Program-made: the position numbers and the translations under genes
Shown here: positions 1 through 64,000 of the stretch, piece by piece
Layout of the letters: the number at the start of each line of letters is the position of its first letter
Numbering within the stretch: the first letter of the stretch is position 1
Assembly (NCBI GenBank): GCA_017508045.1
Contig: JAFVZT010000002.1
Location: 56,104 to 120,103, forward strand
Source: Oscillospiraceae bacterium
GTDB taxonomy: Bacteria > Bacillota > Clostridia > Oscillospirales > Oscillospiraceae
Length of the DNA: 64,000 nt
Direction of reading: 5' to 3'
Notes under the pieces: model-generated
Told to the model about the DNA's origin: nothing
What the model saw: only the letters and a program-made list of their open reading frames with translations
Database searches by the model: none

Positions 1-109
1 TCTTTCCGGGCTTCATATCATAAAGCGCAACTGAGATACCCCGGTTGGCAAGCTGCCATGCTGCTTCCGCGCCGGCAAGTCCTGCGCCGATAATTTTTAC
101 TGCGCTCAT
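1..109 (-). CDS. trmFO: TrmFO N-terminus (partial): folate-dependent tRNA m5U54 methyltransferase
   Basis: Only the first ~36 codons lie in the window; the gene runs off the left edge. The reading begins [20 protein letters not shown], a GxGxxG FAD-binding Rossmann start typical of TrmFO (formerly Gid), which makes 5-methyluridine at position 54 of tRNA using methylenetetrahydrofolate and FAD. Its ATG overlaps the topA stop codon (ATGA), so it is translationally coupled to topA. The topA-trmFO order is common in Firmicutes and supports the call. Confidence 0.85.
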
Positions 110-2307
110 GCCTTTTTGCCTCCTGTTTTTTTACCCTTGGCTTTTGATACCTCTTTTTTAGTAGGCTTTTTGCTGCCGTCTGATGCTTTTTCCGAAGCCT
201 TTTTGTAATATCCCCGTTTATCCTCCGGCAGGAAATTGGTGCAGCTTTCGTTGATACAGAAAGGCTTCATCCGACCCCGTCCGGACTTTTTAAACAGCGT
301 TTGTCCACATACAGGACAATCCTCAGCGGTGGGAACATCCCAGCTCATAAAGCCGCAGTCTGCGCCCTTTTCGCAGGCATAATAGGCAAAGCCCCGCTTG
401 GAGGTCCGCTTCAAAATCGTACTGCCGCACTTAGGGCAACGGCCGGGCATTTTTTCCACAATTGGCTTTGTATTCTTGCACTCCGGAAAACCGGGGCAAG
501 CCAAAAATTTTCCGAACCTGCCGATTTTGACCACCATATTCCGTCCGCAATCTTCACAGACTTCGTCGGACACCTCATCAGGCACCTTCAGACGGACACC
601 CTGCAGAGCGCTTTCTGCCTCCTCAAGCTCCTTGTGGAACTGCTGATAAAAATCCCCAAGAACGCTGCGCCATTGCTGCTTTCCGGTTTCTATCTCATCC
701 AAAAGATTTTCCATATTGGCGGTAAATTCCACATCGATAATATCCTGGAAACGCTCCAGCATCAGTCCGGTGACCACCTCACCCAAGGCAGTAGGTGCTA
801 ACCGTTTATCGGTTTTCTGGACATATTCTCGTTCCTGTATCGTAGAGACGATGCCGGCATAGGTAGACGGACGGCCTACGCCCTTTTCTTCCATAGCCTT
901 AACCAGCGTCGCCTCGGTATATCGGGCGGGCGGCTGGGTAAAGTGCTGCTCCTTTTTGGTATCCGCAGCCAGAGCCTTATCCCCCTCCTGCAAATCCGGC
1001 AAGGGATATCCGACGATTTCTGACTCCTCGTCTTTGCCCTCCTCATAAATCGCAATAAAGCCGGAAAATTTCAGGCTTTGATGGGTGGAACGGAAGGTAT
1101 GCCCCGCGCACTGGGTATCAATGGACACAGTATCGTACACCGCATTTGCCATTTGGGACGCCAAAAAACGGCTCCAAATCAGCTTATACAGCCGATACTG
1201 TTCTTTTGTCAGGCTGCTTTGAATCTTCTCCGGATCCAGCTCCACATGGGTTGGGCGGATTGCCTCATGGGCATCCTGCGCCCCGGATTTTGTTTTAAAG
1301 GTGTGGAATTTTCCGTAATAGTATTCTTTACCGTAGCGATTGCGGATAAAGTCAGCTGCCGCTGCCATAGCTTCATCAGAAAGGCGTAAAGAGTCGGTAC
1401 GCATATAGGTAATTAAACCCAATGTGCCTTCCCCTGCTACATCCACGCCCTCGTAAAGCTGCTGCGCTATGGCCATAGTGCGCTTGGGGGTCATATTCAG
1501 CTTCCGGGATGCCTCCTGCTGTAAGGTGGAGGTGGTAAAAGGCGGCGAAGCGGTACGCTTTTTCTCCGCCCTCTTGACGCTGGTAACGGTAAATTCTTTA
1601 CCGGTAATATCTCGGATAACTGCGTCGGTTTGTTCCTGACTTTTCAGTTCTGTTTTCTTGGTATCTCCATGATAATGAGCAACAAAGGAGCCGGGCTTTC
1701 CAATGCGGTTTAAATAAACCTCCAAGGACCAGTATTCCCTGGGCAGAAACGACCGGATTTCGTTTTCCCGATCTACCACCAAACGGGTGGCAACAGATTG
1801 AACCCGTCCGGCAGACAGGCCCCGGCGCACCTTTTTCCACAGCAAGGGTGAGAGCTGATAGCCAACAATCCGGTCCAAAACCCGGCGAGCCTGCTGAGCG
1901 TCCACCAAAGAATAATCAATACCTCTCGGGTTTTCAATCGACTGCTTGACCACCTTTTGGGTAATTTCGTTGAAGGTTATCCGGTATGCCTTTTCATCCG
2001 GCAGCTGTAAAAGCTCTTTTAAATGCCAGGAAATTGCCTCGCCTTCCCGGTCCGGGTCGGTTGCCAGATAGACTTTATCTGCCTTTTTCGCTGCCTTGCG
2101 CAAATCGGAAATAATATCCTCCTTGCTCTGCATCGGAACATACTCCGGCTCAAAACCGTTCTCGATATCTACACCTATTGTACTTACAGGCAAATCCCGC
2201 AGATGACCCATACTGGCCTTAACCACGTAATCCGCCCCCAGATATTTTCCGATGGTTTTCGCCTTGGAGGGCGACTCCACAATTACAAGATTGGTTTTGT
2301 TTGACAT
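106..2307 (-). CDS. topA: DNA topoisomerase I (type IA)
   Basis: 733 residues. Relaxes negative supercoils behind RNA polymerase by single-strand passage. An N-terminal Toprim domain begins [15 protein letters not shown] and carries the acidic [10 protein letters not shown] motif. The active-site tyrosine lies in LITYMRTDS. The C-terminus has three four-cysteine zinc ribbons (starting CEDCG, CPKCG and CPVCG) and a lysine-rich tail that probably contacts DNA. I chose the ATG at 2307 (MSNKTN) over one six codons upstream because a GGAGG sits just 5' of it and would lie inside the longer reading. It follows dprA by about 23 bases and overlaps trmFO, suggesting one transcript. Confidence 0.97.
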
Positions 2308-2330
2308 AATGTCCTCCGTTAACATAATCC

Positions 2331-3527
2331 CTAAGATCTGTTGGCAGATACCAATCCGCCCGGGTGATTAGTCACCACCCCTTTGATTGCCAGCTTTGTC
2401 AGCACACCCAGTACCACCGCAGCAGGCAATCCTACCTGTGCAATAACCTCGTCAGCAGGTCTTGCTGTACTGTCCAGACACAGATAAATTGCTTTTTCCT
2501 GCTCGCTGAGCGTAGAAAGTATATTTTCTAGGTCACTATACGCGCTAGGACCTGAATTGTCAATGTATTTTTTGTCAGTCTCTGCTCTTGGAATGCTGAT
2601 TTCCTCCGCTACCATCAATATGGGCGCTTCTGATTTTCTGTTCTCCACAGCCTCAGGATATATGGATGCATACTCCTTCACCACGTCCCAGCCAGAGAAA
2701 ACCGCAGCACCGCAATCCTGCAAAAGGGCATTGCTTCCTGTGCAGGTGGCAACATCAATATTCCCCGGAACAACAAAAACATCCCTGCCCTGGTCAAAGG
2801 CATTCCGCGCGGTAATTAACGCCCCGCTTTTCTCCGGGGCCTCCACCACCAATACACCGTCTGCCAAACCGCTTAGAATTCGATTGCGCTCAGGAAACTG
2901 CCAAGGCTTCGGCTCTGTTCCCGGAGGGTATTCGGCAATCAAACAGCCGTGTTCCGCAATTTTCACAAAAAGCTGCCGATTTGTTTTGGGATACACCACA
3001 TCTACGCCACAGCCAAATACCGCAACTGTCTGTTTCCCCGCCTCCAATGCACCCTTAAGCGCCATGGTATCAATTCCGGCTGCACCGCCGGATACCACCA
3101 AGCCGCCACAGGCTGCAATTTGCTTAGAAAGACGCTCTGCATTCTTTAACCCGTAAGCAGAAGCCTTTCGCGTTCCCACTACAGAAATCACCGGCTGCCC
3201 ATCAAAATCCGGCAACACGCCTTTATAATATAGTACCAAGGGTGCATCGGTAATGTTTCGTAAACGACTGGGATAGGACACATCCCCAATTGTTACAATG
3301 CCAATTTGTTTTTCCCCACAGCTTTTTATCACAGCCTTCGCCGGGGCTAAATCCTTATCCTTCAGCGCCTGTGCCATTTCCCCGGTAATTTCAGGAATAT
3401 GGCTATAACGCTCCATATGATATAAGTCCTCCGGGTTTGGAAAATGCGTAAGCAGTGCCAATTTTTGTCGCAAAGACAGTTTTGGCAGCAAAGCATACCA
3501 TATCCAATGTATTACCATTTTCCTCAC
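2331..3527 (-). CDS. dprA: DNA processing protein DprA (Smf)
   Basis: About 398 residues. DprA loads RecA onto incoming single-stranded DNA during transformation; non-competent Clostridia also keep it. An N-terminal SAM-like region precedes the extended Rossmann domain, visible as VVGTRKASAYG and SGGAAGIDTMA, followed by FGCGVDVVYP. A C-terminal winged-helix (DLA) segment covers roughly residues 330-390. Start is uncertain: GTG at 3527 or ATG at 3518; a GAGG lies very close to the ATG. It sits between the rRNA methyltransferase gene and topA, all on the minus strand with short gaps. Confidence 0.94.
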   Translation of the reverse strand: MRKMVIHWIWYALLPKLSLRQKLALLTHFPNPEDLYHMERYSHIPEITGEMAQALKDKDLAPAKAVIKSCGEKQIGIVTIGDVSYPSRLRNITDAPLVLYYKGVLPDFDGQPVISVVGTRKASAYGLKNAERLSKQIAACGGLVVSGGAAGIDTMALKGALEAGKQTVAVFGCGVDVVYPKTNRQLFVKIAEHGCLIAEYPPGTEPKPWQFPERNRILSGLADGVLVVEAPEKSGALITARNAFDQGRDVFVVPGNIDVATCTGSNALLQDCGAAVFSGWDVVKEYASIYPEAVENRKSEAPILMVAEEISIPRAETDKKYIDNSGPSAYSDLENILSTLSEQEKAIYLCLDSTARPADEVIAQVGLPAAVVLGVLTKLAIKGVVTNHPGGLVSANRS

Positions 3528-3539
3528 CCGTTTCTTTCT

Positions 3540-4289
3540 TTATTGCTGCATCTGCCACATTACGATGGCCGCAGCAATGGCGGCATTTAATGATTCGCAC
3601 TGAGGTTGCATAGGGATAATTAATTCTGTCTGTGCGCTTTGGATAATCTCTTTCCGTACACCCTGTCCCTCACTTCCCACTACAACGGCCAGCGTTTTCA
3701 GGGGTGCTTTTCGCAAATCCATAGCCCGGTCACTCAGTGCTGTCACTGCAACGGGAATGTTTTTCCGGGCGCATTGAAGCTTTGCTGTTTCCCAAGAGGT
3801 TTGCTGCACGCTTATACGAAATACCGCACCCATACTGGCACGGACAACCTTATGGCTGTATGGGTCTGCACAACCCTCCAGCAGTGCCACCGGAACTGCA
3901 AGCGCGTCTGCCGTACGCAGAATCGTACCCAGATTCCCCGGGTCCTGAATGCCGTCCAAAAGCAGCATTCCCGGCTTTGGTTCAAAGGGCGTTTTCTCCG
4001 GCAAACGGCACAAAAACAACGCGCCCTGAGGCGTTTCCATAGGGGAAACAGACTGCATCACTTCACCGGGTACACGAACGACTCGAACACCATCAGGAAC
4101 ATCTGCCTTTACACCGTCAGACAAAATTACGGTATCCAAACCCGGCCACCAACGAACAGCCTCGGCAAGCAGCTTTGTCCCGTCTGCCACAAACAGACCC
4201 GCTTCCTCCCGTTCCTTTTTAGAGGCCAAAAGCCTGCGCACCTGTTGCAAAAGCGGATTTTTCCGCGACGTTATTCTTTCTTCCATCAT
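3540..4289 (-). CDS. SpoU/TrmH-family RNA 2'-O-ribose methyltransferase
   Basis: 249 residues. An N-terminal L30e-like substrate-binding segment (about 1-95) is followed by a SPOUT domain. The three SpoU motifs are present: NLGTILRTADA, VVGSEGQGV and ESLNAAIAAAI. These enzymes methylate ribose in 23S rRNA or tRNA with SAM. The ATG overlaps the ktrA stop codon (ATGATGG) with no clear ribosome binding site of its own, so translation is probably coupled. The target nucleotide cannot be read from sequence; RlmB- and TsnR-like members look alike. A second family member lies at 11826. Confidence 0.88.
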   Translation of the reverse strand: MMEERITSRKNPLLQQVRRLLASKKEREEAGLFVADGTKLLAEAVRWWPGLDTVILSDGVKADVPDGVRVVRVPGEVMQSVSPMETPQGALFLCRLPEKTPFEPKPGMLLLDGIQDPGNLGTILRTADALAVPVALLEGCADPYSHKVVRASMGAVFRISVQQTSWETAKLQCARKNIPVAVTALSDRAMDLRKAPLKTLAVVVGSEGQGVRKEIIQSAQTELIIPMQPQCESLNAAIAAAIVMWQMQQ

Positions 4290-4933
4290 AGCTTCTGTAC
4301 GGCATTCAGAGCATTTGTATCGCCTAAAACCAGCATAACGTCCCCTTGGGCAAAGCAGAAGCCGGCTGCAGGAGAAACGGTGATTGCCCCGTCACGTTTA
4401 ACGGCCAAAATATTAATGCCCAACTTTGCCCGAATATTTAAATCCAGCAGGCTTTTATTCTGCCATGCATCGGGAACAGGCATTTCCACAATGCCGTAAT
4501 CCTCGGAAAGCTCTATATAATCCTGCACCTTCAAAGAAGACAAGCTTTTGACAATCCGATCTGCCTGTTCCTGTTCCGGAATCACAACTCTGTCAGCTCC
4601 CAGCTTTTGCAGTACTTGACGATGGGTTTCGTCGTGGGCTTTGCAAATAACATAGGGTACGCCCAGCTCTTTTAAATTTATGGTAGCTAAAACAGAATCG
4701 GCAAGGCTGTCACCGATGGCAACCAACGCACAGTCAAAATCCTTTACGCCCAAAGCCCGAAGCACTTCCTTGTCCCGGGCATCCGCCACAACCGCCTGAG
4801 TTACACTGTCTGCCAGCTGCTGCACCAAATCCGCATTTGTGTCCATAGCAAGAACCTCACAGTTCTGCTGGCAAAGCCGTTTGGCTGCCTGTGTGCCGAA
4901 ACGGCCAAGACCCACAATTACAAAAGACTTCAT
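4286..4933 (-). CDS. ktrA: KtrA/TrkA-type potassium uptake regulatory subunit (RCK)
   Basis: 215 residues. Cytoplasmic ring-forming RCK protein that gates the KtrB channel in response to nucleotides. The N-terminal Rossmann fold shows GLGRFGTQAAKRL (GxGxxG) and an acidic end to strand two (VLAMDTN). A TrkA_C domain fills roughly the last 80 residues. The start at 4933 (MKSFVIVG) is preceded by AAGGAGG; a longer reading from 4963 lacks this. It lies directly downstream of ktrB with a gap of 26 bases, so the two subunits are made together. Confidence 0.93.
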   Translation of the reverse strand: MKSFVIVGLGRFGTQAAKRLCQQNCEVLAMDTNADLVQQLADSVTQAVVADARDKEVLRALGVKDFDCALVAIGDSLADSVLATINLKELGVPYVICKAHDETHRQVLQKLGADRVVIPEQEQADRIVKSLSSLKVQDYIELSEDYGIVEMPVPDAWQNKSLLDLNIRAKLGINILAVKRDGAITVSPAAGFCFAQGDVMLVLGDTNALNAVQKL

Positions 4934-4959
4934 ACTTTCCCTCCTTAAAAACCCAACAA

Positions 4960-6312
4960 TCAACCAATTAAAAGATTTGTGTAAGCATAGCGGAAACGAT
5001 CCTCCGCCCTATCTCCCATCAAAAAGCCAAGACTAATCGTCAGAATACCCACACGCCCGAAATACATAAACAAAATAATCATCAGCTGCGCCGGAAGATT
5101 CAAAACCGGGGTAACACCGGCAGTCAAGCCAACGGTTGCCAAAGCCGAAACGGCTTCAAACAAAGCATCGGTAAAGCTCACGGGGCAGGTTGCCGTAATA
5201 AATACCGCCCCTGAAACAGCCAGTCCTGCCACCAAGCCGGCAATGGTAGCTGCGTCCATTATCCTGTCCTGCGCAATCGTTCTGCGAAACACGGTAACGG
5301 TGCTTCTTCTCCGGGCGCGGGCAACCATAAATAAAACCAGCACCAAAAAGGTTACAGTTTTGATGCCGCCGGCAGTTGAGCCGGAGGAGCCGCCAATAAA
5401 CATCAAGATAATGCTCACCGCTTTTGAGCCCTCCGTAAGCGCCGCCTGGTCTACCGAGGTAAACCCGGCAGTACGCACAGTCACTGACTGGAAAAGGGCA
5501 TTGAGAATTTTTGTCGGCGTATTCATACTGCCAAGGGTCTCCGGATTATTCCACTCCAAAAGGGCAATAGCCAGTGCGCCGACAGCAAGCAGTACAACGG
5601 TTATGAGCAGCACCAATTTGGTGTAGACACTAAATTTTTTAAAGCTGCGTTCTGTAGCGACCTCCTGCCAAACGAAAAAGCCCAGACCGCCTATCACAAT
5701 CAGTGCCATCAGGGTAATCAATACCACCGGGTCTTCGTTAAAATAAATCATATTGGCATTGGGCGCAAAACTCCCCACAATGTCAAAGCCTGCATTACAA
5801 AATGCGGATACGGCGTGAAAGACACTCCATTTGGCAGCTTGCGCAAGACCGTATTCCGGCAAAAACCGGATAAACAGCACCGCCATACCGGCTGCCTGAA
5901 TGGTAAGGCTTCCCAACAAAACCCATTTCTGAATCTTGACCACGCTTTCCATTTCGCTGACACTCAGCGCCTGGGCAATTATCATACGCTGGCGCAAACC
6001 GATTTTTTTGCGCAGCGCAAAAATCACCAGAGAGGCCACCGACATAAAGCCAAGTCCGCCAATTTCAATCAGGCAGAGAATAACAGCCTGTCCAAAGCCA
6101 CTCCACATTGTCCATGTGTCCCCTAAAATCAAACCTGTCACACAGGTGGCAGAGGTAGCTGTAAACAGCGCAGGAATAACACCGTGAGACTGTCCGCTGC
6201 GAGACGCAACAGGCAAGGCCAGCAAAATTGTTCCAAGAAGAATAATTGCCGCAAATACCACCGCAATAATCTGCGTAGGTGTCAGCTGCAGCTTCCTTTT
6301 GTTTCCGGACAC
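4960..6312 (-). CDS. ktrB: KtrB/TrkH-type potassium channel subunit
   Basis: 450 residues with many hydrophobic helices, the membrane pore of a Ktr K+ (or Na+-dependent K+) uptake system. The four pseudo-repeated selectivity filter segments can be picked out: TCVTGL, CNAGFD, RTAGFT and TVGLTAG, each keeping the filter glycine. Starts at a GTG with GGAGG seven bases upstream. Followed by ktrA, its cytoplasmic partner. A gap of about 110 bases separates it from the chromate transporter genes upstream. Confidence 0.94.
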   Translation of the reverse strand: MSGNKRKLQLTPTQIIAVVFAAIILLGTILLALPVASRSGQSHGVIPALFTATSATCVTGLILGDTWTMWSGFGQAVILCLIEIGGLGFMSVASLVIFALRKKIGLRQRMIIAQALSVSEMESVVKIQKWVLLGSLTIQAAGMAVLFIRFLPEYGLAQAAKWSVFHAVSAFCNAGFDIVGSFAPNANMIYFNEDPVVLITLMALIVIGGLGFFVWQEVATERSFKKFSVYTKLVLLITVVLLAVGALAIALLEWNNPETLGSMNTPTKILNALFQSVTVRTAGFTSVDQAALTEGSKAVSIILMFIGGSSGSTAGGIKTVTFLVLVLFMVARARRRSTVTVFRRTIAQDRIMDAATIAGLVAGLAVSGAVFITATCPVSFTDALFEAVSALATVGLTAGVTPVLNLPAQLMIILFMYFGRVGILTISLGFLMGDRAEDRFRYAYTNLLIG

Positions 6313-6421
6313 AATGTCGCCTCCTTTTTAGCAATTATCCTTATATTATACCATTTTTTCTTATTATTTCAAGTATTGATATAAAACGGTGGACTCCGAT
6401 AATACAGAATCCACCGATTTT

Positions 6422-7018
6422 TCAGAAAAAGCCAAAATAGCCTGCCCCAATACCCAATACTGCCGATATGGCAATAATCAGTATGGGATGCACCTTTTTA
6501 AAGGCAAGCACCAGCATTGCAAGGAAAATTGCGCCGGAAATATAAAATCCGATGCCCGAAAACGTAGAAACAGACAGTCCGGCGGGGAAAAATACCGTAA
6601 GCAGAACGCCCAGCACCGCATTGGCAATCAAGCCGACCACCGCAGGCTTAAGGCCGGACATACAGCCCTGAACAATCCGGCTGTTGCGAAACTTGTCGTA
6701 GCATTTTGCAACAATCAAGATGATTACAAAACTGGGCAATACAACGCCCAGAGTTGCGCAAAATGAGCCAAACACAGACCCAAGCGCCGAGCCGCCCTGT
6801 CCTCCCATAACAGAACCTATATAGGTTGCCATATTGATGGCGAACGGACCGGGAGTGGATTCACTGACTGCCACAAAGTCGATCATGCTCTGCTGGGAAA
6901 TCACATCCCCCCAGCGAGCCCCTACCTCCTGCTGTATGAGAGGAAGCATGGCATAGCCGCCGCCAAAGGTAAAGGCACCGATCATAAAAAAGGTATAAAA
7001 AAGCTCCAAATAAATCAT
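6422..7018 (-). CDS. Chromate transporter family half-protein (second of pair)
   Basis: 198 residues, one CHR domain. The signature IGAFTFGGGYAMLPLIQQE lies near the N-terminus, followed by STPGPFAINMATYIG. Several hydrophobic segments follow. Short-chain CHR proteins work as heterodimeric pairs with inverted topology; the partner is immediately upstream, with its stop overlapping this ATG (ATGA). The start at 7018 has AGGAGGG upstream. Chromate is the named substrate of the family, but the true substrate in gut Clostridia is unknown. Confidence 0.9.
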   Translation of the reverse strand: MIYLELFYTFFMIGAFTFGGGYAMLPLIQQEVGARWGDVISQQSMIDFVAVSESTPGPFAINMATYIGSVMGGQGGSALGSVFGSFCATLGVVLPSFVIILIVAKCYDKFRNSRIVQGCMSGLKPAVVGLIANAVLGVLLTVFFPAGLSVSTFSGIGFYISGAIFLAMLVLAFKKVHPILIIAISAVLGIGAGYFGFF

Positions 7019-7569
7019 TTTTGAGCCCTCCTGTGCGCCAAAAGGGATGTAATCAGTCCAAATACAGCGCAGCTGATAATCACAATCAGCACATCCACCT
7101 TCAAAAATGCAGTTAATGTAAATGCGCCGGCCATCACCGCATAGGATACCCAATTTTTCTTACTCTTTTGATACATAGACCACAACGCCTTAAATAAAAG
7201 CGCCAGCACGCCTACCCGAATACCGCCAAACGCATACTGTATCACTTTCAGCTCCTGAAATTCCCGCAGAATATAGGAAATACCCAAAATAATGCAAAAA
7301 GACGGCAGCACTACGCCCAGAGTCGCGCAGAATGCCCCAGCCACACCTGCGGTGCGGTACCCCACAAAGGTAGCAGAATTGATGGCAATCGGACCAGGGG
7401 TGGACTCGGCGATTGCGATAATCTCCAGAATATCCTCATCGGTAATCCAGTGCTTATTTTCCACGGTTTCTTTTTGAATCAGCGGAATCATGGCGTAGCC
7501 GCCACCAAAGGTAAACGCCCCAATTTTAAAAAATGTACAAAACAGAGCCCACAGCTTTTGAATGTTCAC
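7015..7569 (-). CDS. Chromate transporter family half-protein (first of pair)
   Basis: 184 residues, one CHR domain with IGAFTFGGGYAMIPLIQKE near the N-terminus and STPGPIAINSATFVG after it. Paralogous to the following gene and overlapping it by four bases, as in other paired short-chain ChrA systems. Starts at GTG (7569) behind AAGGAG. A good promoter lies just upstream. Substrate specificity is inferred only from the family name. Confidence 0.9.
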   Translation of the reverse strand: MNIQKLWALFCTFFKIGAFTFGGGYAMIPLIQKETVENKHWITDEDILEIIAIAESTPGPIAINSATFVGYRTAGVAGAFCATLGVVLPSFCIILGISYILREFQELKVIQYAFGGIRVGVLALLFKALWSMYQKSKKNWVSYAVMAGAFTLTAFLKVDVLIVIISCAVFGLITSLLAHRRAQK

Positions 7570-7600
7570 GCAAACGCTCCTTACTGGTAATGTTTGGCTT

Positions 7601-7629
7601 AGTATACCATTTTATTCCTGAAAAAGCAA
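7601..7629 (-). promoter_or_regulatory. Promoter of the chromate transporter pair
   Basis: TTGCTT and TATACT separated by 17 bases, reading on the minus strand. The -35 box lies in the tail of the hairpin that ends the preceding malic enzyme remnant. Confidence 0.6.
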
Positions 7630-7669
7630 CTGTCAGGCGACAGTTTCCTGCCGCCTGACAGTTGCTTTT
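7621..7669 (-). terminator. Rho-independent terminator after the malic enzyme remnant
   Basis: An 18-bp perfect stem (AAAAGCAACTGTCAGGCG and its complement) with a 12-base loop. The stem ends are A/T runs, so it can act on either strand. It has outlived the gene it served. Confidence 0.8.
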
Positions 7670-8050
7670 AGATTCTTGCCACACCGGTTCTGCGGGCAGC
7701 CTCGGCAACCGTCTTGGCATCCTCCGGGAAAATTTCAGGAGTGGGATTTGCACAGGCAAAAGAAGGCATCCACATTGCCGAAGGACTTAAACAAAGCGCA
7801 CTTGCCCTCCATAACCGGCATACCGGCCTCCGGGCCAATATCACCAAGACCCAAAACGGCAGTGCCGGCGGGTCAATTCATAGGATTTATTCACATCCTT
7901 CTAAATTTCCAAGCAGGGCTGGGTGTATATGCCAGAGAAAGGTCCTCCTTTGTCTGGCAAGCAACAGTGCTGACAACCTCAATTTTGCCGCCCCACTGGG
8001 CATGTTTTTTAAGATTCTTTTGCGTAATTGATGATCCATCATCTTTTTTG
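7668..8050 (-). pseudogene. Decayed NAD(P)-dependent malic enzyme
   Basis: Reading the minus strand across frames gives recognisable malic enzyme pieces in the right order: [25 protein letters not shown], then after a deletion and in another frame PCLEI[16 protein letters not shown]. A further loss is followed by [20 protein letters not shown] and [14 protein letters not shown], then [20 protein letters not shown] before a stop at 7668. The family is about 390 residues; roughly 120 codons remain, with frameshifts, a nonsense codon and loss of most of the NAD-binding domain. It sits downstream of the fumarase genes in the same orientation, so a fumarate-malate-pyruvate route was probably once encoded together here. 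Confidence 0.85.
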
Positions 8051-8148
8051 TATCTATATAACGCAGCCGGAAATCCCGGCACAATCAAAAGGCATTGTAC
8101 ACAAGAAGTCCAGCTGCGTCAATATATTTTCAGTTTTTTAAGAAGTGA

Positions 8149-8703
8149 TTACTTTTGCTTTAAGTACGCCGCCCGACCGGTTTCGTATAAGTTGTTGCCC
8201 TGACTGTCAATAATTACAACCACCGGAAAATCCTCCACCTCCAGGCGACGGATCGCTTCTGCGCCCAAATCATCGTAGGCAATCACCTCTGCTTTTTTGA
8301 TACATTTGGACAGCAGCGCACCGCAGCCGCCGATGGCGCCAAAATACACCGCACCATGCTCTTTCATAGCCGCAATCACCGCGTCGTTGCGCTTACCCTT
8401 ACCAATCATGCCGGTCTGACCCTGGGCAATCATTATGGGGCTGTAAGCATCCATTCGGTAGGATGTGGTAGGACCGGCAGAGCCAATTGCCTCGCCGGGG
8501 CGGGCAGGGGTAGGTCCTACGAAATAAATAATGCTGTCCTTAACATCCAGCGGCAGGGGCTTTCCCTGCTCCACCAGCTCACACAGACGCTTATGAGCAG
8601 CATCCCGGGCGGTATAAATCACACCGGAAATCAAGCAGCTGTCGCCGGATTTCAGCTGGCGCGCCTTTTCACGGGTTAAGGGAGTTGTTATGGAAATCGG
8701 CAT
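8149..8703 (-). CDS. Class I fumarate hydratase, beta subunit
   Basis: 184 residues. Forms the C-terminal half of the oxygen-sensitive [4Fe-4S] fumarase, which interconverts fumarate and malate. Family blocks include [28 protein letters not shown] and [15 protein letters not shown]. The start at 8703 (MPISIT) has GGAGGTGC upstream, overlapping the end of the alpha subunit gene region by only one base of spacing. The related L-tartrate dehydratase TtdB is the main alternative; sequence alone cannot fully separate them, but fumarase is commoner in this group. Confidence 0.9.
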
Positions 8704-8704
8704 A

Positions 8705-9544
8705 TCAAAGCACCTCCGTCTTATGTCTGGTAACATGGCAGTTAATATTTACGGCAATGGGCAGTCCGGCAATGTGGGTGGGACATTTTTCAATGTTCAC
8801 ACACAGCGCCGTGGTTTTGCCGCCAAAGCCTTGAGGGCCGATGCCCAATTCATTGATTTTTTCCAGCATTTCCACTTCCAGCTCTGCCCAGAAGGGTTCC
8901 GGATTGCGTTCGTCGGCAGAACGCAGCAAGGCCTTCTTCGCCATAAAGGCTGCCTTATCAAAGGTGCCGCCCACGCCGACACCAACAACAATGGGCGGGC
9001 AGGGATTAGGGCCTGCGTCTTCAACAACCTTTAAAATAAAATCCTTAACGCCCTGCAGTCCGTCAGAGGGCTTAAGCATCTTAATCTGGCTCATATTCTC
9101 ACTGCCAAAGCCCTTGGGCGCAACGGTAATTTCCAGCTTGTCGCCGGGTACGATGTCATAGTAAATCATAGCCGGAGTGTTGTCACCGGTATTAACCCGA
9201 TCCAACGGGTCACGGACAACGCTCTTACGCAAATAGCCCTCGCCGTAGCCTTGACGGACACCCTCATGGATCGCCTCGGATAAATTACCGCTGACATAAA
9301 CCTCCTGTCCGATGGTAACAAAGACGCAGGCCATGCCGGTATCCTGGCAGATGGGGCGGGCGGTAGCGTCAGCAATCTGGTAATTTTCAACAATTCGTTC
9401 CAGAATTTCCTTTGCCTGAGGCCAAGTCTCCTCCTGGAGACTGCTTTGAATACGGCTTTTCATATCCTCTGGCAAAAAGCAGTTCGCCTCAATACAAAGC
9501 TTTTTAACGGTTTGGGTAATTTCTTGGGGTGTAATCTGTCTCAT
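8705..9544 (-). CDS. Class I fumarate hydratase, alpha subunit
   Basis: 279 residues, the Fe-S half of a two-subunit fumarase. Cluster cysteines are likely those in PICQDTGMACVF, the CPPIVVGVGVGG region and NIEKCPTHIAGLPIAV. GSENMSQIKMLKPSDG is another conserved block. It is followed after one base by the beta subunit. A clear promoter lies about 120 bases upstream. TtdA (tartrate dehydratase) is the alternative. Confidence 0.92.
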   Translation of the reverse strand: MRQITPQEITQTVKKLCIEANCFLPEDMKSRIQSSLQEETWPQAKEILERIVENYQIADATARPICQDTGMACVFVTIGQEVYVSGNLSEAIHEGVRQGYGEGYLRKSVVRDPLDRVNTGDNTPAMIYYDIVPGDKLEITVAPKGFGSENMSQIKMLKPSDGLQGVKDFILKVVEDAGPNPCPPIVVGVGVGGTFDKAAFMAKKALLRSADERNPEPFWAELEVEMLEKINELGIGPQGFGGKTTALCVNIEKCPTHIAGLPIAVNINCHVTRHKTEVL

Positions 9545-9666
9545 AACGGGCCGTCCTTTCGTATTCCTTCAAACAGAATAAACTTTTTGTATCGTACATC
9601 AATACGGTCACTATGCCGATATATCGCTATCGAAACACAGTAAATTGTCCTTGTATTTGCCCATTT

Positions 9667-9695
9667 ATTATAGTTTATCTTCTACAAAAATGCAA
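9667..9695 (-). promoter_or_regulatory. Promoter of the fumarase operon
   Basis: TTGCAT, 17 bases, TATAAT on the minus strand, about 120 bases ahead of the alpha subunit ATG. The long leader contains no structure I recognise. Confidence 0.65.
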
Positions 9696-9776
9696 TATGA
9701 TATTATTATTCGTCATAATGCACAATTCTTTTTCAAATAAATTCCTATATTTAATGTGATTTTAATAAATGTCTTA

Positions 9777-9804
9777 TTGACTTTCTTTGAAAGTTATATA
9801 TAAT
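9777..9804 (+). promoter_or_regulatory. Promoter pointing into a gene-free stretch
   Basis: TTGACT, 16 bases, TATAAT on the plus strand, a near-consensus sigma-A promoter. No plus-strand gene follows; a strong hairpin with a T run ends about 90 bases further on. The rubrerythrin gene beyond it is on the opposite strand. Confidence 0.6.
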
Positions 9805-9810
9805 AGAGGT

Positions 9811-9891
9811 ATACGTGTTAAACCTTTTTCATTTCTAACCTCTCTTTTCATGGAAAACCCGGTATCGTCTGGTCAACGATACCGGGTTTTT
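9811..9891 (+). ncRNA. Candidate small RNA of ~80 nt
   Basis: Bounded by the promoter at 9777-9804 and a terminator hairpin at 9854-9891 (13-bp stem AACCCGGTATCGT with its complement, then TTTTT). The body is pyrimidine-rich with two CCTCTC-like tracts that could pair with ribosome binding sites. No convincing ORF. The hairpin also serves as rubrerythrin terminator on the minus strand, so the RNA could also be transcriptional noise from a chance promoter. Confidence 0.4.
9854..9891. terminator. Bidirectional terminator downstream of rubrerythrin
   Basis: Stem AACCCGGTATCGT / ACGATACCGGGTT with a 7-base loop, flanked by A and T runs on both sides. Ends rubrerythrin on the minus strand and the candidate small RNA on the plus strand. 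Confidence 0.75.
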
Positions 9892-9923
9892 CATATAAAC
9901 AAACGAAAGACCGCATCTTCTGC

Positions 9924-10463
9924 TTAATAGTTTTCCGCGTTAACCTCAAAGTAGCTCTGGGGATGTGCGCAGGTGGGGCAAAGCTCGGGGGCTTTGGTAC
10001 CAACGACAATATGTCCACAGTTCCGGCACTCCCAAATCTTAACCTCGCTCTTGGAAAAGACCTGCATAGTCTGCACGTTCTCAAGCAGCTTGCGGTAGCG
10101 CTCCTCATGGTGCTTTTCAATGGCAGCTACCAAACGGAATTTTTCTGCCAGTTCGGGGAAACCCTCCTGCTCGGCGGTTTCTGCAAAGCCGGCATACATA
10201 TCTGTCCACTCGTAGTTCTCGCCCTCAGCAGCGTGTGCCAGATTTTCGGCGGTATCGCCAATGCCGTTTAATTCCTTAAACCACAGCTTGGCGTGTTCTT
10301 TTTCATTCTCCGCTGTTTTTAAAAACAGTGCGGCAATCTGCTCAAAGCCTTCTTTCTTTGCCTTGGATGCAAAATAGGTATACTTGTTTCTTGCCTGAGA
10401 TTCCCCTGCAAATGCTGCCTCCAGGTTTTTCTCGGTTTGGGTGCCTGCGTATTTGTTTGCCAT
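9924..10463 (-). CDS. rbr: Rubrerythrin
   Basis: 179 residues. Non-haem di-iron peroxidase that reduces hydrogen peroxide in anaerobes. The four-helix diiron domain shows ligand motifs [21 protein letters not shown] and [10 protein letters not shown]. The C-terminal rubredoxin domain has CRNCGH and CPTCAH, the Fe(SCys)4 site. Starts at ATG behind AGGAGG. Likely a single-gene transcript, with its own promoter and terminator. Confidence 0.96.
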
Positions 10464-10497
10464 AGAAATTTCCTCCTTATATTTTATATTTTGTAAA

Positions 10498-10525
10498 ATT
10501 GTATCACATTTCTTTAAATTTGAAA
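10498..10525 (-). promoter_or_regulatory. Probable rubrerythrin promoter
   Basis: TTTCAA, 16 bases, TACAAT on the minus strand, about 35 bases upstream of the start codon. The -35 box is imperfect; a Fur/PerR-type site was not evident. Confidence 0.45.
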
Positions 10526-10529
10526 AGAG

Positions 10530-11000
10530 TTAATTTAATATTGCCACACCCAAATTTAAATATCCCGCAAAGGTAACCCAGAGAATATACGGCAGCAGCA
10601 AATCCCCTGCCTTTTCATCGATTTCCGAAAAAGCACGAATTGTCAGGAAAATCAGTATCCACAGGACTAACAGCACAAAAAACGATACCCAATACCACCC
10701 CAATCCGAAAAAGACCAAGGGCCACAGGAAATTAACTGCCAGCTGCGCCCCGTAAAGAATCAGGGCGTTTCGGATTTTCTCCGGGGCCGCCGAAGATGTC
10801 AGCACCCGATAAGAGGCGTACCCCATCAAAAGATACAAAATTGTCCAAACTATGGGAAACAGCCAACCCGGCGGCGACAGCGGCGGCTGATTGAATTCTC
10901 CGTAAGCACCCATTCCCCCGCCGGTTAAAAGAGCCGCCAAGCCGCCTACAGCCAGAGGTATGGCAAGGCAGATAAGTAATTTCTTCCAATCGAGCTTCAT
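10530..11000 (-). CDS. TspO/MBR family tryptophan-rich membrane protein
   Basis: 156 residues, five hydrophobic helices, as in TspO. Signature stretches are FNQPPLSPPGWLFPIVWTI, LYLLMGYASYRV and WPLVFFGLGWYWVSF. TspO proteins bind porphyrins and in some bacteria take part in oxidative stress responses. The ATG at 11000 is chosen because of GGGAGGG upstream. It lies between rubrerythrin and thioredoxin genes, so a redox or haem-related role fits, but that is inference from location. Confidence 0.9.
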   Translation of the reverse strand: MKLDWKKLLICLAIPLAVGGLAALLTGGGMGAYGEFNQPPLSPPGWLFPIVWTILYLLMGYASYRVLTSSAAPEKIRNALILYGAQLAVNFLWPLVFFGLGWYWVSFFVLLVLWILIFLTIRAFSEIDEKAGDLLLPYILWVTFAGYLNLGVAILN

Positions 11001-11056
11001 AGTAATCCCTCCCGATATAGCATATGAAGCCAAATTGGTGCTTATCCACCTTTTTT

Positions 11057-11082
11057 AAAAGGACCTTCCTGACGGAAGGTCC
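11057..11082 (-). terminator. Terminator of the thioredoxin gene
   Basis: GGACCTTCC-GTCA-GGAAGGTCC followed by TTTT on the minus strand, directly after the thioredoxin stop codon. Confidence 0.8.
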
Positions 11083-11089
11083 AAAGCTT

Positions 11090-11395
11090 TTACAGTATCT
11101 TTAAAATATCTTCTTTGGGACGGTAGCCGACAAGCTGGTTGACTTTTTGTCCCTTTTCCATAACCAGCAAGGTAGGAATACTGGAAATACCATACCGAAT
11201 TGCAAGCTCCGGCTCTTCATCCACATTGATTTTGCATACGCAAATATGCTCCAGCTCCTCAGCGATTTCCTCGACTGCAGGGGCAATCATTTTACACGGT
11301 CCGCACCAGCTTGCCCAAAAATCAAGTAGCACCTTTTTTCCGTTTTTAAGGACCAATTCCTCAAAATTATCCTTTCCCACGTGAAAAACAGACAT
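11090..11395 (-). CDS. trxA: Thioredoxin
   Basis: 101 residues. Disulfide reductant with the active site WASWCGPCKM and the cis-proline loop SSIPTLLV. Length and fold match classical cytosolic TrxA. Preceded by AGGAGG and a good promoter, followed by a terminator: a monocistronic unit. A divergent promoter for the gene at 11462 overlaps the same 50 bases. Confidence 0.95.
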   Translation of the reverse strand: MSVFHVGKDNFEELVLKNGKKVLLDFWASWCGPCKMIAPAVEEIAEELEHICVCKINVDEEPELAIRYGISSIPTLLVMEKGQKVNQLVGYRPKEDILKIL

Positions 11396-11423
11396 ATTGC
11401 AACCTCCTTTGTGTTATGCTATG

Positions 11424-11452
11424 ATTATACTATAAAGCTTAGAAAAAGGCAA
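11424..11452 (-). promoter_or_regulatory. Thioredoxin promoter
   Basis: TTGCCT, 17 bases, TATAAT on the minus strand. It overlaps face-to-face with a plus-strand promoter (TTGTGT, 16 bases, TATAAA at 11409-11436), so polymerase binding in the two directions should be mutually exclusive. Confidence 0.6.
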
Positions 11453-11461
11453 GGTGCGAAT

Positions 11462-11824
11462 ATGGCCCATTGTAACGGAAGCTGTGCCTCCTGCGGAGGC
11501 TGTGCAAAGACGCTTCTATTAAGTCCCGGAGAGGTTATGCTTTTGCAGACGCTGGGGCAAATCCCCTTTTTACCCATTGCAAGAAAGAAAGAGGATATGG
11601 TTCCCGTATATTTAGAGGATACGCAGTTTTCTCAAGAGGAATATAGCCTTATATTGCAGGTTTTGGAGCAGAAAAATTTAATCATTCTGGATTATGATAA
11701 GCCGTTGTCCGGCTTCGACGCAAAGGCATACAAGGATTATCCCATCCATGGCAGTATGGCATTAACCCAAAGGGGGCAGATTGTTGTAGATATGCTGGAC
11801 AAGCAAGGTATCCCGGAGGAATAA
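11462..11824 (+). CDS. Hypothetical small protein with N-terminal Cys cluster
   Basis: 120 residues, function not recognised. The N-terminus MAHCNGSCASCGGCAK packs four cysteines in nine residues, a pattern suited to metal or Fe-S binding. The rest looks like a small alpha/beta or winged-helix fold (LTQRGQIVVDML near the end). Start at 11462 has a modest AAGGTG upstream; a longer in-frame reading would run into the divergent promoter. It is followed after one base by a SpoU methyltransferase, so the two are co-translated. Confidence 0.75.
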   Translation: MAHCNGSCASCGGCAKTLLLSPGEVMLLQTLGQIPFLPIARKKEDMVPVYLEDTQFSQEEYSLILQVLEQKNLIILDYDKPLSGFDAKAYKDYPIHGSMALTQRGQIVVDMLDKQGIPEE

Positions 11825-11825
11825 A

Positions 11826-12629
11826 ATGGCTAATTTTATTGAGATAACAAGCTTTCATGACCCCCGGCTGGACGCTTATGCCAGACTGACAGAAGCACAG
11901 CTGGCACAAACTCCCGGTCCAAAAACCGGCCTGTTTATTGCCGAAAGTCCAAAGGTCATTGCAAGGGCGCTGGAGGCCGGCTGCCGGCCGACTTCCGTAT
12001 TGGTAGAGCGTGGCAACTTAAACGGCGAAACGCTGGAAATTATCAACCGGTGCGGCAATGTACCGGTGTACATAGGAGAAAATTCTGTATTGGCACAGCT
12101 TACCGGCTACAAGCTGACCCGTGGGCTGCTGTGCGCCATGGAACGGCCAAAGCTTTGCGATCCGGAAGTAATCATTCAGACTGCCCGTCGAATTGCGGTG
12201 CTGGAGGATGTAGTCAATCCAACCAACTTAGGGGCAATCTTCCGCAGTGCCGCTGCCTTGGGTATGGATGCCATACTGCTAACACCCGGCTGCAGCGACC
12301 CGTTGTATCGCCGCAGCGCCCGTGTAAGTATGGGCACCGTATTTCAAGTACCCTGGGCATTCTGGGATAAACCCATGGGGTATCTCAGAGAGCTTGGTTT
12401 TAAAACCGCAGCAATGGCGCTGAAGGAAGACACAATAGCCATTGACGATGTGCGCCTGCAAAATGAACCGAGGCTTGCGGTTGTGCTGGGTACAGAGGGC
12501 GAAGGTCTGACTGCTGCCGCCATAGCCCAATGCGATTATACCGTAAAAATCCCTATGCAGCATGGTGTGGATTCATTAAATGTTGCCGCCGCCAGTGCGG
12601 TAGCCTTTTGGGAACTCAGAGCAAGATAA
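11826..12629 (+). CDS. SpoU/TrmH-family RNA 2'-O-ribose methyltransferase
   Basis: 267 residues. The N-terminal substrate-binding region (about 1-105) includes FIAESPKVIARAL. The SPOUT motifs are VVNPTNLGAIFRSAAALG, VLGTEGEGL and DSLNVAAASAVAFW. Acts on rRNA or tRNA ribose with SAM. It is only distantly similar to the family member at 3540, so not a recent duplicate. Paired with the Cys-cluster protein upstream. Confidence 0.88.
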   Translation: MANFIEITSFHDPRLDAYARLTEAQLAQTPGPKTGLFIAESPKVIARALEAGCRPTSVLVERGNLNGETLEIINRCGNVPVYIGENSVLAQLTGYKLTRGLLCAMERPKLCDPEVIIQTARRIAVLEDVVNPTNLGAIFRSAAALGMDAILLTPGCSDPLYRRSARVSMGTVFQVPWAFWDKPMGYLRELGFKTAAMALKEDTIAIDDVRLQNEPRLAVVLGTEGEGLTAAAIAQCDYTVKIPMQHGVDSLNVAAASAVAFWELRAR

Positions 12630-12630
12630 A

Positions 12631-12659
12631 AAGCACGCTGATCACCGGTCAGCGTGCTT
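12631..12659. terminator. Shared convergent terminator
   Basis: AAGCACGCTGA / TCAGCGTGCTT stem with a 7-base loop, lying between convergent genes; its right arm overlaps the stop codon of the GNAT gene. Confidence 0.7.
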
Positions 12660-13185
12660 AATCTGTTCTTGCCTTTAAAAAGCCCAGCGTCAGCTTACGA
12701 AACACCTGTTTGACCTGCTCCATAGGCAAGTCCTTTCGGGTGGACAGCACCCGAAACTTTCCGCCAACCTCCCAAACGTGATAACCTGTGTCATAAAAGC
12801 CGTTCTTTTCGTAAAAGGCAAAGCGGCGTTTGCGCTGAAGATAATTAGACGCTGTCGGGTCTAAAACTTCCACATTCAGCCCCAAAGCCTCATAGCTTTC
12901 CTGCAAATTTTGGAGGATTTGCGAGCCATAGCCTTTACCTCGTTGGGATTCCGCCACTGCAAGAAATAAAATATAACACAATCCGTCCATAGTAACAGAA
13001 ACGGTAAAGCCGCAAAAAAGCTCTTCGTCCAGATAGGCAGTCAAAGCAATATCTTTTCGTTTGGTGTTATACCACAGCAACGGCCAAGCAACACGTTCTT
13101 CCTTGGGAAACGCCAACCGGTACAGCTCCTTAACTTTTTTTGCCAAATCTTTATCATTATGAACATCTACCCTTGTTAAGCGCAT
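12658..13185 (-). CDS. GNAT family N-acetyltransferase
   Basis: 175 residues. The acetyl-CoA binding motif is VAESQRGKGYGSQIL (Q/R-x-x-G-x-G). The N-terminal half resembles GNATs that acetylate small molecules or peptides; no substrate can be assigned. Start at 13185 (MRLTRVDVH) chosen for AAAGGAA upstream; another in-frame ATG lies eight codons before it. A DUF3795-like or phosphinothricin acetyltransferase label would be guesswork. Confidence 0.82.
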   Translation of the reverse strand: MRLTRVDVHNDKDLAKKVKELYRLAFPKEERVAWPLLWYNTKRKDIALTAYLDEELFCGFTVSVTMDGLCYILFLAVAESQRGKGYGSQILQNLQESYEALGLNVEVLDPTASNYLQRKRRFAFYEKNGFYDTGYHVWEVGGKFRVLSTRKDLPMEQVKQVFRKLTLGFLKARTD

Positions 13186-13294
13186 ACAGTTTTGTTCCTT
13201 TCCCCGCATATTTACATCCGAGCAGTAATTTATGCTTGTCTACCATACCACAATTTTTCTTTTTACGCAACTTTGGATTTTTCGGAAAAACCCT

Positions 13295-13322
13295 TTGAAA
13301 ATCTGCTATTTTGTGGTATACT
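13295..13322 (+). promoter_or_regulatory. Promoter of the Dam-type methylase gene
   Basis: TTGAAA, 16 bases, TATACT on the plus strand, placing the start of transcription only ~15 bases from the GTG start codon. Confidence 0.6.
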
Positions 13323-13345
13323 GTAGAAAATGCGGAGGTGATATT

Positions 13346-14461
13346 GTGAATCCTATTATCAAGTGGCCCGGTGGAAAATCCAGAGAGCTGGATAGAATTA
13401 AATATCTCATCCCCGAACACAAGCGGTATGTAGAACCTTTCTTTGGCGGCGGCGCATTGTTTTTTGATTTGATTCCCAAAAAAGCCGCAATTAACGACAT
13501 TTCCGGCGATTTAATGCGCTTTTATCGGCTGGTCAAAGCCCAGGATCAGGATTTGCACCATCTTCTTCGTTGCTATTGCAACAGCTTTTGTCAGCTGAAT
13601 GAAACATGCCGCGAAGAAGCCTTGGAGCTTGTGCATCTGTTTTTTAAATTAAAGGAGGGCTTTTTGGACAAGGACGCCCTTTCTGCCGCCTTAAAGGACT
13701 TTATTGACGGCATTTGCACCATAACCAACCCCGACCTGTCGGAGCTTGTTTTAGACCCAAATGAATTTGCCCTGCAGCTGCACCGTATGGTGCAGGACAA
13801 ATTCCTGCGCACCGTTGACAACTATGACAAAAAGCCTTTTTCCACCCAGGACTTATGCGAAAACCTGATTACCGGTTTTACCGGCGGCTATTATATGTAT
13901 TTCAGAAAGGTGTTTAACGACATTCAGCTGGGGCGTATTGAAGCCCCCAGCGAGGCTTATCGGGCGGCAAACTTCTACTTTGTCCGGGAATATTGCTACG
14001 GCTCTATGTTCCGCTACAATGCCTCAGGAGAATTTAACATTCCCTACGGCGGCATGTCCTACAACCAAAAGGACATGGGCAGTAAAATTGACCGTATATT
14101 CCGCCAGGAAACTGCCGAGCTTTTTGCCGACACCGAAATTCATTGCTGCGACTTTTTGGATTTCTTCGAAAAAATAAACCTTTGCGCGGACGACTTTTTG
14201 TTCCTGGATCCTCCCTATGATACGGACTTTTCCGACTATGAGGGTAAGGATTTTACCAAGTACGACCAGGAGCGTCTGGCAAACGCCCTGAAAAACACCC
14301 CTGCCAAGTTTGTTTTGATTATTAAAAACACCGAGTTTATCCATAAGCTTTACAGCCGTGACTTCCATATTCTCACCTTTGACAAGCAGTATACCTATAA
14401 TGTCCGCAGCCGTAACGAACGGGACGCGGAGCATTTAATCATCACAAACTTCCCTGTTTAA
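13346..14461 (+). CDS. Dam-type DNA adenine-N6 methyltransferase, solitary
   Basis: 371 residues, well above the usual 270-280 for Dam/DpnM. N-terminal motif X is IIKWPGGKSRELDRI, the SAM site EPFFGGGALFFDL, and the catalytic motif IV FLDPPYDTDF near residue 290. The extra ~100 residues lie between the SAM motif and motif IV, in the target-recognition region, so sequence specificity may differ from GATC. The GTG start at 13346 has GGAGGTG upstream and matches the family N-terminus; earlier in-frame codons lack this. No restriction endonuclease gene lies on either side, so it is an orphan. Confidence 0.9.
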   Translation: MNPIIKWPGGKSRELDRIKYLIPEHKRYVEPFFGGGALFFDLIPKKAAINDISGDLMRFYRLVKAQDQDLHHLLRCYCNSFCQLNETCREEALELVHLFFKLKEGFLDKDALSAALKDFIDGICTITNPDLSELVLDPNEFALQLHRMVQDKFLRTVDNYDKKPFSTQDLCENLITGFTGGYYMYFRKVFNDIQLGRIEAPSEAYRAANFYFVREYCYGSMFRYNASGEFNIPYGGMSYNQKDMGSKIDRIFRQETAELFADTEIHCCDFLDFFEKINLCADDFLFLDPPYDTDFSDYEGKDFTKYDQERLANALKNTPAKFVLIIKNTEFIHKLYSRDFHILTFDKQYTYNVRSRNERDAEHLIITNFPV

Positions 14462-14466
14462 CCGAA

Positions 14467-14496
14467 AAAGACGGTGCAAAGCATGCACCGTCTTTT
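14467..14496 (+). terminator. Terminator of the methylase gene
   Basis: AAAAGACGGTGCA / TGCACCGTCTTTT stem immediately after the stop codon. Confidence 0.8.
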
Positions 14497-14643
14497 TTAC
14501 CGTCAACTTCTGCCTCATAAAAGCCGCCCAACAAATTTATTATAGCATAACGAATACATAGCCGTCAATATAAATTTGGTGATAATTCATAATTTCTATT
14601 TATTGCACGAATTAAAGTTGTGCATTTTGTATAGTTTTACATA

Positions 14644-14672
14644 TTGCAAATTTATTTTTCTTGTGCTATTAT
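14644..14672 (+). promoter_or_regulatory. Promoter of the ~410-nt structured RNA
   Basis: TTGCAA, 17 bases, TATTAT on the plus strand. Predicted start near 14680. Confidence 0.65.
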
Positions 14673-14679
14673 ATAGACA

Positions 14680-15092
14680 CAAAGAGGTGATACCGATGTA
14701 CACGTAACAAACCGGCTCACAATCAAAGCAAACAGGCTAGTGCGTACAGTTCCAAAATTTATCATATATTTAAGGAACGTAGGTCTTGTTAAGTTGTAAG
14801 TTAAATGTAAATCCAGTAAGAACACTTCGAACTGAACGACTAAGCCCAATGCCTGACCTGAGCCGATGGACAACCTTTATGTATCGATCCTAACCACACA
14901 TAAGAGCATCCCGCTGATGGGAACAGGCCAAATGAAGACGTGATTTGGAAAATAGGTGGTAATTCATAAAGGGCGTGTCGCAAGACTGTAGAAAGCGAGG
15001 TTAACCAATGATGTTAGATACTAAGAGTGAACAGAAATGACCCTTGGCTGTAAGTTCCGAAGTTAGGAGCAGCCAAGGGTCATTTCTTTTTT
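14680..15092 (+). ncRNA. Structured non-coding RNA, class not identified
   Basis: A gene-free 410-base unit with its own promoter and a 16-bp terminator stem (15035-15050 with 15070-15085, then CTTTTTT). No ORF above ~70 codons is plausible on this strand. Several local helices can be drawn: GTTCC/GGAAC at 14749-14777; TTATGT/ACATAA at 14877-14903; CATC/GATG near 14908-14918; CCAAAT/ATTTGG at 14929-14947; and GTC-GCAA-GAC near 14978, closed by a GNRA tetraloop. A longer-range AGGTC/GACCT pairing (14781 and 14855) may close a domain. The hallmarks of RNase P, tmRNA and SRP RNA are absent. The raiA RNA class of Firmicutes is the first one I would test. Near the 5' end, AGAGGTGAT precedes a three-codon ORF (Met-Tyr-Thr-stop). 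Confidence 0.65.
15035..15092 (+). terminator. Terminator of the structured RNA
   Basis: AAATGACCCTTGGCTG / CAGCCAAGGGTCATTT, 16 bp, 19-base loop, then a T run. The next promoter starts two bases after it. Confidence 0.85.
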
Positions 15093-15093
15093 A

Positions 15094-15122
15094 TTGCAAA
15101 TTCCGTTTCTTTGTTGTATATT
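15094..15122 (+). promoter_or_regulatory. Promoter of the C_GCAxxG_C_C gene
   Basis: TTGCAA, 17 bases, TATATT on the plus strand, 34 bases upstream of the start codon. Confidence 0.6.
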
Positions 15123-15155
15123 CTAATCAGAATATTTTGATAAAGGAGCTTTATA

Positions 15156-15599
15156 ATGGACCACAGTACTTATGCTGCAGAGTTGTTTGTAAAGGGCTAC
15201 AACTGTGCCCAGGCAATTACCGTTGCTTTTTCTGATGTCACCGGTCTGGACGAAAAACTCAGTGCAAAGCTGGCCTCCTCCTTTGGCGGCGGTATGGGAA
15301 GAATGCGGGAGGTCTGCGGCGCTGTCAGCGGTATGCTGATGGTGGCCGGTCTGCTTTATGGCTATGAAGAGCCGTTAAAGGGTGGTCCTTTGGAGCATTA
15401 CAGCCGGGTGCAGGAGCTGGCTGGAAAATTTAAAGAGCAGGTTGGCTCTATCGTCTGCAGAGAGCTGCTGAAAAATCCCCCTTCAGACCCAAACCCCACT
15501 CCCCGAACAGAAGAATTTTATAAGGTGCGACCCTGCGCCCGTTTTGTGGTGCTCGCCGCCCAAATTCTGGACACCTATATCGCAGAGCATCCTTTCTAA
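15156..15599 (+). CDS. C_GCAxxG_C_C family redox-type protein
   Basis: 147 residues. Matches the small family named after its conserved cysteine pattern: YNCAQAI, then SFGGGMGRMREVCGAVSGM, then paired cysteines toward the C-terminus (IVCRELL and RPCARFVV). The family is thought to be redox-active or metal-binding, often linked to electron-transfer partners; no reaction is established. Start ATG has AAAGGAG upstream. Own promoter and terminator, so monocistronic. Confidence 0.88.
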   Translation: MDHSTYAAELFVKGYNCAQAITVAFSDVTGLDEKLSAKLASSFGGGMGRMREVCGAVSGMLMVAGLLYGYEEPLKGGPLEHYSRVQELAGKFKEQVGSIVCRELLKNPPSDPNPTPRTEEFYKVRPCARFVVLAAQILDTYIAEHPF

Positions 15600-15607
15600 T
15601 AAATAAT

Positions 15608-15637
15608 CAAAGAAGCGGTGAAAACTCACCGCTTCTT
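15608..15637. terminator. Terminator between convergent genes
   Basis: AAGAAGCGGTGA / TCACCGCTTCTT with a 4-base loop, followed by a T-rich stretch on the plus strand; serves the C_GCAxxG_C_C gene and probably the DUF1015 gene. Confidence 0.75.
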
Positions 15638-15642
15638 ATTTT

Positions 15643-16896
15643 TTATTCCGACAGCTTATGAATAAACAGTCCGCTTCTTAATTTCGGCTCAAACCAAGTG
15701 GATTTCGGGGGCATAATCGCACCGGCATCGGCAATATCCATAAGATCCTCCATTGTGGTGGGGAACATGGAAAAAGCTACCGCCATACTACCGCTATCCA
15801 CTCTGTCTGCCAGCGCCTGCAGGCCGCGGATGCCGCCGACAAAGTCGATACGCTTATCCGTCCGGGGATCGCCGATTCCCAAAATAGGGTGCAGCAGATT
15901 GTTCTGCAAAATCGACACATCCAGCCGTGCAACCGGATCAGAGGAATCGTAGCTGCCCTCTTTGGCCTCCAGAAGCATCCATTTGCCATCCAGATACATA
16001 CCGTAGGTATGCTTTTTTTCCGGCTTCAGAGCGCCGGGCTCTGAATAAGGCGTCACAATGAAGGCTTCAGAAACCTTTTGCAAAAATTCTTCCTTTGTCA
16101 AGCCGTTTAGGTCCTTGACAATCCGGTTGTAATCCATAATGTACAGCTGATCATCCGGGAACAAAACAGACAGGAAATAGTTAAATTCCTCTGTGCCATT
16201 GTACGCCGGATTTGCAGATCTGCGCTTCACACCAACCCGGACAGCCGATGCGGAGCGATGATGCCCGTCGGCAATGTACAGGTTTTCAATTCCGGAAAAT
16301 GCTGTGCAAAGCCGGTCAATCACAGCAGGGTCATCTATCACATAAACCGTGTGACCGATGCCGTCGTCGCTGACAAAATCATAAACAGGGGTCTTTTCTG
16401 CCATAACCTGAGATACAATGGCGTTAATGCTGTCATTTGCCCGATAGGTCAGGAAAATAGGGCCTGTGTTTGCGTCGCAATAATCCACATGGTTGATTCG
16501 GTCCTGCTCCTTATCCGCCCGGGTAAGCTCATGCTTGCGGATAATATTATCCATATACTCGTCAATGGAGGTACAGCCTACAATACCGGTCTGGGCTCTG
16601 CCGTTCATCACCTGCTTGTAGATATACAGACAGGGCTTTTCATCCTGAATCAGAACGCCCTGTGCAATCATTGCATTGAGATTATCTCTTGCCTTTTCAT
16701 ATACACGGGTATCGTACAAGTCAATGGACGGATCCAAATCAATTTCCGCCTTGTCCACATGGAGAAAAGAATAGGGGTTGCCCACAACCATTTCCCGGGC
16801 CTCTGCGCTGTTCATCACATCGTAGGGTAGTGCCGCCACTTTATGGGCAAGCTCCGCTGCGGGACGAACAGCCTTAAATGCTCTTACAATTGACAT
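15643..16896 (-). CDS. DUF1015 family protein
   Basis: 417 residues. The N-terminus MSIVRAFKAVRPAAELAHKV and AALPYDVMNSAEA are typical, as is IADGHHRSASAVRV in the middle. DUF1015 proteins resemble HpcH/kinase-like folds and have been linked to phosphoserine metabolism by their constant neighbourhood with serA and serC in Clostridia. Here it follows serC by three bases. The biochemical role is not established to my knowledge; serine kinase-type activity has been proposed for relatives, which I treat as possible only. Confidence 0.9.
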   Translation of the reverse strand: MSIVRAFKAVRPAAELAHKVAALPYDVMNSAEAREMVVGNPYSFLHVDKAEIDLDPSIDLYDTRVYEKARDNLNAMIAQGVLIQDEKPCLYIYKQVMNGRAQTGIVGCTSIDEYMDNIIRKHELTRADKEQDRINHVDYCDANTGPIFLTYRANDSINAIVSQVMAEKTPVYDFVSDDGIGHTVYVIDDPAVIDRLCTAFSGIENLYIADGHHRSASAVRVGVKRRSANPAYNGTEEFNYFLSVLFPDDQLYIMDYNRIVKDLNGLTKEEFLQKVSEAFIVTPYSEPGALKPEKKHTYGMYLDGKWMLLEAKEGSYDSSDPVARLDVSILQNNLLHPILGIGDPRTDKRIDFVGGIRGLQALADRVDSGSMAVAFSMFPTTMEDLMDIADAGAIMPPKSTWFEPKLRSGLFIHKLSE

Positions 16897-16899
16897 TGC

Positions 16900-17985
16900 T
16901 TATCCTCTGTGCTCCTGCTCAAATTTTTTCAAAAATTCCACCAAAGCCTCTACGCCTTCCTTCGGCATAGCATTATAGATAGAAGCGCGCAGACCGCCCA
17001 CGGACTTGTGACCCTTCAGGTTATCAAAGCCCGCTGCCTTGGTAGCAGCAACCACCTCAGCATCCAACTCCTTGGAGGCTGTGACAAAGGGAACGTTCAT
17101 CAAGCTTCTGACGGTCTTTTCCACTGTACCGCCAAACATCTCAGAGCCATCCAAAAAATCATACAGGATTTTTGCCTTTTCTTCGTTGCGCTTATTCATG
17201 GCCTCCAAGCCACCCAGTTTCTTCAGATGCTTAAATACCTTGCCGCAGCAGTAAATTGCCCAACAGTTGGGGGTGTTGTACAAAGATGCGCTGTCAGCGT
17301 GGGTCTTGTACTGGAGGTAAACCGGCAGATTTTCCAAATCCTCCCGAATCAAATCCTCACGAATAATCACAACCACCATACCGGCAGGACCCACATTTTT
17401 CTGAACACCGGCGTAAATAAGGCCGTAATCGGAAACATTACAGGGTCTGGACAGGAACATAGAAGACTGGTCAGCTACCAGCACATGGCCCTTGGTGTTG
17501 GGCAACTTCTGCCAGGTTGTGCCGTGTATGGTTTCGTTCTCACAGATGTAAACGTAATCTGTATCCTCGGAAATATCCAAATCGGAGCAGTCGGGAATGT
17601 AGGTATAGTTTTTATCCTTAGAGGAAATAACCTCTACCTGTCCAACCTTTTTGGCCTCAGCAATAGCCTTTTTGGACCACGCGCCGGTTTCGATGTACAG
17701 AGCCTTGCCGTTTTTCATTAAGTTCATAGGAATCATAGAAAACTGCAATGTTGCGCCGCCCTGAATGAATAAAACCTTGTAATTATCGGGAATATTCATT
17801 AAATCCCGCAAATCCTGCTCTGCATCATCGATGATTTTCTGGAACACACCGCTGCGGTGAGACATTTCCATTACGCACATACCGCTGCCGCGGTAATTGA
17901 GCATTTCGTCCCGGATTTCCTCCAGAACCTCCTCAGGCATCATAGCAGGGCCTGCAGAAAAGTTAAAGCTGCGATCGTATTTCAT
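16900..17985 (-). CDS. serC: Phosphoserine aminotransferase
   Basis: 361 residues, class V PLP aminotransferase of serine biosynthesis (3-phosphohydroxypyruvate to phosphoserine). FNFSAGPAMMPEEVLE opens the protein, FIQGGATLQFSMIPMNL binds PLP phosphate, and the Schiff-base lysine is in YAGVQKNVGPAG. Preceded by AGGAGG and a promoter at 18017-18044. Phosphoglycerate dehydrogenase (serA), which often lies between serC and DUF1015, is not present here and must be elsewhere. Confidence 0.95.
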   Translation of the reverse strand: MKYDRSFNFSAGPAMMPEEVLEEIRDEMLNYRGSGMCVMEMSHRSGVFQKIIDDAEQDLRDLMNIPDNYKVLFIQGGATLQFSMIPMNLMKNGKALYIETGAWSKKAIAEAKKVGQVEVISSKDKNYTYIPDCSDLDISEDTDYVYICENETIHGTTWQKLPNTKGHVLVADQSSMFLSRPCNVSDYGLIYAGVQKNVGPAGMVVVIIREDLIREDLENLPVYLQYKTHADSASLYNTPNCWAIYCCGKVFKHLKKLGGLEAMNKRNEEKAKILYDFLDGSEMFGGTVEKTVRSLMNVPFVTASKELDAEVVAATKAAGFDNLKGHKSVGGLRASIYNAMPKEGVEALVEFLKKFEQEHRG

Positions 17986-18016
17986 ATCTAATTCCTCCTA
18001 AAAATACATTACACCC

Positions 18017-18044
18017 AGTATAGCACATATTTAAAATTTATCAA
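18017..18044 (-). promoter_or_regulatory. serC promoter
   Basis: TTGATA, 16 bases, TATACT on the minus strand. No T-box or other leader element: the start codon is within ~25 bases of the predicted transcription start. Confidence 0.6.
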
Positions 18045-18088
18045 TAGAAAATGTTCTCTTGGCGTACAAATGTCCTCGGGACGCGTTA

Positions 18089-18117
18089 TTGACAAGGACG
18101 TGTATATGCTTTATTCT
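18089..18117 (+). promoter_or_regulatory. Promoter of the sigma factor cassette
   Basis: TTGACA, 17 bases, TATTCT on the plus strand. A second possible element, TGTAACC at 18136-18142 with CGAG 16 bases on, resembles an ECF-type promoter and might allow autoregulation; this second one is speculative. Confidence 0.5.
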
Positions 18118-18188
18118 AGCATTAGAAGAAAATTTTGTAACCGCAAGGGATGTTTTTACGAGTATAAGAGTAAAGGGGGCGTTCGGCT

Positions 18189-18746
18189 ATGCAGGACAGC
18201 CAAATCGTGTCACTATTCTGGGACAGAAACGAAACAGCCATTGACCACACCCAGAAAAAATACGGCAGCTATTTAACGAAAATTGCTTATAACATTCTGG
18301 CTGACCGGGAAGATGCCCAGGAAGGTGTCAACGATACCTACTTGGCCGCATGGAACTCCATTCCTCCCCATAGGCCTGCCGCTTTGTCAACATATCTCGG
18401 CAAGCTGACCCGTCGGATTTGCATTGATATGTTCCGGAAGCGGACAAGTCAAAAACGGTATTCCGGGGAGTACACGGCCTCATTGGAGGAATTGTCCGAC
18501 TGTATCAGCGGCGGTAACACCACCGAGGATGCTGTGAACAGCCACCTGCTTGCCAAGGCCATTGAAGCCTATCTTTATACCCTGCCTGCAGAAAGCCGGA
18601 CTGTTTTTCTTGGCAGATACTATTATCTTGACCCGGTAAAGAGGATTGCCGCCTACTGCCGCATCTCTGAATCCAAGGTAAAAATTCTGCTCTACCGCAC
18701 CCGACAGGGCTTGTGGGAACATCTGCAAAGGGAGGGTTTCGTATGA
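18189..18746 (+). CDS. ECF-type RNA polymerase sigma factor
   Basis: 185 residues. Region 2 shows YNILADREDAQEGVNDTYLAAW, with the DAEE/DxxQ-like core-binding helix; region 4 near the C-terminus contains ISESKVKILLYRTRQGLWEHL, a helix-turn-helix. Directs a small regulon, most likely including this cassette. The next gene starts inside its stop codon (ATGA), the usual layout for a sigma/anti-sigma pair. Many gut Clostridia carry several such sigma genes with variable targets. Confidence 0.9.
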   Translation: MQDSQIVSLFWDRNETAIDHTQKKYGSYLTKIAYNILADREDAQEGVNDTYLAAWNSIPPHRPAALSTYLGKLTRRICIDMFRKRTSQKRYSGEYTASLEELSDCISGGNTTEDAVNSHLLAKAIEAYLYTLPAESRTVFLGRYYYLDPVKRIAAYCRISESKVKILLYRTRQGLWEHLQREGFV

Positions 18747-19201
18747 TTAACAGTGAACATCTGCTGGATGCTTTATCCTTACTTCCCGACGAGCTGCTCA
18801 CTCCGGTAGACAAACTGCGGCAAAAAAAACGTATCCGCTGGAAGCCGCTGGTCTCCCTTGCCGCCTGTCTTTGCTTGGTAGCAGGACTGTGGTTTTTGGC
18901 GCCGAGGGATATTCTGGATAAGGGTCTTAACGGCAACGCCGGTGAAAATATGGCTCCCGATTCCTCCCAAGTCAGTCCGGAAGCCGCACCGTATCAGCTG
19001 ACCTTTTCCGTTACCGCTGTCTTTGTTGACCATATTCAAGGGCAGCAAGACCCAAATTCTCAAGCCGTCGAAATCTATTTTGATAACTTAACAAATGTCC
19101 CTTCCCTTTCTGTAGGGCAGGAAATTATTGTTTTCTGTTCCCACGAGCCGGAGGACAATGAGCCCCTGCACCCCATTCGTATCCAACTGAAAGAAAATTA
19201 A
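18743..19201 (+). CDS. Putative membrane-anchored anti-sigma partner
   Basis: 152 residues. A cytoplasmic N-terminal segment (1-35: INSEHLLDALSLLPDELL) is followed by a single transmembrane helix around residues 37-53 (PLVSLAACLCLVAGLWFLA) and an outside domain of ~100 residues. Topology, four-base overlap with the sigma gene and the positively charged RQKKRIRWK stop-transfer all fit an anti-sigma factor. It has no recognised zinc-binding motif, so the identification rests on context and topology. Confidence 0.7.
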   Translation: MINSEHLLDALSLLPDELLTPVDKLRQKKRIRWKPLVSLAACLCLVAGLWFLAPRDILDKGLNGNAGENMAPDSSQVSPEAAPYQLTFSVTAVFVDHIQGQQDPNSQAVEIYFDNLTNVPSLSVGQEIIVFCSHEPEDNEPLHPIRIQLKEN

Positions 19202-19216
19202 AAGGAGGAAATTATC

Positions 19217-20119
19217 ATGAAAAAATACCTGGCGCTTATTCTATCTTTTGTCCTTATCCTGGGACTGCTTGCAGGCTGCGGCGCACAAAGCATGGACAAA
19301 AATATGAGCATGGGAGGAAACAGTGCTGCACCGGAGGCTGCACCGGATAAAGAAATTTCCTCGCCCTCTGCTTCTGCAGGCACCACCGTTACCCCAACAA
19401 ATCAAAAGCTGGTCCGTAAAATCTGGCTCAACGCTGAAACAGAGGATATGGATGCGCTGCTTAATCAGGTGGAAGCCCGTATTACCCAGCTGTCCGGCTA
19501 TGTAGAAAAACGGGAGGTCTATCACGGAAGCAGCACAGCCTCCCGGCGTTACCGCTACGCCAATCTGACCATCCGGATCCCTGCCGAAAAGCTGAATGAA
19601 TTTGTCACCCATGTTTCCGACAATGCAAACATCACCTCCACCAACGAAACAGCGGATGATATTACTTTAAAATATATTGCTACCCAGAGCCGGGTTACCG
19701 CATTGGAAACGGAAGAAAAAAGACTTTTGGAGCTGCTGGCACAGGCAAAGAGTTTGGACGATTTGCTGAAGATTGAAAAAATGCTCACCGATGTGCGGAC
19801 AGAGCTGGAGCAGGTTAGCTCCACCTTGCGGCTATACGAAAACATGGTGGATTACGGCACCATCTATCTGAACCTCACCGAGGTGAAGGAATATACCGTA
19901 ACGGAAGAGCCGGAAACCTTCTGGGAGCGTATCAGCACCGGCTTCACAGACAGTCTTAAAAACCTAGGAAACGGATTAACGGAGTTTGTGATTTTTGTCA
20001 TTGTGGCACTACCCTACCTTATTCCCGTTGCAATTATTTTTGGCATTGTGCTTCTAATTAAGCGTAAACACAAGAAGCGCAGAAACGCCAGAAAAAATCC
20101 CCCGGAGGATAAACAATAA
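19217..20119 (+). CDS. DUF4349 lipoprotein
   Basis: 300 residues. Lipoprotein signal peptide with lipobox LLAGCG (Cys about 21). A low-complexity linker leads into a DUF4349 domain: RKIWLNAETEDMDALL, a conserved ITQLSGYVEKREV, then a long coiled coil (about 150-210, ALETEEKRLLELLAQAK). A transmembrane helix lies near residue 255-280 with a basic KRKHKKRRNARK tail inside. The double anchoring (lipid plus C-terminal helix) is typical of DUF4349. Role unknown; co-expression with an ECF sigma factor suggests envelope sensing. Confidence 0.88.
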   Translation: MKKYLALILSFVLILGLLAGCGAQSMDKNMSMGGNSAAPEAAPDKEISSPSASAGTTVTPTNQKLVRKIWLNAETEDMDALLNQVEARITQLSGYVEKREVYHGSSTASRRYRYANLTIRIPAEKLNEFVTHVSDNANITSTNETADDITLKYIATQSRVTALETEEKRLLELLAQAKSLDDLLKIEKMLTDVRTELEQVSSTLRLYENMVDYGTIYLNLTEVKEYTVTEEPETFWERISTGFTDSLKNLGNGLTEFVIFVIVALPYLIPVAIIFGIVLLIKRKHKKRRNARKNPPEDKQ

Positions 20120-20139
20120 AAGTAAAGGAGGTAAACGAA

Positions 20140-20547
20140 ATGAAAAAGCTAATGACAATGGTATTGGTGTTTATTTGTGTGTTGGGCACAGTCGGATGTG
20201 GTCAGCAGCAGCAAGTCCAAGGCAAGCAACTATTAGCGGAAGGTAATGTAATCAATATTGATGTTTCTTCCCTTCCCGAAGGATACAATTATTCGTTTAC
20301 CGGTGAAAACGCAAAGGCAATCATTGATTATTTGTCTAACTTAAACTTGGATAGCACATTCCTAGAAAATCCCAATGAATACACTGGGATGACATGGGTC
20401 ATTTCTTTGGAATATGACAACGGAGATGTTTTAACTGTATATCACTTTGGCAATAAGTTTATCCGTTCAGAAAAAGGTTCTTGGTACAAAATGACTTACG
20501 ATGAAGCAAATCGCTTTCACACCTTATTGTACGAACTCAAAAATTGA
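20140..20547 (+). CDS. Small lipoprotein
   Basis: 135 residues, function not recognised. Signal peptide with lipobox GTVGCG (Cys about 20), then a Q-rich linker and a compact domain of about 100 residues (ISLEYDNGDVLTVYHFGNKFI). Good AAAGGAGG upstream. AT-richer than the preceding gene. It is the fourth gene of the sigma cassette. Confidence 0.75.
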   Translation: MKKLMTMVLVFICVLGTVGCGQQQQVQGKQLLAEGNVINIDVSSLPEGYNYSFTGENAKAIIDYLSNLNLDSTFLENPNEYTGMTWVISLEYDNGDVLTVYHFGNKFIRSEKGSWYKMTYDEANRFHTLLYELKN

Positions 20548-20577
20548 CAAATCCATTTTTTGAACGGGGGATTTAAA

Positions 20578-20847
20578 ATGAAATACACAATTGCTGCTGT
20601 TCTTGTAATTGCGTTAGCATTGGTTTTGTTTATTCCTATCCCACAAGGTCCTCTTGATGACGGTGGAACGCGCACTTATAATGCATTCACCTACAAAATT
20701 GTTGTTTGGAATAAACTATATATTACGGTTAATGAAAACGGGCAAGGAACAGATAATTGCCCATACCAAAAAACCTCTGTTTTTTGGCTTCCTAACAATC
20801 TAAAAAGCATTGATGAATTGTGGGAAATGGAAATTGCCAACAAATAG
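20578..20847 (+). CDS. Small exported or membrane-anchored protein
   Basis: 89 residues. One hydrophobic N-terminal helix (YTIAAVLVIALALVLFIPI) followed by about 65 polar residues, so it is secreted or anchored. No family recognised. Start at 20578 is preceded by GGGGG; six earlier in-frame codons are less likely. Last gene before the terminator at 20878-20904. Confidence 0.65.
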   Translation: MKYTIAAVLVIALALVLFIPIPQGPLDDGGTRTYNAFTYKIVVWNKLYITVNENGQGTDNCPYQKTSVFWLPNNLKSIDELWEMEIANK

Positions 20848-20877
20848 TCAATTCCAATATATCCAACAGCCAAACAC

Positions 20878-20904
20878 AGCCGCCGACCAAAAAGGTCGGC
20901 GGCT
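20878..20904. terminator. Terminator between the sigma cassette and the ATPase gene
   Basis: AGCCGCCGACC / GGTCGGCGGCT with a short A-rich loop, between convergent genes. Confidence 0.75.
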
Positions 20905-20947
20905 GTTGAGTTTTATATCATATTGTGAGAATTGGAAGCAACCTTAT

Positions 20948-23620
20948 TTACTTCTTCGCAGCAAGACGCTGGAAGAGCTTTACAAGCTCCACAACAGGAA
21001 TGACGAGGATTGCCAAGCCCATTGCAATGGCATACTCGGTCAGACCAATAGGTGTAAACCCAAAGGCGTTTGCAATAAAGGGAACTTCAATAACCAAGGT
21101 TGTCAGCAGCAAGCTGCCCAGCATGGCTGCCCACAAAATCTTGTTCTGACCCTTCAGGGTAAATACACTCTTTCTCTGGGAGCGCATATTGAAGCTGTGG
21201 AAAATCTCACACATAGACATAGTCAAAAATGCCATCGTCATACCGTGCTCGGAAACACCCTGGGGAATGGCAAAAGCGCCGACCTGCATGCTGTGGCCGA
21301 GGATATAAGAAGCCATAGTGATGACGGTAACCAAAATTCCCTGATAGACCACATCTACCCCCAGGCCGCCGGCAAAGATGCCGTCCTTGGAGTTACGGGG
21401 CGGACGGGACATGGTATCCGGCTCTGCCTTTTCCATGCCCAGCGCCAGCGCGGGGAAGCAGTCGGTAACCAGATTGATAAACAGAAGGTGGACAGGATTT
21501 AAAAGGGTAAAGCCCAACAAGGTGGAGAAGAACACGCCCAGAACCTCACTCATATTGGAAGCCAGCAGGAACTGGATCGCCTTGCGGATGTTGTCGTAAA
21601 TCCGGCGTCCCTCGCCTACTGCGGCAACAATGGTGGCAAAGTTATCGTCTGCCAAAACCATATCTGCAACATTTTTGGTGACATCGGTACCGGTGATGCC
21701 CATGCCTACGCCAATATCTGCGGACTTAATGGAGGGCGCGTCGTTTACGCCGTCGCCGGTCATAGCGGTAATGGCGCCGTTTGCCTTCCATGCGGTGACA
21801 ATACGGGTCTTATGCTCCGGCTGTACCCGGGCGTAAACACCGTACTTTTTCACATACTCACAAATTTGGTCGTCGGGAATGTCCTCAAGTTCTGCACCTG
21901 TAATTGCTTGGGAAGCATCGGTAATAATGCCCAGCTCCTTGGCAATAGCCACGGCAGTATCCTTATGGTCACCGGTAATCATCACAGGACGGATACCGGC
22001 AGCCCGGCACTCCTCAATAGCAGCCTTGACCTCAGGACGCACCGGGTCAATCATACCGGTAAGACCCACAAAGACAAGCTCCTGCTCCAGATATTCGGGG
22101 GTGTTGTCTGCAGGCTTTTGCGCCCAATCCCGCTTAGCAGCAGCCAAAACACGCAGCGCCTTATCTGCCATAGCCTTGTTGGCGGCGAGAATTTCTGCCC
22201 GCTTTTCCTCGGTCATAGGCTTAGCTTCGCCGTTTTCATAGTAATACGCGCAGCGGCTCAGCACCACATCCGGACCGCCCTTGGTATACTGGACAAACGT
22301 TCCGCCCAAATCGTGAATGGTAGACATCATCTTACGGCCGGAGTCAAAGGGCGCTTCGTCTACACGGGGTGTCTTAGCCTCCAAATCCTGCTTCTTAAGA
22401 CCGACGGAATAAGCAAAATTAACAAGGGCGCACTCGGTAGGCTCACCCTCTGCCTGATTATCTTCATTCAGATTTGCATCAGAGCAAAGAGCCATAGCGG
22501 TAGCAACCAGCTGGGTTTCGCCTAAGTGGTCTACAACCGTCATCTTATTCTGGGTCAGCGTACCTGTCTTATCGGAGCAGATTACCTGGGTACAGCCCAG
22601 GGTTTCAACTGCAGTTAAGCGGCGGATAACCGCATTGCGCTTGCTCATATTGGTAACGCCAATGGAAAGTACAACGGTAACCACCGTTGCCAAGCCCTCG
22701 GGGATCGCGGCAACTGCCAGAGAAACCGCTACCATAAAGGTAGACAAAATTGTGGGTACATCAAACCTTCCGGCAGAAATCAGCTGGAATGCAAAGATGA
22801 ATACACAGATACCCAGCACCAGCTTGGAAAGGGTTTTTCCCAAAGCATCCAATTTCCGCTGCAAGGGGGTTTGTTCCTCGGCAGTGGCTGCCAAAGCACC
22901 GGCAATTTTGCCCATTTCCGTGTCCATACCGGTACGGGTAATCACAGCCTTTCCGCGACCGTAAACCACGGTAGAGCCCATATAACACATATTTTTCCGG
23001 TCGCCCAGAGGTATATCGGCATCACCGCTGACGCCCAAAAGCTCAATAACCTTATTTACCGGCACACTTTCGCCGGTAAGGGCAGCCTCTTCGATTTTCA
23101 AGGAGGCGCTTTCCAGCAGTCGACCGTCGGCAGGCACGCTGTCACCGGCTTCCAAAACCACCACGTCACCGGGTACCAGCTCGTCGGAATGCAGCACAAC
23201 CTGCTTGCCGTCCCGGAGTACCTTACAGGTTGCGGCAGTCATAGTTTGCAGCGCTTCAATGGCCGCCTCCGCCTTGCTTTCCTGAATAACGCCCAAAATC
23301 GCATTTAAAAGAACGACAATAACGATAATGCCAACCTCAACCAGGCCCTCCACCAGCTCGCCGGTGTGGGCAGGATTTTGCAGATAGGATATGACGGTAG
23401 TTGCCGCAGACACCACAGCCGCCACCATCAAAATGATCAGCATGGGATCCTTCAGCTGGGCTATGAATTTTTGAAGCCAGGTATCCTTTTCCGCTTCTTT
23501 GAGCTTGTTGTGACCGTACTTCTCCAACCGTTTTGCCGCTTCCTGAGAGGAAAGACCTGCTTCAGTTGTTTCCAGTTCTTTCAGCACATCTTCCGTGGAA
23601 AGCCTGTACTCTGCATCCAT
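20948..23620 (-). CDS. P-type cation-translocating ATPase (P2A, Ca2+/Mn2+ type)
   Basis: 890 residues. The phosphorylation motif is CSDKTGTLTQNK; other landmarks are ALTGESVPV (actuator domain), AIPEGLATVVTVV (transmembrane helix 4 with the PEGL ion site), TGDHKDTAVAIA and MTGDGVNDAPS. Cation ATPase N- and C-terminal domains flank the core. SERCA/PMCA-like bacterial members export Ca2+ or Mn2+. The leader carries a yybP-ykoY-type riboswitch, which senses Mn2+, so Mn2+ efflux is the favoured role. Confidence 0.94.
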   Translation of the reverse strand: MDAEYRLSTEDVLKELETTEAGLSSQEAAKRLEKYGHNKLKEAEKDTWLQKFIAQLKDPMLIILMVAAVVSAATTVISYLQNPAHTGELVEGLVEVGIIVIVVLLNAILGVIQESKAEAAIEALQTMTAATCKVLRDGKQVVLHSDELVPGDVVVLEAGDSVPADGRLLESASLKIEEAALTGESVPVNKVIELLGVSGDADIPLGDRKNMCYMGSTVVYGRGKAVITRTGMDTEMGKIAGALAATAEEQTPLQRKLDALGKTLSKLVLGICVFIFAFQLISAGRFDVPTILSTFMVAVSLAVAAIPEGLATVVTVVLSIGVTNMSKRNAVIRRLTAVETLGCTQVICSDKTGTLTQNKMTVVDHLGETQLVATAMALCSDANLNEDNQAEGEPTECALVNFAYSVGLKKQDLEAKTPRVDEAPFDSGRKMMSTIHDLGGTFVQYTKGGPDVVLSRCAYYYENGEAKPMTEEKRAEILAANKAMADKALRVLAAAKRDWAQKPADNTPEYLEQELVFVGLTGMIDPVRPEVKAAIEECRAAGIRPVMITGDHKDTAVAIAKELGIITDASQAITGAELEDIPDDQICEYVKKYGVYARVQPEHKTRIVTAWKANGAITAMTGDGVNDAPSIKSADIGVGMGITGTDVTKNVADMVLADDNFATIVAAVGEGRRIYDNIRKAIQFLLASNMSEVLGVFFSTLLGFTLLNPVHLLFINLVTDCFPALALGMEKAEPDTMSRPPRNSKDGIFAGGLGVDVVYQGILVTVITMASYILGHSMQVGAFAIPQGVSEHGMTMAFLTMSMCEIFHSFNMRSQRKSVFTLKGQNKILWAAMLGSLLLTTLVIEVPFIANAFGFTPIGLTEYAIAMGLAILVIPVVELVKLFQRLAAKK

Positions 23621-23648
23621 TACACATTCTCCTTAGCATAAAATATAA

Positions 23649-23776
23649 AAAACCCATACGCAATACCACTTGGGTCTACGCATGAGTCTCATTCCATAGA
23701 GGTCCTCCGGGCAAAACTGCCGTCGTGACGAAAGGACCCAGCATCCATAGGATGCCGAATTACTCCCTCAATATTA
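23649..23776 (-). promoter_or_regulatory. yybP-ykoY-type Mn2+ riboswitch
   Basis: The leader on the minus strand contains the two conserved loop sequences of the class: GAGGGAGTAA near the 5' end and AATGAGACTCATGCG near the 3' end, separated by a GGTCC/GGACC-closed arm. The aptamer is followed by ACCCA...TGGGT plus a T run just before the ATPase ribosome binding site, a likely switchable terminator. Members of this class sense Mn2+ and often precede P-type ATPase genes. I matched it by eye; a covariance search would confirm it. Confidence 0.8.
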
Positions 23777-23781
23777 CTGTT

Positions 23782-23810
23782 ATCTTAACCGCCCAAGAAT
23801 TTTTTGTCAA
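23782..23810 (-). promoter_or_regulatory. Promoter of the riboswitch-ATPase transcript
   Basis: TTGACA, 17 bases, TAAGAT on the minus strand, placing the transcript start at the 5' edge of the riboswitch. Confidence 0.7.
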
Positions 23811-23834
23811 GTCTTTTCTGTCATTTTGTGATAT

Positions 23835-23864
23835 GAGGGGTTGTAGGGCTATCTACAACCCCTC
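23835..23864. terminator. Hairpin downstream of the GH2 gene
   Basis: GAGGGGTTGTAG / CTACAACCCCTC perfect 12-bp stem with a 6-base loop, ~15 bases beyond the GH2 stop codon. No strong T run on the minus strand, so it may stabilise the 3' end rather than terminate. Confidence 0.5.
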
Positions 23865-23878
23865 AATCTGTCAAAATT

Positions 23879-26122
23879 TTATTTCTTTGGCTTTTTAATC
23901 TTGTTCAGCTTGGCGTTAATGTCCAGCAGCTGTTCCTTGGTAAACTTCACATCCATCATGCCGCCCATCAGAGTGAACAGGCGCAGCACGGTAAAGCCGT
24001 TCATCATGGTCATCATTTCAGCATTAACCTCGAAGCCGGCAGCCTGCATTTTGCCGTCCTTGCCGCCCATCATCTTGGCAAACATACCCATAAACAGAAG
24101 CTTACCCTTGACAGTGGACAAAACATCACCCATCTTGTCATTCAAAGACAGGTAACCCTCGGGAGCTTCAATATCGAACCAGTTGAGAACTGCGCCTTCT
24201 TCCACCAGACGGTACTTCTCATTAAAGGTATCTACCTTACGGATCAGGCTCTCATCCCGCAGCTCGCCGGAAACGGCAACCAGCTTGGTTTCACCTGCGT
24301 TGGGTACATCAAAGTAGAAGAAATGATCTGCTGCTTCCTTTACACCTAAGGAAACGCCGTTGGCAAACAGCTCAACAGATTTCTGGTTGGAGTACACGGT
24401 AACCTTGGTCACGTCCTCTACCCGATCCACATACCGCTTTCCGCACAGGTGGACAAAGGGCTCGTCGGACAGCCATGCCTTGTAAGCGTAGAAGGAGTCC
24501 TTCTTGTACTTGCGATCCATGGTCACAAGGCCCTTGTGGTTCTGACCGTTTTCGCCGCCCTCGTTACGGGCATCGGCGCCAAAGTCAAACATATTCCAAA
24601 CATGGGTTGCCCACATATACTTACGGGTGAACAGCTGCTTAATCAGCTCTTCGTGGTAGTATGCCTGATATTCCTCGGTATAGTCGCCCTGACGGGGATC
24701 GGAGGTGTGCCAGTTGAGTGCCTCACAGCCGTACTCGGAGCAGCCGATGGGAATATTAGGATGCATTGCGTGGAACTTGTCAAACCAGGGGCCGTTCATA
24801 TCGGTATCGCCGCCGTACCAGCCGAAATAGTGGTTGTAGGAAACCACATCGGGAATCTGCAGATAGGGGTCATCCATTTTGCACATAGAAACCGCGGCAA
24901 TAGTAGTCAGGCGGGTTTTGTCCATTTCGTGGCACAAATCGTTGAGAATGCGGTGGTTTTCCAAAAGGTCGTTATCGCTGCCACCGATGGAAATTTCGTT
25001 GGACAGGCCCCAAACCACAATGCTGGGGTGGTTGTAATTCTGGGTAATGAGTTCCTTCATCTGGGAAATGGTGTTTTCCCGACCGGTGGACATATGCTTG
25101 GAGATGTAGGGAATTTCTGCCCATATAACCAAGCCCTTTTCGTCACACAGGTCATAGAAATACTGATCGTGCTGATAGTGGGCAAGGCGGATGGTGGTAG
25201 CGCCCATTTCGCAAATCAGGTCAATGTCCTCTTCGTGGTGCTCGGGCAGCAGTGCGTTACCCAGACCCCAGCGATCCTGGTGGCGGGACACGCCCCGCAG
25301 GGGGTATTCCTTGCCGTTGAGGATGAAGCCGTTATCCGGATGAATTTCAAAGGTGCGGCAGCCGAAGCGGGTGCAGACATTGTCCAGCACCTTGCCGTCT
25401 TCCAGAAGCTCTGCCTCGCAGCAGTAAAGATAGGGATCCTTCCGGCCGTTCCACAGGTGGACATTTTCCAGCGTAAATGTAGCGGTGGTATCAGCGGTTT
25501 CTGTCTGTGCCACCACATTTTCCTGAGCGTCGTAGACGGTATAGCGAATGGTCTGACCCATTTTGGTGTTGGTTACAAAGGTCTCCACCTTTACGGAGGC
25601 GTTGCTGCCTTCCACAGTGGGGGTCACGGCAATGCCAGGGCCACCATAATAATCCAAGTCAAAGTGGCTTTCGCTGACGCAAATCAGATTGACATCCCGG
25701 TACAGACCGCCGTAGAAGGTAAAGTCTGCCATCTGGGGGTAAACCGTTTCATTTGCAGAGTTGTCCACAGCAATTACCAACAGGCTGTTGACGCCCAACT
25801 CCTCAGTAATATCCACACGCCAGGTGGAGTAGCCGCCGTCGTGATGCGCCAGCTTTTTACCGTTGATGTACACATCGGCAGAGGAGTTTGCGCCGTTAAT
25901 TTCCAGATAATAACGGTCTGCCGCAGGAAGGGTGGTCTTGTTCAGCGTCTTGGCGTAGTAACCGGTGCCGCGGAAATAGTCGTTGTCACCGTCCTGACCG
26001 TCGATTGCGTTCCAGCAGTGGGGCACATTTACAAAATCCCACTTGTTGTCAATGGCGGTAGGGATGGCATTGACCTGCTTGGTAAATGCCCATTTGCGGT
26101 TTAAATTAATAACATTTCTCAA
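23879..26122 (-). CDS. Glycoside hydrolase family 2 (beta-glucuronidase or beta-galactosidase)
   Basis: 747 residues, no signal peptide. Sugar-binding (jelly roll), Ig-like and TIM-barrel domains in order. The acid/base glutamate is in WGLSNEISIGG and the nucleophile in IGCSEYGCEALNW. GQNHKGLVTMDRKYK contains an N-x-K motif as in glucuronidases, where it contacts the substrate carboxylate. Some GH2 beta-galactosidases have a similar stretch, so this is supportive, not decisive. A symporter and uxuA/uxuB/kdgK-type genes nearby favour glucuronides. The final ~95 residues are unusual: methionine-rich (AEMMTMMNGF, MGMFAKMMGGKDGK) and lysine-ended, not part of the standard GH2 fold. Confidence 0.9.
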   Translation of the reverse strand: MRNVINLNRKWAFTKQVNAIPTAIDNKWDFVNVPHCWNAIDGQDGDNDYFRGTGYYAKTLNKTTLPAADRYYLEINGANSSADVYINGKKLAHHDGGYSTWRVDITEELGVNSLLVIAVDNSANETVYPQMADFTFYGGLYRDVNLICVSESHFDLDYYGGPGIAVTPTVEGSNASVKVETFVTNTKMGQTIRYTVYDAQENVVAQTETADTTATFTLENVHLWNGRKDPYLYCCEAELLEDGKVLDNVCTRFGCRTFEIHPDNGFILNGKEYPLRGVSRHQDRWGLGNALLPEHHEEDIDLICEMGATTIRLAHYQHDQYFYDLCDEKGLVIWAEIPYISKHMSTGRENTISQMKELITQNYNHPSIVVWGLSNEISIGGSDNDLLENHRILNDLCHEMDKTRLTTIAAVSMCKMDDPYLQIPDVVSYNHYFGWYGGDTDMNGPWFDKFHAMHPNIPIGCSEYGCEALNWHTSDPRQGDYTEEYQAYYHEELIKQLFTRKYMWATHVWNMFDFGADARNEGGENGQNHKGLVTMDRKYKKDSFYAYKAWLSDEPFVHLCGKRYVDRVEDVTKVTVYSNQKSVELFANGVSLGVKEAADHFFYFDVPNAGETKLVAVSGELRDESLIRKVDTFNEKYRLVEEGAVLNWFDIEAPEGYLSLNDKMGDVLSTVKGKLLFMGMFAKMMGGKDGKMQAAGFEVNAEMMTMMNGFTVLRLFTLMGGMMDVKFTKEQLLDINAKLNKIKKPKK

Positions 26123-26211
26123 AATAGGAAACCTCCTGTTCAGAATAACTTGATTATAACAAATTTATCGGTAAAAAGTGTAAAAAGGATGTAAACATTA
26201 TCTTGCTTAAA

Positions 26212-26241
26212 TATCACCCTGCCGTTTCCGGCAGGGTGATA
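26212..26241 (-). terminator. Terminator of the symporter gene
   Basis: TATCACCCTGCCG / CGGCAGGGTGATA with a 4-base loop, followed by TTTAAG on the minus strand. Confidence 0.7.
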
Positions 26242-26256
26242 CGGCTTTACAGAAAA

Positions 26257-27825
26257 TTACTCGGCGTTGCGACGCTCAGCCAGCTCGGCATTCATCGTTT
26301 CAACAGTCTTCTTATCCAGGTTGTAGACAAGTGCCAGACCGATGAACTGCATCACAGCGGAGAACAGATACAGGCCGGCAACCAGCCAGCACATATTGTG
26401 GGAAGTGGTAGCAGACTGTGCAATGGTGCCCTTGCTGGCCTCATAGCCCAACCAGCCCATAATACCCAGCACGACAGAGGGACCCACGCCCTGCGCCAGC
26501 TTACGGAAGAAGGAGTGCAGCGCGTAAACGGTGCCTTCCTCCCGATTGCCATACTTCCACTCGTTGTAGTCGATGGCATCGCCCATCATTGCCCAGGAAA
26601 CACAGGTGTAAACACCCATACCAATACCGTAGATAACCAGACCAACCAGATAAAGGACCAATGCCAGATTGGTGCTTTTTACCATAGGGAAGATCAGCAT
26701 GAATACGCCACCAACCAGAGACACGATTGTTCCAAAGACGGACGCTTCCTTCTTACCGTACTTATTAACAATCTTCTTAACAAAGGGAATGAACAGAAAC
26801 ATGGGCAAAAAACCGATCAACTGTACCAGACCGGACAAAGAAGCCATATTGAAATAGGTGGCAAACATAATAGTGTTCGCGGTGCTGGCAGCATTCATGC
26901 CCAGGAACATACCCATAGCAGCCAGGGTGCAGCCCACAGCGGGACGGTTCTTCATAAACTTGCCGAAGGAGTTTATGATGTTGACCTTTTCGCCGCTTTC
27001 ATTGGTCTTGACCGTATTTTCATCCACACGAACGGTGATGTTCTTGATCATAAAGAGGAAGGCGATAAAGCCAATCACGCCCATAATCAAGGCCGCCCAG
27101 AACACACGGTCGCCCAGCAGAATCTCCACCTGCTTGCCGGTTTCGGGACTCAGTACGGCCTCGCCGATCTGATAGGCCTCGCCGGTGAGGGGGTTAGTCA
27201 GGAACTGTTCTGGGGTAAAGCCTTCAGGGATGTATATCTTGCTCAGGAAATCAGTTGTTCCATCGTAGTTGACCTTTTCCCAGATCAGCATGGGCAGAAT
27301 GACCATAGGCAGGATGTTGCCGACCATAGAACCAATAGAGCGCCAGGTGGACAGCTGTGCGCGCTCTGCATTATCCTCCGTGACCAAACTCAGCATAGAG
27401 CCGTAGGGAACATTGGCAACGGTATAGAATGCGTCCCAAATGATGTAGCCAAGAATGAACAGGATAGCCTTAACAAAAACAGATGCGTTGGGGAAGGGCA
27501 GAAACACAGCTGCGCCGCCTACTAGCAAACCGCAGGCGCCGAAGAAGATGTATGTCTTGAACTTGCCCATCTTATATTTTCTCTTATCGTTGTCAATCAG
27601 AGAGCCGATCATGGGATCGTTGATAGCGTCCCAAATCTGAACTACCAGCAGCAAAGCAGAAAGCAGACCTGTCTCCATCATCATAAAGACAAGCCAGAAT
27701 GTCTGAACAGTGCCCTTGAGGGCAAAACTCATGTTACAGCCCAGGTCACCGGCAGCGTAAGCAAGCTTATCCAGCATGCCAAACTTGCGGTAGCCCTTGG
27801 CATCCAACTTAGGTGCTTTTGCCAT
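26257..27825 (-). CDS. GPH-family glycoside-cation symporter (MFS)
   Basis: 522 residues with about 12 transmembrane helices. KLAYAAGDLGCNMSFAL near the N-terminus and WDAINDPMIGSLIDN are hallmarks of the MelB/GPH family (melibiose, glucuronide, xyloside carriers). A longer loop near residues 190-215 is family-variable. It lies upstream of the GH2 glycosidase gene and is divergent from an AraC regulator, so it most likely imports the glycoside that the GH2 enzyme cleaves in the cytoplasm. Confidence 0.92.
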   Translation of the reverse strand: MAKAPKLDAKGYRKFGMLDKLAYAAGDLGCNMSFALKGTVQTFWLVFMMMETGLLSALLLVVQIWDAINDPMIGSLIDNDKRKYKMGKFKTYIFFGACGLLVGGAAVFLPFPNASVFVKAILFILGYIIWDAFYTVANVPYGSMLSLVTEDNAERAQLSTWRSIGSMVGNILPMVILPMLIWEKVNYDGTTDFLSKIYIPEGFTPEQFLTNPLTGEAYQIGEAVLSPETGKQVEILLGDRVFWAALIMGVIGFIAFLFMIKNITVRVDENTVKTNESGEKVNIINSFGKFMKNRPAVGCTLAAMGMFLGMNAASTANTIMFATYFNMASLSGLVQLIGFLPMFLFIPFVKKIVNKYGKKEASVFGTIVSLVGGVFMLIFPMVKSTNLALVLYLVGLVIYGIGMGVYTCVSWAMMGDAIDYNEWKYGNREEGTVYALHSFFRKLAQGVGPSVVLGIMGWLGYEASKGTIAQSATTSHNMCWLVAGLYLFSAVMQFIGLALVYNLDKKTVETMNAELAERRNAE

Positions 27826-27844
27826 AATATATCCTCCTTAATTT

Positions 27845-27869
27845 TGCGCAGAAGAATACTCTCTGCGCA
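27845..27869. promoter_or_regulatory. Inverted repeat in the symporter leader
   Basis: TGCGCAGA / TCTGCGCA, perfect 8-bp arms 9 bases apart, lying between the symporter -10 box (TATAAT, 27888-27883) and its ribosome binding site. The -10 box lacks a good -35 partner, so activation by the divergently encoded AraC protein is likely. The repeat may be an operator or an mRNA hairpin. Confidence 0.45.
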
Positions 27870-27963
27870 TATGCTGGAACTTATTATAGTCTATTTCTAA
27901 AGTTTGTGTGAGTAATATTTTTATGCTGTTTTGTAATATTTTTATATTACCTTTGGTTTTGTA

Positions 27964-27992
27964 TTGTATTTTATGAAAATATATACTATAAT
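27964..27992 (+). promoter_or_regulatory. Promoter of the first AraC regulator
   Basis: TTGTAT, 17 bases, TATAAT on the plus strand, divergent from the symporter promoter. Confidence 0.6.
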
Positions 27993-28051
27993 TTGGTTAA
28001 AATATATATCATTTTTGTATTTATTAGCAAATATCGCCAGGAGGACAACCT

Positions 28052-29272
28052 ATGTTTTATGAAGCGGAGCTGCGGTTGCTGCGGGAAACCTTTCGGAAAT
28101 GCCACATTCAAACCAGCATCGTTGATCCATCTTCCCTTCCCCAGGGGGACCAAGAAGTAAATCTGTATAATCCTTTTGTGGATTTTACCGGTCAAAGTCC
28201 TTTGCGGCAAAGCCTTATTCCGCAAATCCATCCGGAAACACTCTATCGCTTGACGGACCCCTTTGAATGTCGGCATTTGTATTTTCTTTTGCCTGAGTCC
28301 CCCAAAACTACGATTTTAATAATCGGACCGTTTCTATATAATGTTCCCAACAAGCAAAAAATTATGGAATGGGCAGAGGGCAAGCGTATTTCACCTGCCC
28401 AGCAGCGACAGCTGGAGCGCTACTACGCGAATATTCCTCTTCTGCAGGAAAACAGTCACCTGTTTGTCCTTGTGGACACTTTTTTAGAGCGTCTCTGGGG
28501 ACACGGCAACTATACCACCGAAGATATTGATTTAAACTCCTTTGGCGTTCTCTCCCCTCTTGCAGAAAAAAAGACTTCCTCCGACGAACAGGAAACACTG
28601 TGGAATATGGAGGTTATGGAACAGCGCTACGCCTTTGAAAACGAACTGATGGATGCGGTTTCCAAGGGGCAAATTCATAAAGCCGACAGTCTGCTTGCCG
28701 GCATTTCAACCTTCTCCTTTGAGCAACGCAGCACCGACCCTTTGAGCAATTCAAAAAACTATTGTATTATTATGAATACCCTGCTGCGCAAATCCGCAGA
28801 AAAAGGTGGCGTACACCCTTTGTATCTGGACAATATCTCTTCCCTGTATGCGGTAAAAATTGAGCAGCTGCACAATGTTGACGACGTTTCCAAGCTTATG
28901 ACGGAAATGTTCCGGGCATACTGCCGTCTGGTACGCAAGCACGCAATGAAGGGATATTCCCCACCCGTACAGAAGGCTCTGATTTGCATTGACGCAAATT
29001 TAGCAGACAACCTTAGTCTGTGTTCCCTGGCAGATGACTTAAACATCAGCAGCAGCTATCTTTCTACCTTATTTAAAAAAGAAACCGGGCAAACGGTAAT
29101 CGAATATATCACCGCCCGCAGAATGAAGCAGGCTATGCACCTTCTGGAGACCACCAAGCTCCAGGTGCAGACCATTGCCCAGCACTGCGGCATTCTGGAT
29201 GTCCAGTATTTCTCAAAACTTTTCAAAAAAGCCACCGGCATGAGTCCCAAGCAATATCGCAACCGTTCTTAA
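28052..29272 (+). CDS. AraC family transcriptional regulator
   Basis: 406 residues. The C-terminal ~100 residues hold two helix-turn-helices: LCSLADDLNISSSYLSTLF and VQTIAQHCGILDVQYFSKLF followed by ATGMSPKQYRN. The N-terminal 300 residues do not match a cupin and resemble the variable sensor region of long Clostridial AraC proteins, including a QxxxE-rich helical part. GGAGGACAACCT precedes the ATG. Divergent from the symporter gene, so its likely target is the symporter/GH2 unit. Its stop codon overlaps the convergent AraC gene by four bases. Confidence 0.9.
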   Translation: MFYEAELRLLRETFRKCHIQTSIVDPSSLPQGDQEVNLYNPFVDFTGQSPLRQSLIPQIHPETLYRLTDPFECRHLYFLLPESPKTTILIIGPFLYNVPNKQKIMEWAEGKRISPAQQRQLERYYANIPLLQENSHLFVLVDTFLERLWGHGNYTTEDIDLNSFGVLSPLAEKKTSSDEQETLWNMEVMEQRYAFENELMDAVSKGQIHKADSLLAGISTFSFEQRSTDPLSNSKNYCIIMNTLLRKSAEKGGVHPLYLDNISSLYAVKIEQLHNVDDVSKLMTEMFRAYCRLVRKHAMKGYSPPVQKALICIDANLADNLSLCSLADDLNISSSYLSTLFKKETGQTVIEYITARRMKQAMHLLETTKLQVQTIAQHCGILDVQYFSKLFKKATGMSPKQYRNRS

Positions 29273-30126
29273 CCGGAAATAAATTCTCTGGGACTGATGC
29301 CGTATTCCGACTTAAATGCTCGGTAAAAGCTGGTGTAGTCGGAAAAACCGCAGCTTCTGCATACCTGTCCGGCATTCTCTCCCGCTGTCAGTAATTGCCG
29401 GGCCATCAAAAGCCTGCGAAGTAAAATATAACGGTAAACGCTGACCCCCACCTCCCGGCTGAAGGCATGGGACAGATAATACTTGCTGACATAAAAACGA
29501 ACAGCAAGGCTCTCCAGCGTCATCGGCTCTGCCAGATGCTCTGAAATGTAGGACAGCACATTTTCCACAAGGGACGACAGCTTCTGCCCCTCCTCCGGCT
29601 GATTCTGTTCTTGCTGGGCAATTCGGTTCAACTGCACCATAAACTGCAGAAAAAGCCCATAGGCAGACAAATCGCTGCCCAATTCCCGGCTGTAGTATTC
29701 CCGCACCATTTCACTTAAACGGGCAGTTAAAACCGGTCGCTCCGAATAGCTGGGACGAATTAAGTGGGTATGCTTTGGATTTTTCGTGTCAAAGCAACGG
29801 CTTAGATTTATCCGGTTGGAAAAGAGCGTTTCCAAATATTCCTTATTGATCCACAGTACAATCCGTTCATACACCTGTGTTTCGGAGGTAACAATGGGTC
29901 TGTGCAGCTCCTGAGGATTAATCAGAAGCAGATCACCGGCCTGCATCCTTATAATCCGCCCGTCAACCCAATATTCCACCTCGCCCCGGATGAGATAATA
30001 TACCTCATAAAAATCGTGATGATGTACCTCCACAGTATTGGGTCGTGGTTCCCGGTAGTGAAAAATCTCAAATGTATCCTTATGCATGGTCTGTCTGGGG
30101 TCAAAGCTCTGGGAACGCTCCCGCAT
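29269..30126 (-). CDS. AraC family transcriptional regulator with cupin sensor
   Basis: 285 residues. An N-terminal cupin shows HHHDFYEVYYLIRGEVEYWV and MQAGDLLLINPQELH; the C-terminal domain carries two helix-turn-helices (LESLAVRFYVSKYYLSHAF and CRSCGFSDYTSFYRAFK). The start at 30126 (MRERSQ) has AGAGG eight bases upstream. Divergent from uxuA, which it probably regulates in response to a sugar acid intermediate. Two AraC genes tail to tail in one locus suggest separate control of uptake and catabolism. Confidence 0.9.
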   Translation of the reverse strand: MRERSQSFDPRQTMHKDTFEIFHYREPRPNTVEVHHHDFYEVYYLIRGEVEYWVDGRIIRMQAGDLLLINPQELHRPIVTSETQVYERIVLWINKEYLETLFSNRINLSRCFDTKNPKHTHLIRPSYSERPVLTARLSEMVREYYSRELGSDLSAYGLFLQFMVQLNRIAQQEQNQPEEGQKLSSLVENVLSYISEHLAEPMTLESLAVRFYVSKYYLSHAFSREVGVSVYRYILLRRLLMARQLLTAGENAGQVCRSCGFSDYTSFYRAFKSEYGISPREFISG

Positions 30127-30247
30127 AATCATCACCTCTTAATGAGTATACAGCAATTTTAACAATATTTCAAGCAATAAATACAATTTATATTGCATTT
30201 AATTCATGGTACACTGTTGCCATAAACTAAAAAACGGAGGAATACTT

Positions 30248-31336
30248 ATGCCGATGCAAATGGGTTTTCGCTGGTATGGCGAAGGCAACGACAACATTAA
30301 GCTCAGCGACATCAAGCAAATCCCCGGTGTAACCAGTATTGTCTGGGCGCTGCACCACAAAATGCCCGGTGAAATCTGGGAGGACGCGGAAATTGCCGAG
30401 GTGAAACGCCAGTGCGCCGAGTACGGCTTCAACATTGATGTGGTTGAGTCCGTCAATGTCCACGACGATATCAAAATCGGTCTTCCCTCCCGCGACCTGT
30501 ACATCGAAAACTACAAGATTACCATGCGCAATCTTGCCAAGCACGGCGTAAAGGTTATCTGCTACAACTTTATGCCCATTTTCGACTGGACACGGAGTAA
30601 CCTGTTCCATGAGGTCGGCGACGGCTCCACCGCGCTGTTCTATGAAAAGAATATGATTCAGGATGACTACAACGCTATGGCAAAGTACATCCTGGACTTT
30701 ACCGAAAAGTACAATATGTCCTTCCCCGGCTGGGAACCGGAGCGTATGGCAAAACTGGACGAGCTGTTCAAGGCCTATAAGGATGTGGATCATGAAACAC
30801 TGTGGGCGAACCTGAAGTACTTTCTGGAGGCTTTGATGCCCACCTGTGAGGAGACCGGCATTAAAATGGCAATCCATATGGACGATCCCCCCTGGGACAT
30901 CTTCGGTCTGCCCCGTCTGCTTATCAACGAAGAAAATATCGACCGTTTCTTAAAGATGGTGGACAGCCCCTACAACTGCCTGACCCTTTGCTCCGGCTCT
31001 TTAGGTGCAGATCCCAACAATAATGTGGCAGACATCGTTCGCAAGCACGTTGACCGGATTGCTTTTGCTCATATCCGCAATGTCAAGCACTTTGAAAACG
31101 GTGACTTCTCCGAAGCCAGCCATCGGGACTGTGATGGCGACACCGGTATTCTGGACATCCTGAAGGCCTACCACGACGGCGGCTTTGAAGGCTACATCCG
31201 TCCCGACCACGGCAGACACCTGTGGGGAGAAGGCCCCGGCAGTGTCCGCCCCGGCTACGGTTTATATGACCGGGCATTGGGTATTATGTATATGCTGGGC
31301 GTTTGGGATATGCTCGATAAACTAAATAATAAATAA
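30248..31336 (+). CDS. uxuA: Mannonate dehydratase
   Basis: 362 residues, TIM-barrel enzyme of the hexuronate pathway: D-mannonate to 2-keto-3-deoxygluconate. MGFRWYGEGND opens the protein as in UxuA; other blocks are CYNFMPIFDWTR, MAIHMDDPPWDIFGLPR, CSGSLGADPNN and RPDHGRHLWGE, which include metal ligands. Start at 30248 has CGGAGG upstream; an in-frame reading 14 codons longer overlaps the promoter region. First gene of a three-gene operon with the SDR oxidoreductase and kinase. Confidence 0.95.
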   Translation: MPMQMGFRWYGEGNDNIKLSDIKQIPGVTSIVWALHHKMPGEIWEDAEIAEVKRQCAEYGFNIDVVESVNVHDDIKIGLPSRDLYIENYKITMRNLAKHGVKVICYNFMPIFDWTRSNLFHEVGDGSTALFYEKNMIQDDYNAMAKYILDFTEKYNMSFPGWEPERMAKLDELFKAYKDVDHETLWANLKYFLEALMPTCEETGIKMAIHMDDPPWDIFGLPRLLINEENIDRFLKMVDSPYNCLTLCSGSLGADPNNNVADIVRKHVDRIAFAHIRNVKHFENGDFSEASHRDCDGDTGILDILKAYHDGGFEGYIRPDHGRHLWGEGPGSVRPGYGLYDRALGIMYMLGVWDMLDKLNNK

Positions 31337-31352
31337 TTTGGAGGTAAAGAAA

Positions 31353-32198
31353 ATGGCTAATCTTCCCTTGAATATTGACTATACCGGTAAGGTTGTGGTT
31401 GTCACCGGCGCAGGCGGTCTGATCTGCGGTGCTATGGCTGCCGCCTTTGCCCGTTCCGGCGCTAAGGTTGCTGCACTGGATTTAAATGAGGATGCTGTTA
31501 AAAAGCTGGCAAATGAATTAAAGGCTGAAGGCTGCATCTGCGAAGGCTACAAAGCAAATGTTCTGGAGCCGGAGGCTTTGGAGGCTGTCCACCAGGAGGT
31601 TCTCCAGGATTTGGGTCCCTGCGACATTCTGATTAACGGCGCAGGCGGCAACAACCCCCGCGCAACTACTGACAATGAGTACCAGCACGAAGCCAAGGAG
31701 GGCACCAAGACCTTCTTCGATTTGGATGCTTCCGGCGTAGACTTTGTGTTTAAGCTCAACTTCCAAGGCACCTTGCTTCCCACCCAGGCCTTTGCCAAGG
31801 ACATGGTTGCGAAAAAGCACGGCGTTATCCTGAATATCTCCTCCATGAACGCCTACACCCCCTTGACAAAGATCCCTGCATACTCCGCCGCCAAGGCCGG
31901 TATTTCCAACTTTACACAATGGCTGGCCACCCACTTTGCCGGCACCGGCATTCGCTGCAACGCCATTGCTCCCGGCTTCCTGGTTTCCGCCCAGAACAAG
32001 GCGCTTTTGTTCAACGATGACGGCACACCCACTGCCCGTTCCGCAAAGATTTTGAACGGCACGCCCACTTCCCGCTTTGTGGACGCCGATGAGTTGCTGG
32101 GCGCAACCTTGTTCCTTTGTGATGACAAGGCCGCTTCCGCCATTACCGGTGTTGTCCTGCCCGTAGATGCCGGCTTTGCCGCATACTCCGGCGTATAA
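31353..32198 (+). CDS. SDR oxidoreductase, probable D-mannonate (fructuronate) oxidoreductase
   Basis: 281 residues. Short-chain dehydrogenase with the nucleotide motif VVTGAGGLICGAMA, NGAGGN, catalytic serine in ISSMNAY and the YSAAKAG Tyr/Lys pair. Classical UxuB is a longer, unrelated enzyme; Gram-positive genomes often use an SDR next to uxuA for fructuronate to mannonate, which is the favoured role. Starts 16 bases after uxuA with GGAGG. The chain TGxxxGxG is slightly altered (TGAGGLICG), as in related SDRs from this setting. Confidence 0.85.
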   Translation: MANLPLNIDYTGKVVVVTGAGGLICGAMAAAFARSGAKVAALDLNEDAVKKLANELKAEGCICEGYKANVLEPEALEAVHQEVLQDLGPCDILINGAGGNNPRATTDNEYQHEAKEGTKTFFDLDASGVDFVFKLNFQGTLLPTQAFAKDMVAKKHGVILNISSMNAYTPLTKIPAYSAAKAGISNFTQWLATHFAGTGIRCNAIAPGFLVSAQNKALLFNDDGTPTARSAKILNGTPTSRFVDADELLGATLFLCDDKAASAITGVVLPVDAGFAAYSGV

Positions 32199-32215
32199 TT
32201 TCAGGAGGTTTTACT

Positions 32216-33244
32216 ATGGCTAGAATTATTACCTTTGGCGAGCTGATGCTCCGTCTGCAGCCGTATAACTACGAGCGCTTTGTCCAGTGTGACCATGTAG
32301 AATTTACCTTCGGCGGCGGCGAAGCCAATGTTGCCGTTTCCCTCGCCAATTACGGTATGGATGCTGCATATGTTACCAAGCTGCCCACCCACGCAATCGG
32401 GCAGGCTGCTGTCAATTCCCTGCGCCGCTACGGCGTGGATACCACAAAGATCGTCCGGGGCGGCGACCGTGTGGGTATCTACTTTAATGAAAAGGGCGCT
32501 TCCCAGCGCGGCTCTGTATGCATTTATGACCGCGCCCACTCCGCCATTGCCCAGGCAGCTGTTTCCGACTTTAAGTGGGACGAAATCTTTGAGGGCGCAG
32601 ACTGGTTCCACTTTACCGGCATTACCCCGGCTCTGGGTGGAAATCTGGTAGAAATCTGCAAACAGGCCTGTGTGGCAGCAAAGGCCCGGGGCATTAAGAT
32701 TTCCTGCGACTTAAACTACCGTGGCAAGCTGTGGACCCGTGAACAGGCTCGCGAAGCCATGACCGAGCTATGTAAGTATGTGGATGTGTGCATTTCCAAT
32801 GAAGAGGACGCCAAGGATGTGTTCGGCATTGAGGCAGAAGCCACCGACATTTACGGCGGCAGCTTAAACCACGAAGGCTACAAATCTGTTGCCAAGCAGC
32901 TGGCTGACAGGTTTGGCTTTGAAATGGTTGCCATCACCCTCCGGGAAAGCCACTCCGCTTTCGACAACGGCTGGAGCGCTATGCTGTACAATGCTGCAAA
33001 TAACGAATACTGCTTCTCCAAGAAGTACGATCTGCACATCATCGACCGCGTCGGCGGCGGTGACAGCTTCGGCGGCGGTCTGATCTACTCCCTGCTCAGC
33101 GGCAAGGATACCCAGGCGGCGGTTGAATTTGCAGTTGCCGCTTCTGCACTGAAGCATTCCATCGAGGGCGACTACAATATGGTCACGGTTGCTGAAGTGG
33201 AAAAGCTGGCAGGCGGCGACGGCTCCGGCAGAATTCAAAGATAA
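32216..33244 (+). CDS. kdgK: 2-keto-3-deoxygluconate kinase (PfkB family)
   Basis: 342 residues. Ribokinase-fold sugar kinase with FGELMLRLQP at the N-terminus, FGGGEANVAVSLA, and the C-terminal anion-hole motif RVGGGDSFGGGLIYSL with the catalytic aspartate. Within this operon it should phosphorylate KDG made by UxuA to KDPG. The aldolase (eda) that would follow is not in the window, nor is glucuronate isomerase (uxaC), so the pathway is completed elsewhere. Confidence 0.9.
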   Translation: MARIITFGELMLRLQPYNYERFVQCDHVEFTFGGGEANVAVSLANYGMDAAYVTKLPTHAIGQAAVNSLRRYGVDTTKIVRGGDRVGIYFNEKGASQRGSVCIYDRAHSAIAQAAVSDFKWDEIFEGADWFHFTGITPALGGNLVEICKQACVAAKARGIKISCDLNYRGKLWTREQAREAMTELCKYVDVCISNEEDAKDVFGIEAEATDIYGGSLNHEGYKSVAKQLADRFGFEMVAITLRESHSAFDNGWSAMLYNAANNEYCFSKKYDLHIIDRVGGGDSFGGGLIYSLLSGKDTQAAVEFAVAASALKHSIEGDYNMVTVAEVEKLAGGDGSGRIQR

Positions 33245-33274
33245 TTTTAAATCTCTCCTTTTATATTATTGTGC

Positions 33275-33307
33275 AAGAATACCACCGGCTGTGCCGGTGG
33301 TATTCTT
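33275..33307 (+). terminator. Terminator of the uxuA operon
   Basis: AAGAATACCACCGGC-TGT-GCCGGTGGTATTCTT, a perfect 15-bp stem. The right arm plus tail recurs alone at 62858-62879. Confidence 0.8.
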
Positions 33308-33317
33308 ATACAAACAG

Positions 33318-33345
33318 AAAAACCTCCCCTGTTGGGGAGGTTTTT
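33318..33345. terminator. Bidirectional terminator
   Basis: AAAAACCTCCCC-TGTT-GGGGAGGTTTTT between convergent genes; ends the dlt-like operon on the minus strand and backs up the uxuA operon terminator. Confidence 0.85.
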
Positions 33346-33350
33346 ATCAC

Positions 33351-33860
33351 TTATTCCACAACGATAGCGTACTGAATGGAGCTGACTGCGTCCTTGTCCA
33401 GAATAATGGTCAGTGTTCCGCCGCCGTCTTTTAATACCCAGGCGTTTGAGCCGTTGAAGCCTTCATTGCCGTAGGCCTTTGTCACAGCTTCCTTTGTTGC
33501 GCCGATGGAAATGCCTTTTTCCGTAGCTACGCTGTCGTCTTTAAAATACCAGCCGTAGACATAGTCCTTTCCATCCTTGGGATAGGTTTCCAGATAAAAA
33601 CTGCCGTAATAGTAGCTCTTATCCAGTCCGTCAAAGGCGCAGCTTGCCGATTCGGTATAGCTGATTGGATCGCCCAACGCTTTAATAATCGGCTCTGCCG
33701 GTGCGTGTAAGGTAATTTTCGTTTCCTTATAGGTAAAATTGTAGGAAGACACCTGGCTCTGGTTGTTGCTGTTGTCTCCGCCGGTGGCAGGGTTGCCCTG
33801 GCAGCCCGCAAAAAGGAGCATCAGGCAGGCAAGTACTGTAATAAAAATGCGTTTTTTCAT
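33351..33860 (-). CDS. Lipoprotein, last gene of the dlt-like operon
   Basis: 169 residues. Signal peptide with lipobox LLFAGCQG (Cys about 19), a short Asn/Ser/Gly linker, then a beta-rich domain of about 140 residues (AKEAVTKAYGNEGFNGSNAW). Function unknown; the domain faintly recalls small secreted sensor or inhibitor folds. Start at 33860 has AGGAGAAGC upstream; a longer in-frame reading lies inside the preceding gene. It starts eight bases after the SGNH-like gene, so it is part of the same transcript. Confidence 0.78.
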   Translation of the reverse strand: MKKRIFITVLACLMLLFAGCQGNPATGGDNSNNQSQVSSYNFTYKETKITLHAPAEPIIKALGDPISYTESASCAFDGLDKSYYYGSFYLETYPKDGKDYVYGWYFKDDSVATEKGISIGATKEAVTKAYGNEGFNGSNAWVLKDGGGTLTIILDKDAVSSIQYAIVVE

Positions 33861-33868
33861 AGCTTCTC

Positions 33869-34930
33869 CTAATTCTGTTGGGTCTGCAGCGCAGCTTTTC
33901 TGTCGTTGTAGACCTGAGTTTTCTTCGCCCAAAGGGCGCTGATTTGGGTATCTGTCCGCCGGTCTGCGACACCGCATTCCTGAGACAGTATCTTACCAAA
34001 CCAATCCGATGCTTTCTCTGCTCCGTAGACATTTAAATGCAGGCCGGCATCGTAAGTATCCTTTGACCAGTCAATGCCGATTTCCTGCTGATAGTCCAGC
34101 ATATTGATATAGAGCAGTTCATTTTCTTCGGCATACTGAGCAATTTGCTCATCCCACTGCTCCCACCATATCGGTGACAGCGCCGGGGCTTTAATCAGCA
34201 CCAGCTGAGTTCCTTTTTCCTTGCACAGCTGCACCATTTTGTCTAAATAGTACCAGCTGTTTTCACCGAAGCTGTAATCCACCAGAGGACGCTCCACATA
34301 TTCACCGGTAACCGACTTCACACCGGTCTGCATCAGATAGCCGTTATCGGATACCTTGTCCCGATGCAGCCAATAGGTAAAATCATCCTTTGTCAGCTGT
34401 GACCAGCGGTCATGGTAACGCAAAATGGGGAACAGGTAGCTGTACTGCGCCTCCCACTTTTTCTCCTCCTCAGTCATGGATGCCATAATCGCGTTCCATT
34501 TGGAGCTTGACCAGCGCATACCGTCCAGCGTCATGCGGTTATATGCCTCCCGCTGGCTTTGCGCGCCGGTGCTTTTTGGGGTGTCATATTTCATGGACAG
34601 TACATTAAACACCATTACCTTAGGGGTTTCGTAACGAAAGGTTTCCTCCATAAGATAGTAGGACTGCCAAATCAGCTGCTGGGCGCTTCCGCGAATGTAG
34701 GAGGTTATCCCGTATTTTTCCCACAGAGTTATGGGGGAAAAGTTCTCATAAACCTCGCAGTCGCCGATAAACACCACGTCATTATTGCCGGCGTTATCAT
34801 AGTATTCCCCAATCAGCGCGCCTTCTTTTGTTTTATCCATATATTTTGGCATCAGCAGCGCCTGCAAAAAATACAGTGCCGCAATACACACCGCCAAGGT
34901 GGATGCCAATAAAATGCGTCGTTTTTTCAC
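33869..34930 (-). CDS. DltD/AlgX-like SGNH-fold extracytoplasmic protein
   Basis: 353 residues. One N-terminal membrane anchor (about 5-25, ILLASTLAVCIAALYFLQAL) and a large outside domain. The nucleophile block reads VVFIGDCEVYENFSP, where related MBOAT-partner proteins have Ser at the third position of the G-S-S/G-D-S motif; here it is Cys. The C-terminal D-x-x-H pair is DAGLHLN. DltD and AlgX/AlgJ proteins complete acyl transfer after the MBOAT enzyme. It follows the MBOAT gene by nine bases. It is only a remote DltD relative and the Ser to Cys change needs a structural alignment to confirm. Confidence 0.8.
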   Translation of the reverse strand: MKKRRILLASTLAVCIAALYFLQALLMPKYMDKTKEGALIGEYYDNAGNNDVVFIGDCEVYENFSPITLWEKYGITSYIRGSAQQLIWQSYYLMEETFRYETPKVMVFNVLSMKYDTPKSTGAQSQREAYNRMTLDGMRWSSSKWNAIMASMTEEEKKWEAQYSYLFPILRYHDRWSQLTKDDFTYWLHRDKVSDNGYLMQTGVKSVTGEYVERPLVDYSFGENSWYYLDKMVQLCKEKGTQLVLIKAPALSPIWWEQWDEQIAQYAEENELLYINMLDYQQEIGIDWSKDTYDAGLHLNVYGAEKASDWFGKILSQECGVADRRTDTQISALWAKKTQVYNDRKAALQTQQN

Positions 34931-34939
34931 GGTATCCTC

Positions 34940-36505
34940 CTAAAACTGGTTGTAAATGAAGTTGCTTGCGTTGTAGCCGATGCCGTAGCTGCCCATGAGC
35001 AAAACCACCAGCAAAAGAACAAACATCAAACTGTAGCGCAGCACCGGCTTGTCCCAAATAGCCTCCCGGAAGCTGCCTTTTTTCTCCTGGAAGAGACTTA
35101 GGGCAAACATTAAGATAATTCCGCAAAGCAAAATGCCATAGTCCAGACCGGTCAGCCCCAGCTTCATCATCGTTCCGTCCCAGAGGATATGAAAATTAAA
35201 GGTACTTAACAAGCTGCCCATCCGGGCGAAATACCCCCCTACATCGGGAAACAAATCCACAATACGAATGAGATTCATCAGCACAAACATCCGCAAAATC
35301 TCAAAGCCGCCGTACCATTTCCGGTTTTTAAGGCCGAAGCGGTTATGGAATTTTTCATACAACGGTGCCAATTCCTCGGATACCACAATGACAAAGCAGT
35401 TCATAAGTCCCCACAAAATAAAGTTGGGGGTTATGCCGTGCCAAACGCCGGTGACAACCCAGGTAGCAACAGATGCTGCATACACAGGCAAACGCTTGCC
35501 GAAATTACCCAGGCGGGTTCTTGCCGCCTTGCTCAGCTTCAGCATAGGCTGGCTGACGGAAATAGGGTAAAAAATGTAGCTTTTCATCCACTCGCCCAAG
35601 GTAATGTGCCACCTGCGCCAGTACTCGGCGATATTCTTTGAGAAAAAGGGGCGGATGAAATTTTCCTCCAGCTTTATGCCCAGAGCCTGAGAAAGTCCCA
35701 GCGCCATATCAATACCGCCGGTAAAGTCCGCATAAATCTGTACCGCATAGAAAACAGTAAGCAGGAAAAAGCCCACTCCGGTAAACTCCGGTGCTTTTAA
35801 CGCCACAACTGCCACAGCGATCCGGTCAGCAATCACAAGTTTTTTGAAAAAGCCCCATAAGAGCCGCTGCAGACCGAAGGACAGCTGCTTTCCGTCAAAG
35901 CTGCGCCCTTCAAACAGTTGGGGCGCCAGGTCAGAAAATTTACTGATGGGGCCTTGGATTAGCTGGGGAAAATAAGACACAAACAGCGCAAATTTAAAAA
36001 AGTTCTTCTGCGCCGGAACGGTTGCCCGATAAACATCTACCACATAACCAACACTTTGGAACATATAAAAGGAAATGCCCAGAGGCAAGCCCAGGGTCAA
36101 AAAGGACAATGTTCCACCCTTTGCCATAGAGCGAAAAGGCTCTGCCAAACAGAATTTGCACACAGCCAGCAAAGAGAAATTCAAAACCAGACACAAAATC
36201 ATCCAAACCCGGTTTTGCCTCTTTATTTTTGCCTTGTAGCTTTTTTTCTCCTCACGGGAGAGTGTTTGCTTGTTTTCCGCCAGGTATGTATCCTGCTTTT
36301 GATAATTGCGCGCCATAACCACAGCTGCACCGTAGGTAGAAACGGTGGTCAGCGCAATAAAGCCCAGATACGCAATGCCTGAGCACAGGTAGAAAACCCA
36401 GCTTGCCGCCAGCAGAAACATCCAGCGGACCTTCTGAGGCAGCAGATAGTACCCGATCAGGACGACTGCCGCAAACAGCAAAAAACTTACGGTTGTAAAC
36501 TGCAT
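34940..36505 (-). CDS. MBOAT family O-acyltransferase (DltB/AlgI-like)
   Basis: 521 residues, about 10-12 transmembrane helices. The family signature EYWRRWHITLGEWMKSYIFYP and the catalytic histidine in VVTGVWHGITPNF are intact. Length and sequence are closer to AlgI/PatA (about 500) than to classical DltB (about 400). Moves an acyl or aminoacyl group from a carrier across the membrane onto a surface polymer. Starts one base after the carrier protein gene, which strongly implies carrier-dependent function. Confidence 0.92.
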   Translation of the reverse strand: MQFTTVSFLLFAAVVLIGYYLLPQKVRWMFLLAASWVFYLCSGIAYLGFIALTTVSTYGAAVVMARNYQKQDTYLAENKQTLSREEKKSYKAKIKRQNRVWMILCLVLNFSLLAVCKFCLAEPFRSMAKGGTLSFLTLGLPLGISFYMFQSVGYVVDVYRATVPAQKNFFKFALFVSYFPQLIQGPISKFSDLAPQLFEGRSFDGKQLSFGLQRLLWGFFKKLVIADRIAVAVVALKAPEFTGVGFFLLTVFYAVQIYADFTGGIDMALGLSQALGIKLEENFIRPFFSKNIAEYWRRWHITLGEWMKSYIFYPISVSQPMLKLSKAARTRLGNFGKRLPVYAASVATWVVTGVWHGITPNFILWGLMNCFVIVVSEELAPLYEKFHNRFGLKNRKWYGGFEILRMFVLMNLIRIVDLFPDVGGYFARMGSLLSTFNFHILWDGTMMKLGLTGLDYGILLCGIILMFALSLFQEKKGSFREAIWDKPVLRYSLMFVLLLVVLLMGSYGIGYNASNFIYNQF

Positions 36506-36506
36506 A

Positions 36507-36734
36507 TTATTCTTCCATCAGTCTTTCCACCAGGGCATACAGTGCCTGGGCGGAATTGAAGTTTTCCGGTGTCAGCTCCACGGCGGGAATTTGGACATCA
36601 AATTCTCCGTCGATTTCTGCCACAATTGTAACAATGTCAAAGGAATCGAGAATTTTATTATCAATCAATCCGGTTTGGGTTTCAAAGTCAACCTCAGGAT
36701 GCAGTTCGCTTAAAATATTCAACAGTGCTTCCAT
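36507..36734 (-). CDS. Acyl/D-amino acyl carrier protein (DltC-like)
   Basis: 75 residues. Small four-helix carrier with the phosphopantetheine serine in ILDSFDIVTIVAEI. The acidic face (EIDGEFDV, AVELTPENF) is typical of carrier proteins. It lies between the adenylating enzyme and the MBOAT gene, as DltC does in dlt operons. DltC usually reads DSMGTV at the serine; DSFDIV is nearer to general carrier proteins, so the loaded acyl group is not certain. Confidence 0.9.
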   Translation of the reverse strand: MEALLNILSELHPEVDFETQTGLIDNKILDSFDIVTIVAEIDGEFDVQIPAVELTPENFNSAQALYALVERLMEE

Positions 36735-36745
36735 ATTTTTCTCCT

Positions 36746-38257
36746 TTATTTTCCTGTATACAGACCCTTAAGCAGATTTCTGTCAATCTTGCCGTTGGGG
36801 GTCAGCGGCAGGCTTTCCAGCTGCTTGGTTACATTGGGAACCATATACCGGGGCAGCTTTTCTTTAATATACCCGGTCAGCTCCGTTACAGACAGGTCGC
36901 CGGTATAATACAGAACGATTTTCTTCTTTTCATTGTCAAAAATGCAGCAGGCGCTGCGCACCTGGGGGTGCATATTGACAATCACCTCAATTTCGCCCAG
37001 TTCGATGCGGTGACCCATATGCTTAATCTGATAGTCCTTCCGCCCAGCAAACTCCAGTTCGCCCCTGTCATTCATCCGCCCCAAATCACCGGTGCGGTAA
37101 ATCAGCTCCGGATAAAGGTTATTCAGGGGGTTTTGCACAAAGGCCTCGGCCGTTTTTTCCGGGTTGCAATAGTAACCCAGTGTCAGCCGCGTGCCACGGA
37201 CGCAGATTTCTCCCTGCTGTCCCACCGGAGGGACTTGGTTGTTTTCGTCCAGCAAAATAATCTGGGTGTTCCGGAACGGGCCGCCAATGGGCAAGGTCTC
37301 CTCCTGGGAAAACTCCCGGTCTACCTCATAGTAACAGCAGATACCCGTGGTTTCCGTAGGTCCGTACAGGTTAATAAACCGGGCGTTGGGCAGAGCCTGC
37401 CGCCACAGGTTAAACTGCTTAATGGGAAATACCTCGCTGGCGAAGGCAATTGTCCGCAGATACTCGGGCTTTACCGTTTCAAATGTGCGGAAGGAGGAAA
37501 TCATAGTCAACGCAGACACTACCCAGCAAAGGGTATTAATTTTATGGGTGTTTAAAAACTCCACCAGCTTAATAGGGAACATAAACAGCTGCTTGGGAAT
37601 TAAAACCGTGGTTGCGCCATACTTAAGAGTGGGAATAACCTCTTTCAAATAGGCATCAAAGTATAGCGGTGTTTGATTGCCGAAAACCGTGGTTTCATCA
37701 AATTTCAGAACATCGCACAAATGCTCCACATAGTCAATAACGCTGCGGTGGCAGGCCATAACACCCTTGGGCACACCGGTAGAACCGGAGGTAAACACAA
37801 TATAAATGGGGTCAATGTCCAGCTGCTGCCGGCGTATTTCTGTCAAAGCTTCGGCATCAGCCTGTGCCTCAGCCAGCTCTTCATACCGAAACACCTTGCC
37901 CCGGTAATTCAGCTCTTGTGCCATAGCCTGAGTGGTTTCGTCGCAAATCAGTGCACCGGGCTCAAGGGTTTTAAAAATCAGCTCAATCCGGTGCCGGGGC
38001 ATTTCGTCATCCAGCGGCACATAGTAGCAGCCGGCATAGATTGCGCCGAAAAACGCCGCCAGGGTGGTGGGGTGTTTCCGCATAAAGACCACCACCGGCT
38101 GCTTGTAGAAGCCCTCCCGGTGAAGCCGGGTACCAATACTTTGCGCCTGAGCATAAACCTGAGAAAAGGTTAGAGTTGTTTCTTCGTTGGCAAAAGCCAC
38201 CTTATCCGGACAACGAGCCACGGTTTTTTCCAGATATTCCAAAATATTGGTCTGCAT
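36746..38257 (-). CDS. DltA-like amino acid adenylating enzyme
   Basis: 503 residues, one adenylation domain of the ANL superfamily. Core motifs: YIVFTSGSTGVPKGV (A3), NLYGPTETTG (A5), YRTGDLGRMNDRGELEF (A7/A8), HRIELGEIE, and the lysine in LTPNGKIDRNLL (A10). Length equals DltA, which activates D-alanine as AMP ester and loads it on DltC; the adjacent racemase raises the chance of another D-amino acid. Spaced 11 bases from the carrier gene and 14 from the racemase gene. Confidence 0.9.
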   Translation of the reverse strand: MQTNILEYLEKTVARCPDKVAFANEETTLTFSQVYAQAQSIGTRLHREGFYKQPVVVFMRKHPTTLAAFFGAIYAGCYYVPLDDEMPRHRIELIFKTLEPGALICDETTQAMAQELNYRGKVFRYEELAEAQADAEALTEIRRQQLDIDPIYIVFTSGSTGVPKGVMACHRSVIDYVEHLCDVLKFDETTVFGNQTPLYFDAYLKEVIPTLKYGATTVLIPKQLFMFPIKLVEFLNTHKINTLCWVVSALTMISSFRTFETVKPEYLRTIAFASEVFPIKQFNLWRQALPNARFINLYGPTETTGICCYYEVDREFSQEETLPIGGPFRNTQIILLDENNQVPPVGQQGEICVRGTRLTLGYYCNPEKTAEAFVQNPLNNLYPELIYRTGDLGRMNDRGELEFAGRKDYQIKHMGHRIELGEIEVIVNMHPQVRSACCIFDNEKKKIVLYYTGDLSVTELTGYIKEKLPRYMVPNVTKQLESLPLTPNGKIDRNLLKGLYTGK

Positions 38258-38271
38258 AGGCGTTCCTTTCT

Positions 38272-39003
38272 TTATCGGGTAATCAGACAGCGGTACTCCT
38301 TTTTTAGTGGCTTATCGCACATAAGCACTGCCTGCTGTGCCAGCACTTCCATAGCATCTATAAAACCGGAGCCAATCGCGTAATCGCGCTTTATCAGCGA
38401 CAGCTCCGTACAGCCTAAAATCACGGCTTCCGCCCCTTGGCTGCGCAAATCCTCTGCTGCTGTATAAAAGCGCTCCAGTTCTACAGGCTTGCCGGCCTTT
38501 ACATTTTGAAAAATCAAATGCATTACATCTTTCTGGGCTTGGAGTTTGGGAACAATCGGCTCCAATCCCTGATTAAGCAGCTCCCGGTGGAAAATGCCGG
38601 ATTGTATCGTGCCATCGGTAGCCATAATGCCCACTTTGCGCGCTCCGTTTTCCTGCAAATGCTTCACCGTTTCCCCAACGCCGTTAATAATGGGAGCAGC
38701 GATTCCCGTCTCCAAAGCGTCAAAGAAATAGTGGGCCGTCACGCAGGGAATGGCAATGCAGGATGCGCCCTGTTTTTGAAGAGCCTGTCCAATTCGAAGC
38801 ATCTGGGGCAGTGGGTTTTCCTTGGAATTGTCCAAAATATATTCCGTTCTGTCAGGAATATGCGGCATATTATAGACGATCATCGGCACATGCTGCTGGT
38901 CTACCGTCACATCGGTCATATTGATAATCAATTCCATAAAATGGGCTGTGGCAATAGGCCCAAGGCCGCCAATAACACCGAGTATTTTTCTGTCTGTTTC
39001 CAT
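38272..39003 (-). CDS. Asp/Glu-type amino acid racemase
   Basis: 243 residues. PLP-independent two-cysteine racemase. The first catalytic cysteine is in CIAIPCVTAHYFF and the second in VILGCTELSLI; GVIGGLGPIATAHFMEL is the N-terminal signature of aspartate racemase relatives. The usual Asn after the first Cys (PCNTAH) is Val here, hinting at altered substrate preference. Placement as the second gene of the dlt-like operon suggests it makes the D-amino acid consumed by the adenylating enzyme. Broad-specificity members of this family exist, so the substrate is open. Confidence 0.88.
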   Translation of the reverse strand: METDRKILGVIGGLGPIATAHFMELIINMTDVTVDQQHVPMIVYNMPHIPDRTEYILDNSKENPLPQMLRIGQALQKQGASCIAIPCVTAHYFFDALETGIAAPIINGVGETVKHLQENGARKVGIMATDGTIQSGIFHRELLNQGLEPIVPKLQAQKDVMHLIFQNVKAGKPVELERFYTAAEDLRSQGAEAVILGCTELSLIKRDYAIGSGFIDAMEVLAQQAVLMCDKPLKKEYRCLITR

Positions 39004-39012
39004 GGTATCACC

Positions 39013-40323
39013 TCACGGACGGGCATTGAGAATCGCTTGGTCATCCCAAGGCAGCGTGTTTGCAGGAAGGCTTTGGGTCGGTGTTGCGGGATACAAGGAC
39101 TCATCCCGATTGAAGCAATTGTTCTGCACCTTGGAGAAATTGTTCAATTTCTCATCTGTCACAAGGCACAAGCTCTTGCTCCACACATTGTCCATATGGT
39201 AGTAGCTTTTACCGCCATCGATACTGACCAAAAGCCAGTAGTGATTGGAGTCCTTTGCGTGGTTTTTAACCTTTACTACATCAATGGTTGGAATCCCCAG
39301 ACGCTGAAGCATCAGCTTTTGGATGGCATAGAAATAGAAGCAGTCGCCCTTTTTGGTTTGCAAAAACTCGTAGGCAGTCTGCAACCAGTCATCCCGGTCG
39401 GGGGCAGGGCCGTAGGTCAAATGCACACCCCGACGGGTCCAGACATATACTGCCTCCACCTTTTGCCGGTCGGTCATATCCTCCCGAATAAATTTCGCCA
39501 GGATATCATCCACGGCTTTGTAGATAACCTCAGGCTCCACGTGGTTGGCGCCCTTGGGCCGCACTGTTAATTTTGCGGTAAGGGTTTTCGTATTTCCCGC
39601 GTGATCCGTTGCCCTATAGGTTACGGTATAAACACCTGCTTTGGATAAATCCACCTTGGATGTGTCTATTTCCAATTGGGGGGTTTCGTCCTGGTCATCG
39701 GTAACCACAATTCCCAGCCGGTACGCAACCGATTCACCCAAATAAATTTCCAAATCCTTTACGCCCTGAATAACCGGCGCAGCGGTATCTACAATCACAG
39801 TCACCGGAAGCTTTGTGGTGTTTCCGGCAGCATCGGTCAAAATGACACACACCTTCTGCTTGCCGGCTTTTGTAATATCCGGCACAGTTTCAAACTTAGC
39901 TGTAACCTTTGTTGCGTCCTTCAAATCCGTTACAAAAGTCATGGGATCAGCGCTTTTGGGGTTGATAATCACCGCATCCTCTCTGGCAGTAGGCGCAACT
40001 GTATCCACAATATCCAACCGGGAGGAAAGCACCTTGTCACCTACCTGCAGCTGTACCGGATAAGAGCCGGGGACATCGGTGGCAATTGTATTGAAATCTG
40101 TTAATAAAACTGCCTTTTTTGCGGCTGAAACCTCGCTTTTTGGGAAAAAGTCCGCAGCCTGAGGAAGAGGCTGCCCTGCCTCCCACTTAAGCTGGCTGTA
40201 GCAGGACACCTTGAAAGAATCCACAAGTAAAACTGCGCCTAAGCAAATCGCCAAAGCCAGCACAAACAATACAATCGCCGTGCCGCTGTGCCGGCGTTTT
40301 CTGTTTTTTCTTTTTTGATTCAT
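39013..40323 (-). CDS. Membrane-anchored transglutaminase-like protein with Ig-like domains
   Basis: 436 residues. A basic N-terminus and one transmembrane helix (about 15-35), then three Ig/HYR-like repeats (for example GVKDLEIYLGESVAYRLG and VYTVTYRATDHAGNTK) to about residue 260, and a C-terminal transglutaminase-like domain. The Cys-His-Asp set appears as KKGDCFYFY, KDSNHYWLLV and SYYHMDNVW. Such surface cysteine enzymes can act as peptidases or crosslinkers of wall components. It is the first gene of the seven-gene dlt-like operon, nine bases before the racemase, with its own promoter. Confidence 0.87.
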   Translation of the reverse strand: MNQKRKNRKRRHSGTAIVLFVLALAICLGAVLLVDSFKVSCYSQLKWEAGQPLPQAADFFPKSEVSAAKKAVLLTDFNTIATDVPGSYPVQLQVGDKVLSSRLDIVDTVAPTAREDAVIINPKSADPMTFVTDLKDATKVTAKFETVPDITKAGKQKVCVILTDAAGNTTKLPVTVIVDTAAPVIQGVKDLEIYLGESVAYRLGIVVTDDQDETPQLEIDTSKVDLSKAGVYTVTYRATDHAGNTKTLTAKLTVRPKGANHVEPEVIYKAVDDILAKFIREDMTDRQKVEAVYVWTRRGVHLTYGPAPDRDDWLQTAYEFLQTKKGDCFYFYAIQKLMLQRLGIPTIDVVKVKNHAKDSNHYWLLVSIDGGKSYYHMDNVWSKSLCLVTDEKLNNFSKVQNNCFNRDESLYPATPTQSLPANTLPWDDQAILNARP

Positions 40324-40377
40324 ACAGTCTCTCCGTCAGCTCTGTGTCCAGAGCGAAGCAATAAAAATACATAATAA

Positions 40378-40406
40378 ATTATATCGCGAAATCCACAGAA
40401 AATCAA
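40378..40406 (-). promoter_or_regulatory. Promoter of the dlt-like operon
   Basis: TTGATT, 17 bases, TATAAT on the minus strand, ~45 bases ahead of the first gene. No recognisable operator in the divergent 190-base gap to the SLH protein gene. Confidence 0.65.
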
Positions 40407-40515
40407 GTATATACTGAAAAAGGAAACCTTTCTAAATAACTGGTAATTTTCCTGCATATTTTTTACGGCTCTGGTAAACAATACCTGCGAAGACCAAATA
40501 TAGGAGGTTTCTATT

Positions 40516-41733
40516 ATGTCCCGCACCCGTATTATCTGCCTGGCGACAGCACTTGTATGCATCCTTTCTCTGGGCAGCATTGTTCTGGCAGCAGAGGTAG
40601 ACTGTGATGCTACCTACTGCTTCTCCCCCGCAGATTTCTCCGAAAATGATGAGCTTGCCGGTATCTGTATTACCCAGCTTCCCGACGCAAGCACCGGCAC
40701 TGTCCTTCTGGGCAGTCGGGTCATTCGCGAAGGTGATATTCTCACCGCACATCAGGTATCCCAAATGACCTTTGTTCCGCTGCGTACGGAAACCGATCGG
40801 GATGCTGTGGTTACCTACCTGCCAATCTACGACAATCGGGTAGACACCAGCACAACCATGACGCTTTCCATCCGTGGCAAAGAAGACAAAGCCCCTGTAG
40901 CGCAGGATTTTTCTCTGGAAACCTACAAAAATTTGCCCAATCAAGGTCAGCTGAAGGTCAGTGACCCCGAAGGCGGTGATCTGGTTTACACGCTGGTACG
41001 CAAGCCCAAGCGAGGTGAGGTCACCGTCAATCAGGACGGCACCTTCGTTTATACGCCCAAGAAGAACAAGGTAGGCGTTGATTCCTTCACCTACACCGCC
41101 GCTGACCCGGCAGGAAATGTGTCCCGGGAAGCTACCGTAACAATTCAAATCCTGAAGCCCACAGACGCGCGCCAGTATACCGATACAGCCGGCACATCTT
41201 GCCAGTTTGCAGCAGAGTGGATGCGCAATACCGGTCTGTTTGTGGGTGAAAAAATCGGTGATGCGGATTGCTTCTTCCCGGATAAAGCTGTCAGCCGGGG
41301 TGATTTTTTGATTATGCTGATTAACGCGCTGGACATTCCTGTAACCGATACAAACTACAGTGCAATTCCCGCGGATACCCCCAACTGGCTGAAGCCTTAT
41401 CTGGCAGCGGCTATGCGGTCCGGCTTAACGGCGGGTTTGCCGGATAACAAAACCGGCGGCTTCGGTGCTGAGGAGCTGATCACCGGTGCAGAAGCAGCGG
41501 TGATGCTGCAAAACGCCCTTGACCTGTCGGTTTCGACAAACGCTGTATCTGATGAAGCTCAAAAAAATCTTCCGGCTTGGGCGGCAAGCTCTATTACCGC
41601 TATGGCAGAAAACGGCATCAGCTTAAGCCCAGCGGAGGTCGTTACCCGCGGTCAGCTGGCACAGATGCTCTATCGGGTATCTCAGCTTGCGCCCTCTGCC
41701 CCCGGCATGTCCGTTATCCGGATGCAACAGTAA
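40516..41733 (+). CDS. SLH-domain surface protein with Ig/cadherin-like domain
   Basis: 405 residues. Signal peptide 1-25 (ending VLAAEV). An amino-terminal region of about 90 residues precedes a Big/cadherin-like domain, APVAQDFSLETYKN to VSREATVTIQIL. Three SLH-like repeats fill residues 215-390 (ADCFFPDKAVSRGDFLIMLI, LITGAEAAVMLQNAL, VVTRGQLAQMLYRVS), which bind pyruvylated wall polysaccharide. AGGAGG precedes the ATG. Divergent neighbour of the dlt-like operon: both concern the cell surface, but no link is shown. Confidence 0.86.
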   Translation: MSRTRIICLATALVCILSLGSIVLAAEVDCDATYCFSPADFSENDELAGICITQLPDASTGTVLLGSRVIREGDILTAHQVSQMTFVPLRTETDRDAVVTYLPIYDNRVDTSTTMTLSIRGKEDKAPVAQDFSLETYKNLPNQGQLKVSDPEGGDLVYTLVRKPKRGEVTVNQDGTFVYTPKKNKVGVDSFTYTAADPAGNVSREATVTIQILKPTDARQYTDTAGTSCQFAAEWMRNTGLFVGEKIGDADCFFPDKAVSRGDFLIMLINALDIPVTDTNYSAIPADTPNWLKPYLAAAMRSGLTAGLPDNKTGGFGAEELITGAEAAVMLQNALDLSVSTNAVSDEAQKNLPAWAASSITAMAENGISLSPAEVVTRGQLAQMLYRVSQLAPSAPGMSVIRMQQ

Positions 41734-41742
41734 TATAATAGC

Positions 41743-41778
41743 AAACAGGACCCCCGGTTTTACCGTAGGGTCCTGTTT
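41743..41778. terminator. Terminator between the SLH gene and thiT
   Basis: AAACAGGACCC / GGGTCCTGTTT with an imperfect inner extension, between convergent genes. Confidence 0.7.
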
Positions 41779-41781
41779 CGT

Positions 41782-42324
41782 TTAGACAGTAAAGTATTGC
41801 TTAAGGGGCGTCTTGCGGAGCAAAAAGTATACCGCCAAAAGCAAAAGCATATCCGGCACCATATATGCACCGTTATAAAGCGCGGAATACAGCCACGGGG
41901 TCGTCATAGTCATACCGAAAAAGCTTTCCGGCATATATTCTGCCCAAATGGTTGCCCCCACTACATAATGGACCAAAAACCGTGCCGCACAAGCAACGAC
42001 GGTTGCCACGCAGAAGCGCCCTTTAAACAGACCGGCTACACCCAAAACCGCGTAGGCAATGAGAAAATCTCCCAGAATGCTCTGCCAACCGATTGCGATA
42101 CCGCCTTCAAACAGCATTTGAAAGATTCCGTGGGTAAAGCTTACCAGCATACCCGGTCCAAAGCCCCAACGGACGCAGAAGATGATAATCGGCAGCATTG
42201 CAAAGTCGATACTGCCACCCCAGGGTAACTTGTACAGTGGCAGAAATCCTAAAATCTCCGCAACCGCAACGAGAATTGCTCCCTCCGCCAATGCGCGGAC
42301 AGAGTTGTGTGTTTTGTTTGCCAT
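41782..42324 (-). CDS. thiT: ThiT thiamine-binding S component of an ECF transporter
   Basis: 180 residues, six hydrophobic helices. SVRALAEGAILVAVAEIL, LPWGGSIDFAMLPIIIF and VRWGFGPGMLVSFTHGI are typical of ThiT, which binds thiamine and works with a shared EcfAA'T module (not in this window). Regulated by the TPP riboswitch immediately upstream, which independently supports the substrate. AGGAGG precedes the ATG. Confidence 0.95.
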   Translation of the reverse strand: MANKTHNSVRALAEGAILVAVAEILGFLPLYKLPWGGSIDFAMLPIIIFCVRWGFGPGMLVSFTHGIFQMLFEGGIAIGWQSILGDFLIAYAVLGVAGLFKGRFCVATVVACAARFLVHYVVGATIWAEYMPESFFGMTMTTPWLYSALYNGAYMVPDMLLLLAVYFLLRKTPLKQYFTV

Positions 42325-42346
42325 ATTGCAAACCTCCTAAAATAAA

Positions 42347-42386
42347 TTATCGCACTGCAAACCCGTCAAGGTGCGCAATGCGATAA
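42347..42386 (-). terminator. Riboswitch-controlled terminator ahead of thiT
   Basis: TTATCGCATTGC / GCAGTGCGATAA, a 12-bp stem with one G-T pair, followed by TTTATTTT and then the thiT ribosome binding site. Placed between the TPP aptamer and the gene, so it is the probable expression platform. Confidence 0.6.
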
Positions 42387-42401
42387 AAAATCCCATATGG
42401 C

Positions 42402-42492
42402 ATCTTTCCCTACGACGGTACTAACCGTATCAGGTTCACGGGTCTAAGGCGCATACGCCTAATCTCAGCCGGATTTGTCCGGCTCCCCGAAG
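42402..42492 (-). promoter_or_regulatory. TPP riboswitch (THI element)
   Basis: On the minus strand the conserved blocks occur in order: GGGGAGCC, GGCTGAGA, GACCCGTGAACCTGAT, GTTAGTACCG and CGTAGGGAAA. This is the thiamine pyrophosphate aptamer. It lies between its promoter and the thiT gene. Confidence 0.95.
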
Positions 42493-42518
42493 ATAGATTT
42501 GTGTTGCGATTTAAGGCC

Positions 42519-42546
42519 ATTATACAGAATTTCTAAAAATTGTCAA
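42519..42546 (-). promoter_or_regulatory. thiT promoter
   Basis: TTGACA, 16 bases, TATAAT on the minus strand. The -35 box contains the stop codon of the preceding HIT-family gene. Confidence 0.7.
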
Positions 42547-42884
42547 GCCATTTCCAAAGAAAGTGCCTTGCCGCCTAAAATATGAAAATGCAAATGATTT
42601 ACGGTTTGACCTGCATCAGAGCCGCAGTTGGATACCACCCGATAACCGCCTGTCAGCCCTTCTGCTTCGGCAATTGCGGGAATGACCTCAAAAATATGGG
42701 CAATTACATAGCTATTGTCTGTATCAATCTCCGCTACAGAGCCAATGTGCTTTTTGGGAATCACCAAAATATGGCTCGGTGCCTGGGGCGCAATATCCCG
42801 AAAAGCCAAAACAAATGTGTCCTCAAAGACCTTTGTGGAGGGAATGTCCCCATTTACAATTTTGCAAAACAAGCAATCATCCAT
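42543..42884 (-). CDS. HIT family protein (histidine triad hydrolase)
   Basis: 113 residues. Nucleoside phosphoramidase-type HINT protein: FCKIVNGDIPSTKVFED at the start and the triad NHLHFHILGG. Probably hydrolyses AMP-lysine-type or aminoacyl adenylate byproducts. Start at 42884 (MDDCLFC) has GGAGG upstream; a longer in-frame reading from 42956 overlaps the preceding gene. Follows the small export protein gene by 13 bases. Confidence 0.94.
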   Translation of the reverse strand: MDDCLFCKIVNGDIPSTKVFEDTFVLAFRDIAPQAPSHILVIPKKHIGSVAEIDTDNSYVIAHIFEVIPAIAEAEGLTGGYRVVSNCGSDAGQTVNHLHFHILGGKALSLEMA

Positions 42885-42897
42885 AATGAAACCTCCG

Positions 42898-43365
42898 TTA
42901 TATACTAAATAAGCTAAACACGCCGGTGCTGGCCACCGCCATAATAATGCCGGCAATTATCACACCTAGGCTGACAGACGCAACCGTAGATTTAAAGCCC
43001 ATATTCAGAAAGCTGGCACCCAATGCTCCGGTCCATGCGCCTGTTCCCGGCAGGGGGATACCAACAAAAAGCATCAGCGCTACAAATAATCCGCCCCGTC
43101 CCGCCGCTTTCACCAGCTTTTTTCCGGCGCGCTCACCCTTTTCCAGGCAGAAGGAAAAGAACTTGCCAATATACTTTTTATCTGCGCCCCAAATCAGCAC
43201 CTTCCGGGCAAAAAAGTAGATAATCGGAACCGGAAGTATGTTGCCGACAACACAGATAATATACGAAACAACCGGGTCTAAATCCATACCCAACGCCACA
43301 GGAATAGCACCGCGCAGCTCAATTAACGGCACCATAGAAATTAAAAACACCAAAATGTATTTCAT
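42898..43365 (-). CDS. Small multidrug export family (COG2426) membrane protein
   Basis: 155 residues, about four or five hydrophobic helices. MVPLIELRGAIPVALGMDL at the start and FVGIPLPGTGAWTGALGA are family signatures. Members are called putative small multidrug exporters but the substrate is not proven. Start at 43365 is preceded by GAAGGAG. Confidence 0.85.
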   Translation of the reverse strand: MKYILVFLISMVPLIELRGAIPVALGMDLDPVVSYIICVVGNILPVPIIYFFARKVLIWGADKKYIGKFFSFCLEKGERAGKKLVKAAGRGGLFVALMLFVGIPLPGTGAWTGALGASFLNMGFKSTVASVSLGVIIAGIIMAVASTGVFSLFSI

Positions 43366-43490
43366 CTGCAACTCCTTCACAGCTTACTGCCAGTGTACGT
43401 ACAACGAAAGTATTATACCGAATTTCCGGCTTTATTGCAACCCCTATATTTTTTCAGGATAGATTTTTGAAAATTCTAACTAATAATTTA

Positions 43491-43527
43491 GTGGGAGAAA
43501 TCAGGTATTTCCCGTAATTTCTCCCAC
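43491..43527. terminator. Hairpin downstream of the LCP gene
   Basis: GTGGGAGAAAT / ATTTCTCCCAC with a 15-base loop, about 35 bases beyond the LCP stop codon. Confidence 0.55.
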
Positions 43528-43562
43528 TATTTTAAACTTTTAAAAAGGCCGTTCGCCTTCTG

Positions 43563-45095
43563 TTATTTAGGTGCCTTCATATCCGCATCTGTCAGCTTGT
43601 GACCAACCATAACCCGTTCTATCAGATACTTGGCGTGGGCAACTTCTTCCAAATACGGATGCATCACATAAGACTTGTGACCGGGGGCGGAGTAGGTCGG
43701 CTCACTGCCGCCGGAGCCGGAAACAGAAAAGCTTTGAATATTCCAGCTTGCCATATCCCCCAGCTGCATTTTTACAAGGGTGCTGATTTCCTTTGTGGTA
43801 ATGCTTGTCCGGAACATGCCCTTAATGCCGGCCATGATTTCGGAATAGCCGGAAATGATGGTAGTTCCCGTTGTCATTTTTTCAATCAACGCCGTAATGA
43901 TCTTCATCTGGTTCTTACCGCGACCCCGATCGCCGCCGGATTGATGATACCGATCTCGGGCAAACGCCAAAGCACGGACGCCGTCCAGCTCAATCTCACC
44001 TTCATTAAAGAAATGCTCACCCACAGAAAACGCCTTGTCATTATAAACGGTGACGCCGCCCACAGCATCAACCAGCTTTTCAAAGCCGGTAAAGTTAATC
44101 TGGGCGTAGTAGGCAATGTCAACGCCGTAGAAATTTGCTAAGGTTTTTACGGAGTTCTTAATGCCGTATACACCGCAATTGGTAAGCTTGTCCAACTGCC
44201 CGTCTCCTGCAGGATTTGGTACATAGTAGTCCCGGGGCGTGTTTAAAAGCAAAATTTGCTTAGTAACGGGATTTACAACCACCATAATATTGACATCGCT
44301 TCTTTTGGTTTTCAGCGTCGTGCTGCGGGAATCGGAGCCGCTGATATACACAATAAACGGAGCCTCATTCACCGGTCCTTTCGGTATATCCGGCTGCTCC
44401 GGAGTTTCCGGCTCTTCCGGCTCCTCCGGCTGCTCCAAGGAATCAATGGGTATTGTATGCATAATGCGGGCATTTTGCAAAAAATCCTCATACCCTTCCT
44501 CCTCCATAAGCATAAACACTGCCGCGCCGTTCATAATCAACGCATCGGTCTTATGGGAAAACAGGGCATCTACCATATCCGAAAACTTCTCATGCTTTGT
44601 AAGAATGGGATATTTTTGTATCTTATCCTGAATGCGTGATATCACCTGTTCTGTATAAAATACATCGTAGTTTTCAACAATGGAGAAACGGTAGTTGCCC
44701 ATGGTGGACAGCTCAGTTTTTGTATCGTCCTTTCGGATGAAAATATAGATTTCTCCCTCGTCTGCCGTTTGGTTAAGCTCTACATCCGTTACCGCATGAA
44801 GTGTGGTGTATATGTCCGTGGCAACCTTAGATAACAATGCACAACCGCCGACAACCATCAACGCCAAAATGCAGGAAATAATTCTGCGTACCTTTCCCAC
44901 AGGCCTTTTCCCCCGCACAAAAAGCAGCAGTGCCGTTACCAAAATGGGAAAAAGCAGCACAGCCCCAAACAGGGCATAATACTTTTCCGGCAACAAGTCC
45001 AGCCGGAAAACAATCACAGCGGTGAATGCCTCCGCAGCCGCCTGCAGCAGCAGTACAAAAACAGATATAATAATCCAGACTATGTTCTTTTTCAT
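43563..45095 (-). CDS. LytR-CpsA-Psr (LCP) family cell-wall polymer ligase
   Basis: 510 residues. Three hydrophobic N-terminal helices (about 5-110), a periplasmic-side accessory region, a Pro/Glu-rich linker (PEEPEEPETPEQPDIPKG near 225-245), then the LCP domain. Catalytic features include GSDSRS, KRSDVNIMVVVNP, LNTPRDYYV and FARDRYHQSGGDRGRGKNQ. LCP enzymes attach teichoic acid or capsule to peptidoglycan, a link to the dlt-like system 5 kb away. Followed by a hairpin at 43491. Confidence 0.93.
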   Translation of the reverse strand: MKKNIVWIIISVFVLLLQAAAEAFTAVIVFRLDLLPEKYYALFGAVLLFPILVTALLLFVRGKRPVGKVRRIISCILALMVVGGCALLSKVATDIYTTLHAVTDVELNQTADEGEIYIFIRKDDTKTELSTMGNYRFSIVENYDVFYTEQVISRIQDKIQKYPILTKHEKFSDMVDALFSHKTDALIMNGAAVFMLMEEEGYEDFLQNARIMHTIPIDSLEQPEEPEEPETPEQPDIPKGPVNEAPFIVYISGSDSRSTTLKTKRSDVNIMVVVNPVTKQILLLNTPRDYYVPNPAGDGQLDKLTNCGVYGIKNSVKTLANFYGVDIAYYAQINFTGFEKLVDAVGGVTVYNDKAFSVGEHFFNEGEIELDGVRALAFARDRYHQSGGDRGRGKNQMKIITALIEKMTTGTTIISGYSEIMAGIKGMFRTSITTKEISTLVKMQLGDMASWNIQSFSVSGSGGSEPTYSAPGHKSYVMHPYLEEVAHAKYLIERVMVGHKLTDADMKAPK

Positions 45096-45177
45096 GGCAG
45101 CATCTCATTTCCTGTTTATCGGTATAGCTTATTATAACAGATAAATCCAGAAAAGTCTTCAAAAATTTTAAAAAAGT

Positions 45178-45203
45178 TTGCGCCTCCTGAAAAAGAGGCG
45201 CAA
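45178..45203 (-). terminator. metK terminator
   Basis: TTGCGCCTC / GAGGCGCAA with an 8-base loop, followed by a T-rich run on the minus strand, just after the metK stop codon. Confidence 0.8.
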
Positions 45204-45210
45204 TTTACAT

Positions 45211-46356
45211 TTAAATTTCTGCCAAATCCCGCAAAACATCGGCAAGATCCGTTGTCTCCCAAGGCAGATTTTCTACGCCAAAATGACCCTTCCGGGCAGT
45301 CTGGCTGTAAATCGGACTGCGCAGCTGCAGCTTGCGGATAATTCCGGCAGGGGTTAAATCGCAGGTCTTGCGCAAAAGAGCCGTCAGTTCTTCATCTGCC
45401 AGCTTTCCGGTGCCATAGCTGTCCACCCGGACAGACACAGGCTCTGCCACGCCAATGGCATAGGCCAGCTGCACCTGCACCTGGGTTGCAAGGCCGGCAG
45501 CTACCAGGTTCTTAGCCATATACCGGGCCATGTAAGCGCCGGAGCGATCTACCTTTGTGGGGTCCTTGCCGGAGAAGGCGCCGCCGCCGTGGGAGAAATA
45601 ACCGCCATAGGTGTCCACAATGATTTTTCTGCCGGTCAAGCCGGTATCGCCGTCGGGACCGCCGATGACGAATTTGCCGGTGGGATTAATGTGAATATGG
45701 GCAACCTTGTCCACATCAAAGCCGTACTGCTGCAGCACCGGGGCAATCACGCCCTCCCGGATATACCGGCGCAGCTGCCCGATTTCAAATTCCTCGGTGT
45801 GCATAACGGACACAACCACCGTATCAATGCCCACCACATTGTTGTTTTCGTCAAACTCCACAGACACCTGGGTCTTTCCGTCGGGGCGGAGCAAATCGTT
45901 GCTTTCCACGCACTGAGTCAGACGGTTGCTCAAAGCCCGGGACAGAGCAACGGGCAAAGGCATCAGTTCCGGTGTCTGGGTGCAGGCACCGCCAAACATC
46001 ATACCCTGGTCACCGGCGCCGCCAACCTCGTCGTTAGTACCCATAGCAATATCTGCAGACTGGGTATGTACCTTGCAGAGAATTTCCACAGTGTCCGCGC
46101 TGAAGCCGGTTTCGGCATGGGTATAGCCAATGCTGCGAATAACCTCCCGGGCAATCGCAGCATAATCTACCTGCGCCCGGGTGGTAATTTCACCGCAAAT
46201 CACGCAGAAATTGGTGGTAACCATAACCTCGCAGGCTACCCGGGAATTGGCATCCTGGGCAAGGCAAGCATCCAAAATGGCATCGGAGATGGCGTCTGCC
46301 ACCTTGTCCGGGTGTCCGCATGTAACACATTCGGAAGTAAACAGTCTTTTTTCCAT
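45211..46356 (-). CDS. metK: S-adenosylmethionine synthetase
   Basis: 381 residues. Makes SAM from methionine and ATP. Motifs: TSECVTCGHPDKVADAISDA, AMGTNDEVGGAGDQGMMFG, and GGGAFSGKDPTKVDRSGAY (P-loop-like). Usual bacterial start is MEKRLFTSE at 46356 behind AAAGGATC; an upstream in-frame reading would translate through the SAM riboswitch. Regulated by a SAM-I riboswitch. Confidence 0.97.
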   Translation of the reverse strand: MEKRLFTSECVTCGHPDKVADAISDAILDACLAQDANSRVACEVMVTTNFCVICGEITTRAQVDYAAIAREVIRSIGYTHAETGFSADTVEILCKVHTQSADIAMGTNDEVGGAGDQGMMFGGACTQTPELMPLPVALSRALSNRLTQCVESNDLLRPDGKTQVSVEFDENNNVVGIDTVVVSVMHTEEFEIGQLRRYIREGVIAPVLQQYGFDVDKVAHIHINPTGKFVIGGPDGDTGLTGRKIIVDTYGGYFSHGGGAFSGKDPTKVDRSGAYMARYMAKNLVAAGLATQVQVQLAYAIGVAEPVSVRVDSYGTGKLADEELTALLRKTCDLTPAGIIRKLQLRSPIYSQTARKGHFGVENLPWETTDLADVLRDLAEI

Positions 46357-46372
46357 AGCGATCCTTTCACGC

Positions 46373-46508
46373 AAAAAATACCGCACACCGAGGAAATCCG
46401 ATGTGCGCTCTATCGAATCCTCATCTTTCGTTGCCGCCGGATTTGGCACCTTGACTAAACAGGTTGCCGGGTTTCATCGGGCCGTTCCCTCCACCACTCT
46501 TGATAAGG
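46373..46508 (-). promoter_or_regulatory. SAM-I riboswitch (S-box) with terminator
   Basis: Conserved blocks on the minus strand: CTTATCAAGAG, GGTGGAGGGA, CGGCCCGATGAAACCCGGCA and GGTGCCAAATCC. A terminator helix (CGCACA...TGTGCG, then GTATTTTTT) ends the element just ahead of metK. SAM binding should terminate transcription. Confidence 0.95.
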
Positions 46509-46528
46509 CTAGTATGCAGTTCGTGTCT

Positions 46529-46556
46529 ATTTTACTCTATTTTCTTGGATTGTCAA
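46529..46556 (-). promoter_or_regulatory. metK promoter
   Basis: TTGACA, 16 bases, TAAAAT on the minus strand, upstream of the SAM-I element. Confidence 0.7.
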
Positions 46557-46599
46557 CAGTTTTTTGCGCTTTTTGAAAGAATTGTTCACAATTCCGGGA

Positions 46600-46628
46600 T
46601 AGACATTTTTGGAAAAAGCTGATATGAT
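46600..46628 (+). promoter_or_regulatory. Promoter of the rhomboid-like gene
   Basis: TAGACA, 17 bases, TATGAT on the plus strand, divergent from the metK promoter about 45 bases away. Confidence 0.55.
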
Positions 46629-46656
46629 AACTCCACTACGATTAGGAGATGAGCCT

Positions 46657-47514
46657 GTGAAAAAATTACGTAGCCGTTTCGAACGGTTTTGCTACAATAA
46701 CCGTACCAAGGGTATCCCCAATTTGATGCTCTATGTGACCTTAGGCAGCGCGGTTGTGTATGTTTTAAGTATGCTTGACAAAAGCAACACTCTGTATTAC
46801 GCCCTGTGCTTTAACCGTGAGCTTATTTTGCAGGGGCAGGTATGGCGGCTGTTTACCTATACCTTTACCTACGACGCAGGAAATGTCTTAATTACCGCCA
46901 TTGCCCTGTACTGCTATTACTCTCTGGGCAGTGCTATGGAAGCTGCCTGGGGCTCTCTGCGGTTTAATCTGTTTTACTTTTCCGGAATTGTTTTGATGGA
47001 CGCCTTTTGTATGATTTTCGGCGGTTGGGCAGACATCTATTATTTAAATCTAAGCCTGTTTTTGGGCTATGCAACCATGTACCCCGAGGCCAGATTTTTG
47101 CTTTTGTATATCATCCCGGTGAAGGCCTGGATTTTCGCCCTGGTAGATTTGGTTTTAACAGCTTACAGTGTCATTATGATGACAGCCTACGGTGCCTTCC
47201 CTTACAGCCTGTTCCCCCTGGTGGCAATCGGAAATTACTTCCTGTTCTTCGGCAAAGATGTGATTAATGTCTTCCCGATGGTTTGGCGGATAAAGCTGTC
47301 GGGTCTTTTTAAGAAAAAGAAAGCCTACGCGCCTCAGCAGCCCATCCAATTCCGCCCGGCAGCTGAAAAGCAGGAATACTACACCCATCGCTGCACCGTA
47401 TGTGGAAGAACCGACGTCTCCAATCCCGAGTTGGAGTTTCGGTACTGTTCCCGCTGTAACGGCTATTTTTGCTACTGTGAAGACCACATCAGCAACCATA
47501 CCCATGTACAATAA
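46657..47514 (+). CDS. Rhomboid-like membrane protein with C-terminal zinc ribbon
   Basis: 285 residues, about six transmembrane helices. QGQVWRLFTYTFTYDAGN matches the L1 loop region of rhomboids, but the expected G-x-S-G serine block is replaced (YYLNLSLFLGYAT), so it looks proteolytically inactive. The tail holds a zinc finger-like set: CTVCGRTDV, FRYCSRCNGYFCYCEDH. Start taken as GTG 46657 (VKKLRSRFERF) with AGGAGATG upstream; an ATG 16 codons earlier lacks one. Function not known; an inactive rhomboid might act as a membrane chaperone or adaptor. Confidence 0.8.
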   Translation: MKKLRSRFERFCYNNRTKGIPNLMLYVTLGSAVVYVLSMLDKSNTLYYALCFNRELILQGQVWRLFTYTFTYDAGNVLITAIALYCYYSLGSAMEAAWGSLRFNLFYFSGIVLMDAFCMIFGGWADIYYLNLSLFLGYATMYPEARFLLLYIIPVKAWIFALVDLVLTAYSVIMMTAYGAFPYSLFPLVAIGNYFLFFGKDVINVFPMVWRIKLSGLFKKKKAYAPQQPIQFRPAAEKQEYYTHRCTVCGRTDVSNPELEFRYCSRCNGYFCYCEDHISNHTHVQ

Positions 47515-47599
47515 CCAAAGAGGGCTGTTGCAATGTTTGTAGGGCCGGCCTCCCGGACGGTCCTAGCGGCACAATGACAATAAAATTTTTAAACACAAA

Positions 47600-47628
47600 G
47601 GGGCGCTGCAAAAGCAGCGCCCCCTTTT
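47600..47628 (+). terminator. Terminator after the rhomboid-like gene
   Basis: GGGGCGCTGC-AAAA-GCAGCGCCCC followed by CCTTTT. Between it and the gene lies a GC-rich stretch (GGGCCGGCCTCC, ~47552) reminiscent of dispersed intergenic repeats, not analysed further. Confidence 0.75.
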
Positions 47629-47729
47629 CCGTCATATGCGACAAAAAGCGGTAACGGGATTTGGTGATATATACAAAATTTAGAAAATGCAGCAAATATT
47701 GGAGGTTTTCCCCTTTCCGAAAAGAAGAT

Positions 47730-48725
47730 ATGGGGGTATACTTAAAGAAAAAGAGAAAAACCTGCCGAAAGGGTGATACCGATGCACACAAAAAACGAGG
47801 ACAGCAGAACCGTCCCCTCGTCCCTCTGTCTTATGGAAATCTGATAAAATCTCAGTCTATTAAGTTAACTTCCGACGCATCCAAACCTCGCCTTATTCAT
47901 GTAGGCGGTGGTTATGTAGAAGCAAAGTATGTACTCGCTCGAAAAACCGACTCTAACTACCGCGGGCTGCGAGTTGTTACATCGGTTTCTGTGAGTGTAG
48001 TCGAGGATAACACTTCGCTTGTTTTGGGTTTAATTGAAACAGGAGAATTGGTAGACCATGGGCGCGGTACGGGAACGTATGAAACAGGTGCATATAAGCG
48101 ACTGGAAAATGTTTCCCTAAACGGAGGGGCCTCTATTGCTGTTCCGGCTAATTTCCAAACCAATGTGATTAAGCTTGTGCCAAAGGTGAGTGGTACCTAC
48201 AGGCTATTATCTTTTAGTAACATCGGAGACCCGCATTTCCGCATCACAAACGCAACAACTGGTGCCGATGCTGTTCCTGCAACGGATGATATTGATGGAG
48301 CGAACAACCGAAATGCTATGCTTACAATCAACTTGACTGCTGGAAATGTTTATTATCTTGAAGCATTTCGTTATAATACACCCTACGACTACACTTTAAA
48401 AATGGGATATAACCCCGCGGCATCACATGAATTGACACTGGATAACCCCTATTCTATTACCACATCCAGCGACTCTTACCAGATGCTAAAATTTACACCC
48501 CCCACCTCCGGATACTATACATTTTCAACGAACAAAACATCGGGATATCCTCAGCTGTTTTTATTCAATGCCGTTGGTTCGTTGCTAGATAGTGATGATG
48601 ATAGCGGCGGTAATTTAAATGCATTATTTGAGTATCATCTAAGTCCGTGGAATACATATTATATTGCTGTGCAGGGATATAACGGAAACGCTGCAGCGTT
48701 CAGCATCACTGTCACGCAAAGCTAA
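47730..48725 (+). CDS. PPC-like repeat protein, probably a remnant or transferred surface protein
   Basis: About 331 residues from the first in-frame ATG; start not resolved. The last ~210 residues hold two beta-sandwich units like bacterial pre-peptidase C-terminal (PPC) domains: VIKLVPKVSGTYRLLSFSN, then LKFTPPTSGYYTFSTNKT, each with NVYYLEAF or NTYYIAVQGY. No signal peptide precedes them, odd for a secreted-type domain. A strong GGGTGATACC site points to an ATG at 47782 in another frame that stops after 20 codons. The region is AT-rich with codon use unlike its neighbours. A frameshifted or 5'-truncated gene is likely. Confidence 0.6.
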   Translation: MGVYLKKKRKTCRKGDTDAHKKRGQQNRPLVPLSYGNLIKSQSIKLTSDASKPRLIHVGGGYVEAKYVLARKTDSNYRGLRVVTSVSVSVVEDNTSLVLGLIETGELVDHGRGTGTYETGAYKRLENVSLNGGASIAVPANFQTNVIKLVPKVSGTYRLLSFSNIGDPHFRITNATTGADAVPATDDIDGANNRNAMLTINLTAGNVYYLEAFRYNTPYDYTLKMGYNPAASHELTLDNPYSITTSSDSYQMLKFTPPTSGYYTFSTNKTSGYPQLFLFNAVGSLLDSDDDSGGNLNALFEYHLSPWNTYYIAVQGYNGNAAAFSITVTQS

Positions 48726-48762
48726 CCCCCGGCTAAGTCTATCATTGAAAGGACGCTAATCT

Positions 48763-49176
48763 ATGAATGTAAAAAAAGACTTGCTAACCGTAGCAGCCGT
48801 ATTTTATGCAATCATGTATAGCATATTCTTGCTGTATAGAGGTTATATGTATGGTGACTCTAAGGTTTCATTCAATGAAAGCTTGTTCTACTTTGTTATG
48901 CTAGTTATGTATCTGATTTTGCTTGGAAGAAGCATGTTCTTAGTGAATACCCGCGTATACAGCGGAAGCTATTACAGGCTGGGAGGTTTTACCTTGGTCA
49001 ACAGCTGCTTGTCTTGGGGAATTAGGCTACTTGCACATTTCAAAGGGAGGCTGAATCCTGATACCCCTCTGCATATTTACATATATCCTGGCGCGATGTT
49101 TTTTTGCAGTGTTATAATTTTTGTTATTTACCTTGTTTGCGGCATAATGACGCATAAGGAAAACAATCTTGCATAA
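48763..49176 (+). CDS. Hypothetical four-helix membrane protein
   Basis: 137 residues, no family recognised. About four hydrophobic helices (for example LLTVAAVFYAIMYSIFLLY and YFVMLVMYLILLGRSMFLV) and a short polar C-terminus. Composition is AT-rich like the PPC-repeat gene 38 bases upstream, so both may have arrived together. A GAAAGGACG upstream of the ATG supports translation. Confidence 0.65.
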   Translation: MNVKKDLLTVAAVFYAIMYSIFLLYRGYMYGDSKVSFNESLFYFVMLVMYLILLGRSMFLVNTRVYSGSYYRLGGFTLVNSCLSWGIRLLAHFKGRLNPDTPLHIYIYPGAMFFCSVIIFVIYLVCGIMTHKENNLA

Positions 49177-49292
49177 TGCATCTTAGTTAACATAATTTCA
49201 AATTTTGCGATATTTAGCGGTGATTTGTTGTCGTTGCGAGGGAATGGTACTCCGTAAGACAGGCTAACAGTTAACGGTCAAGACCAAAAATA

Positions 49293-49409
49293 ACAAGATG
49301 GAAACTCCTGTATCCCTACTTCCAGTATTTACAGATTGATAAATCGTTGCAAAACGGTTACAATCATCTTGTCTTCGCGCGGTTCCGTGTTTCACGGAAC
49401 CGCCTTTTT
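49293..49409 (+). ncRNA. Possible structured RNA or regulatory hairpins
   Basis: The ~230 bases between the membrane protein gene and the deacetylase gene hold no gene. An outer stem ACAAGATG (49293) / CATCTTGT (49365) encloses a GNRA-capped hairpin ATCGTT-GCAA-AACGGT (49343-49358). A strong terminator follows (GCGGTTCCGTG / CACGGAACCGC, 49379-49403, then CTTTTT). A promoter-like TTGATA-17-TACAAT (49336-49364) lies inside it. Could be a small RNA; family unknown. Confidence 0.35.
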
Positions 49410-50154
49410 AATTGCTTACTTTATGGTGACAGCCGGGGCTGTCAGGCTCTAAAGGCAGAAAAGTGTAGCCGTTCTCCAGACCCCAGACAATAATATGCTC
49501 CACCGCGTTGACGCTGTGGCTTAAGGTGTCATGCTGCAAAACAACAGCGCAGTTTTTTCCGGAAACGCCCCGGACCACCTGCCGCAACACCTTTAAGGCG
49601 GTATTGGAATCGTTGGTGTCGCAGCTTGCCACATTCCAATCAAAATACTGAAGCCCCAAATCCTCCACCAGCTTTGTTAACCGGGTCATCAGCCCCGGGC
49701 TGTATTTTCTGCTGGCTGTGTTGGAGCTTCCTCCCGGGAACCGGAGCATGGTCGTGGTTATTCCTGTGTACTCATAAATCACCTGCTGCATCTGATATAA
49801 ATCATCCAAATAGGCATCTTCTCCGGCATAAAGCTGGGCGTAATTATGGGTCATGCTGTGGATACCGATGGCGTGTCCCTCCTGCGCAATTCGGGTAAGG
49901 GTGTCCACATATTTGGTATTCACCACAAAAAAGGTTGCCTTTACATCGTATTTTTTTAAAATATCCAAAAGCTTCGGTGTGTACTTTCCCGGGCCGTCGT
50001 CAAAGGTCAAGTAGATAATCTTTTCTTCCTCTTCCCCGTCACTGCTGCAGTTAATCAGCTCCACAGGCAGCTGCCGGGGCAGGGACACGGAAAACCACGC
50101 CGCAATAATCAAGCAATAAATAGAAAATACAAGTAAGGCTTTCTTCTTGCCCAT
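49408..50154 (-). CDS. Polysaccharide deacetylase (NodB domain), membrane-anchored
   Basis: 248 residues. One N-terminal transmembrane anchor, then a NodB/CE4 domain: YLTFDDGPGKYTP (catalytic Asp), GIHSMTHNYAQL (metal His pair), LRFPGGSSNT and FDWNVASCD. Removes acetyl groups from peptidoglycan or chitin-like sugars at the cell surface. Monocistronic. Confidence 0.92.
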   Translation of the reverse strand: MGKKKALLVFSIYCLIIAAWFSVSLPRQLPVELINCSSDGEEEEKIIYLTFDDGPGKYTPKLLDILKKYDVKATFFVVNTKYVDTLTRIAQEGHAIGIHSMTHNYAQLYAGEDAYLDDLYQMQQVIYEYTGITTTMLRFPGGSSNTASRKYSPGLMTRLTKLVEDLGLQYFDWNVASCDTNDSNTALKVLRQVVRGVSGKNCAVVLQHDTLSHSVNAVEHIIVWGLENGYTFLPLEPDSPGCHHKVSN

Positions 50155-50208
50155 AAAATTTACCCCCTGTATTATGTTATGTAATACAGGGGGTATGTTT
50201 ATATTGTC

Positions 50209-50688
50209 TTATTTTCGCTTGTACAGGCAAATATCGTACAAAATCCCATTTTCCTCACCGGACTGGAGCGTTTGACTCAGTTGCCAATCAGGGTCTGTGT
50301 CCAGATTGGGAAAGAAGGTGTCCGACTCCGGAGTACAATGCACCTTTGTCACATAAGCCGTATCGCACATAGGAAGCATCTGGCGATAAATACTGCCGCC
50401 GCCGATCACCATCGCCCGGGGAGAGGCCTTGGCTGCCTGCACCGCCTCCTCCGGACCGGAGCATACCGTAAAGCCGGGAATTTCCCCGCCCTTACGGGTC
50501 AAGGCTATGTTCAGCCGCCCGGGCAAAGGCTTCTGCCCCGGAAAATCCTCAATGGTACGCCTGCCCACAATCACCGCAGCCCCCCGGGTCGTCTCCCGGA
50601 AGAACTTTCTGTCGGCAGACAAGGCAACCGGCTGTGTGCCATCCTTACCGATGCCCCAGTCATCATATACCGCTACAATCAGTTCCAT
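50209..50688 (-). CDS. folA: Dihydrofolate reductase
   Basis: 159 residues. ELIVAVYDDWGIGKDG at the start, VIVGRRTIEDFP, and GGGSIYRQMLP are DHFR motifs; the substrate acid is the Asp in ALSADRKFF context. Regenerates tetrahydrofolate used by the thymidylate synthase encoded just upstream in the same transcript. Confidence 0.94.
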   Translation of the reverse strand: MELIVAVYDDWGIGKDGTQPVALSADRKFFRETTRGAAVIVGRRTIEDFPGQKPLPGRLNIALTRKGGEIPGFTVCSGPEEAVQAAKASPRAMVIGGGSIYRQMLPMCDTAYVTKVHCTPESDTFFPNLDTDPDWQLSQTLQSGEENGILYDICLYKRK

Positions 50689-50697
50689 GAAAACACC

Positions 50698-51528
50698 TCA
50701 AATTGCCATGGGAATCTCAAAATCAAAGGGGCAATACTGATAGTTTTCCACCTGGAAGCTGTTTTTCGTAAAGCCGTAAAAATCCGTCACGCTCTGATCC
50801 AGGGTGACCTTAGGGGCGGGATACCCCTCCTGCTCCAGCATAGCCCGTACCGCCGGAATGTGCCGGTCGTAAATATGACAGTCGGCAATTACATGGACCA
50901 GCTCGCCGGCCTCCAGACCGGAAACCTGCGCCATCATCATTAACAGCATGGCGTATTGACACACATTCCAGTTATTCGCGGTAAGCATATCCTGAGAGCG
51001 CTGATTCAAAATGCCGTTTAAGGTGTTTCCGGTGACATTGAAGGTCATGGAGTAGGCGCAGGGATACAGATTCATCTCATGCAAATCCTGGAAATTATAA
51101 ATGTTGGTCAGGATGCGGCGGGATGCAGGATTGTGCTTTAAATCGTAAAGCACCCTGTCCACCTGGTCGAACATACCCTCTTTATATTCATGCTTAATGC
51201 CCAGCTGGTAGCCATAGGCCTTGCCGATTGTGCCGTCCTCACCTGCCCATTCGTCCCAGACATGGCTGCCCAAATCCTCAATGCGATTGGACTTTTTCTG
51301 CCAAATCCACAAAAGCTCATCCAGCGCGCTTTTCCAATAGGTGCGGCGCAGGGTCATGAGAGGAAACTCTTCCTTCAGATTATAGCGATTAACCACGCCA
51401 AATTTTTTCACCGTATGGGCAGGTGTGCCGTCCGCCCACTTGGGGCGCACTTCCAGCTCCGTATCGTAAAAACCGTTTTCCAGAATATCCAGACACGTGG
51501 CGCGGTAAAGTTCATCTGCTTTGCTCAT
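50698..51528 (-). CDS. thyA: Thymidylate synthase
   Basis: 276 residues. The catalytic cysteine lies in LYPCAYSMTFNV; E. coli-type enzymes have PCH at this place, and the PCA form resembles the B. subtilis ThyA/phage phi3T group as I recall it. Other blocks are NQRSQDMLTANNWNVCQY and ADCHIYDRHI. Nine bases ahead of folA, so thyA-folA form an operon. Starts at ATG behind AGGAGGCAG. Confidence 0.93.
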   Translation of the reverse strand: MSKADELYRATCLDILENGFYDTELEVRPKWADGTPAHTVKKFGVVNRYNLKEEFPLMTLRRTYWKSALDELLWIWQKKSNRIEDLGSHVWDEWAGEDGTIGKAYGYQLGIKHEYKEGMFDQVDRVLYDLKHNPASRRILTNIYNFQDLHEMNLYPCAYSMTFNVTGNTLNGILNQRSQDMLTANNWNVCQYAMLLMMMAQVSGLEAGELVHVIADCHIYDRHIPAVRAMLEQEGYPAPKVTLDQSVTDFYGFTKNSFQVENYQYCPFDFEIPMAI

Positions 51529-51672
51529 AACGCTGCCTCCTAAAGTATGTTTGAGCCATTATATCATAAATATTTTTAAATTTCTACAACAATTACCAAA
51601 CTTTTCATTGAAAAATCATAAGACCGGACATCCCGAAAAACCGAAGGCTGTTTTCCGGGATGTCCTTTTTCA

Positions 51673-52107
51673 TTACAAAAACTGACGAATGTCAATTGCC
51701 AGCTTTTCTTCCAGATTGATTAGTCTTTTGGCAATATCCTTGGAAACCTCATCTGCCGCTTCGTACTGGTTCAAATACCGGTTTAATGACTTTACGCCCA
51801 TGTTGCAGCCATCGGTCATTAAGTCTGCAACGGTCGCATCGGAGTCATCCATGCCCAGCTTCATGTTGGTTTTCATCCAGGACATACCCTTGGCAATGGG
51901 GTTGGGAGATTTGCCCTCATCTTCATAGTCGCTCAAAAGCTTCTGGATTTCCGTTTCCAGCTTGTTATGCTCTTTTTTGCAGTCAGTCAGATAGGTTTTC
52001 AGCTTGTCGGACTGCACATGCTCCAGCACATCGTCAATAGACGCTGTACCCATTTTTACACCGGCGTCACATTCCCGGAGAAGTTTGATGGTATCATTTT
52101 CAATCAT
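51673..52107 (-). CDS. Hypothetical helical protein (ferritin-like DUF2383 look-alike)
   Basis: 144 residues, almost entirely helical with heptad-like patterns (EHNKLETEIQKLLSDYEDEGK), no signal peptide or membrane helix. The four-helix layout with scattered acidic and histidine residues recalls ferritin-like or DUF2383-type proteins, but I cannot identify a metal site. Has AAAGGAATG upstream and a hairpin after the stop. Monocistronic. Confidence 0.7.
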   Translation of the reverse strand: MIENDTIKLLRECDAGVKMGTASIDDVLEHVQSDKLKTYLTDCKKEHNKLETEIQKLLSDYEDEGKSPNPIAKGMSWMKTNMKLGMDDSDATVADLMTDGCNMGVKSLNRYLNQYEAADEVSKDIAKRLINLEEKLAIDIRQFL

Positions 52108-52172
52108 ATTTTTTCATTCCTTTCCGCTACAGTTTTCCCGGATTTTCCGTTTCTATTTCTGTAAATTTTTGC

Positions 52173-52202
52173 AAAAAAGGAGGCAGATTTGCATCTGCCT
52201 CC
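52173..52202 (-). terminator. Terminator of the FAD oxidoreductase gene
   Basis: GGAGGCAGAT-TTGC-ATCTGCCTCC followed by TTTTTT on the minus strand. Confidence 0.8.
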
Positions 52203-52215
52203 CAAACAGGGGTTT

Positions 52216-53583
52216 TTATTTCGATACGATATCTCTTGCCACATGGACGCCGCTGGCGGAGGCATGGGACAGGCTATGGGTAATACCGCTGCCATCGCCG
52301 ATAATGTAAAGACCTTCACAGCAGCTTTCCAGATGCTCGTCCACCGCAACCTCCATGTTGTAGAACTTAACCTCTACACCGTAAAGCAGGGTATCGTCAT
52401 TGGCTGTGCCGGGAGCGATTTTATCCAGGGCATAAATCATCTCGATAATGCCGTCTAAAATTCGCTTGGGCAGCACTAAACTCAAATCGCCTGCGGTAGC
52501 GTTTAAGGTGGGTGTCATAAAGGAATCGTTCATGCGGTTGGGCGTGGAACGGCGGCCCCGAATCAAGTCGCCGAAACGCTGGGCAATCACGCCGCCACCC
52601 AGCATATTACTCAGCCGGGCAATGGATTCGCCATAGCCGTTGCTGTCTTTAAAGGGCTCAGAGAAATGCTTGGACACCAAAAGGGCAAAGTTGGTGTTTT
52701 CCGTCTGCTTTGCCGGATCTTCATAGCTATGGCCGTTCACCGTTACGATACCGTTTGTGTTTTCATTTACCACCGCGCCTCTGGGATTCATACAGAAGGT
52801 GCGCACCAAGTCCCCGTATTTCTGGGTGCGGTATACAATTTTACTCTCGTAAAGCTCATCGGTCAGGTGGGAGAATACCTCAGCAGGCAGCTCCACCCGA
52901 ACGCCCAGGTCGACCCGGTTGGATTTCGTCTGAATGCCTAAATCCTTACATACCGTTTCCATCCACTTACTGCCGCTGCGGCCTACGGAAATAACGCACT
53001 TTTTGCAGGTATAGGTGGCATTGGCGCAATGGATTTCATAGCCGTCCTCTGTCCGGAAAATGGCCTCCACCGGGGTATCAAAATAAAAGTCCAGCTTATC
53101 CTTCAGGTGGTTATACAAATTTTCCAGAACCACATAGTTAATATCTGTACCCAAATGGCGCACAGAGGCATCCAAAAGGTGCATGCCGTTTTGCAGGCAC
53201 AGCTTTTTAAACTTAGACCCTGCTGTAGAATACAGCTTTGTACCCTCACCGCCATAGCGCATGTTAATGTCGTCAACATAATGCATCAGCTCCAGCGCAT
53301 GCTTTTTGCCGATGTATTCATATAATGTGCCGCCAAAGTCGTTGGTAATATTGTACTTACCGTCAGAAAAGGCGCCGGCTCCGCCAAAGCCGTTCATAAT
53401 CGAACAGCTTTTACAGCCAATACAGCTTTTAATCTTTTCGCCGTCAATGGGGCAAAACCGCTTATTCAGCTGATGGCCGGCATCAAACACCGCAACCTTC
53501 AGCTCCGGCTTCAGCTTGGTCAGCTCATAGGCAGAAAAAATGCCGCCGGGACCTGCGCCAACAATTATAACATCATAATTCAT
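52216..53583 (-). CDS. FAD-dependent oxidoreductase (COG2509-like)
   Basis: 455 residues. DVIIVGAGPGGIFSAYEL is the FAD-binding motif. A Cys-rich segment KRFCPIDGEKIKSCIGCKSC may bind Fe-S or zinc, followed by GFGGAGAFSDGKYN. The C-terminal GLYIIGDGSGITHSLSHA closes the FAD site. The family is uncharacterised; related proteins are annotated NAD(FAD)-dependent dehydrogenases. Start at 53583 has GGAGG upstream; an in-frame ATG 19 codons earlier lacks one. Confidence 0.9.
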   Translation of the reverse strand: MNYDVIIVGAGPGGIFSAYELTKLKPELKVAVFDAGHQLNKRFCPIDGEKIKSCIGCKSCSIMNGFGGAGAFSDGKYNITNDFGGTLYEYIGKKHALELMHYVDDINMRYGGEGTKLYSTAGSKFKKLCLQNGMHLLDASVRHLGTDINYVVLENLYNHLKDKLDFYFDTPVEAIFRTEDGYEIHCANATYTCKKCVISVGRSGSKWMETVCKDLGIQTKSNRVDLGVRVELPAEVFSHLTDELYESKIVYRTQKYGDLVRTFCMNPRGAVVNENTNGIVTVNGHSYEDPAKQTENTNFALLVSKHFSEPFKDSNGYGESIARLSNMLGGGVIAQRFGDLIRGRRSTPNRMNDSFMTPTLNATAGDLSLVLPKRILDGIIEMIYALDKIAPGTANDDTLLYGVEVKFYNMEVAVDEHLESCCEGLYIIGDGSGITHSLSHASASGVHVARDIVSK

Positions 53584-53650
53584 AACAATCCTCCAAGGCA
53601 AATATATGGATATTATATCATTAAGCTGGTATTTCCGCAACTATTAAATC

Positions 53651-53687
53651 AAAAACGGCGATGGCGGATAGCCTTCCGTCATCGCCG
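53651..53687 (-). terminator. Terminator of the DUF4886 lipoprotein gene
   Basis: CGGCGATG / CATCGCCG with an imperfect inner extension, then TTTTTG on the minus strand. Confidence 0.7.
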
Positions 53688-53711
53688 AAATTTATAATAC
53701 TTTTTATGCTC

Positions 53712-54749
53712 TTAAGGAAGCAGTTCAGGACATTCTAATATAGCCGCAGGACGGGCAGTCTGTGGTGGAACTTCATTGGGGTGCTGGAGAGCATAGTTGA
53801 CGCTGGCAATGATGGCGTCCTTATGCTTCTGGGTAATCTCCAAATCACCAAAATTTTGCTCCAGGCTGGTAGCACGCATTTCTTTCTTGATTAAATTTAC
53901 CTTTACGTTCTCCAGCTTTTCCGGAGTAAAAATCTGGGCATAAATCTGGTAGGCAACTAACAGTCTGCCGAAGTCCGACAGATGGACATAGTCACGGTAC
54001 AGCTCGTAGTCACGAAGCAGGTCTGCCTCCGGCACACCGTGGGTCTCACTGGCGTACTGGATGGCCGTTCCGGTATGGAACACGTAGTCAAATTCCTCGT
54101 TGGTTTCAATATATTTTTTGATGTTAGCACAGATTTTGTCATAATAAAGATTTCTGCTGCCACCAAAAGCATTTGCAAATCGCAATAGCACGTCCGCCTC
54201 CGCTGCTCTGCGACCGTCACCCCAAAGTTCTGCATCAGTAGGGTTGGCGCCGGTAGCATTGTATGCCAGCTTGACACCGGGCTTTGTGTTTTCCTTTATG
54301 TAATTAATCATAAAGGCGTGGTCGCCATCCTTAAACTCAAACTCCCGGGTGGTAGGATAGGTGGCATCATTGAAAATAACCAAATCCCACCACTCATCCT
54401 GCAGTGCAGAGAGAATCGTAACATCTTCTGTTTTCTCATAACCGGTATCGTTAAACTTATAGTACCAGTAAACAGCGGCATTGTTCAGGATATTTCTCCG
54501 GTGGTCGCCCAACGTCAGGGATTTGTAAATATCCGCAACCAAAAATTCCCTGTCGGGCATTTCGGTTTTCATAACCTGCTGTAAGAACCATACCGTATCC
54601 TGGCCAAGGCTCTGACCGATGAGCAGCACCTTGAAAACCTTTTCCTCTTCAGGGGGCTGGGTGGGCTGGTTTGTGCTTTGGGGCGTACACCCGGCAAAGC
54701 TCAGCAGTACGGTGATAACCGCCAAAAAAATGCACACCAACTTTTTCAT
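53712..54749 (-). CDS. DUF4886 (SGNH-like) lipoprotein
   Basis: 345 residues. Lipobox LSFAGCTP (Cys about 21). VLLIGQSLGQDTVWFL is the start of a DUF4886 domain, related to SGNH esterases, with the usual serine-bearing loop (GQSLGQD) and a C-terminal DYVHLSDFGRLL (D-x-x-H-like). Probably an exported hydrolase on carbohydrate esters. The codon use and promoter are ordinary. Monocistronic with a promoter TTGACA-16-TATATA at 54834-54807. Confidence 0.85.
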   Translation of the reverse strand: MKKLVCIFLAVITVLLSFAGCTPQSTNQPTQPPEEEKVFKVLLIGQSLGQDTVWFLQQVMKTEMPDREFLVADIYKSLTLGDHRRNILNNAAVYWYYKFNDTGYEKTEDVTILSALQDEWWDLVIFNDATYPTTREFEFKDGDHAFMINYIKENTKPGVKLAYNATGANPTDAELWGDGRRAAEADVLLRFANAFGGSRNLYYDKICANIKKYIETNEEFDYVFHTGTAIQYASETHGVPEADLLRDYELYRDYVHLSDFGRLLVAYQIYAQIFTPEKLENVKVNLIKKEMRATSLEQNFGDLEITQKHKDAIIASVNYALQHPNEVPPQTARPAAILECPELLP

Positions 54750-54806
54750 AATATATTTCCTTTTCCTTTATAATTTGTCTTGCTATATACTTCATATATA
54801 TATAAT

Positions 54807-54834
54807 ATATTTTCTATTTGTCAAGTACCGGTTT
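54807..54834 (-). promoter_or_regulatory. Promoter of the DUF4886 gene
   Basis: TTGACA, 16 bases, TATATA on the minus strand. Confidence 0.6.
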
Positions 54835-54850
54835 TCAAAAAATCCTGTTC

Positions 54851-54879
54851 TTGCTTTTACCGCCTGATTTTGCTATAAT
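54851..54879 (+). promoter_or_regulatory. Promoter of the beta-lactamase-like gene
   Basis: TTGCTT, 17 bases, TATAAT on the plus strand, divergent from the DUF4886 promoter. Confidence 0.65.
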
Positions 54880-54897
54880 TTTCAGGAGGTGATCTTT

Positions 54898-56016
54898 ATG
54901 TTTGAAAAGACAAAGGCGCTCTGTAATTCCTTCTTGGAGATGGGCGTTCCGGGCTTTGATCTGATTGTGTATAAAGACGGTCAGTGCATCCTGCGGCAAA
55001 TGGGTGGCTATTCCGATATTGAGAAACAGACCCCCATTTGCGGTAAGGAGAAATTCCATATTTTTTCCTGCTCCAAGCCCATCACCGTCACAGCCGCCAT
55101 GCAGCTGTGGGAAAAGGGTTTATTCCGCTTGGAGGATAAGCTGGCAGACTATATGCCGGAATTTCAATGTATGACCGTCAAGACCGACGCCGGCATTGTA
55201 CCTGCTGCTGAACCTATCCGAATACACCATTTATTTGAAATGACTGCGGGTTTTTCCTACAACCTGGGTTCTCCCCAGTTGAAGGAGCTGCAAAAACACA
55301 CCGGCGGCGTTTGCCGTACCCGGGATGTGGCCCGTTATCTTGCGAAGGAGCCTTTGCTCTTTCACCCCGGTGACCAATATCTCTACAGTCTTTGCCACGA
55401 TGTTCTTGCGGCACTGGTAGAAGTCGTATCCGGTCAGCTGTTTGCCGACTATGTGCAGGAGCATATTTTTGATCCCTTGGGTATGACAAACTCTCACTTT
55501 TTGCTGCCCGCAGAGCGTCTTGGTGAAGTCAGCACCCTGTACGCCTTTGATCCGGTGCAGAAAAAAGCGGTGATGCAGAATATGCACAGCTACCGTTTAG
55601 GCACCGAACACGCCAGCGGCGGTGCCGGCTGTGTGTCCACAGTGGAAGATTACATTAAATTTGCTGAGGCCTTGCGTACCGGCGAACAGCTGCTGAAACG
55701 CAGTACCATCCGCCTTATGACCACCGACCGCCTGACGCCCTACCAAAAACGCACCTATGCTCCTGCCGATACCTGCGGCTACGGCTTGGGTATGCGTGCA
55801 CCTGCGGCGGGTCTGCCTCGCCGGGATTACGGTTGGGGCGGTGCTGCCGGCGCGTATCTGGCTATCGACGAACCAAACGGCATCTCCCTCTACTATGCCC
55901 AGCATATGCTTTCTTCCCCCAACCAAGGTTTGCGGGGAACAATTTACACCACCATTTTGGAAGAACTGGGAATCTCTGTTGCCCACACCGTAACCGACAA
56001 CAGCCTAACCTACTGA
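54898..56016 (+). CDS. Class C beta-lactamase-like serine hydrolase
   Basis: 372 residues. Penicillin-binding-like fold: FHIFSCSKPITVTAAMQLW holds the S-x-x-K nucleophile pair. The Y-x-N position reads LYSLCHDVL, so the classical Asn is absent, and HASGGAGCV stands at the third motif. These features fit esterase/peptidase members (EstB, DAP-like) rather than an antibiotic-destroying enzyme. No signal peptide, so cytoplasmic. ATG at 54898 behind AGGAGGTGATC. Own promoter. Confidence 0.88.
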   Translation: MFEKTKALCNSFLEMGVPGFDLIVYKDGQCILRQMGGYSDIEKQTPICGKEKFHIFSCSKPITVTAAMQLWEKGLFRLEDKLADYMPEFQCMTVKTDAGIVPAAEPIRIHHLFEMTAGFSYNLGSPQLKELQKHTGGVCRTRDVARYLAKEPLLFHPGDQYLYSLCHDVLAALVEVVSGQLFADYVQEHIFDPLGMTNSHFLLPAERLGEVSTLYAFDPVQKKAVMQNMHSYRLGTEHASGGAGCVSTVEDYIKFAEALRTGEQLLKRSTIRLMTTDRLTPYQKRTYAPADTCGYGLGMRAPAAGLPRRDYGWGGAAGAYLAIDEPNGISLYYAQHMLSSPNQGLRGTIYTTILEELGISVAHTVTDNSLTY

Positions 56017-56033
56017 TATCATTCCTAAAAAGC

Positions 56034-56063
56034 CAAAACGGGTCTGTTCAAAACAGACCCGTT
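56034..56063 (+). terminator. Terminator of the beta-lactamase-like gene
   Basis: AAAACGGGTCTGTT / AAACAGACCCGTTTT followed by a T-rich tail. Confidence 0.8.
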
Positions 56064-56148
56064 TTCATATTTTGCTTTTTATCTCCAAAATACCATAGTG
56101 CTGTCCGAAATATCAACCACTGACAGGTTCCGGTGTAACAGAAAGAAT

Positions 56149-56177
56149 TTGACTTTTCCTTAGCGCCAATGTATAGT
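56149..56177 (+). promoter_or_regulatory. Promoter of the aldose epimerase-like gene
   Basis: TTGACT, 17 bases, TATAGT on the plus strand, 23 bases ahead of the start codon. Confidence 0.6.
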
Positions 56178-56199
56178 GTTTTTGTTAGGAGTGATGAAT

Positions 56200-57069
56200 A
56201 TGCTGCACACAATTACAAACGATTATCTGCAGGTTACCGTCTCGGAGCTGGGTGCTGAGCTACAGTCCATTAAGGACCTCGCCGGTGTGGAATATCTGTG
56301 GCAGGGTGATCCGAAATATTGGAAAAGCAGGGCCACCAACATTTTTCCGTATGTAGGCAGAATGGTCAATTCAGAATACTTCTTAGACGGAAACCGATAT
56401 CATTTGGACATCCACGGATTTGCCAGATTTTCCCGCTTCTGCCCGGTAGCGGCAGACGATATGCATCTGGTGCTGGAGCTTACCGACAACGAAGAACGTC
56501 TGGCGCAATTCCCCCGAAAATTCAGCTTCCGGGTAATCTATGCACTGAAGGATAACGCCTTGGATATCACCTATCAGGTAGAAAACCGGGACAAAAAGGT
56601 GATGCGCTTTGGTTTAGGAGGACATCCCGGCTTTAATATCCCCTTCGGTAGCGGCGAATTTGAAGATTACCGCATCCGCTTTGCAAGCAAATGTCACCCA
56701 AAACAGATTCTCTTCAGCGAAACCGTTCACGTAGCCGGCGAAGCCGACTATTCCTTACAGGACGATCAGTATATTCCCCTGCGGCACAACCTGTTCGACC
56801 GGGACATCATTTTGCTGAAGAATGTCGCATCCAAGGTTACTCTGGAATCGCCCAAAGCCCAGCACGCCGTTACAATCAGCTTTCCTGATATGCCTTATGT
56901 CGGTTTCTGGCATCGTCCCGATACCGATGCGCCCTATGTTTGTGTAGAGCCTTGGTGTTCCCTGCCTGCTGCTCACGGTAAACCCACTGTATTTGAAGAG
57001 CAAGCTGACCTGTTAACTCTCGATCCCGGAAAAAGCTATACCAACACATGGACAATTTCTGTTGATTGA
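56200..57069 (+). CDS. Aldose 1-epimerase family protein
   Basis: 289 residues, beta-sandwich mutarotase fold. Motifs include GAELQSIKD, FPYVGRMVNS, DIHGFARFSRF, GGHPGFNIPF (catalytic His) and VCVEPWCSLPAAHGKP (catalytic Glu). Resembles the LacX/YeaD branch rather than GalM, so its sugar is uncertain. Start 56200 has AGGAG eight bases upstream. Monocistronic. Confidence 0.92.
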   Translation: MLHTITNDYLQVTVSELGAELQSIKDLAGVEYLWQGDPKYWKSRATNIFPYVGRMVNSEYFLDGNRYHLDIHGFARFSRFCPVAADDMHLVLELTDNEERLAQFPRKFSFRVIYALKDNALDITYQVENRDKKVMRFGLGGHPGFNIPFGSGEFEDYRIRFASKCHPKQILFSETVHVAGEADYSLQDDQYIPLRHNLFDRDIILLKNVASKVTLESPKAQHAVTISFPDMPYVGFWHRPDTDAPYVCVEPWCSLPAAHGKPTVFEEQADLLTLDPGKSYTNTWTISVD

Positions 57070-57127
57070 GCCACCGGCCCATTCCCTTTCGGAGTGGGCT
57101 GTTTGCTCTGGTAGGACCAAAACAAAG

Positions 57128-57164
57128 AAAAAATACCGAAAACGAATCGTTTTCGGTATTTTTT
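57128..57164. terminator. Terminator hairpin, copy 1 of a near-identical pair
   Basis: AAAATACCGAAAACGA / TTTTCGGTATTTTTT between convergent genes. A second copy with a slightly different loop lies at 57976-58011, ~850 bases away. Confidence 0.75.
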
Positions 57165-57176
57165 GCATAGCGAACT

Positions 57177-57668
57177 TTACAGCACGATTTCAAAATATTG
57201 CTCCGGTTTCAGGTCCACAACCGTGCAATCGTTGGCATAGGTACACTCCGGCAGAATAATCATAGCGGTCAATTCTTCCTTATTTGCAGGCAAAGGTGCC
57301 AGATGCCAGATGGCTGCATTCAGTTTTACCAATGCGCCCTTCGGAACAATAAACGCCTGGGCAAATTCCGGAACCGGCGTTCCGGCAGAAGCCGGTGCCA
57401 CATGAAGGATCATATCATCATTTAACGGCATAATCATTTCCCATGTGGTAGTATGATACTCCTGCTGTGTAATGATCATTTTTTCCGGCTTCTTTACCAA
57501 AATGGGGGAATAGCCGACTCTGTGCTGGCTGTCCGCGACTAAGCGATCCGGAAAAAATCTGTGCAGCTCACCGCAGAGCGCATAACCCTGGGGATCGGTC
57601 ATTTGATAAAACTGACCGAACGGTGCAAAGGCTTCATGGGTAATAGGAATTGCCTTGATTGTATTCAT
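57177..57668 (-). CDS. Ureidoglycolate lyase (AllA)-like protein
   Basis: 163 residues, cupin-like double-stranded beta-helix. Blocks such as YEMIMPLNDDMILHVAPA, FIVPKGALVKLNAAIWHLAP and HRVGYSPILVKKPE fit the ureidoglycolate hydrolase family, though an allantoin pathway is not otherwise seen here. It may act on another small acid in gut Clostridia. GGAGGC precedes the ATG at 57668. Confidence 0.75.
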   Translation of the reverse strand: MNTIKAIPITHEAFAPFGQFYQMTDPQGYALCGELHRFFPDRLVADSQHRVGYSPILVKKPEKMIITQQEYHTTTWEMIMPLNDDMILHVAPASAGTPVPEFAQAFIVPKGALVKLNAAIWHLAPLPANKEELTAMIILPECTYANDCTVVDLKPEQYFEIVL

Positions 57669-57754
57669 ATTGAGAACGCCTCCTAATATTGTTATACAAC
57701 CATTATACCTGGCACGCAGGCTATTGTCCAGCTATTTTTCTGCCATCCCACCGA

Positions 57755-57900
57755 TTATGAGTAAATGCGCTTCAGTTCCGCCACAATTTCCTCCACCGGT
57801 TGTTGACCGCCGGTGGGAGATACGGCATTGCAGAACACCGCCGCACTGTAGCCCATACCCCAAGCCCCCTGTTCGGTATAGATATGTATGTTTATGATCC
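57755..57900 (-). pseudogene. C-terminal remnant of an unidentified gene
   Basis: A ~48-codon open stretch on the minus strand reads IHIYTEQGAWGMGYSAAVF, then NAVSPTGGQQPVEEIVAEL and KRIYS-stop. It has coding character but no start, ribosome binding site or upstream continuation, so it looks like a gene tail left after deletion. I do not recognise the family. It explains part of the ~430-base gap here; the rest holds the hairpin at 57976 and AT-rich sequence. Confidence 0.45.
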
Positions 57901-57975
57901 CAAAGAGGAATAAGTCAAGTAAATTCCGATATTTAGCATTTTTAAATTTCTAACCTTTAAGCGCAAAAAGAAAAG

Positions 57976-58011
57976 AAAAATACCGAAAACAAATTGTTTT
58001 CGGTATTTTTT
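57976..58011 (-). terminator. Terminator hairpin, copy 2
   Basis: AAAATACCGAAAACAA / TTGTTTTCGGTATTTTTT, near-identical to 57128-57164. Lies ~95 bases past the hbd stop codon. Confidence 0.7.
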
Positions 58012-58104
58012 ATGGTATGAGTGGAGATAACGGATTTACTTGCATTACATCAATCGCTTAACGGCCATGAATACACAGTTCTACCCGTTCTCATCCTAGC
58101 CGGA

Positions 58105-58944
58105 TCAATACTTGTAAACACCCCTGCCGGTCTTTCTTCCCAACCAGCCGGCTCTTACATACTTTCGCATAAGGCTGTTGGCACGATACTTACTATCTCC
58201 TGTTTCCTTGTAAAGAACATCCATAATTGCCAAACAGACATCCAAACCCACCAAATCGCCCAACGCCAAGGGCCCCATGGGGTGATTTGCCCCCAGCATC
58301 ATAGACTGGTCAATATCTTCCGGGCTTGCAATTCCTTCCGCCATAATGCCAAAGGCTTCGTTAATCATCGGAATCAAGATACGATTTACAACAAAACCGG
58401 GGGCTTCTGCCACTTCAACAGGGTTTTTGCCGATGGACTGAGAAATTTCTTTCACACGGACGAATGTTTCCTCAGAGGTTGCCATGCCTTTAATAACCTC
58501 AACCAACTTCATAACCGGCGCAGGATTGAAGAAATGCATGCCAATCACTTTATCCGGCCGCTTTGTAGCCGATGCCACTTCGGTGATAGAAAGAGAAGAT
58601 GTGTTGGTTGCCAATATAGTATTCTCGTTGCATACTTCGTCGAGTTCGGCAAAAATCTGCTTTTTAATCTGCATATTTTCCACGGCCGCCTCAACAACCA
58701 GATCGCAGTCTGCCGCAAAATGAATGTCTGTGGTGCCGGTAAGCCGACGTAAAATACTTTCCTTTTCTTCTTCAGTAATTTTTCCTTTTACAACCAACTT
58801 GTCCAGATTCTTGTGGATTCCCGCCAGACCTCTGTCTACAAACTCATCTTTAATATCACGCAGAATTACTTCATATCCCTTTGCCGCAAAGGCTTGGGCA
58901 ATGCCTGCGCCCATAGTACCTGCACCAAGTATAAAAATTTTCAC
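58105..58944 (-). CDS. hbd: 3-hydroxybutyryl-CoA dehydrogenase
   Basis: 279 residues. NAD-binding start [19 protein letters not shown], catalytic region [28 protein letters not shown] and [17 protein letters not shown]. Reduces acetoacetyl-CoA to 3-hydroxybutyryl-CoA in butyrate-type fermentation. A GTG start at 58944 has AAAGGAG upstream; the in-frame reading before it lies in the thiolase gene. Third gene of the CoA-transferase operon. Confidence 0.95.
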
Positions 58945-58963
58945 AAATAATTTCTCCTTTCCT

Positions 58964-60148
58964 TTATTCACGCCCCACAATAAGGGCTGTTCCCATACCA
59001 CCACCGATACACAAGGTGGCAAGACCGGTCTTTGCATCCCGGCGTTGCATCTCATGAAGCAGAGTTACCAAAATTCTGGCGCCGGATGCACCCACAGGGT
59101 GTCCGATAGCGATAGCGCCACCGTTTACATTGACTTTAGAAGGATCAAATTTCAAATCCTTGGCAACCGCGATACTCTGGGATGCAAAGGCTTCGTTCGC
59201 TTCGATCAGATCCAGATCGTCTACCGAAAGGTTTGCCTTTTCCAGCGCCGCTTTCGTTGCGTAGAAAGGACCGTAACCCATAATGGAGGGATCCAAGCCT
59301 TTTGAGCCGTAAGAAAGGATCTTCGCCAGGGGCTTTAAGCCCATCTGCTGGGCTTTCTCGGCGCTCATAATCACCAGTGCCGCCGCGCCGTCATTAATGC
59401 CGGATGCGTTGCCGGCGGTAACGGTTCCGTCTTTTTTGAAAGCAGGTTTCAGTTTGGCAAGGCCTTCTGCCGTTGCGCCAAATCTGGGGTATTCATCGGT
59501 ATCAAATAAGATGGGGTCGCCCTTTCTCTGTGGAATTTCCACGCCCACAATTTCCTCTTTAAATTTCCCTGCCTTGATGGCTGCCTCCGCCTTTTGCTGG
59601 GAGTTCGCTGCAAAAGCATCCTGCTCTTCTCTCGTGATCTCCCATTGCTCTGCAATATTCTCTGCAGTGATCCCCATATGTACCTGACTAAAGGCATCTG
59701 TAAGGGCATCGTTGATCATGGTATCCACCATTGTGCCGTTACCCATTCTCTGTCCCCATCTTGCATTGGGAATCGCATAGGGCGCTTGGGACATATTCTC
59801 TGTACCGCCGGCAACGATCACATCCGCATCACCAAGACGAATCAGTTGTGCAGCAAGAGAAACTGCCCGTAAGCCGGAGCCACAGACCATATTAAGCGTA
59901 ACTGCAGGTTTTTCCACCGGGATACCGGCGTTCACCGCCGCCTGACGGGCAACATTCTGTCCCTGTCCTGCCTGCACCACATTGCCCATATAGACTTCAT
60001 CTACATCTGCCGGCTGAATTCCGGCTCTCCTAACAGCTTCCTTGATTACAACCGCGCCAAGTTGTGCGGCAGATATCCCTTTCAAACTGCCGCCAAAAGA
60101 ACCAACCGCAGTTCTGACAGCACTGACAATAACAGCATCTCTCATCAC
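58964..60148 (-). CDS. thlA: Acetyl-CoA acetyltransferase (thiolase)
   Basis: 394 residues. Condenses two acetyl-CoA to acetoacetyl-CoA. The acyl-enzyme cysteine is in [14 protein letters not shown]; the C-terminal [10 protein letters not shown] holds the histidine and [13 protein letters not shown] the second cysteine. [15 protein letters not shown] opens the protein. Between hbd and the CoA-transferase gene with gaps under 20 bases: one operon. Confidence 0.96.
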
Positions 60149-60166
60149 AAATTCCTCCCGTTTCTT

Positions 60167-61720
60167 TTACATTTGCAAACCCATTTTTTCCTCGTTAAAC
60201 AGCCGCGCATCCATGGGCTTTACATCGCCGATAATGGGCGCAAAACCCATCTGATCCAAAATGTCCTTTTGCAAATCAACTCCGGGCGCAATCTCAATAA
60301 GTGTAACGCCCTGTTCGGTCAATTCAAACACCGCACGTTCAGTGATGTAGTAGACCTTTTGCCCCATTTCCTTGGCGTATTCGCCACTAAAAGTAATCTG
60401 CTCAACCTGATTCACAAGTTTCCTGCCACGGCCCTCCTGCTGAATCTCCAACTTTCCGTCGCGGAATTCTTCTTTCAGGCCACCTGCTGTGAATGTGCCA
60501 CAGAATACAACCTTCTTAGCGTTCTGAGTGATATTGATGAAGCCACCGCAACCGGGCAGCCGTGTGCCAAATTTGGAAACATTCACATTACCTTGACCGT
60601 CCATTTCGGCAAGACCCAAGAACGCAACATCCAGTCCACCGCCGTCATAAAAATCAAACTGGTATCCCTGGTCAATAACACATTCTGCGTTGGCCGTTAC
60701 ACCAAAACTCAGACCCGCTGCAGGAACACCGCCAATAACACCGCTTTCCGCTGTCAGAACCATCATATCGCTGATATTCTCTTCCGCTGCCACTGCAGAA
60801 ATGCACTCCGGCATGCCAAGACCCAGATTCACAATCGCGTTGGGCACCAGCTCCATCGCCGCGCGACGTGTAATGACTTTCCGAACATCCATCGGCAGCG
60901 GTGTAAGGGTATCCACCGGCACTCTGATTTCACCGCTGTACGCAGGATTGTACTGGGTTTCAAAGGTTTGCATATGGTTTTCAGGCTTTGATACCACGAT
61001 GGCATCCACCAGAATTCCTGGGATTTTCACCATGCGAGTGTCCAGAGACCCATGCTGTACGATACCCTCTACCTGCACAATTACCTTGCCGCCGGAATTC
61101 TTTGTAGCCTGGGCAATGGGCAGTGCGTCCAGCGTAACACCCTCGTGCTCCATAGTACAGTTGCCATGCTCATCTGCATAGGTGGCGCGAATGACTGCCA
61201 CATCAATGGGAAATGCATTGTACAACAATTTTTCCTGACCGTGAATTTGGATCAATTCTACAATATCACCGGCTTCGGCTGCTTTTTCATTGATCTTACC
61301 GCCTTCCAAGCGGGGGTCAACATAGGTCTTCAGACCCACATGGGTGATTACGCCCGGCTTTCCCGCTGCAATGTCACGGTAAAGTTGGCTGATGACGCCC
61401 TGAGGCAGATTGTATGCCGCAACTTTATTTTCCAGCGCCAACTTCTGCAATTTGGGAACCAAGCCCCAGTGTCCGCCGATGACCTTCGATACGAGATCTT
61501 CATGTCCCAGGTGGTTCAAGCCCTTTTCCTTTGCGTCGCCCATACCTGCGCAATATAGCAGCGTCAGATTATTGGGGTGGCCTGTATCCAAAAATTTCTG
61601 CTCAATGGTGAGAGAAACTTCCTCCGGATGTGCCGAGCCGATAAAACCGCCAAAAGTGATTGTTGACCCATCTTTGATATATGCCTCTACGGCATCGGAA
61701 ACTGTCATTACTTTTGTCAT
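60167..61720 (-). CDS. Acyl-CoA:acetate/3-oxoacid CoA-transferase (fused)
   Basis: 517 residues, a fusion of the two CoA-transferase domains, as in YdiF/Pct. TITFGGFIGSAHPEEVS opens domain one; the catalytic glutamate of domain two is in LTAESGVIGGVPAAGLSFG. Likely moves CoA between acetoacetyl- or butyryl-CoA and acetate. Start 61720 behind GGGGAGG. First gene of the thl-hbd operon; crotonase and butyryl-CoA dehydrogenase are missing here, so the pathway is either split or used for ketone/hydroxyacid metabolism. Confidence 0.92.
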   Translation of the reverse strand: MTKVMTVSDAVEAYIKDGSTITFGGFIGSAHPEEVSLTIEQKFLDTGHPNNLTLLYCAGMGDAKEKGLNHLGHEDLVSKVIGGHWGLVPKLQKLALENKVAAYNLPQGVISQLYRDIAAGKPGVITHVGLKTYVDPRLEGGKINEKAAEAGDIVELIQIHGQEKLLYNAFPIDVAVIRATYADEHGNCTMEHEGVTLDALPIAQATKNSGGKVIVQVEGIVQHGSLDTRMVKIPGILVDAIVVSKPENHMQTFETQYNPAYSGEIRVPVDTLTPLPMDVRKVITRRAAMELVPNAIVNLGLGMPECISAVAAEENISDMMVLTAESGVIGGVPAAGLSFGVTANAECVIDQGYQFDFYDGGGLDVAFLGLAEMDGQGNVNVSKFGTRLPGCGGFINITQNAKKVVFCGTFTAGGLKEEFRDGKLEIQQEGRGRKLVNQVEQITFSGEYAKEMGQKVYYITERAVFELTEQGVTLIEIAPGVDLQKDILDQMGFAPIIGDVKPMDARLFNEEKMGLQM

Positions 61721-61785
61721 TTTGCAACCTCCCCGTATGCGAAACACCATATTTACCTATCAAATGATGTTTTTTTGATATTTTC

Positions 61786-61814
61786 AGTATATCATAGCGG
61801 AAAAAGTAATGCAA
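61786..61814 (-). promoter_or_regulatory. Promoter of the CoA-transferase operon
   Basis: TTGCAT, 17 bases, TATACT on the minus strand. Confidence 0.65.
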
Positions 61815-61842
61815 TTACCTGTTGTTTTTTGTTTTTATAACC

Positions 61843-61871
61843 TTGAGTTTATAAAATCTTTGTTGTATAAT
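61843..61871 (+). promoter_or_regulatory. Promoter of the LysR gene
   Basis: TTGAGT, 17 bases, TATAAT on the plus strand, divergent from the CoA-transferase promoter with ~30 bases between them, the usual LysR arrangement. Confidence 0.65.
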
Positions 61872-61903
61872 ATCATTATCCCATTAAAGGAGTGTTGATT
61901 ACT

Positions 61904-62791
61904 GTGGATATTCGGGAAATGAAATACATCGATATGATCGCCCAAACAAGAAGTATGACAAAAGCCGCGCAAAACTTACATATTTCTCAGCCCGCCTTGC
62001 ACAAATCTCTGCGCAAGGTTGAAGGAGAATACAATACAACATTTTTTTATCGAAAGGGCCACGAAGTTTTTCCTACCGATACAGGGCTGGTGGCTTTAGA
62101 ATATGCCCGACGCACTTTAGACTCATTAAGTGAAATGCAGAAGAAAATCTGCGAAATCCAAAATCTCGAAGCCGGTAGCATAGCCTTTGGTTTTCCTGCT
62201 GTGGTCGGCACACTCTATTTGCCGCAGGCGCTTATTGATTTTCAAAAAGCATATCCCGGTATTTCTCTTAAAATCGTGGAGGCCGGCGCAAACGAGTTAA
62301 GCGCTCTGGTAGAAAACGGAACTTTAGATATAGCAATTCTGGTGCGCCCCATTGCCCATCAATCCTTAAGCGAAATTCCACTGCTGCAAGATCAGGTGGT
62401 AGCCGGTGTTACACGGGAGCATATCTGGCGAAACCGCAATCATATCGCCATCGAGGATTTTGACGGGGTTACCTTTAATACCTTCAGTCCTGATTTTAGC
62501 GTCCATACCCAACTTATAGATTTGTTTAAGGAAAAAGATATCACTCCCCACATTGGCTTTAGCGGCAGCAACAGCGAATTTCTATGTCAAATCAGCACGC
62601 TCTCTAACGGTATTTTGGTGTTGCCCCGTCCCATTATCGAATCCATCTGCAAAGACGAAATGGTACTGATCCCATTTACGCCTGCCTTCCGATGGGAATT
62701 GAGCCTTGCGTTCCGTAAAAACGCATACCTGTCTACCGGTTCTGAAGCTCTTATTCGCCACCTTCAGGAACACTTCCTTCATCATATCTAA
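61904..62791 (+). CDS. LysR family transcriptional regulator
   Basis: 295 residues. N-terminal winged helix: MDIREMKYIDMIAQTRSMTKA and LHISQPALHKSLRKVE; C-terminal periplasmic-type effector domain from about 90. GTG at 61904 is favoured (AAAGGAG 11 bases upstream, matches the family MDIRE start) over a GTG four codons before. Divergent from the CoA-transferase/thl/hbd operon, its likely target; the inducer might be acetoacetate or a hydroxybutyrate derivative (inference). Confidence 0.92.
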   Translation: MDIREMKYIDMIAQTRSMTKAAQNLHISQPALHKSLRKVEGEYNTTFFYRKGHEVFPTDTGLVALEYARRTLDSLSEMQKKICEIQNLEAGSIAFGFPAVVGTLYLPQALIDFQKAYPGISLKIVEAGANELSALVENGTLDIAILVRPIAHQSLSEIPLLQDQVVAGVTREHIWRNRNHIAIEDFDGVTFNTFSPDFSVHTQLIDLFKEKDITPHIGFSGSNSEFLCQISTLSNGILVLPRPIIESICKDEMVLIPFTPAFRWELSLAFRKNAYLSTGSEALIRHLQEHFLHHI

Positions 62792-62857
62792 CAAATAAAC
62801 AAATATAACCATAAAAACCACGGCTTTTGCCTGCATTTGTCAAGGAAAAGTAGACAC

Positions 62858-62879
62858 TGCCGGTGGTATTCTTATACAA
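62858..62879 (+). repeat. 22-base copy of a terminator half
   Basis: Identical over 22 bases to 33292-33313, the right arm and tail of the uxuA operon terminator. The left arm is missing here and is replaced by sequence containing GTCAAGGAAAAGTAGACAC, so this copy cannot form the hairpin. Confidence 0.6.
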
Positions 62880-62881
62880 TT

Positions 62882-62918
62882 AAAACGGTATGAGGGAAAT
62901 CCTCATACCGTTTTCTTT
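62882..62918 (+). terminator. Terminator hairpin after the LysR region
   Basis: AAAACGGTATGAGG / CCTCATACCGTTTT with a 5-base loop, then CTTT. Confidence 0.7.
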
Positions 62919-62954
62919 GGTTTTACATTTGGGTTGCGGTGTGGTAGAATGGCA

Positions 62955-63060
62955 TTGCGACACAAACCGAATAATTGCTATTTGCTAGGGAAACATACCT
63001 TTATAAAAAGGTGTTTCCCTCATTTCCCTATGCAAATAGCGGATTGTTTGTGTCGCAGCA
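62955..63060. repeat. Large imperfect palindrome (~106 bp), MITE-like
   Basis: Outer arms TGCGACACAAAC (62956) and GTTTGTGTCGCA (63046) pair over 12 bp. Inside, GCTATTTGCTAGGGAAA (62977) pairs with TTTCCCTA-T-GCAAATAGC (63023) over 17 bp with one bulged base. A competing inner stem can form instead: GGGAAACA-TA-CCTTT with AAAGG-TGTTTCCC (62988-63019). No ORF. It fills most of the 330-base gap between the LysR and lipoprotein genes. It could be a miniature transposable element, a transcribed attenuator or a recombination site. Confidence 0.6.
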
Positions 63061-63080
63061 ACCGGAGAAAGCACTTTTTT

Positions 63081-63108
63081 AGCACACCCTTCGGGGTGTG
63101 CTTTTTTA
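63081..63108 (+). terminator. Terminator ahead of the lipoprotein gene
   Basis: AGCACACCC-TTCG-GGGTGTGCT followed by TTTTTT, only ~13 bases before the lipoprotein ATG. The position so close to the gene, after the palindrome, suggests an attenuator rather than a simple terminator. Confidence 0.75.
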
Positions 63109-63121
63109 ATGAGGTAGGGTT

Positions 63122-63556
63122 ATGAAACGGACCGTTTGTGTTGTTTGTCTGCTCGCGCTATTTCTGTCTGCCTGTCCTGTTGGAAAGCAGACCACAACAA
63201 TTCCCGAAGGGGATTATGATTATGGCATATATCAACTGACATTCAAAACAAAGAAAATCTCCAATGACCATGTGGGGAATGATTGGTCATTCACCTATAC
63301 CCATAACGGTCAGACCATTAAAAGCGGATATACAATCACACAATCATTGGAGATATTCACCTTTCAGTCAATCGGTGTTGAGGTTCGGGAAAATGATGAA
63401 ATTGACGGTGTTGGCACTGGCACTCTCACCGTTGCCATATGTGAGGTCGGTTCGGGTAAAACGGAAATAACCGTCACCGAAACAGACGGCAGGTACAAAG
63501 GCAACACCGCAGTTTGGGAAATTTCCCGTGAGGTTGAGCTGGTTGGTAAAAAATAG
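63122..63556 (+). CDS. Small lipoprotein
   Basis: 144 residues. Lipobox LFLSACPV (Cys about 18), then a beta-rich domain (WSFTYTHNGQTIKSGYTI, GTLTVAICEVGSGKTEITV) of unknown family. GAGGTAGGG precedes the ATG. Its only visible upstream transcription signal would have to read through the terminator at 63081, so expression may depend on attenuation by the palindrome. Confidence 0.7.
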   Translation: MKRTVCVVCLLALFLSACPVGKQTTTIPEGDYDYGIYQLTFKTKKISNDHVGNDWSFTYTHNGQTIKSGYTITQSLEIFTFQSIGVEVRENDEIDGVGTGTLTVAICEVGSGKTEITVTETDGRYKGNTAVWEISREVELVGKK

Positions 63557-63596
63557 CACTTTTGTGATACGGTAAAAATCTAACTTTTGGGCATAG

Positions 63597-63632
63597 AAAA
63601 ACCACCGTTTTCCTTTGAAAACGGTGGTTTTT
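63597..63632. terminator. Bidirectional terminator
   Basis: AAAAACCACCGTTTTC / GAAAACGGTGGTTTTT, 16-bp stem with a 4-base loop, between convergent genes. Confidence 0.85.
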
Positions 63633-63659
63633 GTCTGGCTCGTAGCACCGAAAAAGATA

Positions 63660-64000
63660 TCACGCCTTCCAAACAGCTTTGATGATATTACCGATTTTGG
63701 GTGAGGTTCCGTACATAAGAACACCGACACGGTAAATTTTTGCAGACAGCATACCAATCCCAAAGGTAGATGCGACTAAAATACCAATAGAAATCGCAAT
63801 CTCATACCAAGGAACAGTGCTCATAGCAATTCTTGTAAACATTGCCATTGGTGAAGTAAACGGAATGTAGGAACAAACTGTCACCAGAACATTGTCCACG
63901 CTTCCGCTTGTCATAGAGAAGATGACCACCATAAAGCCGAACAGGAACAGGAAAGTTACAGGCTGAACGGCAGTATTGATATCCTCCAATTTGGAAACCG
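63660..64000 (-). CDS. ABC-2 family transporter permease, C-terminal part
   Basis: The last ~113 residues of a membrane protein running off the right edge. SKLEDINTAVQPVTFLFL is typical of NatB/YhaP-like ABC-2 permeases; four hydrophobic helices follow (for example YIPFTSPMAMFTRIAM and EIAISIGILVASTFGIGML). Probably exports Na+ or an antimicrobial with an ATPase encoded beyond the edge. Confidence 0.85.
   Translation of the reverse strand, partial: VSKLEDINTAVQPVTFLFLFGFMVVIFSMTSGSVDNVLVTVCSYIPFTSPMAMFTRIAMSTVPWYEIAISIGILVASTFGIGMLSAKIYRVGVLMYGTSPKIGNIIKAVWKA

Follow-up and report, generated by a model that had tools for sequence, protein, structure and literature searches.

The Dlt pathway carries out the D-alanylation of teichoic acids. 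An operon in a 64,000-nucleotide stretch of DNA from an Oscillospiraceae bacterium (the window) resembles a dlt operon and also contains an amino acid racemase gene, which raises the question of which amino acid it activates and by what route this residue is transferred. In the reading that we propose, with a probability of about 0.55, this is a Dlt-type system of surface aminoacylation adapted to an acidic D-amino acid, D-aspartate being the most likely one. The operon is best read as a hybrid of the Dlt and PatA-type designs, which would place an acidic D-amino acid on a surface acceptor.

Organization and conservation of the operon

Seven tightly packed genes are located on the minus strand between positions 40323 and 33351. 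As stated in the initial annotation, they run in one direction with gaps of 1 to 14 bases: all seven open reading frames are present, and the gaps are 9, 14, 11, 1, 9 and 8 bases. A promoter-like site (TTGATT, 17 nt, TATAAT; 40378..40406, minus strand) and a terminator-like hairpin of 12 pairs at the operon end (33318..33345, minus strand) flank the genes, both being consensus matches only. An LCP gene, noted before as lying within 4 kb, is found at 43563 to 45095, about 3.2 kb upstream of the operon.

The complete seven-gene set was present in 46 of the 52 fully visible loci among the best 80 of 442 matches (the near loci), which rules out a chance neighbourhood, and it is kept across Clostridia; the co-occurrence search suggested by the initial annotation thus gave a conserved gene set. 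The genomes sampled are mostly metagenome assemblies. Adenylating matches below 250 bits did not enter the alignments, and the residue counts given below leave aside rows with other pocket codes (L040-L044, L046, L048-L050) and six repeat-contig loci (L057, L058, L059, L062, L100, L122). We found no description of the gene set in titles or abstract openings of open-licence PubMed Central papers, in line with the earlier remark that no pathway of this exact composition was known.

Substrate pocket and racemase

The stand-alone amino-acid adenylating enzyme (36746..38257, minus strand) scored 336.4 bits against TIGR01733 (cut-off 317.4) and 226.8 bits against Pfam AMP-binding. Its pocket reads DAKCAALGI plus K490, whereas dlt operons from this bacterial order carry DLLVICTVL, DVVVLCTVL and similar codes. 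The comparison with DltA called for earlier therefore has a clear outcome: the pocket is not that of DltA, eight of nine positions being different. Among 85 adenylating enzymes, D201 and K205 were each conserved in 84 and C244 and G305 each in 85; the exception is L045, a decaying operon. Lys205 is position 239 of the PheA numbering, where a lysine may be read as acid-specific according to nonribosomal codes. The same lysine is also present in the DVK and VD sister classes and is thus not specific to the racemase-bearing class.

The racemase (38272..39003, minus strand) had been described as a dedicated, two-cysteine enzyme of the Asp/Glu type, and this description holds. It is PLP-independent, with C87 and C198 and the motif PCVTAH, and scored 222.7 bits against TIGR00035 (cut-off 93.1) and 152 bits against Pfam Asp_Glu_race; the closest solved match is an Asp racemase, 1jfl. 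In the linked racemases C87 was conserved in 72 of 73 rows and C198 in all 73, and V, I or M, not Asn, follows the first catalytic cysteine in 64 of 73. Could it be the housekeeping glutamate racemase? This was ruled out, since MurI is encoded separately: the operon enzyme reached only 38.1 bits against the MurI model TIGR00067 (cut-off 146.65), the window's own genome has a separate MurI (G000:C11), and MurI over cut-off was found apart from the operon in 28 of 31 genomes. D-Glu therefore requires no extra racemase.

The activated residue might instead be a different anionic amino acid, acidic or sulfonated (D-Glu, D-cysteate, L-Asp or L-Glu), with the racemase serving it or setting the L/D balance. 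Lys205 would fit any anionic side chain, the pockets of the VD sister class are close to a Glu code, and the racemase scored 211.7 bits against the NCBIfam cysteate racemase model CuyB (NF052483, cut-off 190). We nevertheless consider this alternative unlikely. Besides the separate MurI, which already provides D-Glu in those 28 of 31 genomes, a MurE-adjacent racemase scored even higher against NF052483 (230.1 bits), so that the CuyB model seems unspecific and we do not rely on the cysteate racemase label. In addition, 5 of 6 unlinked racemases that stand in for a linked one in the order sample have D-Asp-type neighbourhoods, being adjacent to MurE or AsnB plus an ATP-grasp protein. Judged from these neighbours, the ATP-grasp genes may encode D-Asp ligases.

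Differences from D-alanylation

A second possibility is a diverged D-alanylation operon, in which the racemase supplies something unrelated. Like Dlt (DltA, DltB, DltC, DltD, DltX), the window operon combines a stand-alone adenylating enzyme, a carrier, an MBOAT and an SGNH-fold transferase in one operon, and the chemistry would follow the same order. The only solved MBOATs found were DltB, which is also the closest solved relative of the MBOAT here. Transglutaminase-like and lipoprotein companions are common to both kinds of operon in the same order.

The model scores argue against it. The adenylating enzyme is below both DltA cut-offs (TIGR01734, 290.7 vs 559.85 bits; NF003417, 305 vs 476), while two dlt operons from this bacterial order scored higher: 477 and 495 with TIGR01734, also below 559.85, and 489 and 505 with NF003417, above 476. 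No DltA over cut-off was found in any of the 30 genomes tested. In a quick tree, in which L049, L304 and others drew a warning of long branches, enzymes with the DAKCAALGI-type pocket form one clade, apart from a separate clade of DltA-like enzymes. This tree covered 14 near loci (out of 80) and 7 DltA-like ones (out of 12), and left out L039, L045, L047, L050, L248 and L249.

The carrier protein (36507..36734, minus strand; Pfam PP-binding 20.5 bits, cut-off 20.8) has its phosphopantetheine serine, S31, in all 80 rows. The serine motif DSFDIV had been judged unlike that of DltC, and rightly so: the window's carrier has DSFD, and DSFG is found in the carriers of the true dlt operons L046 and L048. 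Against two DltC models it scored 34.1 bits (cut-off 68) and 21.8 bits (cut-off 52.35), compared with 59.7 and 52.5 for the L046 carrier.

The MBOAT acyltransferase (34940..36505, minus strand; H300 and H356; Pfam MBOAT 68.7 bits) is AlgI-sized as claimed, at 521 residues. It scored 140.6 bits against the DltB model TIGR04091 (cut-off 375), far from the 432.4 bits of DltB from L048. Its C-terminus, FIYNQF, is an F-x-Y-x-x-F sequence (F516, Y518, F521) conserved in all 75 rows complete there, with four gaps; it corresponds to the C-terminal acyl-shuttle motif of MBOATs described in PMC12148441. The MBOAT differs in type from that of Dlt.

The label "DltD" for the next protein (33869..34930, minus strand) has to be dropped. 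It matched no DltD model of Pfam or NCBIfam, and profile comparison with true DltD gave a probability of 3.5 percent and no alignment. It is a Cys-variant SGNH protein, with a weak match to Lipase_GDSL_2 (20.6 bits, cut-off 32.9), a predicted model of pLDDT 94, C58 (GDCE) at the nucleophile position and a DxGxH motif (D294, H298). Each of the three residues was conserved in 70 of 70 rows. C58 aligns with the Ser of the DVK sister class, and the Cys is invariant where the sister clades have Ser, as DltD also does. The shuttle motif, in turn, is fused to the MBOAT here and belongs to a separate protein, DltX, in Dlt.

A plain dlt operon is thus ruled out by the pocket, the model scores and the SGNH protein, and the different pocket, the low scores and the separate clade of DltA-like enzymes leave a diverged D-alanylation system improbable. 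The initial proposal, that a D-amino acid other than alanine is activated and exported, is partly supported, by the non-DltA pocket, the dedicated non-MurI racemase, the different MBOAT type and the lack of a DltA over cut-off in the 30 tested genomes; the substrate itself is inferred.

Linkage of the racemase to the operon

Of the 77 near loci that could be assessed, 70 had the racemase gene linked to the operon. Outside this count are L110, whose contig begins within the adenylating gene, and L075 and L116, with less than 1.5 kb upstream. A wider sample of the order showed linkage in only 4 of its 14 genomes, and the 27 sister-class loci showed none. Set against a DltA-like pocket with a sporadic racemase, the picture that the initial annotation had opposed to its proposal, the result is mixed: the pocket is not DltA's, and linkage is frequent among the near loci and less so in the wider sample.

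In all 30 genomes examined for this point, drawn from the 70 near loci with linkage, the linked copy was the only Asp-type racemase over 100 bits. Of the 20 genomes of the near and wider samples that lack a linked copy, 13 have an unlinked Asp-type racemase. Unlinked copies were searched for in 12 near-set genomes, namely those of the ten near loci without a linked racemase (L075 and L116 included), that of L110 and the window's own. Seven of the ten have a copy at another site (6 of the 8 with 1.5 kb or more upstream), and the search found no Asp-type racemase in the other three (G015, G061, G068) or in the L110 genome. In the wider sample, G350, G188, G310 and G292 (4 of 14) have none. Over 295 genomes of the order, an Asp-type racemase was present in 11 of 15 with the pocket versus 44 of 280 others (Fisher test, kinship ignored).

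These data bear on a third explanation, that the D-Asp from the racemase is destined for peptidoglycan or release and that its gene is only co-transcribed with an operon for L-amino-acid aminoacylation. In related genomes, Asp-type racemases do adjoin genes for MurE, AsnB and ATP-grasp proteins, and 6 of 13 unlinked racemases lie beside peptidoglycan-type genes. In the near set this holds for one of seven (L141, fused to MurE) within 1.5 kb on each side; those of L140 and L144 adjoin exopolysaccharide sugar transferases. The scarcity of such neighbours in the near set weighs against our main reading, as do the low linkage in the wider sample, the genomes lacking an Asp-type racemase, the lysine shared with sister classes and the V, I or M after the first catalytic cysteine. 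The strong genome-level tie between pocket and Asp-type racemase, and the fact that more than one racemase lineage has become linked to the operon, make co-transcription alone very improbable. The linked racemases fall into more than one clade, and those of L073/L081/L098 and of L218 group with canonical racemases and 1jfl, in a tree that excluded rows shorter than 180 residues, exact duplicates, and L252, L265 and L273 (repeats of linked racemases).

Proposed pathway and related systems

There is very little chance that the operon belongs to a small-molecule pathway of the nonribosomal-peptide type: single nonribosomal adenylation domains do outscore DltA in the solved-structure search (tyrocidine synthetase, 242.2 vs 194.7 bits), but the operon is without condensation or thioesterase domain and has a membrane acyltransferase with a shuttle motif, an SGNH partner, a lipoprotein and an exported transglutaminase-like protein, the last two of which also accompany true dlt operons.

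In the D-aspartate pathway that we prefer, the racemase would convert L-Asp to D-Asp. The adenylating enzyme would then activate D-Asp, Lys205 reading the side-chain carboxylate, and load it on the carrier. The MBOAT would carry the aminoacyl group across the membrane to the tyrosine in the FIYNQF shuttle at its own C-terminus, from which the SGNH protein would accept it on Cys58 as a thioester and pass it to a surface acceptor. The gene set, conservation, pocket, catalytic residues, clade structure and genome-level tie to Asp-type racemases on which this scheme is built are read from sequence; substrate, stereochemistry, transfer order, acceptor and bond type are what we infer from them.

Like the PatA/PatB pair of peptidoglycan O-acetylation, the MBOAT has a fused C-terminal F-x-Y-x-x-F; the dedicated carrier and adenylating enzyme and the Cys at the SGNH nucleophile position are differences. 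PatA/PatB-type pairs are defined as having an acyl-CoA donor and no carrier protein (PMC12148441). Like RacD of the RacD/AslA/AsnH system, the racemase would be an Asp racemase that needs no cofactor and serves a D-amino acid of the cell wall. In that system an ATP-grasp ligase joins D-Asp to peptidoglycan precursors, whereas here adenylation, carrier loading and membrane transfer are proposed. In L. lactis, racD and aslA belong to one operon for D-Asp bridges, which AsnH amidates (PMC4155827).

Sister clades have other pockets, accompanied by a PLP decarboxylase, by a GNAT or by no additional enzyme. The DVK class pairs its adenylating enzyme with a PLP decarboxylase, like the XrtA/PEP-CTERM-associated AMP ligase and decarboxylase (TIGR03098/TIGR03099), though its decarboxylase is below the TIGR03099 cut-off (175.5 vs 478.45 bits), and unlike that pair it is followed in its operons by genes for a carrier, an MBOAT and an SGNH protein. 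This pairing of pockets and extra enzymes suggests a modular family. A bolder and rather doubtful extension would be a family of carrier-fed membrane acyl-transfer systems in gut Clostridia, in which pocket and supply or tailoring enzyme change together. Since SGNH thioester chemistry suits amines, the racemase class would in that case yield amide-linked surface D-aspartate, a possible target of the transglutaminase-like protein.

If D-aspartate is indeed transferred, surface aminoacylation would not be limited to D-Ala, and surface D-Asp would occur in many gut Clostridia as a new kind of chemical decoration. In contrast to D-alanylation, each such residue would bring both a positive and a negative charge. 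Because a Dlt activation half is joined here to a PatA-type fused-shuttle half, with cysteine at the SGNH nucleophile position, the acyl-Tyr shuttle model also becomes testable with new chemistry.

The outer genes of the operon would be extracytoplasmic companions common to such operons. The first encodes a transglutaminase-like protein with Ig-like domains (39013..40323, minus strand; Pfam Transglut_core 40.7 bits), predicted to be membrane-anchored or exported, in which C328, H361 and D378 were each conserved in 78 of 79 rows, the remaining row being a gap. The last encodes a small lipoprotein (33351..33860, minus strand) with lipobox cysteine C20 in 67 of 67 rows and a predicted model of pLDDT 87; it had no match in Pfam, and solved structures searched with its profile and that of the SGNH protein gave no useful match. 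The surface transglutaminase-like enzyme singled out in the initial annotation is confirmed as a gene, yet within the same order both proteins also occur at 9 of 14 dlt-like loci, and a lipoprotein homologue is present in true dlt operons. The two companions are not special to the racemase-bearing pathway. Named isolates among the matches are Hominifimenecus microfluidus CLA-AA-H215 and Cuneatibacter sp. NSJ-177.

Operon structure and conservation

The operon at 33351-40406 belongs to a real and widespread system that is dlt-like yet not dlt, and its predicted function is best explained if a surface acceptor receives an acidic D-amino acid, with D-Asp the most likely one. The seven-gene set of the initial annotation was recovered in full, with all genes on the minus strand and intergenic gaps of 9, 14, 11, 1, 9 and 8 bases; a promoter-like site was located 5' of the first gene and a terminator-like hairpin 3' of the last. 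Domain searches confirmed the transglutaminase-like protein, racemase, adenylating enzyme, carrier and MBOAT. The SGNH protein gave a weak Lipase_GDSL_2 match (20.6 bits, cut-off 32.9) and the lipoprotein, for which the predicted model was confident (pLDDT 87), had no domain match. The window's genome (G000) is incomplete (1.46 Mb, 76 percent complete).

We scanned 84,980 species genomes with the adenylating enzyme and fetched the best 80 of 442 relatives (near set). These were from Oscillospiraceae, Lachnospiraceae and other Clostridia, for the most part metagenome assemblies, and near-set figures describe the nearest relatives, not the family overall. All seven genes were present in 46/52 loci with at least 3 kb of upstream and 5 kb of downstream sequence, and the transglutaminase gene was linked in 75/76 assessable loci. 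Median gaps between neighbouring genes were 9 to 19 bases (35 between duplicated transglutaminase genes). Locus L045 (3841-6939) carries a decaying copy with a truncated adenylating gene and the first racemase Cys changed to Ser; no carrier, MBOAT or SGNH gene was seen there.

Adenylation pocket and its sister classes

Pocket positions were mapped using a PheA fragment. On this basis the adenylating enzyme of the window reads D-A-K-C-A-A-L-G-I, followed by the usual Lys (K490). D201 and K205 were each found in 84/85 rows, the odd row being L045, and C244 and G305 in 85/85. The pocket is unlike that of DltA: dlt operons of the same order have DLLVICTVL, DVVVLCTVL and the like where the window has DAKCAALGI. 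In 30 genomes of this pocket class (DAKC) no DltA exceeded the cut-off, and the top match, 301 bits, was far below the DltA of the classical dlt loci L048 (477 bits) and L046 (495 bits).

Of the 295 genomes of the same order that made up the wider sample, 45 encoded a relative of the adenylating enzyme (E 1e-60 or better). We fetched 44 of these neighbourhoods, leaving out the window's own, and determined nine pocket positions in each. In a quick tree each pocket class formed one clade, and a fully supported branch divided all of them from DltA-like enzymes; six rows belonged to no class. The transglutaminase gene was present in 14/14 DAKC loci vs 0/27 loci of the sister classes DVK, VD and SM, and no racemase was seen in those 27.

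The DVK operons (pocket DVK..S.CN) include L041 (8325-15117), L042 (8589-13141) and L206-L216. A DapDC-like PLP decarboxylase gene, placed between the adenylating and carrier genes, directly follows the adenylating gene in 13/15 loci, L041 and L042 counted; it was not seen in L231 and L234. The unclassified L241 has a PLP decarboxylase gene 3' of the carrier gene. In the VD class, comprising L040 (3525-9413), L238, L239, L240 and L244, a gene of 254-258 residues lies between the adenylating and carrier genes in 5/5 loci. The L040 gene encodes a GNAT; homologues of it (25-40 percent identity) occupy this place in the remaining four. The gene downstream of the L040 MBOAT has a polysaccharide deacetylase domain. 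The SM class (L220, L228, L229, L230, L233, L243 and L245; pocket SM.YLALDI and near variants) has carrier, MBOAT and SGNH genes immediately 3' of the adenylating gene in 5/7 loci, L233 and L243 being different. Its pocket has no Asp of the kind that normally binds the amino group, and the sequences hint at a substrate that may have no alpha-amino group. Thus pocket and companion enzyme (Asp-type racemase, PLP decarboxylase, GNAT, or none) vary in step.

Acidic substrates typically go with a basic residue at position 239, as in the Glu code of SrfAA, DAKDLGVVDK. VD pockets resemble this code; DLKSIGVVD, for example, equals it at six of nine positions. K205 argues for a substrate with a probable acidic side chain without singling out Asp, since the DVK and VD classes have it too.

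Racemase and the predicted substrate

The window racemase is of the two-cysteine Asp/Glu type, and its nearest solved structures are Asp racemases. In 30/30 tested genomes the linked racemase was the only one of its type above 100 bits (next best 53), and a separately encoded MurI exceeded the cut-off in 28/31 genomes. The suggested co-occurrence of racemase and operon stood for near relatives, with linkage in 70/77 assessable loci among the best 80 of 442, but not for the wider sample, where only 4/14 genomes had it linked. For the 10 near-set loci without a linked racemase seen, one was encoded elsewhere in 7 genomes. Among the 8 of these with sufficient upstream sequence, 6 genomes encoded one elsewhere, vs 0/30 genomes with a linked racemase (Fisher 1e-5, kinship ignored). 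In the order sample an Asp-type racemase (E 1e-25 or better) was found in 11/15 DAKC genomes, window counted, vs 44/280 others (Fisher 2.9e-6, kinship ignored). Excluding the window, it was present in 10/14, linked in 4 and unlinked in 6, and absent in 4.

The racemase tree required 5 changes between linked and unlinked states, at least 2 of them forced by well-supported branches. Racemases of L073, L081 and L098 (5' of the transglutaminase gene) and L218 (3' of the lipoprotein gene) grouped with canonical racemases and 1jfl, so linkage was gained or replaced on more than one occasion.

Because racemase type, the genome-level tie, neighbourhoods, repeated linkage and a separate MurI combine, D-Asp is the most economical racemase product, which leaves room for other acidic amino acids. 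The initial annotation had proposed a D-amino acid other than Ala; the non-DltA pocket and dedicated racemase favour this, with D-Asp itself only the most likely candidate.

According to work on L. lactis, a single operon with racD and aslA makes D-Asp cross-bridges, which AsnH amidates (PMC4155827). In the order sample, 5/6 unlinked racemases lie next to an ATP-grasp gene together with MurE or AsnB genes; by analogy the ATP-grasp gene would be aslA. In L305 the ATP-grasp match was very weak (19 bits), and in L307 the corresponding gene matched nothing in Pfam; the racemases of L306 and L307 are oriented opposite to these neighbours. Within 1.5 kb each side, only L141 of 7 unlinked near-set racemases had such a neighbour; L141 1-2193 is a single reading frame fusing an Asp-type racemase to MurE. 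In L140 and L144 the racemase lies next to exopolysaccharide sugar transferases.

Export machinery

As described in PMC12148441, DltB works with a carrier and with a DltX that is a protein of its own bearing F-x-Y-x-x-F, while other MBOAT/SGNH pathways have this motif fused to the MBOAT and the carrier absent. Like Dlt, the window operon has a carrier, but its motif is on the MBOAT (75/75 rows with letters there); like the other pathways it has the fused motif, but unlike them it has a carrier. Carrier and fused shuttle motif together make it a hybrid of both designs.

The DltD label for the SGNH protein was not sustained, as profile alignment gave no alignment with true DltD. Its GDCE motif has Cys in 70/70 rows and in 13/13 readable DAKC loci of the order sample; DVK proteins have GDSE, once GDSL (11 readable), and SM proteins GNSD (5 readable). 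Cys58 aligned with the DVK Ser at 100 percent probability, and in the confident predicted model (pLDDT 94) it sits at the strand-to-helix turn expected for an SGNH nucleophile. A nucleophilic Cys would point to a thioester and perhaps to an amine as the acceptor.

Companions and neighbouring genes

DltA relatives were found in 14 genomes of the order sample, 11 of them in families 7 and 12. In 9 of these 11, lipoprotein and transglutaminase-like genes lie just 5' of dltA (L046 6299-12098, L048 7038-12744, L294-L297 and L299-L301); the remaining 2 loci begin at or near a contig edge. Neither gene was seen beside the DltA relative of genomes G348, G173 and G211. L048 has DltB and DltD above curated cut-offs, its lipoprotein is a homologue of the window's (99.6 percent probability), and the L046 transglutaminase-like protein has choline-binding repeats. 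The two companions are not bound to one amino acid, because dlt operons of the same order have both too.

A divergent gene at 40516-41733 of the window encodes Ig/cadherin-like domains with a weak S-layer homology match; in L052 and L066, relatives of it are found close to the operon. A thiamine transporter (Thia_YuaJ) gene at 41782-42546 is preceded, at a distance of about 200 bases, by a 12/12 match to the sigma-70 consensus. At 29269-33244 is a hexuronate-type cluster, in which an AraC-type regulator is divergent from a D-mannonate dehydratase (UxuA), together with a PfkB sugar kinase and a gene that on visual inspection looks dehydrogenase-like.
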